Below, in pieces: positions 1 through 64,000 of a stretch of 64,000 nt of DNA. The translations under genes and the position numbers were made by a program. Under the pieces are notes generated by a model. It searched no databases, had not been told where the DNA came from, and saw only the letters and a program-made list of their open reading frames with translations. Origin of the DNA: Amyelois transitella (taxonomy: Eukaryota > Arthropoda > Insecta > Lepidoptera > Pyralidae); contig NC_083514.1 in the NCBI RefSeq assembly GCF_032362555.1, positions 3,767,001 to 3,831,000 on the forward strand, in the 5' to 3' direction. The first letter of the stretch is position 1; each line of letters begins with the position of its first letter.

Positions 1-1077
1 ATTTTCTTAACTTTATATTTTACAATTTAACAAGTATTATTTTAATTGATTAAGCTTCTTGATTATAAATGTAAAAATACCAGATACATCTACAGAGTAA
101 GTAGGTATTTTTGTCGAAACACCAAAGTAAGGAATCAAACCTACTACTTGACCAGGTATATTCCTACACCACCGGGCACCTCGTAGCATAGACAAAAAGG
201 CTCAACGTCATAATTAAAAAAATCTCGTGCCTCAAAGAAAGGGGGAAGTGGCGTGAAAGGAGGGGTGCCGCAGCGGGGCTCCAAAGACAATGTCAGCTTT
301 GGACGCTCAGCTTAATCATAAATATATCAAGTGGAGCTGTAAGGGATAGGATATAAGTTAGGAAATTTCACAATTTACATTTAATACATTTATTAATATC
401 TATGTCACGTTTTTACCTCTATAGTACGAATAGTCTCAAAAACACTCGAAGGTTATCCAGCTATAAAAAAATATGTAAGTAACAATTTTACTGTAATAGT
501 TTAGCTGGCGTATGGCGATTAGACGCGCATTTAAACTGAAGTTCCGAAGACAAATTATTAAAGTTATTGCACGTGAAAAGGAAATCATTAAGTCTTTTAG
601 CGATAGACGCACCACCAACTTAAAGTTTTTTGACTGGTAGAGAATGCCAAACGGCATTAAGTCCGCCTTTTGTACATTTTTGTTTTTTGTGCAACAAAGT
701 TTAAATAAATAAATAGTTCAATAGATAATAATTTTCACCTAAATATTATGCAATCTCATTTATTATGTGGACGGGTACAGTTAATATACGCGATATTAGC
801 TCTACTCGTATTAATATCCTTTTATAACTAATTTAAATACTTTGATAATTTTTAGCCATATTAAAAATTGCCTATGGTAGTGCGGCACCATTTCATTTTT
901 TAAATTTGACATAAGTATATCTTTTTTAAAAAAAAAATTACTTTTTCCAAAACTATTAGATATCTAATCTAAATTTTGTCAAAGGGTTTTCTGAGTAAGT
1001 ACCTATATCAAATTATGAACTTTCTTCAGTTAATATTATAAATAATATATTTTTCTTCCGTGTAAACCCAACTCAAG
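1..1077. other. AT-rich non-coding stretch at the left edge
   Basis: No gene is supported here. A GC-rich patch at about 236-318 stands out from the AT-rich background and is open in two forward frames, but I see no convincing splice acceptor. Positions 636-712 match the 3' tail of a LINE-like repeat (a 'ggcattaagtccgcc' block followed by an AAATAAATAAAT end); related tails lie at about 11.77 kb (reverse strand) and 32.66 kb. Confidence 0.4.
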
Positions 1078-1219
1078 ATTCGAAGGAGGCATGCATGAGT
1101 GTATGCAAGTTAAAAGGGGCGTTAAAACAAAACGGATGAGTTTGGACAAAGCGGCGAGCGACGCGTCCTCAGATTACTACTCTTTTGACGACACCCGCGT
1201 GCCCGACAGCAATACCTAA
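1078..1219 (+). CDS. Candidate last coding exon of a gene entering from the left (unrecognised)
   Basis: A forward frame ending in TAA at 1217-1219 reads like real protein in a very AT-rich setting. The last 27 residues start MSLDKAASD, continue ASSDYYSFDD and end VPDSNT, with G/C at many third codon positions. A weak acceptor (AG at 1076-1077) fits the frame. An in-frame ATG at 1091 would alternatively give a 42-residue ORF. AATAAA-like sequence follows at about 1387. No upstream exon is visible, so the rest of the gene would lie to the left of the window. I do not recognise the protein. It could also be a chance GC-rich ORF. Confidence 0.4.
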
Positions 1220-1296
1220 CGTATTTTCATTAAGTATATGTATTTGTTAAAAAAAGAATCATTGTTTTATTGTGTGTTGGTTCCTGTCAGCGACTT

Positions 1297-1341
1297 ATTT
1301 CTACCGACTTTATACTCTGACAGTATAAAGTCGGTAGAAAT
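1297..1341. repeat. Perfect 19-bp hairpin, 7-nt loop
   Basis: Arms 1297-1315 and 1323-1341 are exact reverse complements around a 7-base loop. No transposon ends are seen next to it. It is one of a series of short hairpins in the window. Confidence 0.85.
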
Positions 1342-3352
1342 TTCCATTAGGAATTTTGTTTGTTCAGTTCAGAGATAAACTAACAATAAATTTTTTGATA
1401 TCAAATTAATTTGAAAAAATGAAACATATGTCCCTATTAGAAAATAGAATGACAATAAGTTAGTTATTGGAATATAACTAAATTGTTATATTGCTATAGG
1501 TATCTTATAACATCCTTAAAGATTAACATAATCATGCAATTGGCCTATTTATATCATCACGGCCAACAATTCAGATTCAAGACCTAGGTATTATTGGACA
1601 CAGCATCTTGAGCTTGACAGTTTGGAAGTAGCTTGTTTTTTTTATTGGATGAAATTGTTTTAGAAAGCCATACATACTACATCTTCATCGACTATGGGTA
1701 GTCTGAGCCAATAGTTAAAAAACTTGAAGACCACGTTAAATGACTTGATGGTGGGACTGTGGGAGAGAGACTTAAAAATACATAATATATGAAATCGTCT
1801 TGCTTGATACACTTAAACAATTTGATCTTAAACGGGAAAAGAAGCATCTGTAATCCATTATATTTGTCCTTTTTTAATAGACTAGAATATATATTTGAAG
1901 TCCCCATTAATACGTATCAAATTGCTATGACAAGACAAGACTAACATTGAAAAGTTCAGACACCCGGTGAAGAACAGAAAACTACTTAACCACCTTCCCT
2001 ATAGAATCCTCTTGCTTATATCAAAACATAGCATTAGAATAATAATAAAATCAGTATTGTAAAAAAGTCGATTTTTCTAATAGAATGAAGTCGGAGATGA
2101 TTAAATGGCCATAATTACCATGTAGAAGTGAAGGGTGCACACTTCTTGCTTTTGTGAGTACTCCCGGCATGCTATTAATATGAAAACAATTCGTCCCTGG
2201 TTATACCCGTTGTACACTACCGAGCAAAGAATATTGAATATTGTGAAATTTTATTATACTAACATTTTCTTAGAAATTCATTTTGATAATTTTAAGGTTA
2301 ATAATTGTCCTTATTTGCTAAATTGAAAGAAAATTTAATGTGACTATAAATAGTAGTTATGAATTTACATATACTTAAATAATGTCAGCACGTGATGAAT
2401 AAAAAAAAATTGTGTGAATATCAGTTGTTATTGTTTGTTTAAGGGTTTACCTATGTAGGTACTTAGGTATAAAAAACACGCTTGTTTCTCGAAGGGGTAG
2501 TAAGAAATTACTTTCCACTTGCCATGATCCCCGAATACTTCTTATGCTTCATCTACATTCATCAATATTTTCATGCATTCTCGTCGGTTTAGAGTGCTCT
2601 TGCTCTAAGGAAAGAACAGTATAAATTTTATCTGTTCGTGATATTTTTTATCACATTTTTATAATGATCTACTTATGCAGCTGTAAGCAAAAAAAAAAAA
2701 TTATAAATTTTAGAATCCGAAGAAGAAGAAATAAACATCAAATTTGTGTTGTTACAAAATTTTATAACTTAAATTTCATATTGTGATAAATGTATCGTTA
2801 TTATCACAATAAATAAGTTGCATTGGAATAAAGTGCACCCCTGACCTGCCTCGGCATTATACGCTAAACGATCCCCAAAGAGTCTGCATATGCGCACCGC
2901 TTGCAATCAGCGATCGCTCCCATTGTGCCACAGATTAAAATTTTAGGGTTCACCCGCTAATGTGATTGCAATGTTTTCTTACTGTGTGCGGAACCCTGCG
3001 ATCATACGGTTATAGGGGCGCTGTGTTAGTTTTAATCACATTTCGAGATGCGATTAGTGAATGGCTCGTTGAAGGGTAATTTGCCTATCGGGATTTTCAT
3101 TTGATTTATTCATTTTTGATACCTGTTGATTTCTTTTTCGTATTTTATAAATGCCTGTTTTGTAAATAAAGTGTAAGAACGGCAGCTTATATTTGGCGCT
3201 ATTCCTCGGTTTATTTCCAAGAAGTTTTCTTAACATAGCCGCCTATTAAATCCAGTGATATCCATTTGGTTGGTACGTCAGCTATCTTTGTCTTTTTTTA
3301 TATAAAAAATAGTTTTTCCACGAGAATTCTAACTTAGCGTCTCCAAACCTTG
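1342..3352. other. Non-coding stretch with a LINE 3' fragment
   Basis: No gene is supported. About 2478-2640 is a degraded minus-strand copy of the 3' end of the same LINE that has an open RT segment at 11.9-12.8 kb: the 'cttcatctacattcat' and 'cttgccatgatc' blocks match its last coding codons. 2830-3060 is a GC-balanced patch with several short palindromes that may be regulatory, but it has no coding signal that I trust. Confidence 0.4.
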
Positions 3353-3485
3353 AAGCGTGGCACTCGCGACGCCGTTTTTATCTCTCGAAAAACTATCGCT
3401 GTCCCGTTTCACTTCATAATAAAAAGCGAAAAAGCCATAGCTTTCAGCGCGATAAGAACAGCGTCGCGCGTGCCATGCTACGGCA
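3353..3485. mobile_element. Foldback MITE, copy 1 of 3
   Basis: The block has a self-complementary layout: an outer 'gcgtggcactcgcgacgccg' region pairs with 'cgtcgcgcgtgccatgctac', and the inner 'aactatcgctgtcccg' region mirrors the 'agcgaaaaagccatagct' side around a 'cataataaaaagcg' centre. Two related copies are at 26476-26619 and 43512-43930. No coding capacity; non-autonomous. Confidence 0.6.
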
Positions 3486-3734
3486 GCTGAAACGTGGTCA
3501 AAGGACAACCTGAGCTTCCGAAGAGATAGGCATAGATTGCGTCCTTTTACTTCCCACAATCCGTGCACATTTAATTTATTTTATTTACTTATATATGTAC
3601 CCAAAATTATAAACAGGAGCATTTAATTCATAAATTGTAGTATAAAGGTGCTACTTGTTACAGTAGAAATCTCTTGCAGTAGACTCATGAGAGGAGAGAT
3701 GAATTCTTGGAGCAATATGGAGTGTGCATAAATA

Positions 3735-4008
3735 TCGTCTTTCTTTCGCTTCATTCGCATTCATAAATCTCTTCATGCTCGCTCGTTAGTTACGGGTATC
3801 CTTAACCTCTTTGCTAGGATGTTGGCTTTGTCGTGGTATGTTCTTATTGTAAGCCTTCCCTTCGAAAGTGCCATTTACATAGGTACTGCGTAAGTCTCTC
3901 GAATATTTGATTATTCAACCTGTGTTCATTAATTCTCTCTACATGACCAAGTTACCTAATCATTCCCTCTTCTATTCCTTTCACTATATCTTCTTTCATA
4001 TCTCGGAA
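3735..4008 (-). mobile_element. Degraded LINE 3' coding fragment
   Basis: Read on the minus strand, blocks such as 'cttcattcgcattcat', 'ctcttcatgctcgc' and the 'ctctctacatgaccaagt' stretch match the C-terminal coding part of the LINE at 11.9-12.8 kb (the RNRRACMKR and WFGHVERMNE regions). It is heavily mutated and not translatable. Confidence 0.55.
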
Positions 4009-6075
4009 TTAAGTACCTTATTAGACTGTTTCTCCTTCATTTCCACCGCGGAGGGTGCAACTTGGAACATGTAAAAATGAGAAAGAGAGAGTAAATGATA
4101 TATGTATAAAACCCATCAGTATGATTTGCTGAACGATTTCATTGAAGGCCATACAGCGTGGCTTCAGCCGCCAACAGTAATCAGCTTTGTAGATAGCCCC
4201 ACAATAGGCTGCATTCAATCTGCGATGATTGAATATCGATTGAGTTAAAATGTTTTCATAATTGCTTCATATTTGTTTTGTTAAATTAAGTATGTAGAGA
4301 GTTAAAATATGAATGAGTCAAAAAAGTATAAAAGAATCGTAACAAGTGGAAATAAAGTCGTAAATATAAAAAGACTTACGAATAAATATCTTCAACTACA
4401 TAATGAAACTACCATGCTTACATCAGGTCCAAGCAGAAGGTGAATACAAAGTTAGGAATCATATGTATCTCTTATCCCAATTTTGGAAATTTTAGGAAGG
4501 CGAGTAGCATTTATCACTAATGAAAATTCCTGTCTCATGGTCATGGAAGACCCCGGGGTGCTTCTCAGGTAGTAGCACAAATTCGAGATCGGAACAGAAG
4601 ACTAATAAATAGCCATAGGTACCATTTTCTATATTTTTTTCAGATAGAACTGTTATTTCTTTATACCATTTGTTAAATATCTCATTTCGTATAAGCATCG
4701 TGTATTGAAGTCAGTTCGTTTTATATCGAGTATTCACTGGATATTTGATATAATGTATTCAATATTCGATATTAATGTATTCGGCGGCGCCGGTCCGCAA
4801 TTTTCATTTTGTAATTTTTACCGAATGCGCAACGTACTCTGCCAGTGGATCTCAAAATTTGAACGTTTTATTCTTCGGTAACCCGGACAAATCCTAAGCA
4901 AACCCAATTTAATTTATATACATGTAATTTAGCATCTACAAGGTTGTGTGTACAGATTTGCCGCGTGGTTCCCTGAACTTTAGAATAGGATAGCGCTCCA
5001 TCTCTTTCCCATGATATAATTTTACCATGATCCATTAAGGGTATGGAGAAACTGCAATTCAAATTCTCTCCAGTGAAGCGAGGACGTGACCGGGATTTTT
5101 CTTCTCAGCCATTTACCTATTAACTTTCTTTTTTGATAATATTTGTTTTTTCATTGACTGGCAAATCCGTCTGTAAATCGTCTGTAAGTGGCTGCCATAC
5201 CTATACAAGCGGAGGCGCGAGAAAAAGACTAAAAGAAAAATCTGTAGTTAATGTAACTTCTATTTTACAGACTGTGATTAAGACTGATAGTGACACGTAA
5301 CAAATGACTTTAGTCCCCATCAATGTATTTTATTTTATAATTTGTACGTCTATTTTGAGAAGCACTGTCCTCGTACACGGATTGTTTGCTCCATATAAAT
5401 TTATTTTATAGAAAGCGGGTGGGGGAGGCGGAGGTAGCAAATGAAAAGTCCGGTGCGGCACAGAACAGTTAAAATATACTCTCAAACAAATCTGCACAAA
5501 AGAAACACATTTACTTAATATATTTCATTCATTCATTCATTGGAATTCCTTTGCTCGGCATTGTCATCAATTTCTTTTAAATATTCGTGGCATTCTTTTT
5601 GTATAATGCTTTAGATGTAAATTAAGTGCTGGTTTTGATTAGTTTATCTTTTTCTTCCTGTTATTTTACAGAGTTTCATTTTCTGGATTACGATGGGTCT
5701 CTTGGTCGTTAGGAAATGAAAGAAAATTAAACAACTACACTTCGGAGGTAAAGTTCTACTTAATAGACCAACTATAATAAGTTAGTAGGTACCATAATGT
5801 AAAATAAAACCTTAAAGTGTTAATTTCTTATGTTACAACTGTACGGGGCCCGCTTTTCGGAAGCACGTAGAAACTTTATGTTGTATTATACCTACTTACC
5901 CCACACATTATTCACCCGCATCAGACCTTCAATAGGAACTGCATTTATTTCAGGATGTTTCCCATTACGATGTGCCTGTAGTGCTCAGAAGAGCCTTATT
6001 CATTTAAAAGCCAATAACTCGTAACAGATGTTGCAAAATTAAATTAAATAAGTACCTATTACATACATAGGTACA
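4009..6075. other. Non-coding stretch
   Basis: No gene is supported. It contains a short plus-strand fragment of the common tailed retroposon at about 4957-5015 (a degraded 'ggttccc...actttagaatagga...ctccatctctttcccat' block) and a small ATTC microsatellite at 5524-5541. A 68-codon minus-strand ORF at 4492-4698 has no splice or homology support. Confidence 0.4.
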
Positions 6076-6285
6076 TACATATAAGCACGTCTATATCCCT
6101 TGCGGAGTAGACAGAGCCAATAGGCTTGAAAGAATCATAAGCCAAGTTCAGCTGTTTGGCGTAATGATAGAATTGAGATTCAAAAAGTGACAGGTTGCTA
6201 GCCCATCGCCTAAAAGAAGAATTCCAAGTTTATAAGCCTATCCCTTAGTCGCCTTTTATGACATCCATTGGAAAGATACAGAGTG
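6076..6285 (-). mobile_element. Tailed retroposon (SINE-like), copy at 6.1 kb
   Basis: The copy reads in reverse. From left to right it holds the 'cccttgcggagtagacagagcc' tail block, 'ttcagctgt', 'gacaggttgctagcccatcgcc', 'aagtttataagcctatccc' and 'gtcgccttttatgacatcca'. The same order of blocks recurs more than fifteen times in the window in both orientations, which defines a young dispersed family. It has no protein-coding capacity. Confidence 0.8.
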
Positions 6286-6287
6286 TG

Positions 6288-6500
6288 TTTAAAATTGTAT
6301 AGCACACTGGCCGCTTACAAAAAAAGTTAATATTCAAGTGAAGAAAAATAGTAATCTTCTTTTGTTAATTTTTTCACAATGGTTGTCATGAATTAGAATT
6401 ACTCACGATATGTTTATGTTTTGATGATTTGATATATAATAGTTTTATTTTTATTTACCAACACATAGTATTTTATTTTATCTCGGCATATTTCGTTTGA
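6288..6500. repeat. Dispersed repeat paired with one at 42.75 kb
   Basis: Blocks such as 'gtatagcacactggccgct', 'gaagaaaaatagt', 'tagaattac...ctcac' and 'tagttttatttt...atttaccaacac' recur in the same order and orientation at about 42745-42950. In both places the repeat lies on the right of a minus-oriented tailed retroposon, directly here and about 170 bp away there. The family is not recognised. Confidence 0.6.
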
Positions 6501-7619
6501 ACATTTTGGTCCTTCGAGCCGGATTTAAACTCTATATAAAAGTTATGAATAAGTAATAATTTACTTTAAATCATAACGGAGACATACATATTTATAAACG
6601 AACTATTATACAACTAAAAATAAATTTGAAAAAATTAAACATAAAGCCAAATAATGGGACTTTTTTGACAAATTAAACATTCTGGCAGTACGGGACGTCA
6701 CATGATTAAAAAACAAATGAATAGTTTGCAGCCCACAGTACAATACTTTCAACCCCGAAAATAATGACGAAAACATAGAAGGAAAACACGATGTAAGTAA
6801 TAAATACATTGACGTCTGCGTACAGCACTTACTAAGAAAAACATACAGTTTTACAGGGATTACTGGCAGAAAGAAAAAAAAAACTTTAGGTTATTGTACG
6901 CATAGAGTTACAGCGAAGAAAAAAGGAAATTAAGAAAATAAGTAAATCCTGAGAAAACCTGCATATGCAATGAATCCAATGCTTTTTGTCCAATTGCTGT
7001 ACCTATTATGGTGTAAAGCAAATCCCGAGACCTCCAAAGAGTTCAGGACGTAATTGGCACTAACTAACTGGCTTATATATGTAATGTACAATAAATACTT
7101 ATACAAATGATAACTAGGTATCTTATAACCAAGAAAAATCGATCCAAAAATTTTCAATTTATTTAAAATATAATCCGTATGAGATTTCATTTTTGATGCG
7201 AAATAAATGTTTAAGAAACCATTGTACTTTATTTATTTTATGATCGGAGCTATGACACCGTTAATTAGTGAGGTGCGTGTCGCGACATTCGCGGCGCAGG
7301 CGACGCCGGGAGAAGTAATCAGTCTCGCACCTGTTATGATTTACATTGAGCTGAAATACGTGGAAAGGACTAAGTTAGGCACTTACCTTATATACCTAGT
7401 TACAAAAAAGTTAATTGTTGAAATAATAATTCCATGTTATCATAAAACTGTTGTAAATATACTTAGTCGACCAATACGTAGATACGAGTAAGTAAATACA
7501 ATTTTTTTACGAATGAGTGTGGGGAAGAATGGTAAAATGTATAGAACCTTTAAAGGCGAATGTGGTAAAGTGTCAATTGATTTCAAAGCCGAGAGCCCGT
7601 CTGCGGTTCGGGTAAATTT

Positions 7620-7740
7620 CGCTCGTATGCCTCTCTCCCAGATGGGTAGACAGAGACGACATATTTCTACATTTTTCACTATATTCTCGCAAGCTCATTC
7701 GTTTAGGGTACTCATGACCTGACCTTATGCTAGACCGTAA
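7620..7740 (-). mobile_element. LINE 3'-end fragment
   Basis: The 'cctctctcccagatgggtag' block followed by 'acagagacga', 'ctcgcaagctcattcg' and 'gggtactcatgacctgaccttatgc' is the reverse complement of the 3' end of the LINE at 11.9-12.8 kb. The fragment is short and heavily mutated. It overlaps small chance ORFs on both strands. Confidence 0.55.
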
Positions 7741-7925
7741 TTTTGAATCTCACATCATTTCAGTTAGGTAGGTACTTATAAAAATTTGTAAGATATCGTT
7801 AAATGGAGGACCAAGGACCGTCTTCATCGCTTAACAATAAATATAATGAACTATTATCGTCATTTCCATATAAAACTTATCCCCAGACCTTGCTACCTTG
7901 GCTGCCTCACCTTGTAGTGCATTAG

Positions 7926-7937
7926 TTGATGACGTCA
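7926..7937. promoter_or_regulatory. CRE-type palindrome
   Basis: TGACGTCA sits within a longer stretch that is shared, in inverted orientation, with 16904-16926. It lies about 115 bases upstream of an exon-like segment at 8050-8141, in a GC-richer patch (7880-8010). A CREB/ATF-type site near a start of transcription is one reading; the edge of a dispersed repeat is the other. Confidence 0.4.
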
Positions 7938-8049
7938 CAGCACCCCATGCGCATTGTCACCTGTGGTAATTGCTCTTAAAAGATTGCACCATTTGGACGC
8001 AAGGCGGAGAAGTGAAAAATACATTGTACTTTTTTTATTGTTATTGCAG

Positions 8050-8141
8050 GTGTCATTGCGAAATGTGAACAGTGAGGAGGTGGTGACATTTTGTGGTGAT
8101 TAAAAATCTTTATGGACTTTTGGTTTTAATTAGTCTATGGT
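8050..8141 (+). other. Exon-like segment, non-coding or a 5' UTR exon
   Basis: A pyrimidine-rich tract and AG acceptor (ends 8049) precede a segment that ends at a strong GTAAGT donor (8142). No frame stays open through it, so it could only be a UTR or lncRNA exon. An ATG occupies the last three bases before the donor (8139-8141), an arrangement sometimes seen in first coding exons. I find no certain downstream partner exon. Confidence 0.3.
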
Positions 8142-8159
8142 AAGTGCTTCATTTTTTTG

Positions 8160-8275
8160 TTACGGTGAGGGAAATCATCACGAGGGTTGCACAATCTGGC
8201 AACTGGATTTGTAAACATGATAAAATGGCTGAGCCCCCTGCAAACATTGCAGAGGTCAGACGGAAGTTTTATGGA
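8160..8275 (+). repeat. Dispersed repeat, 'cggtgagggaaa' family
   Basis: It carries the block order 'cggtgagggaaa', 'aacatga', 'cctgcaaacattgcagaggtcagacgg'. The same order is seen at about 15950-16075 and 30690-30790 on this strand and in part at 58087-58150 on the other. It is probably the 3' end of a retroelement; no coding sequence. Confidence 0.55.
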
Positions 8276-10660
8276 AAGTAAACCTAACTCACAAACTCAT
8301 CACTCCTTTGTACAGCAAAATATATTCCTTATAGACAAACTATTCTGAAATATTAAATTTGGCTTACCAAATTACTTATACTTAGTGTCTTCCGTTCGAG
8401 CAAAAATTAAAATCTTTAAAGGACAGATTACTTTATAATAAACGTGTCACTCTATCAAAACCTTGGAACGTTTTTGAATCACCCTAAACCTCAATTATCA
8501 TTCCTACATAAGTAAACCAACGGCTCTTATATAAATCCTTTAAAATCTTCCAGAATGTCTCATTCTATTAAAAAAAGAATAAAATTACAATACGCAAAGC
8601 AAATGAATGTGCAGCCAGCTATTGTGTCCCTACAAAATATACCAATTAGGTTGCGGTGAATATCAGAAGTGAGGAGCCAAAAGGAGTCCTGAGGGAGGCG
8701 AAATGAAAAATTTTAATTCCGAATGCAGTTTATTAAAGAGCGCACAATAATGCGCCAGGAATATTCTGGATACTAGATTTTAACAAAAGGCAGTTTTTAT
8801 TTTCATTAGTAAAAGATTTTTACTGAGTTTTCAGTTCAAATTAGGGACGGTTTATGAGCTGATTTTGTTGTTAATCCTACTGTGTTAACGTATTATAAAT
8901 ATTTAAAATCTTTGAGACCTAAAATCATTGGTAGGGATGAAGTATCTATGTATCTATTTGAAATATACCTATGTACATAATAATAATGACAAAAGAAAAT
9001 AGGTAAGTTGCATAAAAGATTTAAAGAATACGGCCATAAATAAATATAATTAAAATTGTTTGCAATGCTAATTAGAGAACGAATCAACGCACAAAATTTT
9101 TTGTTAGATACCAACTCATAAAAAAAATATAAACCCTTATACATTTTCAACTACGCATACTACCCATTCAATTAGAAAATTGAAGAAAACCAATCTAGAG
9201 AGAACCCATGACCGCACGTTCGGAAATCTAAAAACGTCCAAAAAACGCTCCACTCCGCACACCTCAATATTAACCGTATTCGCTACGAGCTCGTTTGATC
9301 CGGATAATTAAGGATCCGTTTGGAATCCGGACACCTTTCCACCACTATTATATAGATACTGATGAGTTTTGTGATATTTTATGCAAACATAGTAACAAAA
9401 AACTAGATTCGCCGGTTACAAGAAATATAAATATTTAATTTATTGAATACCTACAATCAATCAATATAAACTAAACATGATAAATCAAAGAAAAGAACCC
9501 TTTTCAGGCATAGGCATATATTGTGTTAGGCCTAGATGAACATACCTTGATCAAATTGAGGACGTATTTGACAGAGTTCTGGTCAAGAATACTCTTAACT
9601 GACGAGATAGTATGAAAAGATTTTATGAATATAAAAAAAGCAAAATAAGTAGGTACCTATGCAGAGATCATGGCTAGGTATCATATGAATAAAAAAGATC
9701 GCTATAATGTTCTTTTTTCAAAGACTCAAAGAAATTTATAAATATACCTACGATTTTATATTTACTGATCTATAATTCAGTACTTCAGTACCTTTAAATA
9801 AAGAATCAGTATCTAGTAGTACCAGTAACAGGTTCATTTAGGCAAATCTTAGTCATATTTTCATAAATATGAATAAATAAATTAAAAAAGAAACTTTGGT
9901 TGGATGGATACCTTTACAGTGGCAGTACCCAGATCTGTAGTAACTCAACTAGAGTTAGGTTTTTGCTAACACGTTGTAAAAGTATAGGTACCGTCTCGCT
10001 TACTGGTTTTACTATTTGAAAAAGGGAGACATTTTAATCGTGTTTTTATACAGTTATTATACCTAAGGGTTGGTTACTTAGTATCATGTGCGAAAAATGT
10101 ATCAGCTTTTAATAGAACCTTATCAATCATATCTATACTTTCTACTACCTACATACCTATAAGGACCGTGGTCAGCGATAGACCACGAGATCCTTTTCAA
10201 ACTACTTAGGTTAATAATGACTTTTTCTTCTTCATCCTTAGTTAAAAATAGAAATGTACCTTCGACGAGGGAAAATTAAAAAAATGTGCGCGTTTCGTCC
10301 CACTAAAATTAGGTAGTGGACTGTCCGTCAATGTGTATGCGTTAAAGCCTGTGCAAATTACAAAATAAATCAAAATCTCGTACCTGTTTATCTCTTAATT
10401 GAAACAGGTTTAATTAAACATTTATCTGAACTAGCAAATTAGCGTTTCGGGGAGGCTAATTAGAATTGGTTGGCTTTTAATCAGCTCGTGATTACTGTGA
10501 ATGGCGCCCGCCGAGCCGCAACCCTGTAACTGCGGGTTTAACCAGGTTGCTTCATAATGAACGCTTTTCATCTGCAGACAGATAGCGGATTCAAACGGTG
10601 AAATTGTTAGCGAAGCGACGGGTGATTGATGGAATTAATGGTGATAAATTAAAGAATAAA
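8276..10660. other. Non-coding stretch
   Basis: No gene is supported. A short plus-strand LINE fragment is recognisable at about 9528-9575 ('ctagatgaacataccttgatc' style, matching the LINE ORF near 12.62 kb). 10490-10620 is a GC-balanced patch that may be a conserved non-coding element but has no open frame. Confidence 0.4.
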
Positions 10661-10666
10661 ATTTAT

Positions 10667-10872
10667 GGATTACTAGAGGCCGCCCGCGACTTCGTCCGCA
10701 TGGAAACCCTATCAATCCCGCGGGAACTCTGGGATAAAAAGTAGCCTATGTGTTATTCTGGGTCTTCAGCTACCTACATACCAAATTTCATGGTAATCGG
10801 TTCAGTAGTTTTTGCGTGAAAGAGTAACAAACATCCATACAAACTTTCGCCTTTATAATAGTAGTAGGATTT
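10667..10872 (+). mobile_element. Dispersed element of the 'ttcgtccgc...tttataat' type
   Basis: The block order is 'gactagaggccgcccgcgac'-like start, 'ttcgtccgcatgg', 'cccgcgggaactctgg', 'aaagtagcctatgtgttatt', 'aatcggttcagtag', 'gcgtgaaagagtaacaaaca', 'ctttcgcctttataata'. This is a very common non-autonomous repeat layout in moths. I do not assign a superfamily. Confidence 0.6.
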
Positions 10873-11562
10873 TTATAATAAAAATAAAAAATATTCTTAT
10901 CCTTATACGGAATAATGTTCTTGGGAGCAAATTTTGCAATTATTCATCATAGAGGGCTAATTAATTATATTCCTTTGAATAAAAATAACGTTACGTCACC
11001 CTGGACTGCACCCGGCTCAAAGTTATAATTATCTTTTATACTGCGGATTCTGAGGAGTAAAAATAGTGTAAGTAAGTAAGTTAGAAATTCTTCAGCCTAA
11101 TAATATTTATTGCATTATTTGTTCTCTGTTAGGACGTTGATGATTTTTGATAACAAACAAGTTTATTTTCGAATGTGTTAACTTTTATCCCAATATTAGA
11201 AAATATAGAGAGATAAAGCATTGATTTTTTCATCTATTACGTGAGAATTGCAGATGCATTTCGTATAAAGGGCTCATATTGTCTCCCTGCTCATAATATC
11301 TTAATGTTATTGTCAGATAAAAGTAGTATCTATTATTTTGAAAAATCCTACTAAGTGTTCTTAAACCTTAAACAAAACCACATCGAAAGGTACCTACTCA
11401 ATGCATAACAGTCTTAAAAGGAGGTATATTCTATAGGGACTCAATCACCTGACTTTGTCGCATCAAGGAATAAACAGCAGACCACACAACTGAATTAATT
11501 TGAACGCTATCCCGTTCTGATATCATTCTGCGGAGTGAGATGGAATTAAAGATTGGGTGAAA

Positions 11563-11591
11563 GGGGGAGGGGGTGATAGGGGCGGAGGGGG
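11563..11591 (+). other. G-quadruplex-like G-run cluster
   Basis: Four G-runs of 5, 5, 4 and 5 bases (11563-11567, 11569-11573, 11579-11582, 11587-11591) are separated by loops of 1, 5 and 4 bases. This meets the usual four-run, short-loop pattern for an intramolecular G-quadruplex. It lies in an otherwise AT-rich region, inside a GC-richer patch (11520-11690). Confidence 0.7.
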
Positions 11592-11864
11592 CGGCAATTA
11601 TTGAGCAAATGTAATAGCGGCATTGTGATAGAAAGCTCTGTGCTCAGACGTGGAGTAGCGTTGATTAGTGAACAGAGGTGCGGTGGAGATGCTCACTTAT
11701 ATTATATATTTTTTTAATTACATAAATATTATTTTTTTTTATTTCAACGAGCTTATTTATTACTACTTGTTTGGTACAAAAGGCGGACTTAATGTTTTTT
11801 TTATTATCTTTGTGTGAAGCCCGTGGGGCTCAGAATTTAATGGGCACGTTATTTAAGTGTTGCG

Positions 11865-12823
11865 TCACCGTGGCTGTTCAACCTATTTATGGATAGTTGT
11901 TTGACAGATTTGAAAGAGTCTGAAAGTGGATTAAGGATGAATGAATTACTCGTCAAATGTCTGCTCTATGCCGACGATCAGGTTATACTGGCGTCATCAG
12001 CGGAGGAGTTACAGGAGATGGTAAACTGTATGCATGAAGCTTTAAAAGAGAAAGGAATGAAAGTGAACGTAAGTAAAACTAAAACACTGGTTTTTGAAAT
12101 GGAGAAAGAAATGACAGCATGTAATATTTTGATTGGAGGAGAAAAAGTTGAGCAAGTGAAAGAGTTTGTATATCTAGGATCAAAGTTTACATCAGATGGC
12201 AAATGTGATAGTGATATTGAAAGGAGAGTGAACGCGGGGAACATGGTGAATGGAGCTTTGCATGCCTTTATGAGCAGTCAGAAACTATCCAAAAAGGCTC
12301 GACTGGCTGTGCACAGGGGCGTGTTGGTCCCGACATTAATGTATGGGAGTGAAAGTTGGGTATGGCAAAAGAAGCACGAAAGCAGAATAAATGCAGTGGA
12401 AATGAGAGCGTTAAGGAGTATGTTGGGTGTGAAATTGAGTGACCGGATAAGGAACAGCGTGATAAGGGAATGTTGTGATGTGAAAGAAGATGTAGTTACA
12501 GGAATAGAAAAGGGTATGTTGAGATGGTTCGGTCATGTGGAGAGGATGAATGAAAACAGGTTGACTAAGCAGATATACAAGGAGAGTGTGGAGGGAAAGG
12601 TCGGGGTGGGAAGACCTAGACGAACATATCTTGATCAAATTAAGGACGTCCTGGTGAAGGGTCAGGTCAAAAGTGCCCGAAACCGCCGAGCTTGCATGAA
12701 GAGAGTTATGAATGTGGATGAAGCAAAGGAAGTATGCAGGGATCGTGGCAAGTGGAAAGAGGTAGTCTCTGCCTACCCCTCCGAGAAAGAGGCGTGAGTT
12801 TATGTATGTATGTATGTACGTTA
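11865..12823 (+). mobile_element. 5'-truncated non-LTR retrotransposon (LINE), RT C-terminal part
   Basis: The open frame runs to TGA at 12795-12797 (302 codons from the ATG at 11889) and extends slightly upstream in frame (ASPWLFNLF just before that ATG). It encodes the back half of a reverse transcriptase: the catalytic YADD box at about residue 28, then a 'thumb' with YGSESWV and WFGHVERM and a basic tail. The endonuclease and front of the RT are missing, as in a 5'-truncated retroposition. A TGTA/ATGT microsatellite tail starts at about 12799. Partial copies of this 3' end occur at about 2.5, 3.7, 7.6, 21.25, 23.08, 32.1, 32.6 and 58.5 kb. Clade not assigned with certainty. Not functional alone. 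Confidence 0.9.
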
Positions 12824-15800
12824 TTTAAGACAGAGATAGTATCCGTTCAACGATAATTATAAAAAAAAGCTGATTGACGGGCTCTTGAATCAAGAAGATA
12901 TTTGTATTTATTTACTTAATACGTTTTATTACAATGACCATTATTGAATTGGCATTCGAGACCCAAACAAAGAAATAAAATTTAAATTTTATGAGTATGA
13001 ATTAAAACTCGTTATTTTTTTAACACGAGAAAAAGTCTGATATACTCGTATTTAATTATTACTTACTACTTGGAAGTTGAATTTTTTTAGTTATTTATTA
13101 AATTAGTAGTTTGTCCTCTCTGATACGTCCGTTGTTCTTGATTATATTTGCAACGAGCCACGGACACGCCTCCTACCATCCCCTATTATATTCACAAATA
13201 CATCGAAAACGGGCGTATATTCTCAAAACACCCCAACAATCTTCAACCTTATTCACTTATAGTGAAGCATTAAAATAATTTGAAAATAATTTTGCATATA
13301 ACATACAAATTTGCGGTGTTTCGATTTGTCTATAAAATAATACACTTTGAGCTTTGTCTGAGAATCATTGAAAGCAAGTGATGTTTTAGCATTCAATGAA
13401 TTTAATTAATTAAAATCAGCTTTTCGATTATTGGAATATTTTCTGTTGTTATATCTTAGATGAAATAAAATTTGGATTGATTTAAATCGAGTCTTCTAGA
13501 AGGTTTTATTAAATAATATTAAGTAGTTGAAGAGTCGTAAATTTGGCTGACATCATTATAAATAAATAAAAGATATGACTCATAATACGTACATTTATTG
13601 TGCCACTATTTTAATATAGGTGTCTCATGTTTCTCATAATTTACCACTGACCGCTAAAATATAATCATGTACTTAGATTTTTCAATTTGAACCAGTAGTT
13701 CCTGAGATTAGCGCATTCAAACAAACAAACAAATCATCTCTTCTGTTTTATAATATTAGTATAGATTTATTTTATAAGTTTTATTTAAATCGCTCGCACA
13801 CGATATGCATTCCATAAAAATACAACCCGATAGACGCTAGCGACTTCCCTAACTGAAACTCATGGAAAGCCGTCCAGTTTTGTAGAAATGGTTTTGTGAA
13901 TCGCAAGTCGCACAATGGCCGCTAAGAGGTTCTATTGTTTAATGTCACAATTGGCTGCGAATTCTGCTCGGACGGAAGAAACTGACCAAGTCGCTGACCA
14001 CATCTACTGCGATCGCATGAATTGATACTTTTATTTATCTCTAGATACGTCAAAAACTAAGCTAGCGTCATTCCAGGAATACTATACCTACTTACACCGA
14101 CTTGTATGTGCAGTGTTGTTTGTTACCGTTTCTTCTGCACTGACGATTTATTACACAGAGGCACTTAATTTAGCTTCAAGAAAATTTTTCGACGTCATAT
14201 GTCATGTGATGTTCAAAATGTCTCATAATAATGAAATAAAAAGAACCCGAAGAAAACTTGAATTTTGATTTTCAATGTCTTTTAATATACCCAACATTAA
14301 CACAAGTACATCAACAATACATTAGTATTAGAACTGACATGCTTTTAAATAGCGCACAAAAAAACAAAGTAGAAATAAGTCTACAAAATAATTTGGGACC
14401 AATACATGCCATAAGAATGTTGAAATTAGTGCAATTATTTTACGAAATTAACTTGGAATTCTTCTCTTCGATGAGCTAGTAACCTGTCATTATTTTAATC
14501 TTAATTCCAATGGTGCCATACAGTTGAACCTGTCCTTTCAATATTTTTGAGATTGTTGGCTCTGTCTATCTCTTATGAAAGGAAGACATGATAATATGTG
14601 TGTATTATTCTACAAAATGAAAATATCTGCAAGTATCAAGAGCTGTAAAGCGCCCTATACAGAATTTGGGCGGGCGGCGGTCTAGTCCGGACGATGCGCT
14701 GCCGAATGCGCTGTATGGACGAATACGAAAAAATTATGTGGATAAGCTGAGATAATATTTTATTTTAGTGGTAAATTGTTTTATTACACTACACCGAAAA
14801 ATATAATACACTACACTAAATGCTCTGTCAAGTTCCGGCAATGGTAATTAATAAGTACTTATTATTTACAGGATTTACTTGTAACGGTATTTATAAAACT
14901 TATAACATAAGCAATAGGTAAATACTGTATAATAAATATATCTGCGTAATATTAGAGCATATTCTATTAATTTTGTATGCTACATTATTATTATCAAAAA
15001 TAATATACCTATTTATGGCACATATACTTATTTAATTTAACCTTTAAGGTGTTATACTAATATAAATCAAGTGTAAAAAAAATATGTAAGTACAGCGCAC
15101 TTTTTCCCCGGAGTATGAGGCAGAAAGTTTCACTTGAAGAAACTCCGGGTTGGGGAGTATAGAATTGTTACCTTAACTTTATAATATGTTCAAATGCCAT
15201 ACTTTACAATCTGACCACGTTGATGAACGATGGAATTGGAGATGGAGATTTAAATAGTGAAAGACTGATGTCATTTAAAAGAAGAATACAAAGTATATAA
15301 TTATAAATCTTCTCCGAAAGCTTATTTCGCTACCCAACCAGTCATGCGTTTGGGACCATGCTGGCCATTTCCTAAAATGACCACTTCTCAGAATGATTTT
15401 ACTAGATGCATGTTCATATAACTTGTTAGTAAGAAAGAGTTAAAAAGCAGTAATATTCGGGGTATCCAATCCATATTAAACTTACAGTACCTGCGTCCAG
15501 TGTACTCATATTTTAAAGCAACTGCCGAAACAATGATCAATTTAGCAATCACTACATCCCTGCTTCATAATCAGGGTTGTCAACCGTCATTTTGTTACTT
15601 TTAACAGTGCTACCAATTTTATAAGTCGCCTCGGCCATATTCGGCACGGAATAGCACAACCTACCGCCGAATAAAAACTCAATAAAATAACGATCTTATT
15701 ATGTACATTAAATTTAAAATCCAAAACAAAATGGCTACTGCTATCTTGCTCATAATAGCAGACAGTTCGCGGGTTCAAATGATGCGCTCTGATACGCTCA

Positions 15801-17990
15801 ACCTCAAATATATTTTTGCGCCATACAAAAATTTTTCTTCTGCGCAAGCAAGTACTTCGGTGTACAGTAAGTACTTACATTTACTTTTACAATACCTTTG
15901 ATTAAGTTCTTACATAATAAAAGTTGTCGATGACTGGTTTAATTGCTCACCGATGGATGGTGGAGTGAAGAAACTCCAGAAGAAAGAAAAAGTCCTGGCA
16001 ACTGAATGTGTAACCATGCAATATGGGTTAGGTTCCCCTGCAAAGGTTGTGCAGGTCAGACGGGTAATATTGTGTAAAATCCCTCCTTAATAGTGGATAG
16101 GAAGAGGAAGTAGTTACATTCTCGTGCAGGGATAAGAAGCAGCACACTATGCTTTCTCTTCGATAACACACTACTAAATGAATTTACGTCTGTTGCCCTA
16201 TCATTAATATCGTTTATTTTTAAAACAGGGTGAGCCACATGTACCATTTATTTGGCTTACGTACTTACAGTTCGTTCTAAATAGGTTCCGTTTTAGATTT
16301 GTGACAGCCCTAAGCCAAAATATGTCTATTTCACGTTTACCTACACTCCATTGTTTATTAAGCCAAAAAAGTTTCCATTTCGCCTATTGTTGTCCTCTTT
16401 TGTTTTATGCAATACGTTGCCTGTTTGTTTGTTACATAAATTGGAAAAGAGTTGCAATATTTACATATGCTGAAGTCACTTATTGAGATTTGGTCGCGAA
16501 TAAAAAGTTTGTTCATGCAAACGTTCAAGAAATATTTCAAACTAAGTACATAATAGTTTTAAAATCAAGGCTTGATAACTTGGGATTCTTCTTTTGGGCA
16601 ATGGTCTAGGAACATGTTATTATCTTAAGATTCAATTTCAAAGCTAAGCCCATCAGCAGTTAAATGTGGATTTCGAGTCCTGTGACTCTGTCTATCCTGA
16701 AAGATCTGAAATGTAGGTATGCATATTCATGAACTAAGCAAATTTTTACAGTACCGTAATGGTGAGTGTTGTTTTTTGGAAAAAAAAAATATTAATATAA
16801 CTTATCAGCAACTATATAATATAACTTTTTTCTCAGCGCATACCTTTAGTAAATCAATAATAATGTGGCTTAAGTATGACGACGTCCTAAGAATCAGCGG
16901 TATGACGTCATCAACTAATGCACTAGCCCGCCCTCATCACAGGTAGGCCTCCACAGAAAAATGCGCCTGAGAAATAATTACACACTGCAAAAGATGGAAC
17001 GTCTTTTCTCATTATTTAAGGTGGTACAATGTGTGGTTTGAGGCGCGCGCCTAATACGTATGGATACATTTCCACCTTGGATTTCACTCCGCACCCTCAT
17101 TTTTTGTTCTAAAGAATGTCGTGGCTTATACTTTTTTTTTCTCTATCGACACTAGTGTGTACGGTTATCCATTGCCTCCTTTTGTCGTCAATTTTCAAAT
17201 GTGCAAAATTACGACGGCAGAAATTTTACCGCAACTAGGTTTAAGATGGTTACTTATGTTACCTACCTAAGGTTACTTATGTTTTTTATATTACTCGGAA
17301 AGAAGGTATTTAAACAAATAAACTTAAGGTTTTTATCCCTAACCTAGTAGACAGACATAAGCAATATAATGCAAGACTCGAAAACTACGTTCAGCTGCAT
17401 AGCATAATATGAGTATAGCGATGAGTCGCTTATAAGAAGAATCCCAAATTTATAAGCTTTTCCCTTGAGCGACTTTTGTACATAATCCCGCAGGCAGAGA
17501 AGTATTTTTGAGACTGACTACGGAAGCTAACCTACCTAACCTACTTACTATTAAATATTTACACCGGTTTTACAAAACAACTTAATTGTACCATTTCATC
17601 AGTTTCTTAATTTGTTTGAACTGTAAGTAGGTATATGCTGTGCATTTTTGTCTTTAATAATAATTCAAACGTGATCAGGTATTTACTTGCGAAGTTCTAA
17701 ACCTTAGATATTTATTGACTTGGACTGTATTATTCAAATACATATGTAGCGATAGATTCAAAGCTTACTTAATAGAAGGTGAAGCGCAGTCAGAGTAAGA
17801 GAATTGAAATTCTTTTAATCCTTTTTGATATTCACAAAAACGCACAAATTGTAAAATCTGTTACTTAGTATAGTTAAGTTTGTGATATCAAATAAAATAT
17901 TTTTCTTTCTTTCTTTCAAGAGAAGAGGGAAATGGATATAAGATGAAATTAAAGATTTAAATTAATATTCAAGTGTATAGCAACAAACGG
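12824..17990. other. Repeat-studded non-coding stretch
   Basis: No gene is supported. Recognisable pieces are a repeat 3' end at about 13686-13766 (ending 'tttataatattagtatagat'); a short LINE 3'-UTR piece at about 14107-14160 ('ttctgcactgacga', also at 37.8 and 41.5 kb); tailed-retroposon fragments at about 14468-14605 (+), 16575-16715 (+) and 17345-17510 (-); and a 'cggtgagg' family piece at about 15990-16075. 13790-14030 is a GC-balanced patch without an open frame. Confidence 0.45.
16904..16926. repeat. CRE-containing block, inverted match to 7.9 kb
   Basis: This 23-base block, starting TGACGTCATC and ending AATGCACTA, is found exactly in reverse complement around 7914-7936. Similarity fades quickly outside the block on both sides. 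Confidence 0.6.
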
Positions 17991-18192
17991 GCCTAGAAAT
18001 ACCATAAGATTGACACTTGTCAAACTGTCATTTTTTCATTTTACTTGTCCGCCGAATTTATGGCAGGACGAAAGAGTTCCGCGTATGAGTAGTGATATAG
18101 GTTGTCCGTTTATTACTAAAATATAATTTTATTTATTATTTTATGTATTTACAATTAAAACTATTAAGATTATTATGAAAATCCCTACATCA
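17990..18192 (-). mobile_element. Probable partial 3' LTR of the gypsy remnant
   Basis: On the minus strand the pol end is followed by a G-rich polypurine tract (AAGGGGGGG at about 18194-18202) and then TGATGTAG, the expected layout of polypurine tract followed by a TG-starting LTR. An AATAAA-type signal lies within. The outer LTR end is not clear, and no matching 5' LTR is in the window. Confidence 0.45.
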
Positions 18193-18209
18193 GCCCCCCC
18201 TTGAGACCG

Positions 18210-19363
18210 TCAAGGGCGATAATAGTCGGGGAATCTTACCTTACGACCTGATCTAGTTTTAGTATTTTCTTCTCGATCAGGTGGGTTCTGATTCTCTGAT
18301 TGTGGTACATGACGTGTATCGGTGTCGTGTTTGTCATGCTTTTGTGAAGTATGTTTGTGTGATGCGTGATCTGGAGGTATGTGTGGAGTGGTGTCTGGGT
18401 CACACAGTATGTAGGCCGGCTTGACTCGGTCTATCGATACCGTGACTCTTTTACCCCTAACCAAGATAGTGAATACCTTATTATCTCGCTAAAGTACCTC
18501 ATATGGTCCGGAATACGCAGGTTTCAAGGTGCCACCAACCGTGCAATCACGCAAAAATACGTGAGTGCAAGTGGTTAATTCCTTGAAAACGAATGTTGGA
18601 CGTTTTCCCCCATGATGAGAGGCTGGTGTGGGCTTCAGGCTTTGGACTATATTCCGAAGTCTTGAAGTGAATTCCGTCAAGTCTAAGGGACAGTCAGTTT
18701 CAGCATCAAAAAATTCACCTGGCAGACGCAACGGTTTGCCATACACCATTTCTGCTGAGGTAGTTCGTAAATCGTCCTTGAACGCGCTGCGGACACCCAA
18801 CAATACAAGAGGGAGAGACTCGATCCAATTTGTGTTACCGTGGCAGATTATGGCAGATTTCAGCTGCCGATGGAATCTTTCCACTAGGCCATTACAGGCG
18901 GGATGATAGGCGGTTGTACGGCGATGAGTAAATCCAGCGATGCGTGAAAGATTTCCGAATAACGCTGATTCAAACTGTCTGCCACGATCTGTCACGATAT
19001 CAGCAGGGCAACCAAACCTAGAAATCCAGCCACTGAGTAAGGCTTTTGCAACTGCCTCGGCCGTAATTTCTTCTAAGGGTATTGCCTCAGGCCAACGCGT
19101 AAAACGGTCGATGGCAGTAAGACAATACTTGTAACCTTGGCATGAAGGTAATGGTCCGATCAGGTCAATATGGACGAATTTGAAGCGAGCTGCAGGAAGT
19201 TTGAAGTTGCTAGGAGGAGCACTAGTATGACGCGTGATCTTAGACTGTTGGCACGCTATGCATGCTCTCACCCAGTTCCTACAGTCCTTTTTCACCTCCG
19301 GCCAAACATAACGTTCAGAGACCAATCTGGCTGTTGCATTGGCACCAGGGTGGCTGAGAGTCT
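18210..19363 (-). pseudogene. Ty3/gypsy-type pol 3' end (integrase), truncated with a nonsense codon
   Basis: The minus-strand frame encodes a retroviral-type integrase. Its zinc-binding segment ([10 protein letters not shown] then CIACQQSK) is followed by a catalytic core with the D, D and E residues in [22 protein letters not shown] and [14 protein letters not shown], and a basic, proline-rich C-terminal tail that runs on to a stop at 18210. Two defects are visible: one in-frame TAG at 18489-18491 separates core from tail, and the 5' side stops abruptly at about 19363, so gag, protease, RT and RNase H are absent. It shares orientation with the secreted-protein gene whose 3' end is about 90 bases upstream. 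It is a dead LTR-retrotransposon fragment. Confidence 0.9.
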
Positions 19364-19453
19364 ACACATACATACTTTTATTTCCTAATTATTTATTTAA
19401 ATACGCTGCACAAATTACTAAGATTATAATATATAATGGATAATATGTACATG

Positions 19454-20146
19454 TTAGTCATTTTTCTTTTCCTCGCGTCGTTTTTGGTGTGCTTTGTGTA
19501 TTTCTACCAACTGTTTCACTAAATTATCAGTGTCCACATTAGAATGGACAAGCAATTCATAGGTCTTCATTTGCTCTAAAGCCTTCCAATCATCCTTATG
19601 TTTTACTCCCACATTGAACAACTCATTCACAACATCTTTTGATTTCTTTATCAAGTTGATAAGAAAGCCCGCTTTATATTCTATCTTATCGCGATTCTCA
19701 GTTTTGATTCTTTGAATGTCCTCAATTTTTTTTGTTGTGTCATGAATAGTTTGTTGTACTAAAATAGATATTTTTGTTTTCAAATGTTTATCGTGTTCTT
19801 CCTCAATATTTTTAAAAGGGTTGCTGTTTTCTTTATTATGCGATTCATTTTTTTGAACTCTAGGAGTATGTTCTTGGTCATAATTTACTTCTTGACGCAA
19901 CGCCCGGCGGACGATTTTTGGGGAGGGTGACGATGTAGGATCTTCAGTTGTCGTCAAATTGCTTTCTTTATATTTTATGATACAACTTTGCTTAGCTGGT
20001 GAAATGCTAATAAAGTTGAGACCACTGCTCGACAGGCAAGTATTCAATGCCCCTGAAAAGAAAATTTGTTGAAACCCACCATTTGAGTAACTTAATGTAG
20101 GAAAATAAGTAGCGTACTTACATATTAAACATATGGTTAGCTTCAT
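19454..20146 (-). CDS. Putative secreted, charged helical protein (unrecognised), two exons
   Basis: The exons are 20122-20146 and 19454-20052, giving 207 residues. The 69-base intron has a GTAAGT donor and a TTTTCAG acceptor. It also happens to be open in frame, so reading straight through would hide it; splicing gives a clean signal peptide (MKLTICLIWALNTCLSSSG). The mature part is Ser/Thr/Pro-rich at first and then a long Lys/Glu-rich, probably helical segment (for example LVQQTIHDTTKKIEDIQR) ending in REEKKND. Few cysteines and no domain I recognise. A TATATAA box at 20226-20232 lies about 80 bases upstream of the ATG, and AATAAA-like signals follow the stop near 19.37-19.40 kb. Divergent from the GNAT gene. 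Function unknown; a secreted tissue-specific product is an inference. Confidence 0.65.
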   Translation of the reverse strand: MKLTICLICKYATYFPTLSYSNGGFQQIFFSGALNTCLSSSGLNFISISPAKQSCIIKYKESNLTTTEDPTSSPSPKIVRRALRQEVNYDQEHTPRVQKNESHNKENSNPFKNIEEEHDKHLKTKISILVQQTIHDTTKKIEDIQRIKTENRDKIEYKAGFLINLIKKSKDVVNELFNVGVKHKDDWKALEQMKTYELLVHSNVDTDNLVKQLVEIHKAHQKRREEKKND

Positions 20147-20225
20147 AGTCCAGAAAGTCTATTACAACATGTTGCAACAGTGACTAATATGAAAATTATA
20201 AGAAACTGTTAATTTTATCGCGTGG

Positions 20226-20232
20226 TTATATA
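20226..20232 (-). promoter_or_regulatory. TATA box of the secreted-protein gene
   Basis: Reads TATATAA on the minus strand. An ACAGTT initiator-like sequence follows about 20 bases downstream, and the ATG is at 20146. The position suits a strong, tissue-restricted promoter. Confidence 0.6.
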
Positions 20233-20700
20233 ATAATCACATAATAGTTTTCCAAAAATCGTAAAAAATACAATTAACAAATAATTACCCTTCAATTTCC
20301 GAGATGTTACGTGTTAAAATGTTTATTGGTAATTTTAATTAGTGGAATTATTTATGTACTTTTATTATATTTTGGAATCTGCGGTTTGTCGTAGAATTAC
20401 TTTCTTCATATTTTGTGTCAGAACTCACCTAAGCAAGCTGTAGATTTGAATCTTACATAACCTATGTTCTACATGCAATTCTAACAATTTGGGTTGATGG
20501 CTATGAATGATATATCGCTTATTCTTATGTTTGGTTTTAGTCTCTGCTTCTTCATCCCACTCTAAAAGTACTCTACATACCTATTTGTTTACAACATAGC
20601 AAGGCGATTTTATTTTTATGATCAACCTTACCGAGTAGGCGCTACCTAAGCCGTAGTAGTTATTAGATTATTTCATAATGGGATTTTAATCAAAGCAATC

Positions 20701-20877
20701 ATGTTTCTGTTACCTACTTCAACTATGGTTAGACCAACACTATTGGATTGCTACACTTCGTTGGAGTTTAGAAACCTGATGTTTTTCTTAGCCATACTGG
20801 CCAGTGCAATCTATATAACCTTATTCATATTTATCTTTGCTTATCAAGATAGTATTAAGAAGTATTTTAAAATTTAA
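20701..20877 (+). CDS. Small ORF, 58 residues, one predicted membrane span
   Basis: ATG at 20701 to TAA at 20875-20877; the nearest in-frame upstream stop is at 20647. The first 26 residues are mixed, followed by a continuous hydrophobic stretch (roughly residues 27-49, starting LMFFLAILAS) and a short basic end (KKYFKI). The layout resembles single-span micropeptides such as the sarcolamban/phospholamban type in topology only; I see no sequence match. It ends 80 bases before the ATG of the GNAT gene on the same strand with no clear separate promoter, so it could be an upstream ORF of that transcript, a separate small gene, or chance. An AATAAA follows at about 20936. Confidence 0.4.
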   Translation: MFLLPTSTMVRPTLLDCYTSLEFRNLMFFLAILASAIYITLFIFIFAYQDSIKKYFKI

Positions 20878-20956
20878 CAGACTTCAACTGAAATTTTAGT
20901 GATTTACTTGAAAATTAAAATTGTTTGTATTAAAATAAATTGGAAATTGAAAAGAA

Positions 20957-23463
20957 ATGAATTCTTCGATTATCTTGGCGAACCTTTCTAAATCATTGAT
21001 ATTTAAACAATTAAGAAAATGCCACAGTGTTTTTGGTTATAAAGATATTTTGAGCCCGGAGAAGGTAAGTCATTCCGTTTCAGACAAACAGAAAGTTTCC
21101 CGAGTTTTGATGCTTCGTCTTCGTTTACTTTTGCAGTCTGGCCGCGAGGTTTCATTGTTGTGACATTAAGTATTTTTGGGTAAATTTGTTTGGTTCATAT
21201 GTAGCAAAATTGTCATAGAGAAGACTAAGATGAATCATACATAAATACATAAAATCACGCCTCTTTCCCGGAGGGGTAGGCAGAGACAGGTAGTCTTTCT
21301 ACTTGCCACGATCTCTGCATACTTCCTTCGCTTCATCCACATTCATAACTCTCTTCATGCAAGCTCGGCGGTTTTGGGTACTCTTGACCTGACCCTAAGA
21401 TAAACGAAACGAAAAGCCTGAGAAAGAAGGGGTTTTCTGGCAAAAGAAATATTGTATTTATATAAGGGTACCCCAAAAAGAGCTTCTTTGACGATTTTCC
21501 CAATTTTCAGAATTTAGAAAAGTTCTCGATATTGCCGGTGATAAGCGACCAGCATGACTTGGCGATGAAGTTAATAAAGCAGTACTGCCTCAGCGAACAC
21601 GTGATGGTGAAGGCGAAGAAAATGGATTTGACCAACGACCGGGCACTGGATGAATACCTCGTTGGTATACTTAAACAAGGTTGGTGATTCGTGGTTACTT
21701 CAAAACTTCCATAAAGTTTAAGACAAAGCTACAGATAAAGATTTAAGATAAGAGGACTAAAAGTATGATTAATGCAGAAGACGAGATACGCAGGGCAACA
21801 CGAGGCGTGGCGCAAGCAAAGGGTTCTTGACCTGAAAATTAATCTTTTCCTTAGATTTTTGAAAGGCTGTTTTTTTGCAGAATTTTAGACTACACTGATT
21901 TTTAAACTCCGTCTGTGTTAAAAACTGCCTAGCTGTAGCTAACATTAATGTTAACTTCTGATATGTATGTCCCTTTTCGAACTATTGCGATCACTTGAAT
22001 AGTTGTTGTTAATTTTCCTTAACTTTTAGGTAATACTTTACTAGCAAAAACTGATACCGACGAAACAGCCGGCATTTGTGTGTGCTTCGCCAGCTGCCAA
22101 GTGGACGCCAGGAACCTTCGGACTTATGCTTTTTACCGACAGGTATCCTTTTGAATACCCACTAGCTTTCTTTTAGCTAGATTCCGCCCGCGTAAAAACC
22201 CAGTTAATTTACCGTACACTATTTACGTGTATGTACATAATTTCATGGAGATAGCTTCAGTTGTTTCGCCGTGAAAGACGGACAAACACACTCATTTGTA
22301 TGGATTGTGTTTATAGAGATTATTGTCCACAATTTGTTTGTGTTTTACAGGATCCAAATACAAAAGACTTCCTAAACTTTACTGCGAAACTACAGGAGAC
22401 TCCAAACCTGTGGGATGTATTTAAACAACAAAAAATATTCGAGGTAAGTACTCACCTCTCATCAGCTTAAGATAATAATGAAGCCGACCTTAATGAAGGA
22501 AGTCTCCTTGGGATGTAGGTACAATAAATTATCGACAAAAAAAACCTGAGAGATTTGAAGACGTTCCAAATTTTCATACAAAGCTAAATAGGACTTACAA
22601 CTAGAAAATGTTAGAAGAGAATACTTATACTATATTTTCCATCTAGACCATGCTATTAATTTCAGATAAAAATGTTAGCGGTACTCCCACAATTCCGGCG
22701 GCAAGGATTGGCCGCCACGCTGGTGGAGAAAGCCAGGGAGTCTTCCCTTGATCAAGGATACAAGATCGTAAGGATGGATTGCTTGAATCCTTACGAGTGA
22801 GTTGATAAATTTAATAACCAATATAATTTGAGCCTCAAATTCTTTCAATTAATTACAAAAGGGTAAAATGTACCTATTTAAAAACTGAGATCAACGGAAC
22901 AGAATCTAAAATAGGAGAAGCCATTGCACAATATTGTTTTTTTGCCATAATTGTTCTTGCCCATTGCCCACCCTGAGACAAAGCGGTCTCCACCTATGAT
23001 TAAGGACTGGGTATTGGTCCTATAATGCCAATAAAGACATCATTACATTGATTCGTTATTTACTTAAAAGTATTACTCGGAGGGGTAAACAGTTCATCTT
23101 TCCTCTTGCCACAATCACTGCATACTTCTTTTGCCTCTGCTCCATACACCAATTTTTTTGGAAGTTAGCTGACCTACATATTTGTTTAAAGCCAACGTTG
23201 GAAATTCACAATACTATAGTGGACTTGCACTAAATATAGACTTTCCTTTTCTCTACAGCTACAAAATCGCCGAGCGAAACATGATGACCTGCATAGTCAA
23301 GTTTCCTCTTCACAAACTAAGAGGCCCCAACGCGCCATTTGTAAAACGCAACTCGAAACACAACTGCCTGGTCAGAGTCTACGTCGACGCCCGGACAGAC
23401 GACAACCCGGACAGAACCGCCCTTAAGAAGAGGCAGGCTGACCTTGAAAGCCTCATTGAGTGA
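20957..23463 (+). CDS. GNAT-family N-acetyltransferase (insect arylalkylamine NAT-like), six exons
   Basis: The exons are 20957-21064, 21511-21679, 22030-22142, 22351-22443, 22666-22796 and 23259-23463, all with GT-AG borders and matching phases; 272 residues. The acetyl-CoA binding motif A is clear at residues 164-181 (MLAVLPQFRRQGLAATLV, with the R-x-x-G-x-A loop RRQGLA at 172-177). Insect relatives of this length acetylate arylalkylamines such as dopamine or octopamine or related amines. The substrate cannot be told from sequence; the family includes many uncharacterised members. The first 30 residues are basic and Ser/Leu-rich (KSLIFKQLRK) and might be a mitochondrial presequence. Introns 1 and 5 contain LINE 3' fragments. 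An AATAAA follows at about 23473. Convergent with the PPT1-like gene, 457 bases apart. Confidence 0.9.
21248..21405 (-). mobile_element. LINE 3' fragment in GNAT intron 1
   Basis: Reverse complement of the 3' end of the 11.9-12.8 kb LINE: 'cacgcctctttcccggag', 'gggtaggcagaga', 'acttgccacgatctctgc', 'ctctcttcatgcaagctcgg'. It is one of the better preserved short copies. A smaller relative is in intron 5 at about 23078-23150. Confidence 0.8.
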
Positions 23464-23920
23464 TGTTCGTACTAATAAAACTTTGTCTGGTAGGTCTGTC
23501 TATCACATTTGCGAAATTTATTTATTCTTGAAAACGACCACGAAACTTATGTACATGTCTGTCAAACTTATAAAAGTAATGAAGCCATTATTAATTTTAA
23601 ATAAATTTCTTAGTTTACAATGTATTCAGTGTCAATTTAATATTTTGTAACCATCTGTATGTTAGTAAGCGGAGCACGCGAGATCTTTATAACTATTTTA
23701 AAAAAAAGATTTTCAGCATGTATGTATTTATTATTGTGTTCATGTATTATACTATTTATTATGAGAAAATATCTTTCATTCTTCCTGTTTTCATGTATTT
23801 ACCTAAAGTACCACTGATACAACTATAAATTTGTAACAATGTTTATTATCATTAAGTCAACTAATTAACACACTAAAATGACCGATAAGAGGCTATCAAA
23901 TGCGAATTAAAAAAGCCAGA

Positions 23921-26869
23921 TCAAACGCTTATCGTGCTAAATGAAGTCAAATAAACTGAGATTATTTTGTCCATAAACCATTTTAGTGTTAATTTTAAAT
24001 GAATGTCAGGAACAGAAAGGAAGACCAACTTTTCATTTTCCATCATCTTCTTGAGGCCCAGGCGGTCCTGGAAGAAATTATGGAGCCTTGTCATAGTGAT
24101 GCATTGTCTATCGAAATTAGATTCCTAGCTAACTTTTTTCGGCTCTCTACTAATATAATTAATAAGTAGGTAATTATTGCAGTACGTAAAGCCATTAGCG
24201 AAGGTTCTTATAGAGTTTCGCGGCTTTCATCAGAGTCCAGAGTATCCTACTAGCGAAACGTACTATTGGTAAAACCTACGGCTAAAAACTAAACTAATTA
24301 AGATTTCATTTCAGAAAAACTACTTACGCAAGAGTTTAGCTCATGATTGAGTCTGATATTGCTCTATACGTGCAACTGGGTGCAGCTGTTAAGCTTTGAG
24401 AACCCGAGGTCCGCTTTCAATTAATTTTTCGCCAATTTTACGTAGTTTTACGAGTACCTATGAGGACGCAAGTACCAATATCTGTATTTTGTGAACCTAA
24501 TGTGTAAATGATTTAAAAAGCATTTTACCTGCTTGTAAAGATCAGACTCCTGTAGCGTTTCCAGCATTTTGTCTTGCCCAGGCTTGTAGAAACCAAACCA
24601 AGAGCTCTCCTTAGGCTGGGTGACATTGTCATTCTCAAACTTGACCATTACAAAATGGTCCAGTTTATTTAGATTGTTAATATAGGTCTGGTTTATAGAT
24701 AACTCGTTATTGATATCTGATAGAAACTGGCTGGACCTTTTGTAATAGTCTTGGTAAAGTGGGTCGTGCCAATATGTAGCTTGAACTAAGTCGCTCTGGA
24801 CCCAACTGAAAAGATATTACTTACTTGAAATTAACTACTTTGCATCTGCTTGTTTTGCATTTTGCTCGGTAGAACCAAGAAAACATGTCAAAACTGAAGT
24901 GGGGACGATATTTTTGCTTGTTATTGCTTTTTACTTGATCGAAGAAGTGTTAAAACCCTCAATAGTCTCGACGCCCATAGTAACGATAATTTTGTTGTAA
25001 ATTTTGAAGCGGTTCATTTTGTGGTTAGATAGTTTTGGCCGTATGCTGATCAGTACACTACATTTGGTGAGCATCTAAAACCATCTTTTTTCACATTTAA
25101 GAAAGTCAAATATCAGGCTTCTAAAAGGCAAAGCTTGTGGTGTTTAAATGGGAGGGAAGTTAAGTATGAAAACTTTAAATACCGTCTCTATGATCATGGC
25201 TATAGTGCTACCCTGAACTTCTCTGAAAATATCTGTTATCTGAGATAATATCTCTTATCTAATCTATCTAATTCATCTGAGATAAATGAGGTCGCAACCA
25301 GGAGAATGATTATGAACGAAAAATACCGCCTTCTACTTTCTCTTAACCGTTAATTTCGGTTACATCCTGACCTCATCGGAGGATGGTCCTGGGTTGGATA
25401 AGTCAACCAGAGAAAACCCTATTAAAAGATATCTTACCTTTGATAAGCGGCTTGTTTGAGCAGCTCTCTAATGTAATGGCATGACGTCATCAGCAAGGCT
25501 CCACAATAAGGGTTGCCATACACGCCCTGGTGCGGGCTACCTAAGGTGATTAGGTTCTTTACAGGACCAATTTCATGACCACACCGCTGTACCATTGCGC
25601 GTCTGTAAATTTTCAACTGACTCATTATATTCGCAACTTCCGAGAACGTTTTTTCCATATACTACAGTTAATGGCAGAGAATTAAATGGGGCGGAATAAA
25701 AAAAATGTATATGTGTCGGTTAAATTACACAGATTGAGTTAGCCTCGAAGTAAGTTCAAGACTTGTGTTGCAAGATCTAAAGCAACGATATTTTATTTTA
25801 TAATTAATATTTATAGAGATTTATACGTAAGACCCAAGAAAATCAGAATTGCTATTAGGTCTTGCTGATCTTAATGATATAGTACTTATATTTCAGAGCT
25901 GCACTGCACTAATTAAACTAGCAGTGACACGGATTCGAATTATAGTTCCGATGGCACCCCCGGGGTTGTACCCAAGGGGAGCCTTGGGTTCAGAATGAAG
26001 AAAAGTTCATTTCTCATCATGCCCTCAGGCGATTCAAACACGACTACTGTATCACAGGCAAGCGCTAATGTGCTCAAAAGCACAGAGGCCGTCACAAAAG
26101 AAAAAACAATAAGATATTTAAAATTCTTACAACAAAAGACCGCCTTGAGCGAATCCAATAGCATTAAATCCATTCTTCAACTTGGGGTCTTCTCCTAACA
26201 TCTTACAGACGTATTCCACTTGTGCATTTGCACTCATGAAGTAACTATTGCGGAGATCATCCAGTGTCGTGTTCCCGATTTTAATAGACACCACATATAC
26301 GCCTGGGATTGCTTTTTCTAGTAAATGCTTGTAGCCACCAACGCTATAGATCACGCAACATGTGTCACCTGTTTGATAAAAATATAGGTGAGTGTTCTCT
26401 CCTAGCGTTAATCCTAGTTTCATCCTCACCTCTCCGGAGATGAGCACGAGATGCGCTTTTTTGATCATAATCCTGTCTCCGTAGCATGGCACGCTGGACG
26501 CCATTTTTATCGCGCGAACAACTATCGCTGTTTCGCTTTTTATTATGACGTGAAACGTGACAGCGACAGTTTTCGCGCGATAAAAACGGCTTCGCGCGTT
26601 TCATGCTACGAGGGCTGAGCATGTTCTTACACGAAGGGACCCATCGCATCGATATCTACAACCTTTGCAGTGGAACCTTAAGAAAGTGATGGAGTGGTCC
26701 TATTCTAAAGTCCCGGGAACCACTCGGCACAAATTTTAAGTACCCACTTATAGGTATCTAAAAAAATATAAACCTTCTCACCCATTCCATGCCACAAAAC
26801 TATAGGTGTTGGACTCTCAAATTGAGCTGTAGCTAATGTAACCAAACAAAATATTACAAAGCACTTCAT
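23921..26869 (-). CDS. PPT1 paralogue with Ala in place of the catalytic Ser (candidate pseudoenzyme)
   Basis: The exons are 26782-26869, 26131-26368, 25438-25602, 24529-24805 and 23921-24067: 304 residues, no stop or frameshift. It follows palmitoyl-protein thioesterase 1 from end to end: signal peptide (MKCFVIFCLVTLATA), VLWHGMGDTCC, the PHQGVYG loop, YWHDPLY, SSWFGFY and the DRLGLKK exon. PPT1 is a lysosomal hydrolase that removes palmitate from Cys of proteins. Its triad is Ser115, Asp233 and His289 in the human enzyme. Here the Asp (D223) and His (H279) remain, but the nucleophile is Ala103 (GFAQGG, codon GCT at 26148-26150). Nearby conserved loops also drift (GSPHQ for GGQHQ, PDIHL for GDHL). 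Several N-glycosylation sequons are kept. It lies about 1.3 kb downstream of the intact paralogue. Unlikely to hydrolyse thioesters; a binding or regulatory role is inference. Confidence 0.9.
25697..25870 (-). mobile_element. 5'-truncated tRNA-derived SINE in intron 2 of the PPT1-like gene
   Basis: The blocks 'ttacacagattgagttagcc', 'cgaag', 'agacttgtgtt' and 'gacccaagaaaatcagaat' match in order the body of the tRNA-headed SINE at 31.15-31.75 kb. The tRNA-like head is missing here. Confidence 0.7.
26476..26619. mobile_element. Foldback MITE, copy 2 of 3, in intron 1 of the PPT1-like gene
   Basis: Arms 'gtagcatggcacgctgg...' and '...cgcgcgtttcatgctacg' pair, as do 'tttttatcgcgcgaacaact' and 'ttttcgcgcgataaaaacgg', around a 'ttattatgacgtgaaa' centre. 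The fold is close to a full-length hairpin and is the cleanest of the three copies. It lies 107 bases upstream of exon 2. Confidence 0.75.
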
Positions 26870-28214
26870 ATTGAAAATATATAAAAAGTACTGATAAATC
26901 TTGTGCGGTTATAATATTGCTAGCGTCCAGTTTCAAGGAATCAATCGCACTGCAAGGTGCTAAGATGTGCCAACCTAATCATAATGGAAAGATATGGCAC
27001 TAACTTCCAACAGTAAATTAAACTCATTAATTAAAACTTTGCTTTGAATGAGTTCGGTTTGTTATCTACTTCGAAAATCATCGTTACAAGTACCTACCTA
27101 CCTACTTATTTTCAAGATATTATATTTTTCTACATAATCTTTCATTAAAATTATCAAGAACAAGAAATAAGCATTAGTTTGGCAATGTTGGATGGCTCTA
27201 GAATACTTTTTCTCTATTGACTTGAAAGAAAACAGTTACGTTGTTATTCGCACAGGCACTTAGCTTCTTCACATAAAATATACCATGTCATCGCCCGAAA
27301 AAATTAAAAATCGAGGTCTCTCGTGACCGGACAGCTGGTCTTTATCTCGCTCAAAAGATATACAAAACAACGTGGCAATCCTGTCAGCCTTCTGGGCACT
27401 TAACTCGGGACTAGGATCTGCCGGGACCTGCATTTTTGTAAATAAGTGTTAGCTATATATTTAGGTGTATTTATTTATTATGGTACATATAAAATGTGCA
27501 CGGGCCCATGGGGGCCCGGTCATTTGGGAGGCGTTCATGGGGCCGAAGCCAACATGAAGAGGCCCTTTGGTACCTTTTGTTCTTAAGTGAGATGGCTGTA
27601 GCTGTGGGGGATATGTATTATTAGTAATTATTTATTTAAAAAAAATAATTAGTTTTATTTCGGTTTATTTTAGTTAAATTTATAGTTTTTAAATTAGTTA
27701 TAATTTATTTAAAACAAATTTTACTGAGTATAAAGTTTTATGGATATTGAAGCATTAAACTGTAGAAATTATTGCTAGGTTTATGAAATAAAAGACTAAC
27801 GTTGATTTTTATATTTTTATTTTTATAATAAAGATGAAAAATATATTTATCGATCTGAGTATTCATTGGTAAAGTAAGAGAGCATTATAACTTTTATTAT
27901 CACTTTTATGTGCATATGGTACTGGGCCAATACTTTAGTCTAATTCTTTCCTTATCTTTTAAAACAATTTTAATATTTCTATTTAACAATTTTTGTTATT
28001 AAATAATTAAACTTTTTAACATTTCATATTGGAACACTAGGATAAATTTCTAACACAATATACTGATAATTAATGTAAGCCTATTTTTACCAGTGCCAAC
28101 CCTGTTTGTGATAAAACAGCAAGTACGTTTTACCATATTCATTTCTATAATATTCACAGTATTATTTCCCTTACGCTAAAATATTTTTCTTTTTCAGTAA
28201 AGCTACTTAATGAT
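26870..28214. other. Intergenic region between the two PPT1 copies
   Basis: It holds the promoter side of the PPT1-like copy and the 3' flank of the intact copy. 27290-27620 is GC-richer, with a small CGGGCCC/GGGCCCG stem at about 27500; it may be a remnant of a retroelement 3' end, but I cannot name it. The rest is AT-rich without ORFs. Confidence 0.4.
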
Positions 28215-31200
28215 TTATTTAGCAGCTAAATATTTTTTGATAATATTTTCGATGAACCACTCTTGTGAGAATTGCAAATGGTCGCCGGGGGACGTGAGGA
28301 AGACTAATTTTCCACTTTCATCCATTTTCTTGAGTCCAAGACGGTCCTGAAACGTAAAAAATCTTTACTAGTAGGTATCGTTTTTGGTTCCATGGTCATA
28401 AGGGGCATTAAATTCTTCAATACTAACACTTATAGACAAGCGCCAGAATATTAATAATGAGAATACTCGGAAGAAAACAAATCTCACGGCTGATAGGCAT
28501 GCAGTCGAGCATAAAAACATTTGCGAACGTTATTGTTTTAGAGCCGTTTGTGCCGTGTGGTTCCCGGCACCAATACAAAAAAGAATAGGACCACTCCATC
28601 TCTTTCCCGTGGATGTCGTTAGAGCCGACTAAGGGCCCATCCCTTACAAACTTGAGATTCTTTTTTTAGGCGATGGGCTAGCAACCTGTCACTATTCGAA
28701 TCTGAATTTTATCTTAAAGCCAAATAGCTGAACGTGGCCTATCAGTCCGCTCAGGACTGTTGGCTCTGTCTACCCCGCAAAGGACATAGATGTGATTATA
28801 TGTATGTATGTATGTATAGTTTTAGAGTGTGTAAGTTGCCAATAGGTACTGGTGTCAGATTTTCCAAGGCATCTGACATGACTTTACAACTGCCATCTAG
28901 TGATGACACCCGGGACCAACGGCTTAACGCGCCTTCCAAAGCTTGTAGGAGTTCAAAGGTATTTTGTGCGACATGCGGTTACCCATCCAAGTGGGGACTG
29001 CGCCCGGGGTTGCTTAACATGCGTAAGCGCTTCAAATGCTCACGGCGATTAAGCTAACGGGCTCCTCGTACATAATTTGACAGTATATTTTAGCAGCTCT
29101 AGAATTTCAAGGCATGCAGATAGAAATACTACGATTGGGCGAAGAAATGTCATTAAAATTATTCATAGTCAATTTACTGGCAATTATCTCGGGTGCGACT
29201 GCCCAGGAGACGATCCCGGCGGCCCTAAGACTGCTATACAAGAGTAGTTGAGTCAGATAATTACACATATTAGATATATATATGTAATTCTTTATTACCT
29301 GCTTGTAAAGGTCAGACTCCCGCATAGTCTGCAACACCTTGCTCTGTCCAGGCTTGTAGAACCCAAACCAGGAGCTCTCCTTAGGCTGGGCGATGGTGTC
29401 ATTTTCAAACATGACCATTACAAAATAGTCCAGGCTATACAAATTGTCGACATAAGTCTGGTTTATTGATAGTTCATTGTTTATGTCTGATAGGAATTGA
29501 CTGGACCTCTTGTATTCTTCTTCGTTAAGCGGATCGTGCCAGTACGTAGCCTGGACAAGGGAACGTTGGAGCCAACTGGAAATTCATAAAAATATGTGTT
29601 CATTACATGGCTTAAGCAAAAGAGATAAATTATTTTTCCGAAATAACTTCAAATTTTTTTTATGATAAAGTAAGTTGTGATTCGTTCCGTTTAATAGTAG
29701 CGTTTACAGAAATTGTAGCCTTGCGATAAATTACGTACCTACAATCGATCGAGCGTTTAAGCTGTAAAAGCGTAACAGACAAAGAGATAGATTTTCGCGT
29801 TTAAATTAGAAAGATGAAGTACCTACTTACGTATCTATGGATTATAATTTGTCACATTTTGTGGTAAGGTCACAAATTATAACTTTCAGTGTGTTTTTAA
29901 GTTAAAATAAAATACTCAAATGAAAGAATCGAAGTTAAATCAATTGAACCTACTCCAAATATTGAACCGGAGTTGACAATGACATCACTTCACAAGCAAC
30001 GTAATGGATTGGAGTCTAAATCGAGTGTCAACACCTGAGGTCAACACATTTGTTTAGGTTGAGTGCGCGTGATTAGACTTCAAATGCGGACTTCCAATAT
30101 TTGCACATTATAACAAATCTTCGATGTTATTGAGTTGATATCAGTATCTAAAGTTCCATCATTCATCCAGCTAAACGTGGCCAGTCTTTTCGAGATCGTT
30201 TGATTTTTTTTGGGAATGAACAGAAGTCAAACGGTGGTTACAATTCTATAATTAAGCCATACTTCTGAATGTGGTCTTTCAGTCTATTCAAGATTGTGGG
30301 CTCTGTCTACCCCGTAAGGGATAAAGACGTGACTAACGGTGCTAGGTCAAGCGTGCTGTCGGGATAAACACCCTGGCCATGATTAACATAAATATAGAAC
30401 TAAATTCGCCATAATTATTTTGTTATAATGGTTTTATGCATTATCAGTTATGTCCACTACAGTACTTTGAAGAAAACAGAAAACATGATAAACACCCATT
30501 TTACCCTTGATAACCTTTGCACTGACAATTACTAGTACAGCCAAGAGCATATCAAAATAATTAGTGGACTCATTTATTAGAGAGATTCAGTTGTCAAATC
30601 GGTAGTGTCCGACTAAAATGCGTGTGTGTTTCAACCAGGTTGAAATCTTACCCCGGCCATGAACTCTTTTCTGAGTTACATTAGTCTAACTGCTAAGTGA
30701 TGCTCTTACGGTGAGGGAAAACATCTGGATGCCTGCACATTCAGGCAACTGGATGCGTAACCATGATCGAACCAATATGGGTTTGGTTTAGAAGCTTCGC
30801 GAAAAATCTGACTCAACTCCAAGACCACGGTCAAAGGCGCACCCCGGGTTTCATTTCAGAGAGGTGGGGGGGTGAATGCGTTATTTTCACGACAATACTC
30901 GTACTAACTGAATGTGGGTATTATAATATGATGTTGTCTATATATAAACACTTAGAATGATAAACGCGAAAAGAACTGTAACCCAAAAAACAAAATTTAA
31001 TGCAGTAGGTACATAATAGGTTGTCGTAATCATGTTTATTTGACAATCACGTATGTTAGGTATGGGTTTTTAGAAATTTTAACGAAATAATATTTAAGTA
31101 CTAAACTGTAAAGTTAGTTTATAATATACATAAGTTTAAACATGATAATAAATAAATATACCTACATATATATGTATACGGGACAGATTACACAAATTGA

Positions 31201-33569
31201 ATTAGCTTCGAAGTTCGAGACTTGTGTTATTAGATACTAACTCATCGATACTATATTTTAAAATTAAGACTTTTATAGATAAACATCCAAGACCCAGGAG
31301 AATCAGAGTAAGGCCCATAGCACACGGCGTATTTTAAACGCGCAGAAGACGCGCAGGAGACGCGCGTATAAGCACTTCAAACGCGATTCGGACGCAACTT
31401 TAGAACCTAAGCACACGGGGCGATCGTGAAACGCGTCTCTACTGCACGTAAACGCGCACCCCCTTCCCCTTCTGCCTCACTCCGCTCCTTTATACGCGCC
31501 GCGTTTGTATCGCTTCAAACGCTCGTAAACGCGCTTCATGCGCGCGCTTGTATCATCAATGCAAACGCAAGAATTGGCGTCTACGGCGCCGAAGACGCGC
31601 GTTCCTAATACGCGCGTCGCCTGCGCGTTTAAAATACGCCATGTGCTATGGGCCTAAGTTCCTTTTACATCATGCCCTGACCGGAATTTGAACCCGGGAC
31701 CTCCGGTGACACAGACACTAGCGCACTACCGCTCTGCCATTGAGTTTGTCACAATACTGTTAGTGGGTGATTATTATTGTGTATAAACATTAGCCTGCGA
31801 TTGTATAATTTCCTTGAGTTGTGTATGTTACCGTCATATATAACATAATTATACATAAACACGTTTTATCTATAATCTTACAAACCACCCAAGTGTAGGC
31901 TTAAGTATGTAGTTACTTGAAATATCATCTTTCCTATTAGATAATACATACATACAATCACGTTTTTATCCCTTACTAAATGGCCACATTTATACGCATG
32001 GCTTTATAACGGAAGATTAAAATAGTTACAGTCCATCACCTAAACAATGTATCCCAAGTTTATTAGCCCTTCCTTGATTGCCACTCCAATCTTTGCTTCT
32101 TTCATTTCAGAAAAAATCTACATCACACCTTTGTCCCAAAGGGGTAGGCAGAGACTTTGTCTTGACACAATCTCTGCATACTTCTTTTGTTGCATCCACA
32201 TTCATATTTCTTTTCGAGAAAGATCGCCAGTTTAGGATACTCTATTAAAAAATTAATTCGCATATAACCTGTAATAAGCGGCATAGTTCAGGAGCTCACG
32301 GATGTAATCGCAGGACTTGTGCGACAGGGCTCCACAGTGAGGGAGCCCGTACACGCCCTGGTGCTGACCTCCTAACGTGATGAGACTCCTCACGGGTCCT
32401 ACTTTGTGACCACACCGCTGTACAACTGCTCGGCTGTAATGATACAAAATTTTGAAACTATGTAGTTATACCTATATTTTGCTAAATAGGAAACAAACAA
32501 TATCTTTAAAAGGGAGATGTTAGGAGTACTGGTAATTGTTAAGTATGAAGTAGCAATAAGTCAGGAAGAAAGCAGGCGAGGTCTGTAGGGATTGTAGCAA
32601 GTGGAAATCCATAGTTTCTGCCTACTCCAATGGGAAACATGTGTGATGGTAAGGTAAGGTTCGACTGGCAAAGAACTGCATTAAGTCCACCTGTTATGCT
32701 TTAAATGCATTAAGTTTAAATACATACATATAATCGGGTCTTAATCCCTTGTGTAGTAGGCAGAGATAGCAGTCTTGAAGAAAAGCAAAAAAACTGAAAG
32801 GTCACATTCAGCTATATCGCTCAATTATGGAATCAAAATCAAAACTATGTTGTTGTATTGTATCATAAAGTAGTTTCTAAAACATATACAAATAATATTC
32901 AATTAATACTTACAAGAATTGACTTCCTTGCGAGAACCCTATAGCATTAAAACCATTTTGTAACTTTTTATCTTTCCACAGCACATCACAAACATATTCT
33001 ATTTGGTTATTTGTGTACATAAAGTAACTATTTTCAAAATCCTCAATTACAGAGTTCCCGATTCTCAGAGAAAGAACATAGACTCCTGGTATTTCATTTT
33101 CAAGAAAATATTTAAATCCTCCAAGACTGTAGCCTGCACAGCAAGTGTCTCCTGTTGACAAGAGATAAAAAAAAATAAACTTCCCTATTCAAACAAGTAT
33201 AAAAACATTTTTATCATTACATGGGCTAAAGACAGAATGAAATTTCTCTTATTTCTACTGACTTTGCATGGGTAGCAATTATAAAGATAAAACTTTTTCA
33301 GACAACCCTATTGCAAATATTTCAAACAGGAACAAAATCCGTCTATAACTTTCGAAGATTAGTGCATGGAATGTGCAAACAGATAGAAAATAGGGAGACT
33401 TTATAACACGTAGTGCTAACAGAAATTGTCTTGTTTGTTTACGAGATAAGATACCAGAAATTGTTATTATGAACTTACCCATTCCATGCCACAAAACAAT
33501 TGGTGTTGGATCGCTTGATTTAACTGAAGCTATCTTGATCAGAGTTAAAGTAAAAATACACCACTTCAT
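28215..33569 (-). CDS. Ppt1: Palmitoyl-protein thioesterase 1, intact triad, five exons
   Basis: The exons are 33479-33569, 32914-33151, 32269-32433, 29299-29575 and 28215-28346; 300 residues. I use the ATG at 33569, which gives a signal peptide aligned with the other copy; an in-frame ATG at 33599 is possible. The nucleophile is Ser104 in GFSQGS (TCG at 32931-32933), with Asp in ENDTIAQP and His in [32 protein letters not shown] and YWHDPL are all kept. It cleaves palmitoyl-Cys thioesters in the lysosome; loss of the human gene causes infantile neuronal ceroid lipofuscinosis. Exons 2, 3 and 4 have exactly the lengths of those in the downstream copy (238, 165, 277), proof of tandem duplication with introns. 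Intron 3 (2.7 kb) is filled with SINE, MITE and LINE pieces. The exon 3 donor (GTTATA) is weak. Confidence 0.94.
28548..28815 (+). mobile_element. Tailed retroposon (SINE-like), near full length, in PPT1 intron 4
   Basis: Runs from 'gccgtgtggttcccggcacc' through 'ctccatctctttccc', 'gcgatgggctagcaacctgt' and 'gttggctctgtctaccccgc' to a (TATG)n tail. With the copies at 43585-43857 and 44325-44580 it defines the full-length layout of the family. Chance ORFs on it should be ignored. Confidence 0.85.
28830..29065 (+). repeat. Dispersed repeat, 'gggaccaacggcttaacg' type
   Basis: A GC-rich block with 'cccgggaccaacggcttaac', 'gcgccttcc', 'acccatccaagtggggactg' and 'ttgcttaac'. The layout looks like a retroelement 3' region common in moths. 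It contains part of a chance 107-codon ORF with no support as a gene. Confidence 0.45.
30170..30335 (+). mobile_element. Tailed retroposon copy, divergent, in PPT1 intron 3
   Basis: Has degraded 'ctgaatgtggtctttcagtc', 'gggctctgtctaccccgtaa' and 'gggataaagacgtga' blocks. A separate 'cggtgagggaaa' family fragment follows at about 30690-30790 ('caggcaactggatgcgtaac'). Confidence 0.6.
31150..31745 (-). mobile_element. tRNA-derived SINE interrupted by a MITE, in PPT1 intron 3
   Basis: Read on the minus strand, the head (31745-31660) has a pol III A-box-like TGGCAGAGCGG and a B-box GGTTCAAATTCC, in a tRNA-like fold that is degraded in the acceptor stem. The body then continues as 'gattctcctgggtcttgg', 'aacacaagtctcgaactt' and 'ctaattcaatttgtgtaat' on the far side of an inserted MITE (31312-31654). 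The tRNA identity is not clear. It is a SINE head, not a working tRNA gene. Confidence 0.75.
31312..31654. mobile_element. GC-rich MITE with TAA target duplication
   Basis: Terminal inverted repeats of about 36 bases start GGCCCATAGCACA and end with the mirrored TGCTATGGGCC, with one or two mismatches. TAA is duplicated at 31309-31311 and 31655-31657, as in PIF/Harbinger-type insertions. The 343-base body is unusually rich in ACGCG/CGCGT words. It sits inside the tRNA-derived SINE and so is younger than it. No coding capacity. Confidence 0.85.
31935..32255 (-). mobile_element. Retroposon and LINE 3' fragments in PPT1 intron 3
   Basis: About 31935-32100 is a degraded minus-oriented tailed retroposon ('ccatcacctaaacaatgtat', 'cccaagtttattagccc'). 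About 32115-32255 is a minus-oriented LINE 3' end ('ccaaaggggtaggcagagac', 'ctctgcatacttc', 'catccacattcat'). Exon 3 of PPT1 begins right after it, at 32269. Confidence 0.6.
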
Positions 33570-33599
33570 ACTGGCTACTGTTTTGATAAAAAAAATCAT

Positions 33600-34465
33600 A
33601 AACAGATTTTATATTTTAAGAGCAGCTAGATACACGACCGACTAAGGAAACCGCCGGGTAAATATTAACTTATCATTTTATAACTGTTTCTAATTGACAA
33701 CTGAACACTAAATCGTAGTAGAAAAGAACGAGCACGGCAGCTTCTGATGTTGCACCAATATGAGGATACTTTGTTTTAATTCAAAAGTTTTTTATTAACA
33801 ACATCAAAAACTCTTGCTTTCATGCAAATATTAATCTCACGGACTCAAAACAAAATCAATCAAAACAAAACAAAGTGAAGGAAGGGAAAATAAAGATATG
33901 CTGACTGACGGCTGACGTTGACGTCTTTGTATTTCTGACATATGACATTGACCAAATGTCACTCTCTTTTTTTATCTAGGCTTGGATTGGTAGACCATGC
34001 AGTTTCATTTGTAACTAATATTCTGATCTTACCTTACTTACATTCTTCTTGCAATTAGGTAATAGTCAATAGTTGTTGCGATGTATTTTCGACATCTTTC
34101 GGATTAAATTTTGTAATTGAAAAAAGGCGGCTTAAGGTTACCAGCCCACAGTCATGATGAAACTTTGGAATAAATGTGTACATTAATTTTTCCCTTGATT
34201 AAAAATCTGCCCGATAAAAGTACCTAGGTACTAAAGTAGCACATTGCACTCTACACACTACATCTCTACCAAAGCAGCATTAAAAGTTGCGCTACATGAA
34301 AGTGCTCATTTCCTTACGACATCTACAGGAAAGTAGTGGTGTGGTTTAAGAATATGAAGTATGTATACTGCTGAAGTAAGTTTGCGTACCTAATTTTATG
34401 AATTTAGGTATCATTAGGTAGGTACTTTAGTGATAATTTAAGTAACTTTACAAACTAACAAAAGA
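33600..34465. other. Upstream flank of PPT1
   Basis: Holds the likely promoter of the intact PPT1 gene. No TATA box is seen at the expected place. A short GTTGACGT patch lies at about 33915. No ORF is supported. Confidence 0.35.
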
Positions 34466-34469
34466 AACC

Positions 34470-34746
34470 GATAAAGAAGATCGGGTCAGCAAACTGTGGC
34501 AATAGAGTAGACAGGCCACAATTCTCGAAGAGCTGATGGCCGATGGGGCTAGAAACGTTAAATACTTAGGTACCGGAAAGCGCAGCTTAGGACGGCTTCC
34601 TGCGATATGGACTGACGACCTGGTGAAAATCGCGAGAAAACGTTGGATGCAGGTTGCTTCTAATAGGACGAGGCGGAAATCAATGCTACGGCCACGGTGA
34701 GGTCTAAGTTATGCAGTGGCCGGCTCGCGTAACAATCATGATGATG
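34470..34746 (+). mobile_element. LINE 3'-terminal fragment ending in ATGATGATGA
   Basis: A GC-richer segment carries 'gaggaccggataaagaagat'-like starts, 'cgcagcttaggacggcttcc', 'atggactgacgacctggtga', 'cgttggatgcaggttgct' and 'cagtggccggctcg', then an ATGATGATGA end. In translation a W-T-D-D-L block of the type found near the C-terminus of LINE polyproteins is recognisable. Broken by stops. Confidence 0.6.
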
Positions 34747-35546
34747 AACTACTCAAAAAGCCCTTTATGCAGTCATCATTTCTTTTATTATAACCGCCGG
34801 ACTACGAATAAAGGAAAGTAAGTACTTATTATGTATTTAGGTACCTAGTGTTAGGAATGAGAAAGGGATAATAAATAAAATTGCTAATTATACTGACAAT
34901 TTTATTAAGTAGGCATTTGTTGTCATTATATATATCTTTAAAAAAAAACTAAGACAAATTATTTGTAACCAGTTGGGTAGTCTTAAAATATACATATTTA
35001 TAACAAAACATACCTACTTACCTACTTACCTACATACAAACATACTCGTAACTAAGAGACAACATGTAAGTTTAAATTTTTTTGATATTTTATACACGAT
35101 TAATGAATTCCGTGTTTAACCTGACGTTTTTCGGCATAGACGATTGAAAATGTAATCGCTTCATATTTCAAACACAAAAGCTGCTGTTATCTACTAGATA
35201 TTATTTATCCATTCATTTTGATAAAAATTTGCTATTGGAAGTAAGTACAACTAATTTCAAAATTTCATCAAAACGTATAAAAGGTAAGGTAGGTAGGTAG
35301 GCATGCCATTGTCAAAGAGTTGGCCAATTTACATCTGCTATTCTGTTCTGGTACAAAACAAATCGACAAACCTTGTGAAACCAAATCTAATTATTTATAT
35401 GGCCTCTAATAACATTCGTTTCACACTCGAATGTAGTAGATATCTTAAACTAAATATTATATTAATCTTTTAAAAACATATCTTATAAACAAATTAGTTA
35501 ATAAATCTATCGATCACAGTCTCAGAAGAAAATCACTATAAAGTCG

Positions 35547-35552
35547 TTTATT
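35547..35552 (-). terminator. Poly(A) signal of the membrane-protein gene
   Basis: AATAAA on the minus strand, about 250 bases downstream of the stop codon at 35802. Confidence 0.5.
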
Positions 35553-35801
35553 ATACAGCTGAATCACGTAGGGATCATTACTAGAAAAATATTTGAAGTA
35601 TCTAAATCACACTCTGTGTTATGTCTATCAAATCTTAGTGAAAATTGCCTCTTGGAAGCACTAAGTTTGCGTCATTCTGCTAAACCGTCAGAGTATCGTG
35701 CTCTAGATACCATTCTATTCTATCGTGCTAGGTGTAGGTGATCCCAAATTAGCACACCACTAGATTGAACAGCCTCGTTAACAATAATCAGATCATTTAG
35801 T

Positions 35802-38800
35802 TTATAAGATCCTCATAGAATCGGTGGGTTTGATGATGTTTCTCTCTAAGCTCAAGAGTTTTCTTTGCGATTCTTTATAATCGCTGGAATCTGATGATTC
35901 GTATTGCATATGGCGGTTGTATAGTCTGATTCTTCTTGCCCTTGTGTCGGAGTCATATCCTAGGGTCTGTGTGCTTCCTTTCCGCGACCTGAAGGCTATC
36001 CTGTAAGGCGTACTGCTTTGCACGTCTGACATTGATCGGATATGTCGTCTCAGTTTTGAGTCCTTGGTGAGATTTGTGAAAACCAACGATCTCTCCATCT
36101 TCGCGTCTTCTACTGACCTGGAAAGAGGAAAAATTACGTGTTATCATATGAGTACTGCATTTATCTGACTTTTGAGAAAATCTTTTCTTATGACGCTTGC
36201 AAATAATGTCCGTCTATAGGTGAATCATCAGAGATTAAGTAGATATGTAAATATATAAAGTTGCAAATATATCAGTCAAATTATAATCAATCTGTCACTT
36301 GTACACTTTTGTACTATACGAATATCATACTATTATCCTCTACGCTCTACCAACAGAAGTTGGAACTATTGAATGTACCGCTGCGTGTTAAAGATACTTA
36401 ATGCATATGAACGTTCAGTGTAACTTTATGTACTGTATCATAAATACCTCTCTATTGAAACACTATTTTATTTTTGTGTTGGGTGGTTCTCGATACAAAC
36501 ATTCATCCCCTCTTTTATCCCCTCTTTCACAATTTTTTCGCAATAAATAGCATTTTCTGCTTCAGGGTCTATCTCCGTACGAAAATTTTCAATTTCGTCA
36601 GAATCGGTTTAGTGGTTAAGGTGCGCCTGCGTAACAGACAGCCAGGCAAAGTTACTTTCGCATTTATAATACTGCCGCGCAATTTAAGAACGCAGTAAGT
36701 ACCACTTACTGCGTTTATGGTTGTCCTATATGTAGGAGATGCTGACATTGCGATCTACAAGAATCAAAGACCCGTTTTCTTCTATCTCGTTTAGAAACGG
36801 AAATACGTTATAACATAAATGCAGTAATGAGCAGATTTTAATTTCACTTTCATAATATAACTGCAGTAAAAACACTTACTTATTTAGTATTATGTAGAAA
36901 CATTTCATAATGGTATTAGCAACACAACAATAGTGCAGTATTTACCAATAACGTCATTTTTTATATGTTGCCATGGTAAAAGCAAATGACTCTCACATAA
37001 TATTCATGCAGCAACTACAATTATACTGCGTTTATCGAAAAGCTCGTCGGAATTGTTTTTAGGTTTAACAAGTCATGAACGCGGCAACTGACAATTACGG
37101 CATTTATTGTACGTTCATGTATTTGTTTATCACTAGAACGATATTAAGTTTAATGTCTTAAGATCACTTACTGCATTAATGCTTCAGCAATATACGTCTA
37201 CTATTAAGTGAAAAGGGCCGTTCGCGCAAGTTACGGTTTAGGACCAAGAGACTCGTTAAGACAACTCTTTAAGAAAAAAACCTACAGACAGTAGCGTCCC
37301 AGTACATTTTTGATCTTATAATGTATGTTAGGAAAAATACCTCTTTTTTTCAAAAAGTTAGTGCCACAAGTGATAGAAATTTACGTAATAAACATAAATT
37401 AGTCATGCCGTTTCATAGGCTTAGCAAAGTCAGTAAATAATTTATGGGGAACTGTATACGATTTTATAATAGGTTGCCGGAGTCTGTTCTTGATATGCCC
37501 AACCGAAAATTCAAAGAGTATGTAAAGAAAGTACTTTGTGAGAAGGCTTATTATAGGACTGATGATTACCTTAATGATAAAAACATCTGGCTTGAGCTTG
37601 GCACAGGAACCTCGTAATTAATTGTAGTTTGATTTGAACTTAAATGAAAATTCAGTACACTCTGTACATAAATCTTTTTAAAATTGGCAATCCATAATAT
37701 ATATATATATATTATATATATATTTTCTTTTTTCAATATTAAATCTCATAAATATATAAATCTGAACAATGTATTCTCTCGTCCACATTCTATTCTAAGT
37801 TTAATTAATATTGTGAAGTTGACGTTGTTGAAGAAAATGCTGCAGTGCAGTTTGTTACCGCTTCTTCTGCACTGACGCCTTGGAAGCGGCAGTAAACTTA
37901 GTTTTTAAGTAATTTATTTGACGTCAACCAATGTTGTTAAACCATACGTTTTGACAATTATTAAGCGATATATAGTATCCTATAGTAATGAATAAAAATT
38001 TTGAATTTGAATTGAATTTGAAATAATGCATCGAAAACAAAATGCTCAAAATGTTAAATCATCTCTCTCAAGTACATAAAAAAAAATTACTTATATGAGA
38101 TTTAATAGATTAAATTAAATATAGATTTATTTTTTTCAATATGATTAGTAATTGTTAAATAAAACTTATAATGAAACATTTACATTATTATTCAAACTTT
38201 TGAACCTCAGAGGTTATTATTTCGTACTTATCGAATTATTAATTTTATTTATTAAGCAAATGGACATGTTCCAGGAAGGTTTTTAATTTATTTTATAAGT
38301 TTTTGACCTTACGAATCTCAAAATGGGTGCCATTTTATACTTAATTATTAGTTATAATTTTATTCTGTTAAGCAAGTGGAGATATTTTTTTGATGACCAA
38401 GAAGGTTTTTTATTTATTTTATAAGTTTTTGAACTGATTGTTACCTTACGAACCTCGAAATGGGTGCCATTTTATACTTAATTATTAGTTATAATTTTAT
38501 TATGTTACGCAAACGGAGATATCTTTTTAATGACCAAGAAGATCTTTAATTCATTTTATTTTTTATTTTGGTATAGTTCAAAATGAAAGCGTTACTGACT
38601 TAAGATAAATGCAATGTAAATGCAATATTACTGCGCTATATAATCTGTGATAAGTCATTTCCTTTCATGTTTTTTATTATCATAAATGCAGTATATTATA
38701 AAGTTACGGCGCATATATTGTGTTGCAAAATGTAAAATAACATTAATTCACGTAACCTATGTGCTGTAAATAAAAGAATTTTAGCATAAATGCCGTAAGG

Positions 38801-41800
38801 ATCAATTTTACTGCATTCATGAAAATAATGTCTTATGAAAAAATTAATTAAGCCATAACATAAACAGTTTTAATTAAATTTTATGCACTATATGATAATT
38901 TAAACACCAAACGCCACTATCAAGATAATCTTCGAGTTATGCTCTTTAAGTCAGTATAGTTATTTTTAAAAATTTTTGCATAACATATTTTAGGTAGCCT
39001 AAAATAAGTTTAAAACTTTGACCGCGTTTTTCTCGAAACTGTTCTCGTGTTCTTTACTGCGTTCTTAAATTGCGCGGCAGAATATTGGTACGGATGATTG
39101 TTACCACCATATCATAAAAGTGTTCTATGCATACCTACCTATAGGTAAGTATGATAATTTTTCTATTTGACCTACTTATACTTATTAATACTTATCATTT
39201 TATCTCGGATCACTGTCCGTAATAATTTTTAAAGCAATTAATATCTTTGTTTCATTCACAAATCACAAAAAAATGTTTTGAATGTTCTTTTTTATTTTAT
39301 CTAGTTAAGTGAGTACATACTTAATTAAATTAAAGATTAAAAATGATGACATCATGATGTCATTCGATAAGCATGTTCTTGATTCTTTAAACGTAAGCAG
39401 CCCCCCATTAATGATATCTTAATCGTCTGTCAAGGAATTTATAAACGTATCGGTTTTCTAGAAAGGAAATTTTAGAGTACCTACTCAAACAAGCAAAATT
39501 ACGTAATTATTTTGTTAATTTTGTATTTATAGACAATTTTTTTTAAATGTTAATGCCATAGAAACTAAACACTCACCACGATTTAATTATCCACATAGAG
39601 TTACATACAAAACATGATATTAAACAGTATAATTTCCATTAACAATATACTTCCTCTTCTATTGTCATGTTTGCAAAAATCCCCGATGCATAACATGGTT
39701 ATATCATTTCATTTGTTGATAAATACAGTTATGTTACATGAGATACCTAGGTACAGTAAGCAGAGAACCTACTAGGTATTTAGTTTAGAGTATTTCTCTT
39801 AATAAATAATAAAAATAAAAATTATATATTTTTTTTGAATTCACATTTTCTGCTAAGATTAGATATAAATATATCCTAAAAAAAGCAGGTAAGGGTAATT
39901 TGTTAAACATACGTACATACATGTCTTATAGGTACCTAACGGGGTAGACTGAGCCAAGAGTCTTAAATCGACTGAAAGGCCACATTCAGCTGTATGGCTT
40001 AGCGATGGAATTTCTGATTAAAATAATAAGAGATTACTAGCCCATCCTAAAAGAAAAATACCAAGTTTGTTAGTCTTTCCTTTGATTGATTTTTACGATC
40101 TGCCCAGGGAGAGAAGCACACTTTATGTTTTTTCTTACTACTACACTACCAGACCACTTAAATTATGCTGTGTGCTAAAGAATACTTACCTGTTGCATAT
40201 TTGAGCTAACCAGAAAAGCGTCATAACCAACATTACATTCACTTAGCTCTTCTATTTTTATTCTTATCTTTGCATTCCTCTCGCATTCTTTTGAAGTGTG
40301 TAATATAAACGGAATACAAGTATTTATTTTGTTAAAGCACGTTTTCATAGTTTACTCATTACCGGAAGAAATTTGTTCCGATCGATCGAGTAAACCGCGA
40401 ACGATGGTGAAAATATGTTAATATTTTGTTTATTCATACTCACCGTACTTACGAAGCTTATTAATGCGGCTGTTTGTCCGTCTTTTACGTCAAAACCGTT
40501 GAACCGGTCTCCATGAAATTTTTGATACAATATATATTAAAGAGTACGGAGAAATAAATAGGCCGTGTGCTTTCTGGCGCTTTACAATAGAACCGCTCTG
40601 TAACTTGGATGTTGTAAAAGGCGACTTAGGGATAGGCTTATAACTTGGGATTCTTCTTTTAGGCAATGGGCTAGCAACCTGTTACGATTTGAATCTCAAT
40701 TCTATCATTAAGCCGAACAGCTGAACGTTGCCTATAAAATTTTTAAGACTGTTGGCTCTGTCTACCCTGCAAGGGATATAGACGTGATTATATGTATGCA
40801 TACCTATTATGTTTGTATGTCCCGACGATTTTAATCATTCAAGTGAATAAGGTACGAGCGGCTATCGATTCCTGTTGGTCACGCGATGGTCCCAGCGTGG
40901 ACAACCTACCCCACTTAATAATCCATTTAATATGTCCGTAGCTCAATTAACTAAGACTACGTTGTTACTAAGTAGTTTTAATGGAAATAAGTATAGGTAC
41001 TTATTAATTTTTTTTAATATTTCACAAATCTATTACCTACGTATTTATCTACATTAATTTATATTGAGTTATTCAGGTAAGTTCAATATTTAATGCTTCT
41101 CACAAGTCTACCTTCCGCAAACCATATGTGGAGTTAATAAATGAAAGGAACAGGATATTACTCCAAATCTGCACTAACTAGCTTCCTAGTGCGTGATTAT
41201 TGTAAACATGACCTTTGACTGTAGATATCTTTAGACCGTTTTCATATTGTTGTCAACGTACTGACATTATTTGAACTAAGCTTTTCATAAATATTCAAAT
41301 AATTCTTCAGGTAAAAATAAATAAATAAATTACCTACCAAGTTTCTCCTTTCAGTCTTTATGGATAGGTATCCATAAAGACTGAAAGGAACGCCTGCCCA
41401 ATTAAGATATGCAAACAATCTTTTAAAAAGCTGTGCAATTATTAATACCTTTTTTAAAACACTTAGACCTAGACGTTTTTCCTATTAATAAGTTCACTGC
41501 TGCAGTGTAGTTTGTTCCGCCGCTTCTTCTACACATGCGGTTTGGGAGCGGTAATAGATATTATTAAGATTTAAGTTATGTGACGTCAATAAGTGATATC
41601 TTGTATCCAATTTTGAAAATAAAACTTTTTATCCTACCATATTTTGGTCGATGGATGTGAAAGTGCCCTTATTTTGAGTTTATCTGGTTTCTCGATTATA
41701 TTAGCAGGAAAACCTCGGACCTTAGTAATGTGACTCACAGATATTTTTAACCTTTATTTAAGTTTGTTAAAGGTACAGATTTAATTATAGTGTATAACCT

Positions 41801-44800
41801 ACATTCCTTCCAAATACCAAATTTTTGTTTCATCTAAGTAGGTATATTAAGAACCAATTCATTTTTCATAAAAAATTCTCACAATTACTATTTTCAATCA
41901 AAATACGAGCAATGATGTTGATATGAGTCGTAAAAATAATATGTCCTATTACAAAACATTTAACTTAAATATTTTGATAGCCGAAAAATTCTCAACGAAA
42001 TGTTGTTATGAAGCGTGTCATTCAGTTCATTATATAATGCGAACGTCAATTAGTTAGCGTAAACTTCCTTCTATATACCCATTTCTTGGAAAGTGATGTA
42101 ATATTTAGTTCCAGATTAATCGCGATCATTAGTTTAAATTATATCAATGCTATTGCGATAATTGCCATGGCGGATTATGTATTTGTAGTCATTTCTTTTC
42201 TTCTGTATTTGTAGATGCATTGTCGGAGACATATGCATTAAATGTTAACCACGTGGTTAGGTCATCCAAGGTTCACTTCTGTTCTGAGAATAACAACAAT
42301 AGTCGCGTGCTTACAATAGCTTACCTTCAAAACATTATTGAAGAATCAAAATAATTGGTATCGGTTAAACATTTAAGAACATACATATATGTTTATATGA
42401 TAGAACCGAGATTCAATTAGTGACAGGTTGCTAGCCCATCGCCTACAAGTTGAATACCAAGTTTATAAGCCTATCCCTTAGTCGCCTTATACGACATCCA
42501 TGGGAAAGATATAGAGTTCTTTCCACTTTACAATAGAAAGAGTGGTTCTATTGTAAAGTGACACCACACGGCACAAAACATAGTAAGTACACGTTGTTAG
42601 TTCTTTATCGATATTGTGAATTGCTTTGAAGGTAGGTAGTAAGTAAATAGTATCAAAATATTTTGTGCTAGTAATTTAAGGGAAAATGGTTTTAATTTGG
42701 AATTCAGACTATAGAAAGACGTAGTGTGGTAAATATATAGAACTGTTTAAAATAGTATAGCGCACTGGCCGCTAAGAAAAAAACATTGAAGAAAAATAGT
42801 GATTTTCATTTGTTAATTTTCAAAATGATTTTCATGGATTAGAATTACCTACTCACGTTATTTTCATGTTTTCAGTTTTTAAATTATAGTTTTATTTTGA
42901 TTTACCAACACGTAGTCATTTTATTTTATACCGGCATATTCTTTAAACAAGAATAAATCACAAAACACAGTTTGAAGTAGCCCCAATTAAGTTCGATTGT
43001 ATGACAAATTTTTCACACATTTGTTTTAGTATACTTTAGCAGATTTATAATAAATCCGATCTTTGGACTTTGGCCGGCATTGTTTATACAAATCGTGATA
43101 CATTTCATTCGCGCCGTTTGGCACCGGTCTAAGTTTATCTAGAGCACTTATAAATACAGGATGACTTTTTGAACATCAAATTGTCAGAATAACTTTAGTA
43201 CCGGACAGTTGCGTTTCCGATAGAAATGTATATTTAGTTAAAACCGAACCTTCCCTATGCAGGATCGTTGTCATATAATTATAGGCGTATCTCGGGCTCT
43301 TCTCTAGAGAGATGAAGAAAGTGACAGTGACCAACGCTTGAAGGATGATGACAAAAACTTCTGATACACATTTAAAGTCAATATAGGAACCGAAAATGCC
43401 AACTTTTCACCCAAAGTAGCTGTTCTAGTACCCAGCTGATTAATATTCTCAATTCGTATGAGATATTTTTTTTATATTTCCTTTATTATTCATTGAGAAA
43501 CTGACTGGTGTTTAACAGCCATCCTGCTCTCGTAGCATTGCGTAAAATACTTTCGTTGTCCTTTTTCACGTCATAATAAAAGCGAGTGCCGTTTGATTCC
43601 CGGCACCAATACAAAAAAGAATAGGACCACTCCATCTCTTTCCCATGGATGTCGTAAAAGCCGACTAAGGGGTAGGCTTATAAACTTGGGATTCTTCTTT
43701 TAGGCGATGGGCTAGCAACCTGTCACTATTTGAATCTCAATCCTATCTTAAAGCCAAAAAGCTGAACGTGGCCCATCAGTCTTTGCAAGACTGTAGGCCC
43801 TGTCTACCCCGCAAGGGATATAGACGTGATTATATGTATATGTATTATGTATGTATAATAAAAAGCGGAGCAGTGATATTTTTTCGCGCGATAAAAACGA
43901 CGTCATGCGTTCCATTCTACGAGGGCTGTATTACTTCGACGATAATGCAGTCGGCAGTTTTTAAGAAGTAGATCAAATAAAAATAGTAATTGTAAGAAGC
44001 AGCTAATGGAGCGGACTAGTTCAGTCCCTTTGCTCCACTTGTACTTTCTATTAACACGAGAAGAACAGCTGCACTGTATTGGAAAATAATTATAATCGTA
44101 ACCTGTTACCTAATCATGAATAATAAGGGTTTTTCCCTACAATGTCTAAGTAGGTGAGTAAAATAGGACGATGATATAACAATGTATTCATGTTATGGCC
44201 TAAACAATAAGTGTTTTCAATTTTTTTATATCACAGTCCCTTTGCATTATCATAATTTTAACTTGGGAATCTTCTTTTAGGCGATGGTCTACCAACCTGT
44301 CACTATCTGAATCTACCGTATGGTTCCCGGCACCAACAGAAAAAAGAATAGGTATGTCTACTCCATCTTTTTCCCATGGATGTCGTAAAAGGCGACTAAG
44401 GGATTGGCTGATAAATTTGGGATTCTTCTTTTAGGTGATGGGCTAACAACATGTCACTTTTTGAGTCTTAATTCTATCATAAAGCCAAACAGCTGAACAT
44501 GGCCTTTCTGTCATATCAAAACTGTTGGCTCTGTCTACCCCGCAAGGGATATAGAAGTGATGAGATGTATGTATGTATCTGAATGTCAATTCCATCATCA
44601 AGATATGTAGCTGGTCTAAGCCTTAAGAGTGCTACTGAATCTATAGGCCCTGTCTACTCCGTAACTGAAAAAGATGCGGTATAAGATGTATGTATAGTAT
44701 AATGGTTTATAAAAATCTGAAGTTGGGTGGTTTTTCGCAACTGTGGGGTCCTAGATGCAATTCTTAGTGTAGGTAACTTTGTATGTACGAGTATTTGTAG

Positions 44801-47800
44801 ATTATAAGTTGTTTAAGTATGTAATATTATAGACAAGACATTTCAATGTCACAATATTAGATAACATAAACATCTTCTTATCAAATTTCCGCGAATTGAA
44901 CTTCAGGGATGTAATAATTGTTATTATGTTTGACTGTTTGTTTGATATAACTCAGTCAATAAGATATCCTAGTAAATAACATTAAGAAAGTTCGTCGAAA
45001 CTTATTGATAAAAGTGTGGGATTTTGTTGGATATCAGTTAAATTATCTCATAATATGTTACAAACTTTGGCCATTTTGATAACCGTGTGGTTTCCGTGAC
45101 TTTAGAATAGAACCACTCCATATCTTTCCCATGGATGTCGTAAAGGCGACTAAGGGACAGGCATTTAAACATTCCTCTTGTAGGCAATAGGCTAGCAACC
45201 TTAGTGAAAGGTTCGAATCTCAATTCCATAATAAAGCTATACAGCTGAACGTGGCCTCTGTTAACTTTGTTTGTTATCTCTTCACGCGTTATCTACTGAA
45301 CCAATTTTCTTGAAATTTCGCGTATATATAATTGAGAGTCTAGAGAAGGACATAGGGTACCTTTTATCCCGGTCAAAACTATAGTTTCCGTGGGATTTGC
45401 GAAAACCTGTATTGTTTTGTAGTTGGCGTCAAATCCGCGAGGGCGAAGCCACTAGGTACTTTGTTAAAAACATTAAGACAATTAAATTGTATTAAAAATA
45501 CCTAAATTTAAAATTAGGTACACGCTAACTAAATATGTACTCTTTTGTTATCAAACCATTCAAATGTTGATAACGGATGAAATCCCGCTTTGTCATTGCT
45601 GTATCATCGTGACGTGTTTTACAGGATGAAATTTTATTCTTTATCATATATGAAATATATCCAATAATAATTATTGGCATTAGGGTTTTGAATACCGATT
45701 GGGATTTTTTCCCTCCAATGATTTCCTAATGGAAATGAGAGAAAGAGAAAAAGAATACTAAAACTGCGGAAATAATTAAATAAATTTAAGTACCTACAAA
45801 TAAGAAGAAAATTCAGAAAGAGTTTTCTAAAATGTAAAAGGACCGGAAATTACTAAGTTGATAATTAATCTAACGATGTACAGTCGTAGCAATAAAGGTT
45901 CAGTCAAGACCCAGTATATACCTTCATACCAACATAAGGTTTAAAATTTTATAAGATACCTCTTTAGACCTTTGTTTAAAATGATGCTACAATCAACATT
46001 TATTTTCCAACCTGTACTAATACGAGTATATAAACATTTGTGTTAAAATGGAAAGATATCAAGACAAAGATATAAAATATTATAAATGAAGATAAAAATA
46101 AATGGAGCGTGGCTGATTGTAAACGTAATAAGTAGGTAGATAATATTTTAATTAGAGATTTTGTGTAAAAAACACTTTACTTAGGTATTTAAATGGTAAT
46201 GTGAGAATGCGAGGGGATTCCTTTTAATTTGTTTCTTTATATTATCTTATTGTGTAAAAATTTATATAAGTAGCTAAAGGAATAGAACATAAAAAACGGA
46301 TACAGGTACTTAAATGCATATCCCATGTATAATTTCCTTTCTAATCTTCTAAATTTTTCTAAATTTATATAACCATATAATTGAAGGTGAGTGAATATAA
46401 GTACAAACATACATATAATCACCCTTGCGGGGTAGCCAGAGCCAATAGTCTTGTAACTACATATGCAATTAAACAGTAATTATTGTAATTAAAGTATACT
46501 TAATAGCATTTTTACTTTTGTTATGACTAATTGGGATGTAAGTAGATATAAGGAAAACCGTTTTGTAAATCTTTTCGGTTTTGTTTTTGACCCACGCCAA
46601 CAATTAACCACACTTGCACCTAATTATTTTTTAATTTTAGTTTTGTATTAGTAATAAAAAAACCTTCCCTAACAAGAGAGCAGCAAGCGACTTACAACAT
46701 TATAATTCACAATATTTAACACTACGGAGAAAACAATTGAAACTGGTTTATAGGTAGGTACCTAGGTAGGTACTATTTAAATGGTTTCATGATTATTTAT
46801 AAATGATAAGCCACGGAAAGGCTTAATGATAAACTTTGAATCCTTCTCGTAATAGACCCCTGCAAATGATTCTGAATCTTAATTTTTCACGGTCAGCCAT
46901 ATTTGAAATTACAGAATTGAGATTCAAATAGTGACAGTTTGCTAGTCTATCGTCTAAAAGAAGAATCCCAAGTTAATAAGCCTATCCCTTTAGTCGCCTT
47001 TTACGTCATCCATGGGAACGAGATGAAATGGTCCTATTCTTTTTTCTATTGGTGCCGGGACCACACGGCACACATAATAAATAATATGTAATAATTTGAC
47101 CTCTGTCAAGTTTGAACAGGTACCTGCATGTCATACGTACATATGTATATCGATATCATTTAGATTATGTCCTATCTTAAATCATTGAGATTAGGGTTAT
47201 AGATCGATAAAGTATAGTATAGGTACCTAGTACCTACCTATTACAAAATTATTTCACAACATACCTACCAACGTAAATAAAACCAATCCCCCACTGTGGT
47301 TGTTTATTTTCGTCAGAAACTCAATAACTACTGATCGGATTTTGATGTGCTCTGCGCCAATAGACTGAGTACTATGCAGAGTTAATAATGATTAAAATTT
47401 CTGGCATGATAGGCATGACATTCTAAATAAATTACAGGTTCAGTGAGGTACTTTAGAATAGCCAATCCATCTATTTATGAGTAAGGGAATAAGCTCATTC
47501 TATTAGGTATCTAGTGCAATCTTTAATGCTGGTCTGAGAAGAACAAGAAAAAATAATTGTGTGTACCACCTGTTTTCAGTACAGATTGTTTATGTCAATG
47601 GAGGAAAAGATTCATTAAAAAGACGATAGGTAAGCAACCTGTCGCAATCGAAAATTCAATACCATTTAACCTACCAACTAAACGTTGCCTTCGGGTCAAC
47701 TACAGTTATGACCTACCGGCTTTGTCTATCCCGTAAGGGATAAAGATGTAAGTGTGTATGTTTTTATCGATATCATGTTACACTATAGTTATGAGCTACC

Positions 47801-48530
47801 GGTTATTAGTTATGTATCTATTCATCATTAAGTATATGTTGATACTTAGTCATAATATGGTCACGGAATAGGTGTTTATCTGTGTATCACGCAAGCCATG
47901 AGCCATCCACCAGCACCAGATCAACAATTTATTGAGGAAGCGTTGAACCTTATCAAATAGAAGTATTCTTCATTTTTATTTTAAGACTTTTGGATCCCGC
48001 AGGATGTTGGCAATGATGGAAGCGGACATCTATGAGTATATGACAACTGCAAGTTATGAAATAGTTTATTTAGTGTTTAAAAATTGTACCCGTAAAAAAA
48101 TTGATAGATTTAACACGAAAGATTAGAATCATTCAAAATTCAAATCTAAGATCCAAGAAGTTATATCAGAATTATTGTTTATCGAGGATTCAAAATTTCC
48201 ATGAACTATATTTATACCTATCCGTATATTAAAATACCCGGCATACCTATCTAGGCACCCAAATCTCAAGTAGCCATCTGAGATCACATTGATCGCCTCG
48301 TGTCGCCAAATTCCACGATAACAATTAATCCTGAATATCCAACTATCATAATGACAATGTACTCACTTTTCTTTGAAGTATTCCGATAACTGGCTCATCT
48401 TCCAGAAAATCTGTAGAAGCAGCATCAGCAGAGTGTGGTTAATCCATGTGTACAACTTGTAGCAACTCTCCATGGCGCCCCCGTCACTATCACGGTTCCA
48501 CGCCAGCTTAGAAAACGAAAATTCACTCAT
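35802..48530 (-). CDS. Small predicted membrane protein (unrecognised), two coding exons, 12.2 kb intron
   Basis: Exon 1 is 48367-48530 (donor GTGAGT) and the last exon is 35802-36117 (acceptor TTTCCAG). The phases match and give 159 residues. Exon 1 carries a hydrophobic stretch (WINHTLLMLLLQIFW, about residues 29-43) after a 28-residue lead; an internal ATG at codon 20 has a strong GCCATGG context. The last exon is basic and Ser-rich with an acidic SSDSSD cluster and many RxRR-type sites, so it is probably a cytoplasmic tail open to phosphorylation. The region around 48.4-48.75 kb is GC-rich and promoter-like. A 66-codon upstream ORF (48723-48523) ends in a TGA that overlaps the main start (ATGAGTGA). 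A possible alternative first exon lies at 40190-40233. I do not recognise the family. Confidence 0.6.
36540..36671 (+). repeat. Dispersed repeat 3' end
   Basis: Has 'caatttcgtcagaatcggtt', 'tagtggttaaggtgcg', 'gcgtaacagacagcc', 'gttactttcgcatttataat'. It matches the general 3' layout of the element at 10.67-10.87 kb and abuts the left end of the inverted-repeat element at 36672. Confidence 0.55.
37283..38025 (+). mobile_element. LINE 3' remnant inside the TIR element
   Basis: A forward frame around 37455-37618 reads like the C-terminus of a LINE RT (YNRLPESVLDMPNRKF then YYRTDDYL, stop near 37616). It is followed by a 3' UTR block ('gcagtgcagtttgttaccgc', 'ttcttctgcactgacg', 'tatttgacgtcaa') and a 'gaatttgaattgaatttgaa' tail near 38000. 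The UTR block alone recurs at about 14.1 kb and at 41.50-41.63 kb. Confidence 0.7.
38265..38565. repeat. Tandem repeat, period about 135 bases
   Basis: Two full units and flanking partial ones share 'aatttattttataagttttt', 'ccttacgaa', 'gggtgccattttatacttaa', 'ttattagttataattttatt' and 'gagatat...tgaccaagaag'. It lies inside the TIR element between the LINE remnant and the right subterminal motifs. Confidence 0.8.
39900..40140 (-). mobile_element. Tailed retroposon copy
   Basis: Minus-oriented: 'aacggggtagactgagccaa', 'aggccacattcagctgtatg', 'actagcccatcctaaaag', 'aagtttgttagtctttcctt'. It ends about 50 bases before the donor site of the possible alternative first exon. Confidence 0.75.
40190..40233 (-). 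CDS. Possible alternative first coding exon of the membrane-protein gene
   Basis: An ATG at 40233 opens 14 hydrophobic residues (MLVMTLFWLAQICN) and runs into a very strong CAG|GTAAGT donor with two bases over, the phase that the last exon at 36117 needs. An in-frame stop lies just upstream, so this would be a start exon, not an internal one. The isoform would have 119 residues with a different hydrophobic N-terminus. No expression evidence; a lone good donor can occur by chance. Confidence 0.3.
40557..40815 (+). mobile_element. Tailed retroposon copy
   Basis: Plus-oriented, nearly complete: 'ggccgtgtgctttctggcgc', 'ggcgacttagggataggctt', 'ggcaatgggctagcaacctg', 'ttaagccgaacagctgaacg', 'ggctctgtctaccctgcaag', then a short TATG-type tail. 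Confidence 0.8.
41346..41389. repeat. Perfect 21-bp hairpin, 2-nt loop
   Basis: Arms 41346-41366 and 41369-41389 are exact reverse complements around GG. The sequence is non-coding. Confidence 0.9.
41500..41630 (+). mobile_element. LINE 3'-UTR fragment
   Basis: Same block order as at 37.8-38.0 kb ('gcagtgtagtttgttccgc', 'cttcttctacaca', 'ggagcggtaatagatatt', 'gtgacgtcaataa'), ending in an AATAAAA-like tail. Confidence 0.65.
42395..42580 (-). mobile_element. Tailed retroposon copy with a 15-bp hairpin at its 5' side
   Basis: Minus-oriented ('gtgacaggttgctagcccat', 'aagtttataagcctatccct'). The hairpin arms 42524-42538 and 42546-42560 repeat the stretch that normally occurs once at the retroposon's 5' side. 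A dispersed repeat shared with 6.29-6.50 kb follows at 42745-42950. Confidence 0.75.
42745..42950. repeat. Dispersed repeat paired with 6.29 kb
   Basis: Carries 'agtatagcgcactggccgct', 'gaagaaaaatagtgattttc', 'ttagaattacctactcacg' and 'atttaccaacacgtag' in the same order and orientation as 6288-6500. Confidence 0.6.
43148..43188 (+). promoter_or_regulatory. TATA/initiator-like pair without an obvious gene
   Basis: TATAAATA at about 43150 is followed roughly 30 bases on by TCAGAATA, core-promoter spacing for insect genes. Only very short ORFs follow. It may be an old retroelement promoter. Confidence 0.25.
43512..43930. mobile_element. Foldback MITE, copy 3 of 3, split by a tailed retroposon
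   Basis: The MITE halves (43512-43584 and 43858-43930) carry 'gtagcattgcgtaaaatac' and 'cgcgcgataaaaacgacg...cattctacgag' like the other copies. The retroposon (about 43585-43857, plus) sits between two copies of AATAAAA(A)GCG, a target-site duplication. The insertion order is therefore clear: MITE first, retroposon second. Confidence 0.8.
44255..44700 (+). mobile_element. Cluster of three tailed retroposon copies
   Basis: A fragment at about 44265-44310, a near-complete copy at about 44325-44580 with a GTATGTATGTAT end, and a degraded piece at about 44580-44695 lie head to tail. Either nested insertion or local duplication could have produced this. A further copy is at 45085-45260 (+). Confidence 0.75.
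45265..45465 (+). repeat. Dispersed repeat, 'gtcaaatccgcgagggcgaagcc' type
   Basis: Contains 'ctactgaaccaattttcttg', 'gggtaccttttatcccgg', 'atagtttccgtgggatt' and 'gagggcgaagccact'. It is the non-coding 3' type of moth repeat, related in style to 50331-51172. Confidence 0.5.
46880..47075 (-). mobile_element. Tailed retroposon copy
   Basis: Minus-oriented: 'ttgagattcaaatagtgaca', 'ctaaaagaagaatcccaag', 'gtcgccttttacgtcatcca', 'ggtgccgggaccacacggca'. Another degraded piece lies at about 47620-47770 on the plus strand. Confidence 0.8.
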
Positions 48531-48723
48531 TCGTCACTCTATTTGAAAGTATAATTCGAAAACACCGAACGAGCCGATGCGAATTTGAAAAACTGTCGGG
48601 CGTCTGGCGCGAGTCAAGTGTTGAGCGGAATTGTCGAGTTATCGTTCGAGTGGGCACGAAAATAGTGGATTGGCTAGTCGAACCAGCTCCGATGGATTGG
48701 ACCGCACTTGAGCACCAGTGCAC
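48523..48723 (-). CDS. Upstream ORF whose stop overlaps the membrane-protein start
   Basis: 66 codons starting MHWCSS and ending VTNE. Its TGA lies within ATGAGTGA, so its end overlaps the first codons of the main ORF in another frame. If it is in the mRNA, it would tie translation of the main ORF to re-initiation. The transcript start is not known, so it may lie in the promoter instead. Confidence 0.25.
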   Translation of the reverse strand: MHWCSSAVQSIGAGSTSQSTIFVPTRTITRQFRSTLDSRQTPDSFSNSHRLVRCFRIILSNRVTNE

Positions 48724-49048
48724 GCGTACTGACTGGCCCTGAGCGATACTACCACCGCAGCCGGTGACGAAAGATGACTAACTCAAATTGATATCGAGTA
48801 TTTGTTCCGTGCGGAATGTAAAATTCGATTGAAGAGATCATTTGTAATCAAAACATGACAGTGAGAAACACGAAGGAAACCAATATCTTTCTTAGAAACC
48901 GTCCGTTCTGGAAGATCAAAGTGTAATTAAGACAAGATAGAAAACAATTAACATGAAATTTGATCGCAACGAAAAACAGGAAAACCTTAAATAAAACTTA
49001 AACAATGATATTGGATATAGACTGGCGATTGATTGCGTCGTACATATA

Positions 49049-49150
49049 ACCTCGAGAAGTCTGCCGAGGTAGGCACGGGCTCCATTAGGGCTGTCTTCAA
49101 GTCTAATGAAAGTGGATGTATATCGATTCTGAGGCAGCCCCATCACCCTA
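49049..49150 (-). CDS. Exon-like ORF of unknown origin
   Basis: A GC-rich island encodes 31 residues (MGLPQNRYTSTF then RLEDSPNGARAYLGRLLE) up to a possible GTTATA donor at about 49048. The opposite strand is also open here. It could be an exon, a piece of a retroelement or chance. No partner exon is assigned. Confidence 0.25.
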
Positions 49151-50330
49151 TGGCCTCACCCGGCTAAAGAGACGTCATATTGCATTGTTAAGTACAGTTT
49201 ATTGTAAGGGAATTTAAAGATAACAAAGTTATAATGACGAATTTGAAACGAAAAATATCGTTGAATTTTAAATGTAATGTTAAACTTTTAATTCTTAACA
49301 TGGTGTATGAATATATGTGGGTGGATTAGTTTCTATAATTTTTTGATGAAAGTTTTTTCTACAATTAATGAATAACTTCTGTAGCTTCTTGATGAAGCAT
49401 ATTCCAGAAAATTAACAAATAGAAATGTATATATGTACTAGTATAATCCGAAAGAAATCACAAAATAACATGTATTTAATATGACAGCAACACTGATCAG
49501 CAAATTAAAAATCTTTGAGCAGTTAACATTTATAGGATTCCGTAATCTAGTCCGACTACTAGCGGATGATATAAAATAATATGAAAAAAGCAAAGTGAAT
49601 AAAAATATTGAAATCTTTCCAGTCTCAACACATTTATTAGATTCTTTACTGCATACAAAAGCATCTGTGACTATTAATACACACAAACGCGTATGTCTAT
49701 TTATAAACAGTCTTCTTTGATTTGTGTCTAACAAAGATAGAAAATTCGAGATACTTCATGATTCTATGACATCCTTTAGAATAAACGATCAACTGGAACA
49801 GAAGTAAGTGGTAGAACTATTTTTATTCAATCAATAGCATTTGGGGCATTGAGCGAACATCTTGTTTAATAAATGAGATTTGGGTGTAATATTTTGATTG
49901 ATATGTTTCAGGAAACTGGTCCAATAATCGTTAACCTATCAATTCAGTTTTCTGTAAATCATTTGGAAGTTATTATAATTTTCAGCGCTTTTTTCTGTAA
50001 TAAGAAATTGAGGTACGCACGAAAGGTCGAGCCCACGGCCGGTCGTCGAACTATATAATTATATTGAAGCTTATTTCAGTTTCATTCACTTATTCACAAA
50101 TTCCATAGTAGTTTCCTTAAGAATTAACTACCTACGGGTGAACCAATAAAACGTATTCAGGTATCTAGAGTGCCCTCAATATTGAATGAATAAAACTACC
50201 AAATTTATGGGTAAATGTATTCTTTCGACTAACAAGACCTAGTAGAATAGGTTGATAGGTTCACACCCCAAAAATGCATGCTATTCTATCATTAGGGTCG
50301 CAAACATTTCAATTTAAACGATAGTCAATT

Positions 50331-51172
50331 TATCTATATATATAAAACTCTTCCGTTACTGAGTGACTGACTGACAGACAACGCACAGTCGAAACTACTG
50401 GTCGTAGACAGCTGAAATTTGGAATGTAGGTTCCTTGGGATATGTAGGGGAGCACTAAGAAAGGATTTTTGGAAATTCAACCCCCAAGGGGGGGAAAAGG
50501 GGTAAAAACGTTTCTATGAAAAATCTTATTCCTTGGGTTTATAAACTTGAAACTTGGCATGAACACGTACATAGGCAAGTAAATATGTTTGATTTCAAAC
50601 TACCCTCCAATCGTGATTTAGGGGGTGCGATTGGGTGACTGATTTATTAACGCACAGCCGAAACCGCTCGGTATAGGAGTCTGAGATTTTGAACAGAGGT
50701 TCCTTTAGTAACATAAGTGAGCACTAAGAAGGGATTTTTAAAATGTCAACCCCCAAGGGGGGGAAACGGGATAAACTGAGCCGGGGCTGCGGGAAAGTTC
50801 TAACGAGATACCGTGGCCCCGGAACGCAAAGGGCAACTGGGTGGGTTTTAGTCAGTAAAAGTCTGACACTCCCTTCCGTTCCACCCAGAGCGGGAGAGGT
50901 CATTTGATGATTTCCCATCCTTAAAAAAAAAGACTTTGTATGACAACTTTCAATCGTCTCTTTAACATACATAATAACATACATAATAACATACATAATT
51001 ATGTACATACATGCATAACATTAATAACATCACGCCTTTAAATCCCTATTTTGTGTTAACACTACCCATACAAACAGCTAAAAGCCTGTGGAAGAAAAAG
51101 CCCTGTCGAGATCATTAAAAAACGCTATATATAACCGAATTACACGTGGGCGAAGCCGCGGGCGGAAAGCTA
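50331..51172. mobile_element. Composite dispersed repeat with a nested GC-rich insertion
   Basis: Starts 'tctatatatataaaactctt', contains two copies of the unit 'gagcactaagaa(a/g)ggattttt...caacccccaaggggggg' (near 50450 and 50725), and ends 'gggcgaagccgcgggcggaa'. Between 50776 and 50935 an unrelated GC-rich segment ('tggccccggaacgcaaaggg', 'agagtctgacactccc'-like) ends in an A-run, as a retroposed insert would. An ACATACATAATA microsatellite follows at about 50967-51000. Confidence 0.6.
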
Positions 51173-53288
51173 GTTGCACTATAAAATACTATACAAAAAA
51201 AGTAGTAATTAATTTTCTTCGTAGAATGTTTAATATGCCTTATATAATACCTACTGATACGATGGGACCATACCTAGATGTTGTAAGATGCGAGTAAGGG
51301 GACCAGTATGCAAGATGATCTAAAGTTGAAATATGGTCGCATATTGAGCGTAATATAATATTGAAACTAATTTATAATCAGGGCGTATAGGACCAAGGTT
51401 ATAATGGATTGCTTTATAGTCTAAGATCCGGCTGCAAAATCACTACGTTCATCGCGTAGTTAATCAAACTCACATTTTAACATACATTTATGAATAGGAT
51501 AATACATAGATAATAGGGTGCCAGTCAATAAGTGGCCGCAAGTAATTTTAATTAAATTAATGTTAATTAATTTTCAAAAAAAAATTTCGTTCACTTGTTT
51601 TTTAAATAAAATATCATCCACATCATAGAAATGTATGTAAAGAATTCGAAAATCAATGGGTGCCGTTACACACTCGGCCGCAACTACTACGCAGCCAGGT
51701 GTAAACAGGTAATATTTTGGTCTATTTATACGTTCATGTCGTACACGCATGTTTTTTATATCAAATTAAAGCTAATTTTTTTTTTAATATGATGATATAT
51801 CGCTGCCTGTGAATAAATGGCCGCAAATTAGGGTTGCTAGCTGTTAAAAACTCGTGGTATCCGAGATAAAGTGAAAGAGAGTTAGCGCGTAACGCCACTT
51901 GTTAGACAAGGATGGCGAGTACCAGCTGTGCGAGTATTTGAAGCCATTGCGCACGCGTCAATAGATTGGGTTCTCAACAGTACCTACATGCGTAGTATCT
52001 TTTTTGTAAAAAAAAATAAAACATACTCAAAATTCTATTCTTTACGCTTTTTTCATTTTTACTTGACAGCAGAATATTAATTACTTAATTATAATTTTGG
52101 AGTAAATGTAAAGTCGTTCGTATTACTGTTTGCATCGCTGGCTGAGAACCCTATCTATACGCGTGCGCAATGGCTTCAAATACTCGCACAGCTGGTACTC
52201 GCCATCCTTGTCTAACAAGTGGCGTTACGCGCTAACTCTCTTTCACTTTATCTCGGATACCACGAGTTTTTAACAGCTAGCAACCCTAATTTGCGGCCAT
52301 TTATTCACAGGCAGCGATATATCATCATATTAAAAAAAAATTAGCTTTAATTTGATATAAAAAACATGCGTGTACGACATGAACGTATAAATAGACCAAA
52401 ATATTACCTGTTTACACCTGGCTGCGTAGTAGTTGCGGCCGAGTGTGTAACGGCACCCATTGATTTTCGAATTCTTTACATACATTTCTATGATGTGGAT
52501 GATATTTTATTTAAAAAACAAGTGAACGAAATTTTTTTTTGAAAATTAATTAAGGTCAACCGGGGTAATTGCGTCATATTTCCCGATCACTTGAAGTTAA
52601 CGCCATAATGTAGGCGAATTCATGGCATTATCGTTGTTTTTGAACATCAAGCCTATTAAATGACTTCTTATGTATAAATTTATATCAATGTTTTTTTCAC
52701 CAGAGTTTTAAAAAGGTGGCATATTGAGTGTTTTTGAAAGAGGTTTTTCTTACGCATTTACCCCGTTTGGGTCAAATGCGTCTTTATTAAGTAAATACTG
52801 AATTAGTAGGTTTATCGGGATGAAAACAAGGTAGCTTTTTACAAACCAATTTTCTATGCTATAGGTGATAATTTAATAAGACAAAGAGAATACTTGATGC
52901 ATTCAGAGAAGATTTGGTAAGGTCGGGGGGAAATGCGCCTAGTTTTTTATAGACGCATTTGCCTCGTGCTAAATCCAGATGTTGTCAACATTTTACTCAT
53001 AAAACTTGCCCCCTCTCGGACCACCTATTTGCATGTACTTACTTGTAGGTAGTAGAAACCTATGAGATTTTAATAGTGGTAAGAATTGTAAATAAAAAAA
53101 TCTGCATTACATTATACAATTTTTATTATAAAAAATTAAAATAAGAGCCAACTTTTTATAAATGCGTTGTTCTTAATTTTCAAAATCAAATTTTCGGTAC
53201 TGGGAACAAAAATCTATACAAAAATCCTGCCAAAGGAAAACTATTCTGAACTTATTATCCAGTAAATAAAAAATGGCATGTTTTGACT

Positions 53289-53344
53289 TAACAACGCCTA
53301 AATCTAACTTGATTGTGTTATCAAGTTAGATTTAGGCGTTGTTA
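53289..53344. repeat. Perfect 25-bp hairpin, 6-nt loop, in the pogo 3' region
   Basis: Arms 53289-53313 and 53320-53344 are exact reverse complements. It lies about 0.7 kb past the transposase stop, inside the element. Possibly a small insert or a folded RNA end signal. Confidence 0.9.
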
Positions 53345-53430
53345 CCTTCATAATTGTAAAATATTAGTCGAAAAGATGCTTATTACAGCAAAAATATTCT
53401 TTAGAAAAGTAAACTTTTGTTATAATGAAA

Positions 53431-53745
53431 TTTAACATAATTAGCTTAATCACACTAATTAACAGTAATCAACATCTGTCCACACACCAACGTTATATTC
53501 TAACTTCCAGTCAGTCACTATGTGACATATTATAAAGAAATTCAGTCTTGCAAAATTTGACCAGCAATATCAGATAAGATTATTAGAATAAACTTAAGGA
53601 TATACTGAAACTTTATATAATTAGCTTAATCATACTAATTAACAGTAATCGACATCTCTCCATACTCCAACTTAAAATCAGTCACTATGTGACATATTAT
53701 AACAAAGTTCAGTCTTGTATATTTGACCAGAAATATCAGATCATT
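53431..53745. repeat. Direct repeat, period about 180 bases, in the pogo 3' region
   Basis: Two units share 'ataattagcttaatca', 'actaattaacagtaatc', 'cagtcactatgtgacatatt' and 'ttcagtcttg', with internal indels. It is non-coding and lies between the hairpin and the transposase stop. Confidence 0.85.
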
Positions 53746-54057
53746 CGGTAACTAATGACTTAAGCTAACCTACTCTAGAAAATGTACTTATACTTAGATA
53801 GCGTATACAAGTTTTCATGCTTAAACAATTAAATAACAAGATTAATCGACATAAAATTTCTTAAGACAAATTAACAGAACAAAAATCTTCGTACTTAAGT
53901 AGTGTCATATTATTCAACCACAGTATTCAACAAATAATCACATAAAAATATGGTATCTAATACTGAGTATTTTAACTTTTAAATACAATTGTCATTACAT
54001 AATACTATGTAATTCAGTCTTACTGATCAGAAAAATCAACAATACATTTTCTATACT

Positions 54058-56282
54058 CTACTGAATATTGAATCCTTCAAATTTTTCTTTGAAAACTACG
54101 TGTCCTCTTCGTGTTATTAGGGGGTTTTCAAGAAACTTAACAATGTCAATGTCATGTATGAGTTCAGATACGTCCTCAACGTCAGGGTAATGAAAGGATA
54201 CAATCTTACTATTTTTAATTTTTCTCAAATACTTAACCTGAGGATGGCCATGATTCAATGAGATTACATTTCCGATAAAGTGTTTCACGGTTTTCTTTGT
54301 TGCGAATTTTACAATAATCCAGTCACCAACTTGTGGATGCCTTTGACTGGAATCTGGTTCATATTCATCATTAGTGATATGGTCCTTATCTGGCTGTATT
54401 TTATGACATTGTATAGATGTAAGTCCTAGTTCAGTGGATGTATGATCACTTATATTACTTTCTTCTTCAACTTGTTGGATTATCTTATGACAATATGTTC
54501 CCCAGTTTTCGCTTGTATCAGAGTCGCTGCTAAGTATTATATTATCACTTTCACTGCTTTCGTCCGATGAATATTTCGGTATCTTTTTCGGTATTTTCTT
54601 CTGACATTTTTTTATAGTCGTAGGCATAGGTAATTTCTGTTTAGATTTTATATTTTTCTTCGCCTCTGATTTAGATTTTCGTTCTCTTTTTTCTTCTTCT
54701 TTTTTTTGTTTTTCAGCCTCATTTTTCCGCAATCTATTCAAAAAATCATCGTGTGTAATTACTTCACTTCCTTGAACTACCTTTCTTTTCTTAATTTTAT
54801 ATGTCGGGTCAGCTTTTTTTATCGTGTTAAGTAACAAACTTTCAAAGGATACTAGTTCTTCATTATTCAGATACCGGTCTTCCAAAATCTCAATTTTTGG
54901 TGTTCCTTGACTTGTACCAGGTAACTGTATCTCATTGGGATGGAAAATAATATTATTTTTGTGGTTGTCAATTGTTGAGGTACATTTCTTATTAATGGTC
55001 TTTATTATTTGTCGTGAACATAAACTGTATAACGTTGGAACTTGTTTTATTTTGGCTTCATTGAATCTTTTAAAAGCCTGTGCGTCGTATTTTTCAACAG
55101 GTATTACGTCTTTATTTAGGGGGAATATGCCGCCTTTTTTAAATCCATTTCGTATTATTTTGGGATCTAACTCTTTCCAGACTTCCCCGAGGATTTCACT
55201 GAAATTGTGTTTTTGCATCTTGGCTCCTACGTTTAACCGTTGCCATGCCAATATTTTAGCATCCCACCTAACTTTCATAGATTTAAATACCGCTAAATCT
55301 AAAGGTTGTAACAGATGGCTCGCGTGTGATGGCAGTTTTATAATTTCAACGCCCAATTCTTTTGCTTTCTCTAATACATGTAATTGAATATGCGTGGAAT
55401 GGCCGTCGTATATTATTAAACAAGGTGACTCTTTACTTACATGAGGCAAGACTGTCCCCAACATGTATTTCTCAAAAACTTTAGCGTCTATCCACCCATT
55501 CTTTGTGGCCGCATAACAAGTACCTTCATAAGCATTTTGAGACATCCATTGGTCCCATATATTTTTGCCACGGTATATGATTAATGGTGGCAATTTTTCA
55601 CCTGCTGCGTTAACTGTAAACAATACAGTCACATTATCTTTTCCCGCCGAAGCAATTGTTCTGGTACTCGCATAGCCTTTTGCCCCAACAATTTTGGTCT
55701 TTTCTGGGTCCTTGCTGAAACTAGATTCGTCGAGATTCCATATTCTATCTGGACTATATTGTAAATCCATTGTTTTTATATACTCTTCAAGTGTGTCGAA
55801 GTAGTCCTTGATTATGAACGGGTCACATGCGGCTTTTCGTGACATCTCTACCGCTTGTGGTTTTTTTAGAGATAAGTTATTTCTTTTCCGAAAGCCAGAA
55901 AACCACTCATAACCCGGGGCTCCCTCCTTGAAGGGTGTCGTTAGTTTATTTTTTTCAACGTATTGCGTTACAAGTTTTATAACTTCCTCAGAGGACAGAC
56001 CGAACCCGTTCTTTTCCATAATGTGGAGCGAGGTAGCTATTCTTTTCTCAAATTTGACATTTATGGCTGTTGGCCTGCCTCTAGTTTCTTTAACGACACC
56101 TCTTCTAAGTTTAACTCTGTCTACTATAGTTGTCCGCGGTATATTATATTGTTTTGAAGCTTGATATGAATTTAAAATTCCATCTCTTACTTCTTTGACG
56201 GCTATATTTAAAGTATCTAAAGTGTACGTAGGTTGTGTTTTTTTTTCTGTAGTTACGTACCATTTTGATAAATATCTTAAAT
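54058..56282 (-). CDS. Pogo-type transposase, single large exon
   Basis: The frame is open for 740 codons from an acceptor at 56282; the first in-frame ATG (56019) gives 653 residues. An N-terminal helix-turn-helix (EVRDGILNSYQASKQYNIPR) precedes a CENP-B-like second DNA-binding region and a DDE catalytic core with Asp97 (WNLDESSF), Asp205 (IIYDGHSTH) and Asp241 (LLQPLDLAVF), numbered from the 56019 ATG. The long basic, Lys/Glu-rich tail ends in a small folded-looking segment (VGDWIIVKFATKKTV). The typical pogo start MVRNYR lies upstream at about 56260 but in another frame, with a nine-base A-run (minus strand, 56238-56246) between the two frames. Cuts and pastes the element in the nucleus; whether this copy is active is uncertain. 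Confidence 0.92.
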
Positions 56283-56363
56283 CTGAAATGAATGAAATAA
56301 AATTGATGTGAATAAGGATTTTGTATACACGTAAAAGGCGATTATGTCATGCAGTGAAATTAC

Positions 56364-56708
56364 CTTATTATCAAATCAAATTATTTGCATGGCAATACCC
56401 GCATTCATCTTCGGGATAATGTTCGTAAATAGTAAAAATGGAACAAAAAGGACACCAGAAAAATGAGCTTGCTAGCAATACTCGTGCATGTTGAACTATT
56501 ATCTCATTCATAATAAAATGATGGGGCATACTGGATATAACGTTTGTTGGCTCTCCACATCCGAAACACTTGGTTGACAAATTAAAATGAGTATTCTGCC
56601 ATGGCCATACAAGTCTTTGTTGTATAAAGTTTTGAAAATCGTATTTAGTTAAGTATTTGTCAATGTCCATGTATTTCAAAATCACCATGGTAAGTATAAA
56701 CTCTTTAT
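56364..56708 (-). CDS. Second ORF of the pogo element: Cys-rich zinc-ribbon-like protein, 105 residues
   Basis: The ORF (ATG 56688, good ACCATGG context; stop at 56371) fills a segment with its own acceptor (56708) and donor (56364). Three C-x-x-C knuckles (CFGC 41-44, CPFC 79-82, CGYCH 96-100) suggest metal binding. The rest is mixed helix-like sequence with no family I recognise. It precedes the transposase exon by 81 bases and is in the same orientation, so the two may be made from one transcript or from alternative splices. Pogo elements usually carry only a transposase. Confidence 0.55.
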
Positions 56709-57769
56709 CTGAAATACAATTTTTATATATTAAATGCTAGCACAAAAAGGTTGACGATTTATGTTTTGAGGAAAATGCGTCCCACAGTCGCAATTACCTC
56801 GTAACGGCGAGATGCATTTACCCCAAGATATAAATCCTAACCTAAAAATGGCGACATCAATACCTCCTACAATAAAGCTATTTTATTAAAAATAACTGCC
56901 TGTGTAAGCAGCCCATTGATTAGTCCTCACACTCATAATAAATTAAAATCGGTAATTTAAGAAAAACTTAAGATTAACAAGGATTTTGACACTCACCTCT
57001 ACCAGCAACAAGTTGTCCACACGCATTCGATATACAAAATGGCCGAATTATTGAGTCAGTTCACTACAACGCCATCTAGACGTAATTTATGTAAAGGTTT
57101 TAGTTTATACAAATGTAACTAGATAGCACTAGTTAGTCTGAACCGAACTGTTTTCGAATAACTTAAAAAAGACGCAATAGCCCCGTAGACGCAATTAGCC
57201 TAGTTGACCTTAACATTAATTTAATTAAAATTACTTGCGGCCACTTATTGACTGGCACCCTATTATCTATGTATTATCCTATTCATAAATGTATGTTAAA
57301 ATGTGAGTTTGATTAACTACGCGATGAACGTAGTGATTTTGCAGCCGGATCTCGTACTATTACTCACCTGCATAACATATCGATTGCAACCACGATGCAT
57401 CGTACTACATCGCATAAAAATATAACTGCTACTTCTGTATAAACAGTGCTGCGATATGGTGAATTGTTTGTCTCTTAAAGCATTACATAAAGGAGAAAGT
57501 AGGCCGAACCCTGTATAATAATATAATACTGAAATAATATAAATTGTGATGACGCATATTTATGAAAATCAAGTTACCCTGGATGGAACTCTATGACGCG
57601 ATAATAGAGGACAATTTGCAGTGAATTTGCCTAGATTGATGTGCTGTTGACTGTACAATTATGTTGCTGCTTATCATTTATCATACTTAAGTTCTAGATG
57701 TGTCTTCACCTCTCTGGAGAGGAGCCTAATTTTCGCCTGTGACTATGATTTGATTGGCTTGTTTTATAC

Positions 57770-57960
57770 ACGACTAGCGACCCGCCCCGGCTTCGCACGG
57801 GTGCAAAATTATAAATGTTATTATACATAAAAACCTTCCTCTTGAATCACTCTACCTGTTACAAAAAACCGCATCAAAATCCGTTGCGTAATTTTAAAGA
57901 TTTAAGCATACAGACAAACAGACTAAAATAGCGACTTTGTTTTATACTATGTAGTGAAGT
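57770..57960 (+). repeat. Dispersed element of the 'cgacccgccccggcttcgc' type
   Basis: Starts 'actagcgacccgccccggct', then 'gcatcaaaatccgttgcgta', 'acagacaaacagac' and a 'tttatactatgtagt' end. A longer relative is at 61445-62103. It is a widespread moth repeat layout, possibly Helitron-like, but that is not shown here. Confidence 0.6.
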
Positions 57961-60900
57961 TCTTACAATCTTTTAGGAACACCCTGTTGGTCTATTCATG
58001 GTCGTTCTTCACTAGCCCTGGCGCTAATCCTTGTGTCATCCCCACTTCTTTGGCCAGTATCACTCATACATCATAAATCTGGATTAGATAAGTCCCGTTA
58101 GTCGTCCGCAACCTTTGCAGGGGAACCCAACCGGTCTCATGGTAAAAGCTGCACTAGATAAATGTACCTAACCACTCACTCGCCTTTTACAACATCCATA
58201 TAGGATAAGATATAGAGTGGTCCTATTCTTAAATGTCGAGAACCACACGGCAACGTTGACAAGTGCACCGACACTCGATGATGAGACAATATCTAGGTGA
58301 AAAAAAAAACAGCTGATCGCTTCTGTTGATTGATTTTCTAAAACAAAAAGAAGGTGATTGACACATATGGCACATTCGATAGCGCTGAACTGTTCTGGCT
58401 GTTTGGCATACCTACGGTTTTGTGTTAATAAAGAAAGCATCCGTTTCGATATATTCTTTGGAAATGTGTAGGTACCTACCTATGTGTGCGATTTCTTCGT
58501 AAATTTAATCTTACATAAATATACATAAAATCACTTTTTCCCGGTGGGGTAGGCAGAGGCTACATCTTTATTCGCAGTTTAATCATTCCGCTTACAATAA
58601 AAATTTGATTTCAATTTAACTTTAGATGTCAAATTTAAGTATTGCATTACAAACGCAAAATTACCTAACTGTGTTATTATGAATTCGGTTACGAACTCAC
58701 AGCCTAACTAATTAAAAATGAACAATTTATAATTAAAAATATACATCATCCATCACATTTTGATAATGATTCTGATTAAGTAGGAAATCATTACAATAGT
58801 GACCACGTCTTCCGGTTACGTGACCATCGTTAGTACTCGACTAAGTAAGTACTTATAACTTTCTAATAATTGAATCGACTTTCAAAAAAGGATTAATTGA
58901 AAGTTTCTAGCATATCCCCGTGCGACTTTGCGTTAATTTTACATTACAAAATGTAAAGTGTAAAATGATGTTATTTTGTTTGTAACAAGGCTATTTTGTT
59001 TGTAACAAGGCTTTTGATATTGATTATATTTTTATAGCTTTTACGATACTAAGGGTTTTTATACGCGGTCATTTCTGTTATTTAGACCATTTACTTCTGA
59101 AAATTCTGTAAAAAAATAAAAGTTTCCTCCTTTTTATCGAATTTATCTGTCCACGCAAGGACGAAACCATTGGACGATTCCGTTGAAATTTGTCATGAAA
59201 GATAGTAATAATAAGGTAGGTACCTTATTATTACTATCTGTCATTTTATAGCAACTTAGATATATATTTACCTAAATTTTGGCAAGATTCTCAGTATATC
59301 AATTAATCACATCTGAAGTATAATACTTTAATTGATAGTACCTTATTTTTATTTCCTCTTTGATTATTTTCATAAAAAAAATTAAGAACTTCTTATAAAT
59401 ATTCAAAAACTAAACGTGGCCTTTCAGTCTTTTACAGATTTACCTAAAATATAAAGACGTGATAAGTAAAAGTAAAAACTTCTCTTCAAAAACCAGGCAC
59501 GGGATATGTTACGGGGCAGGATGGTGGTTTTTCTATCAACATATAGTAGGTTTTTCAGAATGCTTTTAATCAATAGGTAAAATGTAGGCCTACATTTTAA
59601 AAATACCCATTATTTAAGCTTGATTTGAATGCAAATACATCAACATAAAAATACCTAGATAAGATACAAGTAAAATTAGTGATAATATCCATGAATAACT
59701 ATCAGTCTCAGCCTAATAAAATTTCTTTTTAATCTGTAGGTATCATCACACTCTTTAATAATAAATGCTAAACGAAGCTCAATAAACAAATAAATTCTTT
59801 GAGTTGAGTAGTCCCATAGTAGAAGGAATCAGACGATTTTTCCAGTAGTCCCATTGAACGCCGTAAAGAAATCATATCATCTCTGTGAGATTGCCTGCCT
59901 ATGTATGGGCTCAGGCAAAACATCTCAAATTCAACAATGGAACGACGCGAACACGCTCAGATTCGATGAAACTCCCACGAAGAATTTTAAAAAGACAGAT
60001 AGGTACCTACAAATATTTTATTTTTAAAACGCCCTGACGACGACCGACGGAAATAAATTGACATTGGGCGTATGTTACAGTAGTAAAGAGATCGTAAAAC
60101 TAAAGTACGCCATCACTAGACCAGTATTATTTTCCACTGCCAATATTGAAGGTGAATTCCGTTTAGAACAACCGTGCGAATCGTAACTAGGCCATAATAA
60201 ACTGATCTAAGAAATACATAGGTATAATCTGAACGCACTAAGAACTTTGAATTGTTTACGTCATTGTAAGCAGGAGGAATTATAAAAATATGATCATCAA
60301 CTTTGTCGGACTGTCGTGAATGAGCTATAATAATCAGTAGCTTATCTTTCATCAGAAATAGTACTCTGAATTTTTATGCAGATAATGACTAAGATATAAA
60401 GCAAACGCCTACACAGTACAATATAAAATGGCTCTATCTACAAAAATTTTCTACACAGACCTTACTTATAAATATTGAAAAAAAAGCGACAGCAGCATTT
60501 TTGGTGAGTAGAAGAGTGAGGAGTGCAATACTTTAGGGAACTGAGTGATATCATACTTATAAGTAGGGTTGACTTACCTATCCCCTAGAATTCCTCAAGA
60601 CCAAATTTAAAATCAGGAGGTAGGTAACCAGTAAAAAGGTTCTCTTTCACGTCATCCTGATGACGAAAAAACGGTCATCCAATAGATGCTAGAGAAAAAC
60701 AAGACTGGCACTTTCCTCACGAATTCTTAGGGATTTTATTTTTATTCGGTAACGGTTATGATGAATTGTTACCGAAAGTGCAAATGTCTCTTGAAATAAC
60801 ACTGCATGAAGTCGAATTTCTGGACTAAAATGATCTGAAGATGATTGGTCGTCATTGTAAGCCGACGTCATTTGAGTAGCATCAACCAATAAAATCACTT

Positions 60901-61440
60901 GAAACTAGACGTATCTCGAACAAGGAAGCAATTGACACTGTCCTGACCTCCACCTTTACAGACGAATTCTTTATCAACAGCTTATTTACGTGTCCAATTT
61001 GCGAAGATAGGTAAAACATCACATGTGTACGAATGATGTAAGTTCATGCACCTGTATCATATGACTGAATGAGTCACAGTCATAATTTTTTAACCAATAG
61101 TGCCTTAATTATGTTTCATATCACTCTGTGGTTATTGAGTTATGATGTCCGCTGAAAAGTTATTATGATATTTACACATACTAAAGTATAGATATCTTTA
61201 AAAAAGTTTGTAAATCCGTTAGTAAGTACTATTTTTAAAGACTTATCAAACGAGACATCCCAATGTATAGATAGCAGCTGCATTTATTCTGCATAATTGC
61301 AGATTTATATGCATCGCCTTGCATATCGATTGAAATACACGAGTGTTATCTCACGATGACTGTAGACATAACAAAGATTGATTAGGATTTAATATATAAT
61401 AGTAAACAACTAATACATTGCCTGAATGATTAATTTTATT
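57961..61440. other. Non-coding stretch
   Basis: No gene is supported. A 'cctttgcaggggaacccaac' piece (about 58087-58150, minus), a tailed retroposon end (about 58165-58250, minus), a LINE 3' tip (about 58525-58570, minus) and a degraded retroposon piece (about 59405-59470, plus) are recognisable. A duplicated 'ggctattttgtttgtaacaa' occurs at 58973-59010, and a perfect 19-bp hairpin with a GG loop at 59200-59239. Confidence 0.45.
59200..59239. repeat. Perfect 19-bp hairpin, 2-nt loop
   Basis: Arms 59200-59218 and 59221-59239 mirror each other exactly around GG, the same loop as at 41.35 kb. Confidence 0.9.
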
Positions 61441-61444
61441 AAAC

Positions 61445-62103
61445 ATAGCGACCCGCCCCGGCTTCGCACGGATGCACAGCCGATACTAAATATATCTATC
61501 TCTATTAGAACTAACTAAAGGACCGCCCGCAAAGCGGCTAACTAAGTCTTGCTCCCGGCAAAAGTGTCACTTCTGCCTGCAGTCCCGGGCCGTGCAACAG
61601 AAATCGTAATATTTTAATTTCACCACAACTTCAAAACCAAACGTCCAATTTTAATAATTCAGAGACCAAATATATTCTACTTATATAGATTTATTTTGAT
61701 GAGGATTAATAGCATGAGTAAAAAAAACGCGTTTAAATGTAGACCAAAAAAAATTCAAGATTTTTAAATAAAAATGTGGTTGTTTTGCCTCACTCGACAT
61801 AGATAGGTATAGTGTGTCGCGGACTTTTTTGGAGATATTTATAAGATCTACAATTAATTAAAACATTTTATGGTTCTATCTTTTGTAGTTTAGGCAGCGT
61901 ACGCAAAATAAGTAACTTTTTTGGTTGATTTTTTTCAGTTTGTGTCCGAAAAATCAAATATAGTCTATGTTACTCGTGGATAATGTAGCTTTCGAATGGT
62001 GAAAGAATTTTTAAAATCGGTCCAGTAGTTTTTGAGCCTATTCATTACAACCAAACAAACAAACAAACAAAGTTTTCCTCTTTATAATATTAGTGTAGAC
62101 AAG
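61445..62103 (+). mobile_element. Longer dispersed element of the 'cgacccgccccggcttcgc' type
   Basis: Begins 'atagcgacccgccccggctt' and ends 'ctttataatattagtgtaga', with 'aaatcggtccagtagttttt' and a CAAA microsatellite before the end. The inner part (61505-61970) is unrelated to the short copy at 57.8 kb. Non-coding. Confidence 0.6.
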
Positions 62104-62169
62104 TGTTTCAGATTTTATCATTAAACAAGATGGGCTATTTGTAAACAAAATAGGAATTTTATAAAAACA

Positions 62170-62390
62170 GTTATCTCTTTTCCATGGATGTCGTAATAGG
62201 CGACTTAGGGATAGGCTTATAAACTAGGGATTCTTTTTTTAGGTGACGGGCTAGCAATATGTCACTTTTTGAATCTCAATTCTACCATTAAGCCAAAGAA
62301 CTGAACGTGGCCTTACAGTCTTTTGAAGACTGTTGGCTCATGATATGATTATATGTTATGTTATGTTATAAAGACATGTTTAAGTAGGTA
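62170..62390 (+). mobile_element. Tailed retroposon copy
   Basis: Plus-oriented: 'tctcttttccatggatgtcg', 'aggcgacttagggataggct', 'taggtgacgggctagcaata', 'aagccaaagaactgaacgtg', 'gactgttggctca', then a TATGT tail. Confidence 0.8.
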
Positions 62391-64000
62391 TGTTTCAATT
62401 AAAAATGTCCCGCTTATGATGGTTTGTCAACCATTTCGTCCAGTGGTTCATGCATGGCTTGTGTTTAAACGACCACCATAATGTTTAATTTTTACACCAA
62501 AATATACAATATGTCTGGATAGCGTTCTAATTTTACTCTACACTTATACGTACCTTACACTACGTATTTATAAGTTGGCGGTTCTAAGTTCAATTTCAAA
62601 CTATAGCGAAAAAAAAACAATTTTTGATATCATTTGACATATTTTACAAAAATTTCAAGTAAGTAGAGAGATGTTCTGATAAAATGATTTTATAGATTTT
62701 AAAACTTTAATGATGTACATAGTATCTATTTAATAAGCTGTAGTAAGTACCTACCCACAGCTAATTAAATAGATACTACTGGAGATAGGTAGTTTTCTTT
62801 CTCATATGAACACCTGCGTGGATGATTTTTTACGTTGTTATTTAATAACGTCACAAAACAAATGAACAATAACACACCTCTGACATCCTTGTTACATTCT
62901 TGTCATGACGTCACCAATAAAAGTATCATCCGAGCCGATCAGATACAATTTTATACACTTAGGAATATCACGGGATAAACAGAAAAAATAGGATTTTTTT
63001 TGTTTATCTCCATGTCCTCTATTATTTTTCCAATAATTAAGATCTTTCGGCGGCTTAAATTTTTTTAAAGGTACCAATCCAACACGCTTAACATAACTTT
63101 TTTTTTACATTTTTTTGACGTCAGTAAAACCTGTATAAACCTAGGTAGGGTAATGTTTAGGCTGCATAGCCTTACTGCCTTTTTTATCTCATTTTTATTA
63201 CCACATTGTATTCAAATAAATTTAGTAGCAATGTAGGTAACTATATAACTATGTAGATTCAAAAGATGGTGCATGTTACCTAATGGATTAGGTATACTGT
63301 ATACATGTTAGTTTATAGGTTAATGAGATGTTTTTATTACGTACTTTTTACTTACAAAAATAAGTATCTAACAATGTCACTTATTTTAAAGATTTTGTGG
63401 CCTTGACCGGCTTTTGAGTTATCTAGTATGACATCGTTTTGTTTAATGTTAGGTAAGATTACATAATTCTGTTCTAGGTAAGGATACTTATTCAGAAATC
63501 TCACTATAGGTTTCACATGTTCCCGGTTACACCTTCCGCCACAATGCTTTGGTGCCAGGGCCCCGCCAATAACCTCCACCGTCGCTGTTCTATTAAAATC
63601 ATCATTCTCCTAGGGTTAATCCCGTTTGAGACCTAACCCTCTGGAAAGTTATACGCCAGTATGACGCCAATACATTTCAGTCACGGGTTTGGCCTTAATG
63701 TGTCGATAGACATTTATGGTTCTAAGATAAAAAAATCGCAAAATTTCAAACCAGTACCTATTTACCTACTAAAAACGTAATTGAAAATTTTAAGTTGGTC
63801 CCTGACAACCTTATTTTGCACTATGAATGAGTAACTCCGGTACAATGTCAGTGCATGAGCACCGATGACTCAGAATCCCAGTGGTAAATGAGTTGCAATG
63901 ATTTTTTCCGGCGTAGTATTTTATTAGGCTTGATTAGGATGTCTGAGGGTTTTAACACAAACCAAATCTCACAAAATTGAAGTTATTTAACTCGAATTAA
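62391..64000. other. Non-coding right edge
   Basis: No gene is supported. A 22-base inverted pair (62720-62741 and 62757-62778, one mismatch) forms a hairpin. 63480-63700 is a GC-richer block with 'gggttaatcccgtttgagac' that looks like part of a dispersed retroelement; the 75-codon minus ORF over it has no support. Confidence 0.4.

Follow-up and report, generated by a model that had tools for sequence, protein, structure and literature searches.

Palmitoyl-protein thioesterase 1 (PPT1) acts by acyl transfer to Ser115, together with His289 and Asp233. Dead α/β-hydrolases are well known in insects, and the neurodevelopmental inactive relatives of cholinesterases are adhesion proteins. For PPT1 itself, the accessible portions of the literature describe the catalytic triad and the human mutations that cause neuronal ceroid lipofuscinosis (PMC3500292), and report that human PPT1 S115A is inactive (PMC13045223). 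Catalysis has been lost in esterase relatives such as the inactive insect carboxyl/cholinesterases, which include neuroligins, neurotactins, gliotactins and glutactins, as well as Bombyx CCE subclade 002, which lacks the serine and for which the accessible text suggests substrate binding (PMC3017765). Insect yolk and venom lipase-like proteins likewise have an incomplete triad, with lipid binding or carrying suggested in the accessible part of PMC7240578. The accessible parts of the literature on PPT pseudoenzymes, insect PPT tandem duplication and Ppt1 pseudogenes or duplication contain no example of a dead PPT1, and the titles and opening abstract lines of publications on Amyelois transitella and palmitoyl make no mention of the gene described here.

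We analysed a pair of PPT1 genes in a 64,000-nucleotide stretch of the A. transitella genome (the window). One of them, copy B, resembles PPT1 (PF02089; PDB 1EH5, 3GRO) in its whole-length homology, six disulphide cysteines, Asp233, His289 and oxyanion loop, and has the gene structure of its neighbour, copy A. Unlike PPT1, it carries Ala in place of Ser115 and changes at Q119, F120, G141, Q142 and V236, sites at which all, or all but one, of the 127 other aligned homologues agree. Copy B belongs to a different family from the inactive carboxyl/cholinesterases; the non-catalytic yolk and venom proteins differ from it in belonging to lipase rather than PPT families, and in forming whole clades, whereas the state of copy B is found in one species. 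Judged from sequence, copy B offers a genuine, clear-cut instance of a PPT1 paralogue, confined to one lineage, that has lost its nucleophile.

A tandem pair of PPT1 genes

The two genes, of five exons each, lie in tandem, head to tail, on the minus strand, and both were spliced by hand with GT-AG introns:

28215-33569, minus strand: copy A, PPT1 gene with intact triad (GT-AG splice sites and 300-aa frame; Pfam Palm_thioest, 287.8 bits)
33479-33569, 32914-33151, 32269-32433, 29299-29575 and 28215-28346, minus strand: exons of copy A (hand splicing)
32931-32933, minus strand: nucleophile codon TCG of copy A (Ser115, human numbering; spliced frame)
23921-26869, minus strand: copy B, PPT1 paralogue without nucleophile (GT-AG splice sites and 304-aa frame; Pfam Palm_thioest, 279.7 bits)
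26782-26869, 26131-26368, 25438-25602, 24529-24805 and 23921-24067, minus strand: exons of copy B (hand splicing)
26148-26150, minus strand: GCT (Ala) of copy B at the catalytic Ser position (spliced frame; all 127 other aligned homologues have Ser)

The exons measure 91, 238, 165, 277 and 132 nt in copy A (300 aa) and 88, 238, 165, 277 and 147 nt in copy B (304 aa). Hand splicing upheld the account given in the initial annotation of five exons per gene in the same phases, with exons 2 to 4 of equal length, and of a copy B frame open over 304 codons; the spliced frames likewise read GFAQGG, with GCT at 26148-26150, in copy B and GFSQGS in copy A, as had been claimed. The disabling lesions of a pseudogene (stops, frameshifts or broken splice sites) are absent from the five exons of copy B, all of whose introns are GT-AG. 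Across 299 aligned codons the two proteins share 65.6% identity, with dN of 0.23-0.25 and a large, method-dependent dS of 0.97-1.51 (two methods). Recent gene conversion between the copies was ruled out, as identical runs reach at most 20 nt and exon 4, the most similar, has 77.5% nucleotide identity.

Scanning the genome with PF02089 (327 Mb in 33 contigs, with 11.4 Mb in the contig of the window) gave ten exon matches at two places, one being the PPT1 pair and the other, on contig C1, a PPT2-like gene, and no further PPT1 copies. The nucleophile-box consensus pattern is exact in both copies and occurs with a mismatch at one other place. No tRNAs were found in the window, and no RNA families at 20000-40000. 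Elsewhere in the window, a 653-aa open frame at 54058-56019 has a DDE_1 transposase-like domain, and transposable-element fragments with reverse transcriptase and integrase lie at 11889-12797 and 18489-19325.

Retained features and the missing serine

Copy B matches PF02089 over positions 1-254 of 254 with 279.7 bits (cut-off 26.8), scores 308.9 bits against PPT1 and 81.3 bits against PPT2 in the PDB, and, in a tree of PPT1 homologues built without PPT2, falls together with its Plodia orthologue and both A copies. It retains Asp233, His289, Gln116 and Met41 in the alignment, along with the oxyanion-loop sequence WHGMG. A signal peptide, Asp, His and most cysteines had been listed as kept; Asp233 and His289 are indeed present and the N-terminus is signal-peptide-like by eye, but "most" falls short for the cysteines, as all six that presumably pair in the disulphides of PPT1 are kept. 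The N232 sequon is lost via T234N, with a new sequon, NVT, two residues further on, and the C-terminus is longer and divergent.

Of the residues expected in an active PPT1, Asp233 and His289 are thus present and the serine of GxSxG is missing (GFAQGG). The nucleophile box contains Ser in 141 of the 142 different homologues fetched in overlapping protein searches (the top 120 of 1091 matches, the top 120 of 1832, and all seven of a third search), and the sole exception, P0001, is copy B itself. The partial or exon-level homologues of the third search have Ser in all seven cases, with no copy B orthologue among them by eye. Ser115 is invariant in 127 of 127 homologues in an alignment of 131 sequences, which comprises the four moth copies (two each from Amyelois and Plodia) and 127 others, and leaves out P0001, three long or fused models, three proteins of more than 330 residues and the seven fragments of the third search. 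Two firefly proteins, P0002 (Abscondita, 523 residues) and P0003 (Lamprigera, 526 residues), contain two Ser boxes each, which suggests tandem firefly PPT1 copies, perhaps fused in annotation.

With Ala at position 115 the acyl-enzyme step is impossible, and therefore thioester cleavage by that route is not expected; it is near certain that copy B would lack PPT1-type hydrolysis. The proposal of a catalytically dead PPT1 homologue is supported by this residue together with the inactivity of human S115A, as given in the accessible text of PMC13045223.

Substitutions around the catalytic centre

Near the active site, Amyelois B also carries Q119L, F120L, Q142P, T234N, G287D and D288I (human numbering); Gln119, Asp288 and Gln182 are named as triad neighbours in the accessible text of PMC3500292. 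At the 86 sites with at least 95% conservation among the 127 homologues, the A copies depart twice each, Amyelois B seven times (sites 115, 119, 120, 141, 142, 236 and 292) and Plodia B eight times. G141S and V236T are common to both B copies, and site 292 differs from the consensus in both, whereas S115A, Q119L, F120L and Q142P are special to Amyelois B, and Plodia B has its own Q182L and D188E at otherwise invariant sites. Val236, near Asp233, is shared by all 127 other homologues, yet the two A copies have Ala there and the two B copies Thr, a departure from the consensus in both duplicates.

Among the four copies, 24 residues are unique to Amyelois B, of which 20 have a human number. Of the latter, seven are no more than five residues from the triad, compared with 2 of 37 in the three remaining copies together (Fisher p 0.006, hypergeometric p 0.005), which taken singly give 1/11, 0/8 (one of 9 dropped) and 1/18. 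The widths used (4, 5, 6 and 8) were picked after the data were seen, and over all of them p ranges from 0.005 to 0.055 (hypergeometric) and from 0.006 to 0.038 (Fisher), or from 0.003 to 0.037 and from 0.006 to 0.044, respectively, when seven further pocket sites are included. Pocket contacts were taken from the accessible part of PMC3500292 and from general knowledge.

The L119, S141 and P142 of copy B are the PPT2 states, as seen in human PPT2 and the Amyelois PPT2-like exon, and Chrysoperla P0099, whose Ser is intact, likewise combines Q119L with Q142P. The pocket changes alone therefore do not mean inactivity. Q119L and Q142P were considered as marks of a dead enzyme and set aside as unsafe on account of P0099.

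Duplication history

Plodia interpunctella has two PPT1-like proteins, one orthologue per copy, both listed with an equal-sized contig. In a tree of PPT1 homologues without PPT2 (62 sequences, 295 columns), Amyelois A groups with Plodia P0005 (support 99), Amyelois B with Plodia P0004 (100), and all four together (100). Since A groups with A and B with B, the duplication predates the Amyelois/Plodia split. Achroia and Ostrinia have one protein each among the matches listed, outside the four-copy clade, by which a single gene in these moths is not proven.

P0004 (PPT1-like isoform X2), the Plodia orthologue of copy B, shares G141S and V236T with it; unlike copy B, it keeps GFSQGG and GDH and has changes of its own (Q182L, D188E). 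As Plodia B keeps Ser, the nucleophile loss is placed on the Amyelois B lineage. The search of other Lepidoptera suggested in the initial annotation, with a comparison of the Ser/Ala state, did yield an orthologue, in Plodia, but this has Ser, and among the homologues fetched Ala is found in Amyelois only. What is new, by this comparison of sequences, is that the duplication is older than the split and the serine was lost on the Amyelois B lineage.

The public gene model

The NCBI protein P0001 (palmitoyl-protein thioesterase 1, Amyelois transitella) is identical to copy B over 275 residues, which run from residue 46 of P0001 and cover exon 2 and all that follows it. Its start codon, at 26504 (ORF 26127-26504), lies inside a repeat:

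26479-26617, no strand assigned: dispersed repeat, complementary to itself, within the first intron of copy B (3241 candidates, of which 40 were scored; 39 of these lie elsewhere)

This repeat is found on many contigs, and at many places has a second match on the opposite strand. With the start in the repeat, residues 1-45 of P0001 are therefore read from intron 1, and the hand-spliced exon 1 of copy B, parallel to that of copy A, appears more credible than the NCBI start. AlphaFold is insensitive to point changes. For this reason, and as P0001 is without exon 1, its predicted model (39 sequences; mean pLDDT 80.2, with a weak loop at 151-161), whose best PDB matches are PPT1 (TM 0.88-0.90 by target), is weak support. 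P0001 is the sole member of its cluster, nothing from the lgn source being grouped with it; copy A is also absent among the matches listed, so this absence tells little, and that of copy A holds within the length limits of that search. The public name is a trap for annotation: the proteins listed include a single Amyelois PPT1, plainly called "palmitoyl-protein thioesterase 1", and it is the copy without Ser.

Constraint and alternative explanations

We favour the reading, with a probability of about 0.55, that copy B is a lineage-restricted tandem PPT1 paralogue that has no nucleophile, keeps the fold, and is probably a non-catalytic binder of acyl-lipid or substrate. A less probable account, though one to be taken seriously, is that copy B is a redundant duplicate in decay, for which selection on catalysis ended recently, so that the serine and the pocket drifted first and a functionless gene has yet to gain a stop. 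Consistent with decay, the B branches of the tree are longer than the A branches in both species (0.274 versus 0.114, or 2.4-fold, in Amyelois; 0.216 versus 0.135, or 1.6-fold, in Plodia), and the unique changes of Amyelois B outnumber those of Amyelois A with each of four outgroups: 41:17 with Achroia (p 0.002), 42:20 with Ostrinia, 33:9 with Tribolium and 25:13 with human (p 0.07). The otherwise invariant Gln182 and Asp188 altered in Plodia B, and the longer, divergent C-terminus of Amyelois B, point the same way. Against decay, however, the conserved-site departures of Amyelois B fall mostly around the active site, where its unique changes also cluster rather than being spread, and six of six cysteines are intact. 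Moreover, the unconstrained share of the branch would be ~6-11% with the remainder evolving as fast as Plodia B, or 23-36% with no change at all in the remainder, both figures being rough owing to saturated dS and an assumed clock.

In relative-rate counts, Amyelois B and Plodia B do not differ significantly with four moth outgroups (27:24, 31:22, 27:21 and 25:21; p 0.27-0.78) or with human (15:16), and Amyelois B is faster with Tribolium (26:9, p 0.006). By a rough calibration on A/B dS, with an A-copy clock assumed and dS saturated, the Amyelois B branch is at ~23-36% of neutral. Some 80 unconstrained missense changes, approximately the branch length, would be expected to bring ~5 stops, and copy B has none; for 10-20 such changes the expectation is 0.6-1.3 stops and zero is unsurprising. 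A short neutral phase at the end of the copy B branch is possible, and the whole B clade may be relaxed, because 8 of the 86 conserved sites are altered in Plodia B. The claim that selection has kept copy B is partly supported, by the open frame and by a branch little longer than that of the Ser-bearing Plodia B, but constraint before the loss of Ser is inseparable from constraint after it. Compared with a conserved pseudoenzyme, the frame is open and the branch length moderate, and the Ala state is found in one species only.

An artefact of assembly or base calling, or a rare allele in a species whose common allele has Ser, is highly improbable. The Ala codon GCT is one base from TCT, and P0001, which has Ala, comes from a contig of equal length (11409249) and is therefore no independent confirmation; TCT is hypothetical, however, and the copies are not one base apart at this codon as first claimed, since copy A has TCG and two bases differ. 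One wrong base would also be insufficient for the six other changed residues near the active site, and the assembly contains no second haplotype with Ser, because copy B exon 2 matches only itself there. Cofactor-free α/β-hydrolase dioxygenases offer a precedent for a general base that works without a nucleophile. That copy B could similarly be some other enzyme, using His289-Asp233, gains from the retention of both residues and from the PPT2 states at 119, 141 and 142, as if the pocket had been reshaped, but we consider it very unlikely: Gly287 and Asp288 beside His289 are changed, there is no sign of a new catalytic group, and no second member without Ser occurs among the 142 homologues fetched.

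Proposed mechanism and significance

Under the favoured reading, that of a non-catalytic binder, a tandem duplication of PPT1 before the Amyelois/Plodia split would have been followed by initial changes in the copy B pocket with Ser still present, as suggested by the G141S and V236T common to Plodia B. The Amyelois lineage would then have lost the nucleophile, with change of further triad-adjacent residues, leaving copy B unable to form the acyl-enzyme. A secreted or lysosomal copy B might hold acyl chains or S-acylated peptides uncleaved, thereby carrying lipid or modulating active copy A next to it; acyl binding and modulation are suggested because the fold is kept and triad-less relatives exist among insect esterases and lipases (PMC3017765 and PMC7240578, in their accessible parts). 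The more specific proposition of a PPT1 pseudoenzyme under selection, whose pocket was remodelled to the PPT2-like L119/S141/P142 before or with the loss of Ser, and which now modulates its active neighbour and has S-acylated peptides or acyl chains as ligands, is doubtful, although a pseudoenzyme function of copy B is possible. A natural PPT1 without its nucleophile could trap or regulate S-acylated proteins, and would reveal the capacities of the pocket without hydrolysis.
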